From: a virus
IMG/VR virus record: IMGVR_UViG_3300013088_000093
Location: 1-20,305 of that record
Length of the DNA stretch: 20,305 bases
Reading direction: 5' to 3' (one strand)
The notes below the pieces were generated by a model that ran no database searches, had not been told where the DNA came from, and saw only the letters and a list, made by a program, of their open reading frames with translations. Shown in pieces: positions 1-20,305 of the stretch (its first letter is position 1; each line of letters begins with the position of its first letter). The translations under genes and the position numbers were made by a program.

Positions 1-53
1 AGCTTTCCCTGCCGGGTCGCGGCGTCGATACGGGCGCGGGCAATGGCGGTCAT
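1..53 (-). CDS. Partial gene running off the left edge, unknown
   Basis: This is the first 17 codons of a leftward gene cut by the window edge, reading MTAIARARIDAATRQGK. Its ATG shares bases with the TGA of the radical SAM gene in an ATGA overlap, so it is very likely the next cistron of the same leftward operon and translationally coupled to it. The visible start is basic and helical-looking. Too little is present to name a family. Confidence 0.6.
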   Translation of the reverse strand, partial: MTAIARARIDAATRQGK

Positions 54-901
54 GGGTGATGTTCCTTGTGCATCGCAAACATCGCAATCGGTCTTGACCA
101 CATCCTCTGAAGCTCACGCCATTGATGGTCGGCAAGATTCCCGCCCTTACTTCTGTCCTCTACCGGAGGAGCCATCGGGTCACGATAGAGCATAGCGAAC
201 GGCAATGCCCCCCACTCCCAAGCCGTTTCTAGCCGTGTCGTGGCCCGCTCGATTGTGTCACCTTCGTAGCCGACCAAAACGTAAACGCCAATCTGCCGCT
301 TCCGCAAACCGGCCCGCGCCAAACGTAGCACGGCATCCTTGACGGGTTGCTCATCAGAGGTCAAGTCATAAGCGGTGGTCGCGCGATAGAGATGAACTCC
401 CCGCAATCGCTCGACGAATCCGTCCGTGATGCGTCCGGCCTCCAGCCCTCCTATGAAATCCACATTCCGTTGTGTCGCCAGCATTGAGAACACGCGGTCA
501 AGGTGCGCTTCGGAACAGGCAGTCAGATTGTTGTCCTGAATCTTGTATCCGGGCGTGATGGTTTTAAGTTCTCGCAGCTTCCCCTCGCGCTTCGGCACTA
601 GACAGAACCAACAATCGTTCGGACACCCCCGACTTGTAAACGTCCAGCCCGGTTTGATGTAGCGGCCAGCCACAAACTCATCGCCGGGGTCATCGTAAGC
701 TGGCCCACCGACCCGCACGACGGGATAGAACGCCCGCCAGTGCTCGGCTATCCGCTCGGCCTCTGGCTTGTCCCAAGTGAAGATGCACGAAACGTGAACC
801 TCGTCCGCTTCCGGCCTGAACAGTGGCGGCTTACCGACAAAGGCCAAGTCGTCGGTTGGTGTCTGTGACGTGCGACGAGGGAACACGCGGAGGATTTTCA
901 T
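50..901 (-). CDS. Radical SAM domain protein
   Basis: A 283-aa protein carrying the CxxxCxxC signature of radical S-adenosylmethionine enzymes at Cys93, Cys97 and Cys100, inside TSRGCPNDCWFC. These cysteines would hold a [4Fe-4S] cluster that cleaves SAM to a 5'-deoxyadenosyl radical. The stretch before it (about residues 33-85, with VGGPAYDD) resembles the region preceding the cluster loop in B12-binding/radical SAM proteins, but it is too short for a full cobalamin domain. Similar small radical SAM proteins occur in tailed phages without a proven substrate, and none is evident here. The ATG overlaps the stop of the upstream mini-ORF, and the gene sits in a leftward operon probably driven by the promoter at 1322-1350. 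Assignment to the superfamily is firm; the reaction is unknown. Confidence 0.88.
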   Translation of the reverse strand: MKILRVFPRRTSQTPTDDLAFVGKPPLFRPEADEVHVSCIFTWDKPEAERIAEHWRAFYPVVRVGGPAYDDPGDEFVAGRYIKPGWTFTSRGCPNDCWFCLVPKREGKLRELKTITPGYKIQDNNLTACSEAHLDRVFSMLATQRNVDFIGGLEAGRITDGFVERLRGVHLYRATTAYDLTSDEQPVKDAVLRLARAGLRKRQIGVYVLVGYEGDTIERATTRLETAWEWGALPFAMLYRDPMAPPVEDRSKGGNLADHQWRELQRMWSRPIAMFAMHKEHHP

Positions 902-975
902 ACGTCGAAGCTCCCCGGCGCGAAGTCGCGCATCACGGTCAGGCAGTCGCCCCGAATCACACGCGCTTCGCTCAC
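898..975 (-). pseudogene. N-terminal fragment of a DNA methyltransferase
   Basis: A 25-codon ORF starts at a GTG with a GGGGAGG-type ribosome site just upstream. It contains VIRGDCLTVMRDFAPGSFDV. This matches the opening pattern of N4/N6 DNA methyltransferases (hGDCLevm..lp.gSvD), which continues into a DPPY motif in intact enzymes. Here a TGA follows immediately, and that TGA overlaps the ATG of the radical SAM gene. The catalytic DPPY part and the rest of the enzyme are missing, so this looks like a remnant left at a recombination joint. It could still be translated and serve to couple translation into the radical SAM gene. The similarity is judged by eye on a short stretch. Confidence 0.5.
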
Positions 976-1097
976 TCCGCCCTCCCCATCCTCTGCATCA
1001 GCCACGCCCACTTGGCCCGCAGCCAGCGCAGCAGCCGGTAGCGCAGCGGGATTGGGCGGTTCAGGAAGTCGCCGCCATCGTAATGGATGTGTTTCAC
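972..1097 (-). CDS. Small basic protein, unknown
   Basis: A 41-codon ORF from a GTG preceded by GAGGTGGA. The product begins MKHIHYDGGDFLNRPIPLRY and continues as a very basic, Trp-rich tail (RLLRWLRAKWAWLMQRMGRAE). Both ends are in 4-base GTGA overlaps: its start with the stop of the upstream ORF, and its stop with the start of the methyltransferase fragment. That chained layout is the main reason to believe it is translated. The tail could form an amphipathic helix that binds membrane or nucleic acid, but no family is recognised. Confidence 0.5.
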   Translation of the reverse strand: MKHIHYDGGDFLNRPIPLRYRLLRWLRAKWAWLMQRMGRAE

Positions 1098-1189
1098 TCC
1101 ACCTCAAATTTGGTGCGGCGTGGACGGCGGGGCGGACTGTAGGTGCAGCAGTACTTTGGGATACTACCGTTTTCCTTAACGTAAGACAT
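1094..1189 (-). CDS. Very small protein, first gene of the leftward operon
   Basis: A 31-codon ORF from ATG, product MSYVKENGSIPKYCCTYSPP followed by an Arg-rich stretch and FEVE. It ends in a GTGA overlap with the next ORF, which supports a real coupled gene. No good Shine-Dalgarno site precedes the ATG. It lies about 130 bases downstream of the promoter at 1322-1350, after a strongly structured leader. A CC pair is the only notable motif. Function unknown. Confidence 0.42.
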   Translation of the reverse strand: MSYVKENGSIPKYCCTYSPPRRPRRTKFEVE

Positions 1190-1222
1190 GACTAGATTGT
1201 GGTCGCCCACGCCGCAAATAGT

Positions 1223-1287
1223 GAGGCCGCAAGGTGGATGCCAGAGCGTTCCAAAGGGAGGAAGGAACGGACTGCACCTGCGGCCTC
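1223..1287 (-). promoter_or_regulatory. Structured leader hairpin in the 5' UTR of the leftward operon
   Basis: Read on the minus strand, the outer arms 1287-1275 and 1236-1223 pair over 13 bp (GAGGCCGCAGGTG with CACC-T-TGCGGCCTC) with one bulged base at 1232. Inside, CGTTCC at 1269-1264 (minus strand) pairs with GGAACG at 1252-1247. This makes a long two-tier stem-loop between the promoter at 1322-1350 and the first ATG at 1189. It could be an attenuator, a protein-binding leader or a structured RNA. It matches no riboswitch class that I recognise. Confidence 0.45.
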
Positions 1288-1321
1288 GAATTGTGAATGG
1301 TTTGCTCTGACATCGGAGAGA

Positions 1322-1350
1322 ATCTTACAGAAGAAAGGTCAGGTTGTCAA
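1322..1350 (-). promoter_or_regulatory. Sigma70-type promoter for the leftward operon
   Basis: On the minus strand a perfect -35 TTGACA (1350-1345) is followed by a 17-base spacer and a -10 TAAGAT (1327-1322). Transcription would start near 1315 and run leftward through the structured leader into the small ORFs and the radical SAM gene. It lies directly downstream of the tRNA gene. Confidence 0.6.
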
Positions 1351-1359
1351 GGGGAAACG

Positions 1360-1432
1360 AGCCGAGAGCAGGAATCGAACCTGCAACATCCGAGTTACAA
1401 AGACGGCGCTCTGCCATTTGAGCTATCCCGGC
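1360..1432 (-). tRNA. tRNA-Thr (anticodon TGT), possibly degenerate
   Basis: Minus-strand cloverleaf with acceptor GCCGGGA/TCTCGGC (one G-U), D arm GCTC/GAGC with GG in the loop, T arm GCAGG-TTCGATT-CCTGC and anticodon loop TTTGTAA. The anticodon TGT (1399-1397) reads ACA threonine codons. The lower anticodon stem is broken: positions 30-40 are T-T and 31-39 are C-C, leaving three pairs. The discriminator base is T and no CCA is encoded. It may be a weak or decayed tRNA, or an attachment-site remnant. It probably shares a transcript with the HNH gene upstream. Confidence 0.8.
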
Positions 1433-1463
1433 GAGAAGATTGTATCTTGTCCAATGGAATAGG

Positions 1464-1928
1464 TCAAGAAGGAACTTGCCTAAAACGACGTTGTGCAGCA
1501 TGAAGTTTCAGATGTTCCGAGTTACCCATAATGCACAGGTTCTCTGGTCGATTGTCAGTCTTGATTCCGTTGATATGGTGGACTATTTCCTTAGACGTGA
1601 GTCTTCGCCCCAACTTTCGGGCAGCGATTACACGATGTTCAAGGACAAGACTGGTCGGAGTGACCAACTTACGGTCTGATTGACTCACTGAACCGATTGG
1701 AGCGGCGCGGTATCCTCTTGGAGTTACTACGGCTGACCTCAGAGCTTTACGTGTTGTACGTATTGTCCGACAGTCTGGACAGAGTTGGTGATGTGGCGAG
1801 CGTTCCTCGTGGAAGCTGCCACACTTGGGACAAATCAATCCCCATGATGTATTCCCGGATTCGTCCAACCGCTTCCACATTATTCGGTCTAGCGCACTAT
1901 CGCTCATGGCAAGTCTTGGCATGACCAC
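1464..1928 (-). CDS. HNH homing-type endonuclease
   Basis: A 154-aa protein counted from a GTG at 1928; an ATG at 1922 is an equally good start. Residues 33-53 hold two CxxC pairs (CPKC and CPDC), a zinc-binding knuckle. Residues 96-143 form an HNH_3-type nuclease core: EHR, then [16 protein letters not shown], then SEHLKLH. In this family the histidines and asparagines bind the metal and activate water to nick DNA. Such free-standing genes move by homing and are common in phages. It lies between a promoter at 2043-2070 and the tRNA-Thr, in the same direction. All catalytic residues are present, so it may be active. Confidence 0.85.
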
Positions 1929-1946
1929 TTCTTCACTTCGGTCGCT

Positions 1947-1992
1947 CCCCGTCGTTGAACATGAACGCCAGAGCGGCGGACATACGACGGGG
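1947..1992 (-). promoter_or_regulatory. Hairpin in the leader of the HNH gene
   Basis: CCCCGTCGT (1947-1955) and ACGACGGGG (1984-1992) are perfect 9-bp inverted arms, with a small inner CGCC/GGCG stem. It lies in the untranslated leader between the promoter at 2043-2070 and the HNH start, and may tune expression of the endonuclease. A regulatory role is inferred only from its position. Confidence 0.35.
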
Positions 1993-2042
1993 TTTACGAC
2001 CGAGTTAGTTTCTTGGTTGGTCTGACATTCATGTTCTCTGTG

Positions 2043-2070
2043 ATTGTAGCGGAAATCCCTTGATTGTCAA
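2043..2070 (-). promoter_or_regulatory. Sigma70-type promoter upstream of the HNH gene
   Basis: On the minus strand a perfect -35 TTGACA (2070-2065) is followed by a 16-base spacer and a -10 TACAAT (2048-2043, five of six consensus bases). It points at the HNH gene and tRNA-Thr. The -35 box begins only a few bases after the terminator-like hairpin at 2076-2110, which would insulate it from upstream transcription. Confidence 0.65.
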
Positions 2071-2071
2071 C

Positions 2072-2110
2072 CTAAAACGAGGAACAACCCGCGTGGGGTT
2101 GTCTCTCGTT
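2072..2110 (-). terminator. Rho-independent terminator-like hairpin, leftward
   Basis: AACGAG..ACAACCC (2076-2090) pairs with GGGTTGT..CTCGTT (2096-2110) around a 5-base loop; the stem has one wobble and one mismatch. Read leftward, the stem is followed by a TTTT run (2077-2074). Read rightward there is no T run, so leftward termination is favoured. It sits between two leftward promoters. Confidence 0.55.
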
Positions 2111-2134
2111 CTTCAATTCCGACTCAGACCGACG

Positions 2135-2167
2135 ACCAAGAATACAATCTGATTCTTGGTTTGTCAA
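2135..2167 (-). promoter_or_regulatory. Sigma70-type promoter overlaid by an operator-like inverted repeat
   Basis: On the minus strand -35 TTGACA (2167-2162), a 17-base spacer and -10 TATTCT (2144-2139). The inverted repeat ACCAAGAAT (2135-2143) / ATTCTTGGT (2152-2160), with an 8-base gap, covers the spacer and the -10 box. A dimeric repressor bound there would block the promoter. A transcript from it would meet the terminator at 2072-2110 after about 60 bases. Confidence 0.5.
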
Positions 2168-2405
2168 GCAATTCCTTTTCTGTCCCCTCTCCTAAGAACC
2201 TCTCCCTCTCTTCTTTTAGTATAACTTTCTTAGAAGCGCCCTCTCTCAACGCTGTCCGTTTCTACGCCGCCCCCTACCCCCAAAGCGCGTTTCGGCTTTT
2301 AGATGGCTTGCGCCAGCCGCAGGGCGTAACTGCGGTCAGATAGGAATTGAAGGAGAACGGAACGGAGAGCCGGACGCGAACTACAAATTGTTGTCCCGTT
2401 GAGGA
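2168..2405. other. Gene-free stretch with a polypyrimidine tract and small hairpins
   Basis: No credible gene is seen on either strand; the plus strand is strongly C/T-rich from about 2170 to 2220. Read leftward it lacks ATG codons entirely. Features visible are an inverted pair CTAAGAA (2192-2198) / TTCTTAG (2227-2233), a hairpin CCGCAG/CTGCGG (2317-2322 / 2330-2335), and next to it a TGGC-GCAA-GCCA hairpin on the minus strand with a GNRA loop. The region would be transcribed leftward from the promoter at 2406-2433. It could hold a non-coding RNA or an origin-like element. Confidence 0.35.
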
Positions 2406-2433
2406 ATGATACTCGCCGTTTCGCTTTTGTCAA
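2406..2433 (-). promoter_or_regulatory. Sigma70-type promoter, leftward
   Basis: On the minus strand a perfect -35 TTGACA (2433-2428), a 16-base spacer and -10 TATCAT (2411-2406, five of six consensus). It points into the gene-free stretch 2168-2405. It is the outermost of four leftward TTGACA promoters in the window. Confidence 0.55.
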
Positions 2434-2462
2434 GCGGTTTTTTACGTCCGCCACGATTCCGT

Positions 2463-2492
2463 TTGACAGCCCCCCTCCGTCTGGTGTAAGAT
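2463..2492 (+). promoter_or_regulatory. Sigma70-type promoter, rightward
   Basis: A perfect -35 TTGACA (2463-2468), an 18-base spacer and -10 TAAGAT (2487-2492), the same -10 as the leftward promoter at 1322-1350. It faces the packaging and structural module and diverges from the leftward promoter at 2406-2433. The first ATG (2493) directly abuts the -10 box, which puts the expected start site inside or after that codon. Confidence 0.5.
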
Positions 2493-2657
2493 ATGGCGTG
2501 CCAGAACCGAGTTCAATCAAAGCCGCCGCGCTCCTTCGTGGACGAGGACGGAGTGTTCCTAAACCGCAAGGAAGCCTACGACCGGGCCGTTCAGTGTGGC
2601 CAGATAGTCGCCGACGGTGGAGAACGCTGCCTGACTTCCGAGATGCTGAAACCATGA
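2493..2657 (+). CDS. Small conserved-looking phage protein, unknown
   Basis: A 54-codon ORF (MACQNRVQSKPP..). Its middle part reads FVDEDGVFLNRKEAYDRAVQ and CGQI, ending LTSEMLKP. This resembles a short domain of phage proteins with the pattern F.d..G.F..R.eA...A...GQI......SEdL, whose role is not known. It ends in an ATGA overlap with the next gene, which supports the frame. The start is weak: no Shine-Dalgarno, an in-frame stop just upstream and a promoter -10 box touching the ATG. A GTG at 2538 would keep the domain. Confidence 0.6.
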   Translation: MACQNRVQSKPPRSFVDEDGVFLNRKEAYDRAVQCGQIVADGGERCLTSEMLKP

Positions 2658-2806
2658 CCCGCGACGAGTTTCCGCGCTGGACAGCGTGCAAAACGTGCGC
2701 CAAACTGAAAGGCTGCTGTGGGGCGAGCAAACGGGTTGCGTCCTGCGTGGACTACCGACGTATGGACGAAACGGGCAAAGGTGATGGGGAAAAGCGCCGA
2801 GCGTGA
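2654..2806 (+). CDS. Small Cys-rich protein
   Basis: A 50-aa protein starting in the ATGA overlap with the gene before it. Five cysteines are concentrated in 25 residues (CKTC, then CC, then C at about residues 12, 15, 22, 23 and 31), a pattern that could bind zinc or iron. The rest is highly charged (DETGKGDGEKRRA). The same frame is open upstream to 2399, but the overlap with the real upstream gene argues for the ATG at 2654. No family recognised. Confidence 0.6.
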   Translation: MTRDEFPRWTACKTCAKLKGCCGASKRVASCVDYRRMDETGKGDGEKRRA

Positions 2807-3032
2807 CCGCCGGGCTAGGGGATGGGCCGTGTCGGCCCTCTTGGTGGGACTGATTTTGGCTATTATGGTGTGTCTGCTATTCGGGCCGCATACGACAACT
2901 TCTAAGCCTGAGCATGGCTATCTAGATTATTATGGACAGTCATTTGGGCCTGAAGGTAACTCCCTCGACAGCAGTTTTCTCGGTTGGATGAGTAAGTCTA
3001 CGGCTTTCCGGCAATTCAGAACGGGGAAATAG
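2784..3032 (+). CDS. Small single-pass membrane protein
   Basis: An 82-aa protein with a basic start (residues 2-12), one clear membrane helix at about residues 14-34 (WAVSALLVGLILAIMVCLLF) and a polar tail rich in Gly, Ser, Tyr and Asp. The positive N-terminus predicts the N-end in the cytoplasm. The ATG at 2784 lies inside the end of the preceding gene, with AAAGG close upstream; an in-frame GTG at 2781 is possible. It could be a holin-like or superinfection protein, but no lysis partner is visible and the role is unassigned. Confidence 0.62.
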   Translation: MGKSAERDRRARGWAVSALLVGLILAIMVCLLFGPHTTTSKPEHGYLDYYGQSFGPEGNSLDSSFLGWMSKSTAFRQFRTGK

Positions 3033-3049
3033 GCTAGTCAACCAGAAAA

Positions 3050-3082
3050 GCGGAAATATACCAAGGAAAGGCGGGAATATAC
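3050..3082 (+). repeat. Direct repeat pair ahead of the terminase region
   Basis: GCGGAAATATAC (3050-3061) recurs as GCGGGAATATAC (3071-3082), 11 of 12 bases alike and 21 bases apart, or two helical turns. It precedes the small ORF at 3085 and the likely small terminase gene. It could be an iterated protein-binding site or chance. Confidence 0.3.
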
Positions 3083-3084
3083 TG

Positions 3085-3213
3085 ATGGATGCAGTCCAAC
3101 AGGTGGACGAAGTGCTGAGACAGGCGTCAGGAACCGGGCTGACCGGGTTGCTGGTAAGTCTTGCCCCTGCGAAGGTTTTGATTGACAAGGAGACGCGGAG
3201 GCGGGTAGAATAG
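3085..3213 (+). CDS. Small protein before the terminase genes, unknown
   Basis: A 42-aa protein (MDAVQQVDEVLRQASGTGLT followed by GLLVSLAPAKVLIDKETRRRVE). AGGCGGG lies about 8 bases upstream. The composition is that of a short soluble helical protein with one hydrophobic patch. It fills most of the gap between the membrane protein and the GTG of the likely small terminase, with only 6 bases to the latter. No motif recognised. Confidence 0.5.
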   Translation: MDAVQQVDEVLRQASGTGLTGLLVSLAPAKVLIDKETRRRVE

Positions 3214-3219
3214 AACACC

Positions 3220-4164
3220 GTGGAAATTGACTCGGCTGCACAGCAGTCCACAAACGCCCCCGTAGCGGACACGCAATCCGTTTCGGGGGATGTTTCTAAA
3301 ATGCCGTGGACGCGCAACCCCCGCATGAGCGCGAAACGTCGCCAAGCGGCGGCTCGTGGCATGGTCGTTCTGCGTGCGCGGCTTTACGAGGACAAGGACG
3401 GCGGCGGTATGCCGATAATGCCGTTCGAGCGCAAGGGGAAAGACCTCATCATGCGCGTGTTGCTGGAGGGGGTGGACGCTGAAGTTTGGGCCGGTATCAA
3501 GGAAACCTTCAAGGGCAACAAGCCATACCTGCTGATGGACAAGACCGGGATTGTGTGCCAACTACGGGACACCATCGCTTCCGGCCAGAAGACAATCCGG
3601 CACAGCAAGGATAAGATTCTAGAGGTGCTGCCGAAGGGCACGGACTTGCCCTCGGGCATCGCGTGGGGCGACTTCACGGAACGACAGCTTGTGGCGTTGG
3701 CCCTGTTGACGGATGTCATGTCGTCCAACACGCGGGCGCAGGTGGCCGCGATTGCCGGAGTCGAAGTCGAAGACTTGAACAAGTGGGAGAGCAACGACAA
3801 GTTCCTCCGGGTGAAGTGGTGGTTGCTTGAGCGTCAGAAGCATCGGATACGCGAGGAAGGCATGAAGAACCTTGCGACCGGGCAGCAGTCGGAAGACGAA
3901 GCCATGAAGTTTGCTTGGACGAAGCTGGGGCTGGAAGTCCTCGGCTACGTTGGTCGGCGCGACAAGGCGCAGACGCAGGCGAAAGACTCGAAGCTGGTGG
4001 AAGACGTACATGCCGAGCTTGGAGATATGTCCCAGTCAGACAAGGACATACTCGCCCACGACCTGCAACTTACTGTCGCCATCCTGACCGGAAAGAACCA
4101 AGTGATGTTGAGCGGCGACGGAAGCACGCTGAGCGTCAAAGCAAAGGAAGAGCCAGATGTCTAA
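3220..4164 (+). CDS. Probable terminase small subunit
   Basis: A 314-aa, highly charged, mostly helical protein. Around residues 168-200 a helix-turn-helix-like run is seen (TRAQVAAIAGVEVEDLNKWE, then SNDKFLRVKWW), similar to the DNA-binding part of phage small terminases, where N.W..D..F follows the recognition helix. Small terminases bind the packaging site and regulate the large terminase. The position, three small genes before the large terminase in the same direction, fits. The GTG at 3220 has only a distant GGAGG; an ATG at 3301 (MPWTRNPR..) is an alternative start. The protein is longer than most small terminases, so part of it may have another role. Confidence 0.55.
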   Translation: MEIDSAAQQSTNAPVADTQSVSGDVSKMPWTRNPRMSAKRRQAAARGMVVLRARLYEDKDGGGMPIMPFERKGKDLIMRVLLEGVDAEVWAGIKETFKGNKPYLLMDKTGIVCQLRDTIASGQKTIRHSKDKILEVLPKGTDLPSGIAWGDFTERQLVALALLTDVMSSNTRAQVAAIAGVEVEDLNKWESNDKFLRVKWWLLERQKHRIREEGMKNLATGQQSEDEAMKFAWTKLGLEVLGYVGRRDKAQTQAKDSKLVEDVHAELGDMSQSDKDILAHDLQLTVAILTGKNQVMLSGDGSTLSVKAKEEPDV

Positions 4165-4188
4165 GTCAACAAACAAAGCGAGCCGCAA

Positions 4189-4404
4189 GTGAAGAACTCG
4201 GCTCTCGGCGTTGCCTTGAAACGCGCTCTGAGAAACGTAAACGGAGAAGGTTCGCTGAGTTCTCAGGTGAGCGTCGGATTCATTCTGGAGCCGGGCAAGA
4301 AGGGTGAGCGCGAAGGCGTGCAGGTATTTGTGAGAGCAATCAGGTTCAGCGAAAAGAAGCTGGCTGATTTGCCTGATACCGGCGGGTTGCTGGCGAAACT
4401 ATGA
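4189..4404 (+). CDS. Small protein, unknown
   Basis: A 71-aa protein from a GTG (MKNSALGVALKRALRNVNGE..), probably an alpha/beta fold with FILEPGKKG and VQVFVRAIRF strands. Its GTG overlaps the TGA of an 11-codon ORF (4157-4192, MSKSTNKASRK) that itself starts inside the end of the preceding gene. That mini-ORF may only serve to couple translation. No family recognised. Confidence 0.55.
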   Translation: MKNSALGVALKRALRNVNGEGSLSSQVSVGFILEPGKKGEREGVQVFVRAIRFSEKKLADLPDTGGLLAKL

Positions 4405-4413
4405 GGAGTCACC

Positions 4414-4569
4414 GTGCCCTATAAACGAGAAGGCAGCACGATTCTCAAGCAGGAGAAGGACGGAACTTGGCACGTGAAGGACAAGTGTTCGTCTGTGGAT
4501 AACGCAAAGAAACAACTCCGATTACTATTTGGTGTCGAAAGAGGCTGGACCCCTACGAACAAGAAGTAA
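4414..4569 (+). CDS. Small protein, unknown
   Basis: A 51-aa protein from GTG with a good GAGGAG site 6 bases upstream. It reads MPYKREGSTILKQEKDGTWH, then VKDKCSS and VDNAKKQLRLL, ending in a Lys-rich tail. The pattern of a short beta hairpin followed by a helix with NA...L.LL is common in small uncharacterised phage proteins. The stop overlaps the next ATG as TAATG. Confidence 0.6.
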   Translation: MPYKREGSTILKQEKDGTWHVKDKCSSVDNAKKQLRLLFGVERGWTPTNKK

Positions 4570-4922
4570 TGGTACTCCACGAATGGCAATGCGAACGTTG
4601 CGGCGCTTCCCGCGCCGAGTTCCTGTCTGCCTCAGCAGTCGGTGACAGTCGCGGTCAGCGTCATCCGTCCGGCGAGTCATGGCCGTGCAAATGTGGTGGG
4701 CGGCTGCGGTACGATTTCGGTGGGCAGATTGGAATTACGAACCACTTCCCCTTTGCTCGTATGCCGGACAAGTATCGGGACGCGACCAAGGAGAAGTATC
4801 GCCTGTTCAACGCCAGCCTTGACACGCAGGCCAGCTACGCACAGGAGAAGCAGGAACGTAAATCGGGCGAGGCGCGGATTGCGCGTGAGGGCAGGAAAAT
4901 CATGGTGGGAGGCAGGGCGTGA
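4569..4922 (+). CDS. Zinc-ribbon protein
   Basis: A 117-aa protein with cysteine pairs at residues 8/11 (CERC) and 40/42 (CKC), followed by GGRLRYDFGG. This is a zinc-ribbon layout like that of FmdB-type ribbons. The second half (about residues 63-117) is helical and highly charged (KEKYRLFNASLDTQ.., QEKQERKSGEAR). It begins in a TAATG overlap and ends in a GTGA overlap with the large terminase, so the genes are tightly coupled. It may assist packaging or transcription, but its function is unknown. Confidence 0.65.
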   Translation: MVLHEWQCERCGASRAEFLSASAVGDSRGQRHPSGESWPCKCGGRLRYDFGGQIGITNHFPFARMPDKYRDATKEKYRLFNASLDTQASYAQEKQERKSGEARIAREGRKIMVGGRA

Positions 4923-6724
4923 CCCAGACCGGCCCTACCATCATCACGTCGCCGCTCAACGCCGACCAACGGCGTGTTGCGGAAGGAATACGGTTTCTCG
5001 CGGGGTCAAGGCTTGTGTTCTTCGCAAAGTACGTCTTGGGTTACGACTGGCTGAGCGAAAGAATCCACGGGCCGCAAGGGGACTTCCTGACTTCATCGCT
5101 GTTCCGCAAGTACCGCAAGTCGGTTCAGTTCGTCCGGCAACCTGATGATAGCCCCAAGTGGGAATACGGCTGCAACCGCCCGCGACTACCGAAGCCTCCG
5201 CCTGACTGGAATGGTACGGAAGAGTCTGATGAGTTCCCGAGAATCACGCAGGACTTCGGACGGAAGTGCAAGTTCTTGGCGGCTCCTCGGAAGACCGGCA
5301 AGACCAGTCTTGGCACTCACGGTCTGTCTCTGTTCGTGCCAGCCGTCTGCAATCCGAACTTTGCCTTAATGATTGTGTTCGGGTCGCAAGACCTGTCGGA
5401 CTCGATGGGCAAGCTCATCAACGATACCATCTACAACAACAAGCTGTTCCGCTACTTCTATGGCGGGTGGGAAATTGGAAGTCCGTCCATACAGGAGCGC
5501 ACCAAGTTCTTCTCCTGCCGTAAGAAGTCAAAGCGCGACGTTTCGCTGCTGATGACCTCAGTGGGGGCGAAGATTACCGGACTTCACCCGGACGGTATCA
5601 TACTGGATGACCCGATTGACGAGTCGAACTGTCGGTCTGAGGCTGCGCTGCAAGACATTGAGGACTTTCACAATTCGCTGTTCGCGCTTGACCCGGAAGC
5701 CATGTGGGTGTTTGGTACGCGCTGGGGACCGACTGACCTTTATGGTCAACGCATCATCGGCCAGTTGAGCGACGTGTATGACATCTACCTTCGCGGTGCG
5801 CGGAACCCGGACGGCTCGTTGTGGTATCCAGAATGGCAGAACGAAAAGTTCCTTGCTGGCAAGTTGACGGCGATGGGCAAGTTCCTGTTCCAGTCGCAGT
5901 ATTTGAACGTCGGCGTATCACATCTTGAGAACCCTTTGAAGTCTGAGCAAATCAAGTCATTCGACCCGGACGACGAGAAGGTCATCCCGAACCGCAGAAA
6001 CGTAACGCGGTTTCTGTGGTGTGACCCCGGTGGCGCGCGTGGAACCGGCCCGTGGGGTATGGCGGTGATTGACTTTGCGCGTGACGCCGAGACAGACGAA
6101 ACGCACCTGTGGGTGCGCGACGTTATCAAGGCCAGAATCACATCTCACAAAGCGGCGGAAGCGTTCTGCAACCTGTGGTTCGTGTGGCGGCCGGACGCTT
6201 TTGGTATTGAGAATACAGGGTTTTCGCAGTCGTTCATTGACGAAACGCTGAAGCCGATGCTGCGGAAGCGCAATATCCTCATGCGGCTGACCGAGACAAA
6301 GCCGGGCAGAGATTCTAAGCCAGCCCGCGTGGCCGAAGTCAACAATTCCTTTGGCGTCTTGCTCGAACAGGGCCGGATTCACATTCCGCGTGATACCGAC
6401 GGCACGAGGCAAGGCATCCGCGCGCTGCGTTCTGAGATTGCCATGTTCCCGTCCGGCACATTCGACGCGCTGGACGCCATCGCCGCAGCCACGGCCTACG
6501 CATTTGAGAACGACTGGTTTCCCGGAGCCAAGGCCGCGCCGGTTGCCAAGATGAACGACTACGACATGCTGATGGAAGACGCTTGGCGGTCATTGCGCGA
6601 CGGCGACCGGCGGAGAATGGCAGGTTACGGCGTAAGTGACGACCTTTTGATTGGCGAAGCTCTGCGCGAGATGGGGTTCCGCGACGTGAGCAAGCAAGAG
6701 GAGGAACTACGAGTAGCGTCATAA
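4919..6724 (+). CDS. terL: Terminase large subunit
   Basis: A 601-aa packaging motor. The ATPase part has a Walker A variant at residues 122-130 (APRKTGKTS), a Walker B at 227-232 (IILDDP) and a coupling motif VFGTRW at about 264-269. The C-terminal RNase H-like nuclease part shows acidic residues at Asp369 (FLWCDPGG), Glu431 (FGIENTG) and Asp516/Asp519 (FDALDAIAAAT). In phages this enzyme translocates DNA into the procapsid through the portal and cuts genome ends. The GTG start overlaps the previous stop. The length and motif order are those of an intact protein. Confidence 0.95.
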   Translation: MTQTGPTIITSPLNADQRRVAEGIRFLAGSRLVFFAKYVLGYDWLSERIHGPQGDFLTSSLFRKYRKSVQFVRQPDDSPKWEYGCNRPRLPKPPPDWNGTEESDEFPRITQDFGRKCKFLAAPRKTGKTSLGTHGLSLFVPAVCNPNFALMIVFGSQDLSDSMGKLINDTIYNNKLFRYFYGGWEIGSPSIQERTKFFSCRKKSKRDVSLLMTSVGAKITGLHPDGIILDDPIDESNCRSEAALQDIEDFHNSLFALDPEAMWVFGTRWGPTDLYGQRIIGQLSDVYDIYLRGARNPDGSLWYPEWQNEKFLAGKLTAMGKFLFQSQYLNVGVSHLENPLKSEQIKSFDPDDEKVIPNRRNVTRFLWCDPGGARGTGPWGMAVIDFARDAETDETHLWVRDVIKARITSHKAAEAFCNLWFVWRPDAFGIENTGFSQSFIDETLKPMLRKRNILMRLTETKPGRDSKPARVAEVNNSFGVLLEQGRIHIPRDTDGTRQGIRALRSEIAMFPSGTFDALDAIAAATAYAFENDWFPGAKAAPVAKMNDYDMLMEDAWRSLRDGDRRRMAGYGVSDDLLIGEALREMGFRDVSKQEEELRVAS

Positions 6725-6795
6725 TCAGTTGTACCATTATTGTCCTCTGCGCTATTGTCGGGTTTTCGTTCTGGCTTCGCAAGCAGTTTCACAGT

Positions 6796-7029
6796 ATGGT
6801 CGCGGAACTATCCGTTGTCGGTTGCCCGATGGTTGGCGACTTGACGGGCAAGGTCGCGGAACTTGAGCGGGCACTTGCGGCCACGGAATCTGAGGTGTCT
6901 GAGGCTGCTACTCTGGCACGGTCAGCGCAGGCGCAGGCCGCCGCCATAGTAGGGGAACGCGACGATGCCAAGATACTCACAAACCTGCCGACTCTCTCCG
7001 ACCATGAGGTGTTTGGATTTACCGTATGA
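6796..7029 (+). CDS. Coiled-coil protein with a likely upstream membrane anchor
   Basis: Coordinates use the first ordinary start (ATG 6796, 77 aa), but the same frame is open upstream and encodes a convincing membrane helix at 6721-6780 (VIISCTIIVLCAIVGFSFWL) followed by RKQFHS. A strong AGGAGG (6699-6704) lies before that frame, yet no ATG, GTG or TTG occurs between it and the helix, and the ATG at 6796 has no Shine-Dalgarno. A non-standard start such as ACG, ATC or ATT is therefore possible. The following region (VAELERALAATESEVSEAA..) is a short coiled coil. An anchored coiled coil resembles inner-membrane spanins, but no partner is visible. The stop overlaps the portal ATG. Confidence 0.6.
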   Translation: MVAELSVVGCPMVGDLTGKVAELERALAATESEVSEAATLARSAQAQAAAIVGERDDAKILTNLPTLSDHEVFGFTV

Positions 7030-9326
7030 GCATGTCAAATCAGGATAAGCTGGCAACGGCTGGTCCGGTCGGTATGCGGGCCGCTGCGTTTATCGAGCAG
7101 GCGAAGGAGCAGATTGCTGCCGCCGAGAAGCACATGGCGAAGTGGAACGCCCAGCGCAAAGAGAACATGGAGATGCTGTTGGGCAACCAATGGTGCATGA
7201 CCGACCCAATGACGAAGGAACTGAAAGACGGGCGAATCATCCTGCGGCGCAAGGGCTACCATACGTTTCTCACCGACAACGTGCTTCTCGATTTGCTCAC
7301 CAAGGGCGTCAATTCGGTGTGCGGTGAGATTCCGCGCTTTGAGGCCATACCCGCGTCCAGCCAGCAACAGGACTTCGTGAAAGCCAAGTATGTCACGCGG
7401 CTGATTCCCGGCCTATGGTATCATCGTAAGGCCGTGAGCTTCCTGCGGAAGTGCATCACCGGGGCGCGTTACTACAACCTGTTCTTTGGCAAAGTGGTGT
7501 GGAATCCGAGAATGGGGAAAGTGGTCAACGGCAAGCTGGAAGGCGACATTTCGCTCATTGGCATCCCGCCTATGTCAATGTTCGTAGACCCGTCGGCAAT
7601 GCGGGTCATGCCTGAGTGCATCGAGGAAACCGACGCTCGGTGGTTGTTCGAGGCGGGAAAGATGACCGTGGCAGAACTCAACGCGATGGTTGAATTGCCG
7701 CGAGACGGCAAGACCCCGACTGGCGGAGATTATGTCCGTTGTTTGCCGCCGACCGGCTATCAACTCGCGCCAGCCGACAGCGCCCACGATACGATCGAAA
7801 ACGCGGAAGTGACTGCCGACGCTTTCAAGCCCGAGATAGTCAACGTGCGCGGCAAGGACGGCGAGTTGCTTGGCATGTCCAAGATTCGTCGGCTACTCTA
7901 CTACGCACAGCCGAACGAAGAGTTCCCGCGTGGTCGTTACTGCCTGATGCTGCCGGATAGCGACTACTGGGTCATGGAATACCGCGAGTGTTTGCCGGAT
8001 GACGAGATGGTGGGCGACAAGGAACTGCCGGGCTTGTCCCCGTTCTGCACGTTCTGGGACGAGCAGGTGGCCGGTCAGCTTGCGGGCCACAGCCGCACCG
8101 CAGAGGCCATACCGTATCAGCGGGTACTCAACCAGACGATTACGGACATGGGAGAAACCAAGCGGCGATTCAAGCCGGTGACGTGGGTTGACCGCGACCT
8201 CGGCATTGACATGGACGGCATCCGAGAGAACACGCCGATTGGAACCGTCATGCCCTACGTGGCTCGCGGTAACAATCCGTTGCCAGAAACACGGTGGCCG
8301 GAAGCTGTCGAACGGTTCCTGAACGAGTGCCGTATGGATGTTCAGTTCTACACCCGGCGCATGGAAGATCGGATGGGCGTTCACTCCATGCTCTCCGACA
8401 ATACCCGCCAAGTGAGTGCTACCGAGTTTGCTCACAACATGCGGATTGAACAGCAGTCTACGACCGGCGAGGCTGCGGGAATAGAAGAGGTTTCCGTTAT
8501 CCCCATGACCAAGTTGATGCTCCAGCAGTACCAGCGACACGCGGGAGCCGACCGCATGATTCTCACGATGGCCGACCGCAACCGTTCGGAAGTGATGCAG
8601 GTCATGGCGGAGGACATTGACTTCAAGGACATCATCATCACCGCAGCTGGAAGCTCCGTGCCCTTGAATCGGGCGTTGCAGAAGGCAGAAGTGGTCAACC
8701 TTGCTACGTTGGGCGTCTTCACGGACAAAGACCCAACCGAAGCCAAGCGCAAGGAACGCTGGATGATGGACTTGATGAATCTTGAATCGTCGGTCGAAGA
8801 GTCCGGCGACCAGCTTGACATCAACAATGCCCGCGCTGAGAACATGAGAATTCTGGGCGGTGAGGACATCACGGTCCCGCGTCCCGGCGACAACGATTCG
8901 ATTCACCTTTACGGGCCGCTCTGTCATTCTGAGTTTATGAAGCTGCCGGAGTTCCGCGACCAGCCGAAAGAGAAGTATCAGAAGCAACTGGAGGTGCTGC
9001 AAGCCCACAACGCGGCGCATTACCAGCGACTTGAGGACAAGAGCCAGATACTCGGCGTCCCCGTGGCTGACATTGTTTCGGCTGCTCTGTCGCGTGTCAA
9101 GCCCGGCCCGCCGATGGCACAGGGCCAGCAACCGCCCGGCCCTACGGGCGGGTTGCCACCGCCTCCCGGTACGCCCGTGGACTTCACGAACGCTAACGGG
9201 GTCAGGACGTATCAAGAAACTCCCGGCCCCAAATCCGCAAACCTTGTTGGGCCGTCGGCGGCTGAACCGCAACCGGCGCAACCCATCATTCCCCAAACCC
9301 TAAACCCTCAACCTGGAGGTATCTAA
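7026..9326 (+). CDS. Portal protein
   Basis: A 766-aa protein directly after the terminase, in the size class of podovirus portals. It begins with a helical, charged N-terminus and a segment FLTDNVLLDLLTKGVNSVCG. Later come a VDPSA loop in a region of mixed strands (about residues 180-190) and a long helical part with many Gln and Arg (about residues 430-580). Residues from about 691 to the end are Pro/Gly/Gln-rich (GQQPPGPTGGLPPPPG) and probably disordered. Portals form a 12-subunit ring that admits DNA and docks the adaptors. The start is in an ATGA overlap with the coiled-coil gene. Assignment rests on order, size and general look. Confidence 0.85.
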   Translation: MSMSNQDKLATAGPVGMRAAAFIEQAKEQIAAAEKHMAKWNAQRKENMEMLLGNQWCMTDPMTKELKDGRIILRRKGYHTFLTDNVLLDLLTKGVNSVCGEIPRFEAIPASSQQQDFVKAKYVTRLIPGLWYHRKAVSFLRKCITGARYYNLFFGKVVWNPRMGKVVNGKLEGDISLIGIPPMSMFVDPSAMRVMPECIEETDARWLFEAGKMTVAELNAMVELPRDGKTPTGGDYVRCLPPTGYQLAPADSAHDTIENAEVTADAFKPEIVNVRGKDGELLGMSKIRRLLYYAQPNEEFPRGRYCLMLPDSDYWVMEYRECLPDDEMVGDKELPGLSPFCTFWDEQVAGQLAGHSRTAEAIPYQRVLNQTITDMGETKRRFKPVTWVDRDLGIDMDGIRENTPIGTVMPYVARGNNPLPETRWPEAVERFLNECRMDVQFYTRRMEDRMGVHSMLSDNTRQVSATEFAHNMRIEQQSTTGEAAGIEEVSVIPMTKLMLQQYQRHAGADRMILTMADRNRSEVMQVMAEDIDFKDIIITAAGSSVPLNRALQKAEVVNLATLGVFTDKDPTEAKRKERWMMDLMNLESSVEESGDQLDINNARAENMRILGGEDITVPRPGDNDSIHLYGPLCHSEFMKLPEFRDQPKEKYQKQLEVLQAHNAAHYQRLEDKSQILGVPVADIVSAALSRVKPGPPMAQGQQPPGPTGGLPPPPGTPVDFTNANGVRTYQETPGPKSANLVGPSAAEPQPAQPIIPQTLNPQPGGI

Positions 9327-9808
9327 TGAGAGCGAAACTCTCGATTGCCATCCTCGCCGTCGCCCTGATGGTTGGGCTGGCTCCCGCCTACACGAACCTG
9401 TGGGTGACTCCCTATTTTTCCTACCAGCTCATGGGAGGCACGGCGAAGACGACTACGCCGAACAACGTGGACGCTCCCGTCAACTTCTGCACCATCATGG
9501 AAACGCTCCACGTGGCCGTACACGTCGGGGTCTGCACGTTGACTGTTACCAACGCGAACGGGGTTTATGACCCGCTCATCTGGTGTCTCGACGGTACAGT
9601 CGGTGTCAAGATAGGACTCCCGGTGGCCGTAAACTCGAATACGTATACTCCTTTCGGTCCCTTCGCGGATTCAACCGCAGTGCAACTGGCGGGTCACTGG
9701 AAGAAGTTTATCCTCTACATTTCGGCTACGGCGGATTCGGTACAGGCTCACGGTTACGTCATGGTCGGGTCGTCCGCGCCGTCTATTCAAAACACGCACC
9801 TGAAGTAG
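9326..9808 (+). CDS. Predicted secreted protein in the structural operon
   Basis: A 160-aa protein with a textbook signal peptide: MRAK, a hydrophobic core LSIAILAVALMVGLA, and a likely cleavage site near APAYT (residues 19-23). The mature part (about 137 aa) is Thr/Val/Gly-rich, probably all-beta, with three cysteines (FC, VC and WC contexts). The ATG overlaps the portal stop (TAATG) with GGAGG 7 bases upstream, so it is expressed with the virion genes. Phage head genes rarely carry export signals. It may act in the envelope of the host, or the N-terminus could be a membrane anchor. Family unknown. Confidence 0.75.
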   Translation: MRAKLSIAILAVALMVGLAPAYTNLWVTPYFSYQLMGGTAKTTTPNNVDAPVNFCTIMETLHVAVHVGVCTLTVTNANGVYDPLIWCLDGTVGVKIGLPVAVNSNTYTPFGPFADSTAVQLAGHWKKFILYISATADSVQAHGYVMVGSSAPSIQNTHLK

Positions 9809-9809
9809 C

Positions 9810-9935
9810 ATGACTTACGCGACGGCCCGCGATTGCACGGTGCGCGGTAGCGCCGTCGTAGTCCTTATCGTGCATAAACCCCTAAACCATAAGCCGGACG
9901 AACTCCGCAAGGAGAATCTGGCAGAGGAGCTATGA
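9810..9935 (+). CDS. Small protein between portal region and scaffold
   Basis: A 41-aa ORF (MTYATARDCTVRGSAVVVLI, then VHKPLNHKPDELRKENLAEEL). It starts one base after the preceding stop and ends in an ATGA overlap with the scaffold start. Its last codons carry the GAGGAG ribosome site of that gene. It fills the gap exactly, which favours a translated gene. It has a short hydrophobic stretch followed by an amphipathic charged helix. Function unknown. Confidence 0.5.
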   Translation: MTYATARDCTVRGSAVVVLIVHKPLNHKPDELRKENLAEEL

Positions 9936-10900
9936 ACACACTCAGATTCGGACGAACCTATCTCAGCCCGGCTGCTGATGGCGGCGGCGCTGCGGAGGAA
10001 TCCGGTAAGGCAGCCGAAATGGTGACGGTTGCGGAAGCGAAAGAACTCACCGTGACAGAATTGGCGAATCTCAAGGTCAAGACTGAAGACGGCGAGGTAA
10101 TCTCCGGCAAGGAGTTCACCGAGTCGTGGCGCAAGCAGCCTGACACCGACCGTATCTTGAATGAAAAGAAGGCGGAGCTACAGGCTGAATACGACGCCAA
10201 GCTCAAGTCTGAAACCGAGAGAATCTCGCAGCAGATGGAGTCGGCAAGCACCGGCACTCTCAACAAAGTTCTGGAGGCACTGCAAATCGGCCTTGGTAAA
10301 GGGTCGAACCAGAAGCCGCTTACCAGAGAACAGAAGGTCGCTGCTATCATCGAGAAGATGGGGCAGGAGGGATGGAACGCTGGCATCCCCGACCTAGTTG
10401 ACGCCGGTTCTTCTGAGGCCAAAGCACTGATTGAAGAAATCAGAGGGGAACTTAACCTCAGCAAGAAGGAAATCGCCGACCTCAAGGGACAGCGGAAGCA
10501 GGACAATCTCAAGGCGTTCTATCAGGAAGAAACCCGCGCGATTCAGGCCATCTTTCCGGGCTACAACCCGGAAGGGGAAGACCAGAAATCCCTGACCATC
10601 CGCACTGTGCTTCTCAGCGAGAGGCCGATGCCGAACATTCTCGGCAACCAGACTCCGGGGAACAAAACCCTGCCGGGCGAAGTTGCCACGAAGGTTCTGG
10701 CATATCTGAAGGCGGAGTCCGCCAAAGAGAAGGCACAGGAATTGGCGGACGAGAAGAAGTGCCGGGACTCGCGGGCCACCGTGCCCGCCGGTAGAGCCTC
10801 GTTCGAGGTGTCCGACGAACTACAGAAAGAAATGGCGAAGGCACAAACGCCTGCGGAACTACAAGTCGTCAGGCGCAAGATGATGGAGGCGCAGCAGTAG
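9932..10900 (+). CDS. Capsid scaffolding protein
   Basis: A 322-aa, highly charged, Glu/Lys/Gln-rich protein with long predicted helices and coiled coil (about residues 80-120 and 160-185). It sits immediately before the major capsid gene. The C-terminal region (SDELQKEMAKAQTPAELQVV.., about 293-322) looks like the short helix pair that scaffolds use to bind coat protein. Scaffolds guide procapsid assembly and leave before or during packaging. No protease domain is seen. The start is in an ATGA overlap with a GAGGAG site. Function inferred from composition and gene order. Confidence 0.75.
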   Translation: MNTLRFGRTYLSPAADGGGAAEESGKAAEMVTVAEAKELTVTELANLKVKTEDGEVISGKEFTESWRKQPDTDRILNEKKAELQAEYDAKLKSETERISQQMESASTGTLNKVLEALQIGLGKGSNQKPLTREQKVAAIIEKMGQEGWNAGIPDLVDAGSSEAKALIEEIRGELNLSKKEIADLKGQRKQDNLKAFYQEETRAIQAIFPGYNPEGEDQKSLTIRTVLLSERPMPNILGNQTPGNKTLPGEVATKVLAYLKAESAKEKAQELADEKKCRDSRATVPAGRASFEVSDELQKEMAKAQTPAELQVVRRKMMEAQQ

Positions 10901-10947
10901 CCATGCAGCGCTCCGTTGTCACGCCCAAGCCTGAATAGGAGAATAAC

Positions 10948-12318
10948 ATGAGCATGGCAACTCTCAGTTCGGTCAGCAACGTCCTTGCGAAGACGGCTGG
11001 CACGAGGGCGGACATCGCCCTCAAAACCTTTCCCTTGTGGCAGTTGCTCAAGGGCAAGGCCGGTTCCGGCAAGCTGATTGGCCGGAGCGTGAACGGAAAG
11101 AAGACATACTACTGGTCGCGGCCCGTTCCGACTTCGACCGGCGACAACGCGGGCAACATCGCGGAAACCGGCACGCTCGCGGCTTACAACGCCTCCACGG
11201 CAGACGAGGCGCTGTACTCGCTGCTCAACACCGTTTCCACCATCCAAATCAGCAACCTCGCTCTCAACACCGGGGCCATCAACTCGTCCGTGGACGACGA
11301 CGACGTGAAGATTCAGGAAGACGGGATGATGAAGGACTGGCGCGTCAAGATGATGAACGGGTTTATGGGCCAGCATCAGGGCTGGATAACCTCCGTGCGT
11401 GAAGCGTCAACCGACTTGGTTGTCGGCGTCCGCGACACCGACCTGTTCCTCATCGGCCAGTATATCAACTTCTACGCCTTCACCGCCCCGTCCACGTGGA
11501 CGAAGAACACCGGCCCCGGCACGTCCGGCAAGTGCCTCATTTCGGCGGTTCATCCCGAGACGGACGCCGACATGACCGGCCCGCACATCCACATCGCGGT
11601 CAACGGCAGCACAATCGCGGCTGGCAGCTTCATCACGTTCGACGGCCAGTACAACCTCGCCAACTACGGACTCGGTGACGGCATTCAGGCCGGAGCCGAC
11701 ATCACCTGCGGCAACTACACCATCACCAAGGCGCTCACGACCTACGCCAACCTCTCGCGTTCGACCTACCCCGATCTCGTTTCCCTCATCTACCAGCCGG
11801 ACGGCCCCGGCGGTGTCGGCGCTCCGTCCGTGGCGCGTCTCTTCACGTGGATTGCCAAGATTGCGGCCCATCAGGGTGAAGGCAAGGCCGACATCGGGCT
11901 GTGCTTCGGGCACTCGCACACCATCACGAGCGTCTGGGAGATTCTGGCGGCTACCCGCACTCTCGGATTGCCGAGTGGCGGGCGCATCGCCTACGGCGCA
12001 GACCTCGAACCGACCATCAACCACCCGTCGCTGATTAAGCCCGTGAAGTTCGAGGGGCATATCGGTGCGAAGAAATACTGCCTGACCGCGCTCAAGCTCT
12101 CCGACCCGGAGGACTTCTTCGTGCGTGATACCGACGCCCCGCACTACATCAACAAGGGCGATGTTAACGGTATCTTCTCCTATGACGGCTTCCCCGGCGG
12201 TGGCTATCACGCATGGTCGGCGGTCTTCGACTACATCTGGGGCATGATTCTAAATTCTCGTGCCCACAGCATGTATGCCGGAATCTCGTTGCCCACCGAG
12301 GAGTCGGTCGCTTCTTGA
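10948..12318 (+). CDS. Major capsid protein
   Basis: A 456-aa protein following the scaffold, with an AGGAG site before the ATG. It has an N-terminal helical arm (NVLAKTAGTRADIALKTFPL), a segment with SRPVPTS and a long loop-rich middle. The C-terminal half contains motifs such as GLCFGHSHTIT, SGGRIAYGADLE and SRAHSMYAGI. Length, balance of helix and strand, and position between scaffold and connectors fit a coat protein of the HK97 fold; no single catalytic motif can prove it. A hairpin follows directly, as is common after capsid genes. Confidence 0.8.
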   Translation: MSMATLSSVSNVLAKTAGTRADIALKTFPLWQLLKGKAGSGKLIGRSVNGKKTYYWSRPVPTSTGDNAGNIAETGTLAAYNASTADEALYSLLNTVSTIQISNLALNTGAINSSVDDDDVKIQEDGMMKDWRVKMMNGFMGQHQGWITSVREASTDLVVGVRDTDLFLIGQYINFYAFTAPSTWTKNTGPGTSGKCLISAVHPETDADMTGPHIHIAVNGSTIAAGSFITFDGQYNLANYGLGDGIQAGADITCGNYTITKALTTYANLSRSTYPDLVSLIYQPDGPGGVGAPSVARLFTWIAKIAAHQGEGKADIGLCFGHSHTITSVWEILAATRTLGLPSGGRIAYGADLEPTINHPSLIKPVKFEGHIGAKKYCLTALKLSDPEDFFVRDTDAPHYINKGDVNGIFSYDGFPGGGYHAWSAVFDYIWGMILNSRAHSMYAGISLPTEESVAS

Positions 12319-12328
12319 GCGTAACACA

Positions 12329-12356
12329 GGAGGGCGGGACGCAAGTTCCGCCCTCC
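12329..12356 (+). terminator. Hairpin after the capsid gene
   Basis: GGAGGGCGG (12329-12337) pairs perfectly with CCGCCCTCC (12348-12356) around a 10-base loop, 11 bases after the capsid stop. No T run follows, so it may be a weak terminator, a processing site or an mRNA stabiliser that favours capsid expression. Confidence 0.5.
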
Positions 12357-12359
12357 CCC

Positions 12360-12564
12360 ACCTGCAGAAAACCGATGTCCGCAGAACATCGGGCAAGGCT
12401 ATGTGCATCACATTGATTACGACAAAGAAAACGGCAATCCCGATCTGGTTACTCTGTGTCCTAGCTGTCATTCCAAGACGAACTACCCACACAGAGAACG
12501 TTGGATTGCGCTTTTCGACAGCATGACAAGGAGCAGCAATGGCGGAAACAAAGACGCTCGCTGA
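12360..12564 (+). pseudogene. Decayed NUMOD3-HNH homing endonuclease
   Basis: Two pieces of one endonuclease family lie in different frames. Near 12367-12396 the frame reads RKPMSAEHRARL, a NUMOD3-type DNA-binding motif. From about 12397 another frame reads YVHHIDYDKENGNPDLVTLC, then PSCHSKTNYPHRERWIALF, the second half of an HNH nuclease core. The link between them, including the first CxxC of the HNH domain, is gone, so an internal deletion with a frameshift is likely. The HNH frame runs on to 12564, over the start of the next gene. Some residual translation is possible. It resembles the HNH gene near 19352. Confidence 0.65.
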
Positions 12565-13204
12565 AGGTCAGGCGCGGGTCTATGCGTACCTCAAGGTTAA
12601 TCCCGACAAAGCGGAAAAAGGTCAGGCCGGTCGTGAAGAGGTGACATTCGCGCTCAACACGGCGCAGCGGTTTGTCGCCAAGCAATTGCCGACGAAGGCG
12701 CTTGGTTCGCTGGTTAGGGTTGGTGAACACGTGGTGGCTGCGGGAACGATTCCATTCTTCAGTAAGACCAACAACAAGGTAATCGGCTTGGCTTATGGCT
12801 CGACGATGACCGCCGAAATACCATTGCTCTCGTGGGATAAATGGATCACTAAATCCGACAGCGAAATTTCCACGAATAGCGACCTGCGTTCGTACTATGC
12901 GACCGAACTAGGATACAGGGTTGTTATCCGCCCCTCGTTTACTGTGGCGACAACCGTCGTGGAAGTTTCGGTTGACGACACAGAGGATATGGTAACTGCA
13001 AACAACACCTTCTCAACGATAGACAGTGTATTCGAGTGGGTGTGTATGAATGCGGCGGCGTTGTTGCTGATGACCGGGGAACGCGGAGAGAAATTAACGA
13101 TGCTGATGGGTTTGATGGCTATGTGGGCCGTGACATTCAGGGGTGAGAACGGCATCGAGCCGCCGAGTGTTCTAGCCCCCGGCCCGGCCGGTAAGGTAGT
13201 CTAG
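12539..13204 (+). CDS. Probable head-tail connector protein
   Basis: A 221-aa protein with an AGGAG site 5 bases before the ATG. It has an N-terminal helix (FALNTAQRFVAKQL), a central strand-rich part (about residues 60-145, EIPLLSWDKW, VVIRPSFTV, VVEVSVDD), and C-terminal helices (VFEWVCMNAAALLLMTGERG). This helix-sheet-helix order and the place right after the capsid gene are typical of podovirus adaptor rings that sit under the portal. The next large gene has a similar plan. No sequence motif fixes the exact role. Confidence 0.5.
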   Translation: MAETKTLAEGQARVYAYLKVNPDKAEKGQAGREEVTFALNTAQRFVAKQLPTKALGSLVRVGEHVVAAGTIPFFSKTNNKVIGLAYGSTMTAEIPLLSWDKWITKSDSEISTNSDLRSYYATELGYRVVIRPSFTVATTVVEVSVDDTEDMVTANNTFSTIDSVFEWVCMNAAALLLMTGERGEKLTMLMGLMAMWAVTFRGENGIEPPSVLAPGPAGKVV

Positions 13205-13206
13205 TC

Positions 13207-13341
13207 GTGAAACTCGGGTCACGCAATTCGCCAGAGACATTGGAGAAATTGTCTGCGGTGAGTAAACGTCTTTGGCAAGACAAGACAACCGTCAACAGGG
13301 AAGAATGGACTGCGTTCTTTCTTGGAAAGGAGATGCCGTGA
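13207..13341 (+). CDS. Small protein between the connectors
   Basis: A 44-aa ORF from GTG (MKLGSRNSPETLEKLSAVSK, then RLWQDKTTVNREEWTAFFLG and KEMP). It starts 2 bases after the previous stop and ends in a GTGA overlap with the following gene, whose AAAGGAG ribosome site lies within its last codons. The product is helical and charged with two Trp residues. The exact fit between neighbours supports a real gene. Function unknown. Confidence 0.6.
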   Translation: MKLGSRNSPETLEKLSAVSKRLWQDKTTVNREEWTAFFLGKEMP

Positions 13342-13961
13342 CGCTTGGGACTGCCATGTCTTTATTCCGGGTGATGTCGCGGATGCCCGTCAAAGAGTTA
13401 GGTGACGGAGCCGTCACCGAACTGTTGAATCAGGGTTGGCGCTACGCCGCCAATGACGCGAAGCTGTCACTGTTCGGATACTGCAAGCGTGCGCTGACGC
13501 TGAACGTGTCGGAATACGCCTTGCCAGCAACTATAACCAAAGTCCATCGAGTGCGGCTGCTGAATGGCGCGGTGTGCGTGAAGGTGCTCATTCCGTCTGC
13601 GGCCGAAGATGTGCTTGGCCGTGATGCCACCAGCGAGATGACGCCGGGCATACCCGATGCTTGTTCCGTGGCCTTCACCAAGTTCCAAGACGGCACTTCG
13701 GGCTGGCTGCTGAAGTTCAACTGCCCGGTGAATTGGGCGGGTAGCGACCTGCTGGAGGCATACGTTACCCGTGACCCGGCATACATCAGCGACGTGGACA
13801 CCGAGCCGGACATCCCGGTTGCGCTGCACGACGCGGGTCTGTATCGGGCCTGTTACGTTGTGACGCTGGAGCAGCGGTTGAAGGTTCTCTACGACGAGGC
13901 GATGATGGTATATCTGAAGAGCGGTGCGGGGCTGGAGCCACGTCCGCCGATTGACATTTAG
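13338..13961 (+). CDS. Probable tail adaptor / head-tail joining protein
   Basis: A 207-aa protein from the GTG at 13338 (MTLGTAMSLFRVMSRMPVKE), chosen because of the AAAGGAG site 6 bases upstream and the GTGA overlap. A longer reading from 13272 would overlap the small upstream gene. An N-terminal helical part (AVTELLNQGWRYAANDAKLS) leads to a beta-rich middle (ALTLNVSEYALPATITKVHR), then to C-terminal helices (HDAGLYRACYVVTLEQRLKV). This plan resembles T7 gp11-like or P22 gp4-like adaptors that join portal and nozzle. Assigned by architecture and position. Confidence 0.55.
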   Translation: MTLGTAMSLFRVMSRMPVKELGDGAVTELLNQGWRYAANDAKLSLFGYCKRALTLNVSEYALPATITKVHRVRLLNGAVCVKVLIPSAAEDVLGRDATSEMTPGIPDACSVAFTKFQDGTSGWLLKFNCPVNWAGSDLLEAYVTRDPAYISDVDTEPDIPVALHDAGLYRACYVVTLEQRLKVLYDEAMMVYLKSGAGLEPRPPIDI

Positions 13962-13973
13962 GAGGATGGCGAC

Positions 13974-14984
13974 ATGAATGGTCAAGTTTCGGGGAACGTC
14001 AGGATGTGGCTCACGGAGCCGGGCAAGGCCCGTCGGTTGGTCTTCGAGGGCCACAACGCGGTCGGGTCTGACCTTATCGGGTATTTACACTATTGGACAG
14101 CAAAAGCTGCCCGGTCGCAGCCCATATCGCACGTCGGGTTTACCTACAGCACAACTGAGGTGCTGAAGGGGACGACCAATTCGGTCCCGGCTCTTGTGCC
14201 GATAACCGAGGGGTGTCACGGTTACTACACAATCGGGACAGCGACGTGGAAGAATGAGACAGGCGCGGACAAGACGATTACGGGTGTTCGGCTGCTCAAT
14301 GCTCAGGCTTCGGGCATTCTGGAGTGGGGCACACTGTCCGGTCTGACTCAATCCGTCGTGGTCGGCGCGGAACTTGAAGTAGAATGGACGCTTTCGTTCA
14401 GACAGGTCATGGACGACAACGCAGTGCTACACTCGCCGAGCGTCCTCACGTTCTTCCAGCGCATCTGCACTTTGTTCTATACTGCTACGACAACCTCCCC
14501 CATTTCCCATGTCAGTTGCTACAGCAACAACGGGGCGCACGTCGTATCGGCGATTGGCGACCCCGTATCCGGTGGTGGGACAGACAGCACTTCGATTGTT
14601 TGGCAGGTGTCCACCGAAGCACCTGCGGGTGCGGCGACAATGGCACGAATTGACTTGCTGTGTAATGACCAGAGTGGCATACTGGCCGTTGACTCCAACA
14701 CGGGCCGTTCCGACACGTGGGTTGCTAGCACTTCCGCCGCCGTTCAGGTTACGATGACATGGACAGCTTCGGGGTCGGGTCAGATAAACTCCTCGCCGAC
14801 CGGCGCGGCCATTTGGATTGGCGGGGTGAACACCGGCTTCACGACCGACAAGCTGATTACGCCGATTGCGGTCGGAACTTACGCGGTCATTCTGAAGAAG
14901 ACGAGCTACGTTGACTATCCGGCATCGCTGGTGATTACTGACGGCGCGACAACCACCATCAGCGCGACCCTGACGCCCGTGTAA
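13974..14984 (+). CDS. Structural protein with two related beta domains and a C-terminal PEGA domain
   Basis: A 336-aa protein with GGAGGA before its ATG. Two internal domains look duplicated: PISHVGFTYS (about residue 50) and RLLNAQASGIL (106-116) in the first, against PISHVSCYS (about 176) and IDLLCNDQSGIL (226-237) in the second. Residues 269-336 fit a PEGA domain: SSPTGAAIWIGGVNTG, then ITPIAVGTYAVILKK, SYVDY and an ending in TISATLTPV. PEGA domains are small beta sandwiches often found on surface proteins. Its place between adaptors and the large tail protein suggests a tail or adhesion role. The frame continues past its TAA into the next ORF. Confidence 0.7.
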   Translation: MNGQVSGNVRMWLTEPGKARRLVFEGHNAVGSDLIGYLHYWTAKAARSQPISHVGFTYSTTEVLKGTTNSVPALVPITEGCHGYYTIGTATWKNETGADKTITGVRLLNAQASGILEWGTLSGLTQSVVVGAELEVEWTLSFRQVMDDNAVLHSPSVLTFFQRICTLFYTATTTSPISHVSCYSNNGAHVVSAIGDPVSGGGTDSTSIVWQVSTEAPAGAATMARIDLLCNDQSGILAVDSNTGRSDTWVASTSAAVQVTMTWTASGSGQINSSPTGAAIWIGGVNTGFTTDKLITPIAVGTYAVILKKTSYVDYPASLVITDGATTTISATLTPV

Positions 14985-15002
14985 GGAGAACTGACGGCTA
15001 CC

Positions 15003-15359
15003 TTGACTCCTGCCCCTAGCGACCTCGCGGTCTGCCGCGTGTCCTACGTGGTCACGTCGCCGTTCGTGCAGCCGTCCGACTTGGCCGTGTGCCGGGTTGC
15101 CTACGTGGTGACGGCATTGGGTCAGCAGGCGGCGAGTGACTTGGCGGTATGCCGTCTCAGCTACGTGGTATCGGCTGGCAGCCGTGCGGTATCTGACCTT
15201 GCGGTGTGTCGCGTCGGGTACGTGGTATCGGCTGGCAGCCGTGCGGTATCTGACCTTGCGGTGTGTCGCGTCGGGTACGTGGTAACGGCGGTGACGCCAG
15301 CAACGCCAACGATTGACCCGTGGACGCTTGGCGCTGCGCCGTCAGGAGCTTGGACGTAA
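15003..15359 (+). CDS. Tandem-repeat protein, five SDLAVCRVxYVV units
   Basis: A 118-aa protein made of five units of 19-20 residues. Each starts SDLAVCR(V/L)xYVV and is followed by a variable linker, then comes a tail VTPATPTIDPWTLGAAPSGAWT. Every unit has one cysteine at the same place. The start is uncertain: a TTG at 15003 lies 14 bases after GGAG, and the frame is open back to the TAA of the PEGA gene, including a CTG at 14991. The repeats use four different serine codons and many synonymous changes, so the amino-acid sequence appears conserved. It is probably a beta-stranded tail or surface component. No known family recognised. Confidence 0.7.
   Translation: MTPAPSDLAVCRVSYVVTSPFVQPSDLAVCRVAYVVTALGQQAASDLAVCRLSYVVSAGSRAVSDLAVCRVGYVVSAGSRAVSDLAVCRVGYVVTAVTPATPTIDPWTLGAAPSGAWT
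15018..15290 (+). repeat. Tandem coding repeat, periods 57-60 bases
   Basis: Five units begin at 15018, 15075, 15135, 15192 and 15249. The copies at 15162-15218 and 15219-15275 are identical over 57 bases, and identity runs on for 9 more bases to 15284, so the last duplication is recent. The earlier units have diverged mainly at third codon positions. Confidence 0.9.
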
Positions 15360-15361
15360 CG

Positions 15362-18300
15362 ATGGATTCAAGACTTCTGACCGTTGACATCAATGTCGCC
15401 ACGGCAAGCCTGAACGTGCGGCGGGCGGGAAGTATTACGCCGGACGGTATCCGCGAAGAGGCTATGCTGCCCGGCGAGTTCTCGGTGCTCAAAGATTGCG
15501 TTTGCCGCGATGGACTGATATGGCCGAGGCCGAGGTTGGTGGCGGTGGGGAAGGTGATGTCCGATTTGTCCCCAATCAGCCTTGGTGAGTTCAGGAATGG
15601 CGCGAGCGGAGACGATTGGCTTATCGGGAGTCTTTTAGACTTCGGATATAATGCGATTGTCCCCATTGCCATGCTCATGTCCCAGACAGAGAACCGAATT
15701 TCAGTGACGGTACATAAGATAGGACATAACGTAGACCTTGGCTGCGTTCCCTTCGACTTCGGCACGTATCGCAACCAACTCTGGGCGGTGAACGGGTTGT
15801 ATGCTCAGATATTCGACGGTCGGAGTTGGAGCGACGCGAACGATGGACGGACGATGATTTCTGCCCGGCTCGTCGGCACGGCGGAACGCAAGCTGTTCTT
15901 CGCCAACACGCCGACCTATCCAGACGAATACGCATGGGCCGACGCCAACAAGGAAGTGTCGGTGATGACCAAGTGGGGCGGCATGGAAGCGGGCGGCGGG
16001 ACGGGTGTGGGCGTGATGCTGAATCAGATTGTTGCGCCGGGCACGCAGTTCGGTATCTTCGCGGTGGGCAACGCCGGGTATGTCATCAGGACGTTAACCG
16101 AAGGCGCGGCATGGTTCAATCTTCCGCAGTTCACGCTTGGCTCATTGCAGGCAATGGCAATTTTCGTTTCTGGCGATACCGCTATTGCGTATGTCGGCAG
16201 TATGGCTATCAGCACAACTGAAAGTAACGTGTGGCGCACGGACAACTTGACGGCTGACCCGTCGCAGTGGAACGCCGAGCTTCTGCCGTCGGTGATGAAC
16301 ATATACGCCATAGCCATACACGGGGTCTTGGCTGATTACGTTCTTGCGGCTGGACAGAACGCGGCGGGGACGAAAGGGCCAAGAATACATCGTCGGGATG
16401 GCAGCGTTTGGACGCAGACGAAGATTAACGGCTCTCCCGGCCCGTGCGCGGTGCGGGCGTTACTGCTTCCCACCACCAACTATTCGGCCTTTGCTTGCTC
16501 GACAAGAAACACAAGCACGGGAGTTCCTTACCTATGGTCTTATGACGGAACGGAGTGGACATCGTGGACTACGCCCAGCATCAACCCGGCCAATCAAGGG
16601 GACTTCTTCGCGTTGGCTGGCGACTACGCTCCGGGTGATTGTTTGTATATCGCGGGGGTCGAGGGTTCTACCGGAAAGATATGGCGCATGGATTACGCCT
16701 CGGGTTCTTGGACGACACTCGCCGACCCACCGCACGTTCCTCTGGCGATGGTGGCTATCAAAGTCACAGGGCGTCATTCTAAAGTCTACGCCGTCGGTCA
16801 AATGGGCATGATTCTCTACTCTGCCGATTCCGGCGCGACATGGACTGAGCAGACTTCCGGCGTGTCGGTGGCGCTCAACTCCATCGTGAATTACGACTCG
16901 GACGACACGAACAAACTCATGGCCGTAGGTGACGGCGGCGTATGTGTTACGACCGTTGATGGCGGCACGATATGGGTTCGGCCCGGTGTCGGTGAACTCA
17001 ACCCCGACAAGCTCACCAACAGCGAACGGCTTGGGGCTGGAGAGTCTATCCGCGCCAAGCACCAGCGCAGCGGGCAACTCGCGCTGTTCACCAATCGGGG
17101 CATCCGTGCGTTCGACGAGGGCACAATGAAGCGGCAGTTCAGCCTCGACGGTTTTGAGACATTCAATGACAACTGTATTGGCGAATGGCGCAACATGATT
17201 GTCATGCTCGGCAAGATGAACGGCGAACCCGGCATCTACGGGTGGGACGGTTCCGCCTCCCCGCCCCGATTGCTAAGTGAGGCAATCACCGGGTTGTTCC
17301 GCTCCTCGCCGGGCAATAACTACATCCCCTGCTTGCGGTGTATCCCCGATACGTCAGACCATATCTGGGACACAGAGGATGATTTCCGGCCACGTCTGAC
17401 ACCGGCGAATCCCGGCTGGGCGTTCAACGAAGACCTGTGGGCTTACGACAACGGCATCATGGTCATGCGGTCGCAGCCTACCGGGGCCAACGCGACCAAG
17501 ATTACCATGTGTGGCGTGTCGGTGATACACGCCGAACCGACCGAGAACAGTTCCGACGGCATCTACGTTCCGAACGTGACCGACTGGGGAATCCTTAGCT
17601 TTGAGTATCAGCTTTACCATCCGGCGGACGAAGACAAGATAGACATTGAGCTACAAGTCCAGACCGCGCCGGACGTGGTTGTTGATGGTGTTCACAAGCC
17701 CGGCACTTGGACGGGATGGAAGTACCCCGGCGATTCAGGCCATGCGTTATCTCGGGAATGGCATCTGGACAAGACGCAACAGAAGGGCGCGTTTGGATGT
17801 TGCACGCTGCGGCTGCACGCGACGTACTCGGACGGCACTTCTCTGGTTAACCCCGCGAATCCGTGGCTTCAGTTCCGATTGCTCTGCAAGAACCTAGCGC
17901 AGAACGACTCAGACGTGTGCATCAATCGCGTGATTCTCAGGGCCGTGGTTGAGGGCGACCCGGTAACCTGTCCGGCCCCGCCGTGTCTTGTGGTTCACAA
18001 CGATGTGGTCTATGCGCACTTCTCGCTCGACACCGTGACGGGAACACCACGCTATCAGCCACGTTGCGTCGTGATGTCCGGCAAGGACATGCAGATGTCT
18101 ACGATTGACACTGGCAACGAGATAGCCGCAGCCAGAGTGCTGAACGACGTGCTTTACATGGGGATGTATTATCACGGCAGCGTGTATAACCCCAACACCA
18201 AGATTGGCGAGAGTTTGTTCTGGCCGCGTCTACTCGCCGCCGTGGACGATAACGGAACGAATGCAGTGGACTACATCGGCATGAATCAGGAGATACGCTT

Positions 18301-18694
18301 CATGCTGGACTTCGCCGGACTGGACGCTGTGGCTCGCACGTTGCCCAAGGATTTGCAGAAGTTCTACCTGTCGGCCCGGCCCGCGTCTTACGCTGGCATT
18401 TCGACGGTGCTGGTCAAGCACAAGTCCAATGACGTTAGCGACGGGATTGCATGGGACAGCGATAGCCTTGACTTCTCGGCCATGCACAAGCCGGAAGCCG
18501 ACCAAATTCGCCACCACGTTCTTGACTTGGAATCTGCCCTCACGTCGCAGAACAGCACCGGCAGGCGATTCCATTTCATCATCATGCCGGGCACGGAGAA
18601 CAGCGCACCGTTTATTGTTGAGGCGGCGAAGGTGGAGGCGCTTGTTGGAAACGAGGACTGGCCTACAGTTTATGGTGGCCCCACCGACACATAA
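15362..18694 (+). CDS. Large beta-propeller tail protein (nozzle or tail tubular type)
   Basis: A 1110-aa protein from ATG 15362; a GTG at 15320 in frame would overlap the repeat gene. At least three Ycf48/BNR-like blades are seen: VGNAGYVIRTLTEGAAW (about residue 234), VGQMGMILYSADSGATW (about 476, with a perfect Asp-box SxDxGxTW) and VGDGGVCVTTVDGGTIW (about 521). The N-terminal part reads LKDCVCRDGLIWPRPR. The C-terminal 500 residues are beta-rich and contain no enzyme motif that I can see. In short-tailed phages the nozzle (T7 gp12 type) is a large beta-propeller protein placed after the adaptor, which fits. A spike or host-binding role is the alternative. Confidence 0.7.
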   Translation: MDSRLLTVDINVATASLNVRRAGSITPDGIREEAMLPGEFSVLKDCVCRDGLIWPRPRLVAVGKVMSDLSPISLGEFRNGASGDDWLIGSLLDFGYNAIVPIAMLMSQTENRISVTVHKIGHNVDLGCVPFDFGTYRNQLWAVNGLYAQIFDGRSWSDANDGRTMISARLVGTAERKLFFANTPTYPDEYAWADANKEVSVMTKWGGMEAGGGTGVGVMLNQIVAPGTQFGIFAVGNAGYVIRTLTEGAAWFNLPQFTLGSLQAMAIFVSGDTAIAYVGSMAISTTESNVWRTDNLTADPSQWNAELLPSVMNIYAIAIHGVLADYVLAAGQNAAGTKGPRIHRRDGSVWTQTKINGSPGPCAVRALLLPTTNYSAFACSTRNTSTGVPYLWSYDGTEWTSWTTPSINPANQGDFFALAGDYAPGDCLYIAGVEGSTGKIWRMDYASGSWTTLADPPHVPLAMVAIKVTGRHSKVYAVGQMGMILYSADSGATWTEQTSGVSVALNSIVNYDSDDTNKLMAVGDGGVCVTTVDGGTIWVRPGVGELNPDKLTNSERLGAGESIRAKHQRSGQLALFTNRGIRAFDEGTMKRQFSLDGFETFNDNCIGEWRNMIVMLGKMNGEPGIYGWDGSASPPRLLSEAITGLFRSSPGNNYIPCLRCIPDTSDHIWDTEDDFRPRLTPANPGWAFNEDLWAYDNGIMVMRSQPTGANATKITMCGVSVIHAEPTENSSDGIYVPNVTDWGILSFEYQLYHPADEDKIDIELQVQTAPDVVVDGVHKPGTWTGWKYPGDSGHALSREWHLDKTQQKGAFGCCTLRLHATYSDGTSLVNPANPWLQFRLLCKNLAQNDSDVCINRVILRAVVEGDPVTCPAPPCLVVHNDVVYAHFSLDTVTGTPRYQPRCVVMSGKDMQMSTIDTGNEIAAARVLNDVLYMGMYYHGSVYNPNTKIGESLFWPRLLAAVDDNGTNAVDYIGMNQEIRFMLDFAGLDAVARTLPKDLQKFYLSARPASYAGISTVLVKHKSNDVSDGIAWDSDSLDFSAMHKPEADQIRHHVLDLESALTSQNSTGRRFHFIIMPGTENSAPFIVEAAKVEALVGNEDWPTVYGGPTDT

Positions 18695-18939
18695 TGTCAA
18701 GCCAATACTATCAAAGCCCAGAGTATCGAGCGAAACAGTCCGAGAACATGCGGCGTCTTTGGAAGTCTCCCGCCTATCGGGCGAACGCGACACTACACAT
18801 GCACCCGCCATCCACCTTGGGCAAGAAGTTCACCCCCGAGCATCGGGAAAAGATAGGTGCAGCCCAAAGGGGCACACTGCATCACAATTGGGGGAAGCAT
18901 CAACGCAGCGTGATAGGGCGCAATGGACGGAGTTGTTGA
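18694..18939 (+). CDS. NUMOD3-type DNA-binding half of a homing endonuclease
   Basis: An 81-aa protein whose ATG overlaps the stop of the tail gene (TAATG). It holds two SP.YR repeats (SPEYRAKQSENMRRLWKSPA) and a NUMOD3-like motif (LGKKFTPEHREKIGAAQRG, about residues 42-60), then HHNWGKHQRS. In intact phage proteins of this family these elements precede a C-terminal HNH nuclease, which is missing here. An HNH half lies about 410 bases downstream, beyond a tail-domain gene. It could be a decayed gene or a free-standing DNA-binding protein. Confidence 0.7.
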   Translation: MSSQYYQSPEYRAKQSENMRRLWKSPAYRANATLHMHPPSTLGKKFTPEHREKIGAAQRGTLHHNWGKHQRSVIGRNGRSC

Positions 18940-19315
18940 AAACTATGGTTGTGACCGCATGAGAAATCTTGACGCAGCGGGCGCGACCGGGACACAGACT
19001 CGCAACGTATTCGGTTCCATTCCCGCCAGCGACTCCGCCGTTGTGTCCAGCAACCATGCCGTGACTGATACCGAGGCAACGGTGATGGTCAAGACCATGC
19101 GAAGTCCCGTGACGATTACGCTGCCCCGTGCTGCCGCACACAACGGTCGTCAAATTGCCATTCGCAAGATTGACGCGGGCGCGAACCCGGTTACAATTAA
19201 GGCGCAGAACGGAGAGCCGGTGTCGGGTCAGTCGTATGTCGCGCTAGTCGCCGACGGCGAGTTCGTGTCGGTGGTTAGTACAGGCAACGAATGGAGCGTG
19301 GTTGTCCACTTTTAG
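18923..19315 (+). CDS. Small tail/structural beta-domain protein
   Basis: A 130-aa protein. From about residue 45 it has the pattern of a short beta domain frequent in phage tail and fibre proteins: VMVKTMRSPVTITLPRAAAH, then NGRQIAIRKIDAGANPVTIK, and an ending in GEFVSVVSTGNEWSVV. These domains are probably trimeric and structural. The ATG at 18923 has no clear ribosome site and overlaps the NUMOD3 ORF; an ATG at 18959 (MRNLDAAG..) keeps the whole domain and may be the true start. It ends in TAG, after which the same frame continues into the HNH ORF. Confidence 0.65.
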   Translation: MDGVVENYGCDRMRNLDAAGATGTQTRNVFGSIPASDSAVVSSNHAVTDTEATVMVKTMRSPVTITLPRAAAHNGRQIAIRKIDAGANPVTIKAQNGEPVSGQSYVALVADGEFVSVVSTGNEWSVVVHF

Positions 19316-19351
19316 CATGACACCCCAACAGATACAGCATCAAAAGAGACG

Positions 19352-19615
19352 TTGTGCGGTCGAAACAAAACAGAGAGACGTAGCGTTCGTGAGCGTGACA
19401 GCTATTGTTGCAGATTATGTGGTGTCCCACAGGGGGAAATGGCGCACGACGTTCACCACATTGACTACGACAAGAAACATTGCGACCCCATGAATCTCAT
19501 TACACTTTGTCGTTGCTGTCACGTTAAAACATCGTTTGGCAATCGCGTAGATTGGACAAGACTGCTCCAAGAAATGATGATTGCCTTTACCATGGAAGGA
19601 GCTTCTTGTGGCTAA
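19352..19615 (+). CDS. HNH nuclease half of a homing endonuclease
   Basis: An 87-aa ORF from TTG with a complete HNH core: VRERDSYCCRLCG, then DVHHIDYDKKHCDPMNLITL and CRCCHVKTSFGNRVDW. Both cysteine pairs, the HH pair and the key Asn are present, so it could be catalytic. The start is unclear. The frame is open upstream to the TAG of the preceding gene, and an ATG at 19317 begins a different frame (MTPQQIQHQKRRCAVET) that looks like a natural start needing a frameshift near 19365-19385. The stop overlaps the next gene's GTG, and GGAAGGAG in its last codons serves that gene. Confidence 0.72.
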   Translation: MCGRNKTERRSVRERDSYCCRLCGVPQGEMAHDVHHIDYDKKHCDPMNLITLCRCCHVKTSFGNRVDWTRLLQEMMIAFTMEGASCG

Positions 19616-20305
19616 CATTTTAGGTAGTATCTTTACCCCGCAGACAGAATACCTCCACGCCCAGGCGCAGGCCATTGATGAGCAGATGCCCGAGCTTGAA
19701 CGCTTGCAGGGCATGGCTGTGCAGGAAGCCAATCAGAACCTGCAACAGCGACGACGCGAAGCCATGCGGATAGCGGGCGAAGAGGGTTGGACTTCGACGC
19801 AGATGCGCGACTACATGGGCCGCATGGAGCAGGAGAATCTGGCCTTCCAGAACTCGGCCAGCGCGGATACGATGCAGCAGCGGGCGGCAGCGCAGAACGC
19901 TCGGCGGCAACTGGAACTCATGGCCGGGGTCAGGGGGCCGCAAGAAGCGTTTGATGCGGTCAAGAAAGGTGTCGGCACGGCAGCGCAGATAGCGGGTAAC
20001 TTCATCCCCGGAGTCGGGCCTATCGTGTCAGCGGCGGGTGCGGCACTGGCCGGTAACGACGCGGGGGACGCCATGCAGGGCACTGAGGGTTTTCAGGACT
20101 GGCGGGCACGGCAGAAGTATGGCTCACCGGCTACCGCCGCTACCGATGGTGTTACGGCTGCGCCAGCCACGGGCATCTACGCTCAAAGTCCGGCCCGTCT
20201 TGGTAACAATGCCTTCCGCACTGCCATTGGCGCAGGCCAAGACTCTGCACTGGAGCGGCTGAAGCGTTACGTGGCGATGAACCCATTGGATACCGCAGCG
20301 GCAGC
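19608..20305 (+). CDS. Probable internal virion (ejection) protein, partial
   Basis: This ORF runs off the right edge; 232 codons are visible. It starts at GTG 19608 (MANILGSIFTPQTEYLHAQA) with GGAAGGAG 7 bases upstream. Residues about 15-110 are helical and rich in Gln, Ala, Glu and Arg (PELERLQGMAVQEANQNLQQ). A Gly/Ala-rich hydrophobic stretch follows at about residues 122-146 (AAQIAGNFIPGVGPIVSAAG). This mix of long helices and an apolar glycine-rich segment is typical of podovirus ejection proteins that leave the head with the DNA and cross the cell envelope. The assignment is by composition and place only. Confidence 0.5.
   Translation, partial: MANILGSIFTPQTEYLHAQAQAIDEQMPELERLQGMAVQEANQNLQQRRREAMRIAGEEGWTSTQMRDYMGRMEQENLAFQNSASADTMQQRAAAQNARRQLELMAGVRGPQEAFDAVKKGVGTAAQIAGNFIPGVGPIVSAAGAALAGNDAGDAMQGTEGFQDWRARQKYGSPATAATDGVTAAPATGIYAQSPARLGNNAFRTAIGAGQDSALERLKRYVAMNPLDTAAA

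Follow-up and report, generated by a model that had tools for sequence, protein, structure and literature searches.

Two short open reading frames near the 3' end of a phage genome fragment, one with a NUMOD3 motif and the other with an HNH nuclease motif, lie on either side of a small tail-like gene. The question is whether they are two halves of one homing endonuclease, two subunits that work together, or the remains of two separate genes. The window analysed here is the whole IMG/VR record IMGVR_UViG_3300013088_000093 (20,305 bases). It is a linear piece of a tailed-phage genome with terminase, portal, scaffold, capsid and tail-like genes on the (+) strand. The terminase call is strong, and the portal, scaffold, capsid and tail-like calls are tentative assignments from weak matches and gene order. 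The window contains four remnants of one endonuclease family, A (12315-12564), C (13207-13341), B-left (18694-18962) and B-right (19316-19615), all with a G+C content of 0.47-0.54 compared with 0.575 for the whole window. It is very probable that several separate NUMOD3-HNH endonuclease genes each decayed by an internal deletion of their own, and that the two pieces around the tail-like gene are two of them. The parts observed, with their frames, are listed in Table 1.

Table 1. Endonuclease remnants and the intervening tail-like gene in the window
Feature	Position	Strand	Frame, sequence and evidence
Remnant A, 5' part: gene start and first NUMOD3 unit	12315..12402	+	frame 3; cut at 12402; NUMOD3 profile rank 3
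Remnant A, 3' part: second half of HNH and C-terminus	12403..12564 (start about 12400)	+	frame 1; family profile E 4e-16
Remnant C	13207..13341	+	44-codon in-frame fusion of NUMOD3 piece and C-terminus (KTTVNREEWTAFF); C-tail profile rank 1
B-left, NUMOD3 part	18694..18902	+	frame 1; open frame extends to 18939; Pfam NUMOD3 E 7.2e-07
B-left, C-terminal tail	18903..18962	+	frame 3; TQRDRAQWTELLKTMVVTA, then stop; C-tail profile rank 3
Small tail-like gene, 118 aa, intact, bystander	18959..19315	+	tblastn; phrog_8859 E 8e-05
B-right, likely N-terminal stub	19317..19351	+	frame 3; MTPQQIQHQKRR...; out of frame with HNH; translation
B-right, complete HNH and C-terminal helix	19352..19615	+	frame 2; Pfam HNH E 3.6e-05; family profile E 4e-28

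The NUMOD3-HNH family and its four remnants

A single-sequence scan of the viral contigs with the HNH protein found no relative. A seed alignment of the two HNHs of the window and a 249-aa homologue from a 636-kb phage recovered 80 loci in viral contigs, and a second alignment recovered 11 loci in genomes. Most relatives (about 80 loci) are about 140-280 residues long and share one layout, with at least one NUMOD3 unit, the linker NWxGGxSxxPYxxDWTxTLKRSIRERD, an HNH with HHIDYDK and the C-terminus KTNxNRxYWxxYF. Some relatives have zinc-ribbon-like units instead of NUMOD3. The intact ancestors of the remnants were presumably active homing enzymes. On the (-) strand, at 1464-1928, the window also has an uninterrupted reading frame for 154 aa with an HNH_3 domain (Pfam 46.1 bits, cutoff 24.8), which belongs to a different endonuclease family.

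The family C-terminus is present at all four sites. A 15-column profile of this C-terminus was built from 68 relatives, excluding the window sequences, and used to scan the 27,368 stop-free six-frame positions of the window. The four best positions were 13285 (TTVNREEWTAFFLGK, score 23.1), 12481 (NYPHRERWIALFDSM, 12.3), 18903 (TQRDRAQWTELLKTM, 11.9) and 19532 (SFGNRVDWTRLLQEM, 8.9), and the fifth best scored only 6.7. In 150 dinucleotide shuffles of the window a score of at least 11.8 occurred three times in 3.9 million positions (7.7e-7 per position). Since the profile background is tuned to the window, matches below about 30 in A+T-rich loci were disregarded.

The other parts of the protein are distributed unevenly. 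The top three places for a NUMOD3 profile made from the relatives are 18694, 13207 and 12315. The motif is clear at 18694 and absent at 19316; 13207 (site C) and 12315 (site A) give matches that are weak in isolation (E about 0.12) but coincide with C-terminus matches. The HHIDYDK-type HNH is complete in B-right, partial in the 3' part of A and absent from B-left and C. At none of the four sites in the window does one frame hold NUMOD3, the linker, the HNH and the C-terminus together. The missing internal part differs from remnant to remnant, and NUMOD3 is never combined with a complete HNH. The contigs searched yielded no intact copy of any of these genes.

The pieces on either side of the tail-like gene

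The initial annotation proposed a NUMOD3 frame at 18694-18939 and an HNH frame ending at 19615 with its core residues, in the order found in intact proteins. These observations hold. The NUMOD3 frame scores 29.5 bits in Pfam (cutoff 20.4), the HNH frame scores 24.3 bits (cutoff 21.4) and matches PHROG HNH families with E values down to 5.9e-10, and the order agrees with the domain order of the relatives. The gene between them resembles minor tail and baseplate proteins in tblastn (118-130 aa, depending on the start). A tail-type gene is therefore present as proposed, although its start is likely to be ATG 18959 rather than 18923.

The NUMOD3 frame was taken to be the N-terminal half of an endonuclease, which does not agree with the sequence downstream of it. 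Its ATG at 18694 and the stop codon of the 1124-aa gene overlap as TAATG, and the frame finishes in out-of-frame residues. Frame 3 from 18897 to 18962 translates as ASTQRDRAQWTELLKTMVVTA followed by a stop, and this TGA overlaps the likely ATG of the tail-like gene (ATGA). This tail is closest to GDRAEWAALFRGTL, from the G+C-rich genome contig L099, and to RGDRINWTETLKEK, from L027. A whole-HNH profile missed it (E about 13), and a profile of the C-terminus only was needed. Since B-left has a family C-terminus of its own in another frame, the NUMOD3 frame represents a separate gene that lacks the central HNH. The match at 18903 is above chance and has close relatives; therefore, the left gene terminated before the start of the tail-like gene.

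In B-right the HNH core is whole in the family alignment, with both Cys pairs, HH, N and the last CH. The family match begins at about NKTERRSVRERD, and the NUMOD3 units and the NWxGG...DW linker are missing. The predicted fold (pLDDT 74) is an HNH with a long C-terminal helix at residues 65-83 of the piece, and a Foldseek search with this model gave weak matches to HNH nucleases (best E 0.016). The ATG at 19317, directly after the TAG of the tail-like gene, opens 58 codons in frame 3. The stub at 19317-19351 is likely to be the former N-terminus of the endonuclease. The HNH is in frame 2, which has its earliest possible start at TTG 19352, preceded by a weak site. Therefore, the deletion probably shifted the frame as well. 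The tight coupled overlaps described for both frames thus apply to the start of the NUMOD3 frame but not to the HNH. TTG 19352 may be a remaining weak start. Judged from the loss of the NUMOD3 part and of the start, B-right has probably lost its activity, although the HNH core is undamaged. Frame and homology locate both deletion junctions of site B, left and right, to about 10-20 bases.

Two ways of expressing the HNH were considered and dropped as unsupported. One was readthrough of the stop of the tail-like gene into the HNH, which shares its frame beyond a single TAG; the other was a -1 frameshift from ATG 19317. The NUMOD3 part would stay missing in both cases.

It is extremely improbable that the tail-like gene inserted into one NUMOD3-HNH gene and left its N- and C-terminal halves on either side. 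The order NUMOD3, tail-like gene, HNH agrees with the domain order of intact relatives; however, the left piece already has a C-terminal helix and a stop upstream of the tail-like gene, so nothing continues across that gene. As expected of a complete free-standing gene, the left piece has a start coupled to the gene before it and a stop coupled to the tail-like gene, and two other sites in the genome have internally deleted endonucleases with no inserted gene. Because the C-terminus is in both pieces, they do not cover a parent protein just once, and the proposal of one endonuclease split by the tail-like gene fails. The proposal that two endonucleases decayed in a complementary manner does agree with the data, as there are two separate genes that lost different parts, although they are not fully complementary: both kept the C-terminus, and remnants A and C lack yet other parts. 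The two pieces could also work in trans, with the NUMOD3 peptides (18694-18939 and 13207-13341) binding DNA and the HNH peptide cutting it. The intact set of HNH core residues, the predicted fold of an HNH with a C-terminal helix and the coupled start at 18694 agree with such separate subunits. They are nevertheless very unlikely, since the coupled start at 19317 is out of the HNH frame, which has just the TTG with its weak upstream site, and the NUMOD3 frame ends in out-of-frame residues. In addition, no part supplies an interface between the pieces, their shared C-terminus is not what complementary subunits would have, and such a split was seen in no relative examined.

Alternatively, the genes might be intact and the breaks introduced by errors of sequencing or assembly. 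The record is a virus contig from a metagenome, and the sister contig described below differs from it exactly at one break. This explanation is very doubtful, as the missing parts are tens of codons rather than single bases and the sister contig matches the window over 12,402 bases with no mismatch. The long frames that neighbour the remnants (1124, 766, 601 and 456 codons) are uninterrupted; therefore, indel errors are not common. A further idea is that the remnants are still useful to the phage, in that the 13207-13341 miniprotein and the 18694-18939 peptide block incoming endonucleases at homing sites or guide the HNH peptide. Nothing here argues for such a role, and it is considered very unlikely.

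The preferred explanation is that free-standing NUMOD3-HNH homing endonuclease genes would have inserted at no fewer than four junctions between late structural genes, and that each would then have been inactivated by a different internal deletion. As the structural genes on either side are essential, the deletions would be confined to the endonuclease genes. The two pieces at site B would then be separate wrecks on either side of an intact tail-like gene. This looks like the ordinary decay of mobile genes, caught early.

Remnants A and C and a sister contig

Remnants A and C were not part of the initial annotation. The first part of A contains the NUMOD3 sequence KPMSAEHRARL, and its start is likely to be a TTG that overlaps the stop of the capsid gene (TTGA). 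In the family alignment the HNH of A lacks the first Cys pair, and C lacks the entire HNH. A strong RNA hairpin with a 12-bp stem (12329-12356; region z-score -3.1) lies between the capsid stop and the NUMOD3 piece of A. It could be a processing site, a terminator or a control of endonuclease translation. The gene downstream of C contains an imperfect 34-base palindrome (13393-13426, 82 percent), and a small open reading frame at 15003-15359 is built of near-identical repeats of SDLAVCRVGYVVSAGSRAV, as seen in the list of open reading frames and in self-matches.

The junction at site A is polymorphic. The contig IMGVR_UViG_3300022553_000390 (L003) is identical to positions 1-12402 of the window, with zero mismatches over 12,402 bases, and departs from it exactly at the deletion junction. 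In the window the junction reads GGCTAT followed by GTGCATCACATT, a jump into the HNH. In L003 it reads GGCTAT followed by CTGCTTTGCAC, and the NUMOD3 frame goes on as RARLSALH until the contig ends, so that the undeleted form is known from just 11 bases. The continuation resembles intact relatives (RARLSAA in L046). Since L003 is identical up to 12402 and then keeps the NUMOD3 frame, the deletion at site A is probably very recent. The simplest reading is that deleted and undeleted forms of site A coexist in otherwise identical phages.

L003 was the sole contig matched by DNA patterns from both sides of the junction and the only one recovered by capsid and terminase scans of the viral contigs. 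The terminase had no match in bacterial and archaeal genomes. The 1124-aa protein, the HNH and the product of the 12539 gene were each used as a query in single-protein scans of the viral contigs, and none of them found a relative.

Known cases of decay and persistence of the C-terminus

The decay of free-standing phage HNH endonucleases is already documented, and this locus adds another case. The homing cycle predicts endonuclease decay (PMC1654191). The Xanthomonas oryzae phages Xp10, OP1 and Xop411 carry free-standing HNH-AP2 endonuclease genes in varying states of decay, for which a gain-then-degenerate model was proposed (PMC2248197). As in the window, there are several free-standing HNH genes per genome and some are reduced to a C-terminal piece (PMC2248197). 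The DNA-binding part is AP2 in those phages and NUMOD3 in this phage; moreover, all four sites here retain the C-terminus, and a near-identical sister contig differs at one deletion junction. In lactococcal Skunavirus phages, partial deletion has turned 56 of 268 HNH endonuclease genes into remnants, which lie at recurrent intergenic sites (PMC12724721). These truncated remnants resemble those found here, although the phages are unrelated.

Other cases differ in structure. In T4 a large deletion has inactivated the HNH homing endonuclease I-TevIII, of which RB3 has an intact version (PMC2988022), but I-TevIII is intron-encoded and occupies a single site. In ICP1 an internal deletion in the homing endonuclease gene gp174 distinguishes close isolates (PMC10448857), but this gene belongs to the T5orf172 family and the deletion is in-frame between repeats of the DNA-binding region. 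In phage Aeh1, as cited in PMC5374615, a free-standing endonuclease inserted into nrdA and caused its fission. Two gene pieces flank another gene there, as at site B; however, in Aeh1 the gene divided by the endonuclease is a host gene whose two halves remain functional, whereas here a phage gene lies between two endonuclease wrecks. The window offers a compact snapshot of homing endonuclease loss, in that a single structural region contains four wrecks from the same family and one junction differs between otherwise identical genomes. It also suggests caution, in that neighbouring NUMOD3 and HNH frames should not be taken for a split enzyme until a second C-terminus has been checked for.

The C-terminus is probably kept at four of four sites because the start of the next gene, with its ribosome binding site at three of them, lies inside it. 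The next gene starts within the endonuclease C-terminus at A (ATG 12539), C (GTG 13338) and B-right (GTG 19608), with a Shine-Dalgarno match in the last codons of the endonuclease at each of these three sites, and at B-left the stop and the start overlap as described above. Among 79 relatives, 36 have a next gene with a Shine-Dalgarno site near the stop, and in 27 of these 36 the site is inside the endonuclease. Selection on the start of the next gene would thus preserve the tails. The same argument was made in a T4 review for promoters embedded in endonuclease genes (PMC2988022). The survival of the common C-terminus suggests a simple rule, that deletions can take any part other than the one with the start of the next gene.

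Wrecks that are partial or retain only the C-terminus are also present in other phages (L010 at 3780, L051 at 4855 and L080/L081 near 2077). In L010 an intact NUMOD3-HNH endonuclease (2701-3201) is located at one gene junction and the bare C-terminus at the next. The wreck in L051 keeps its C-terminus and is directly 3' of a GroES-like gene. In L080 a partial endonuclease wreck at 2050-2127 has also kept the C-terminus.
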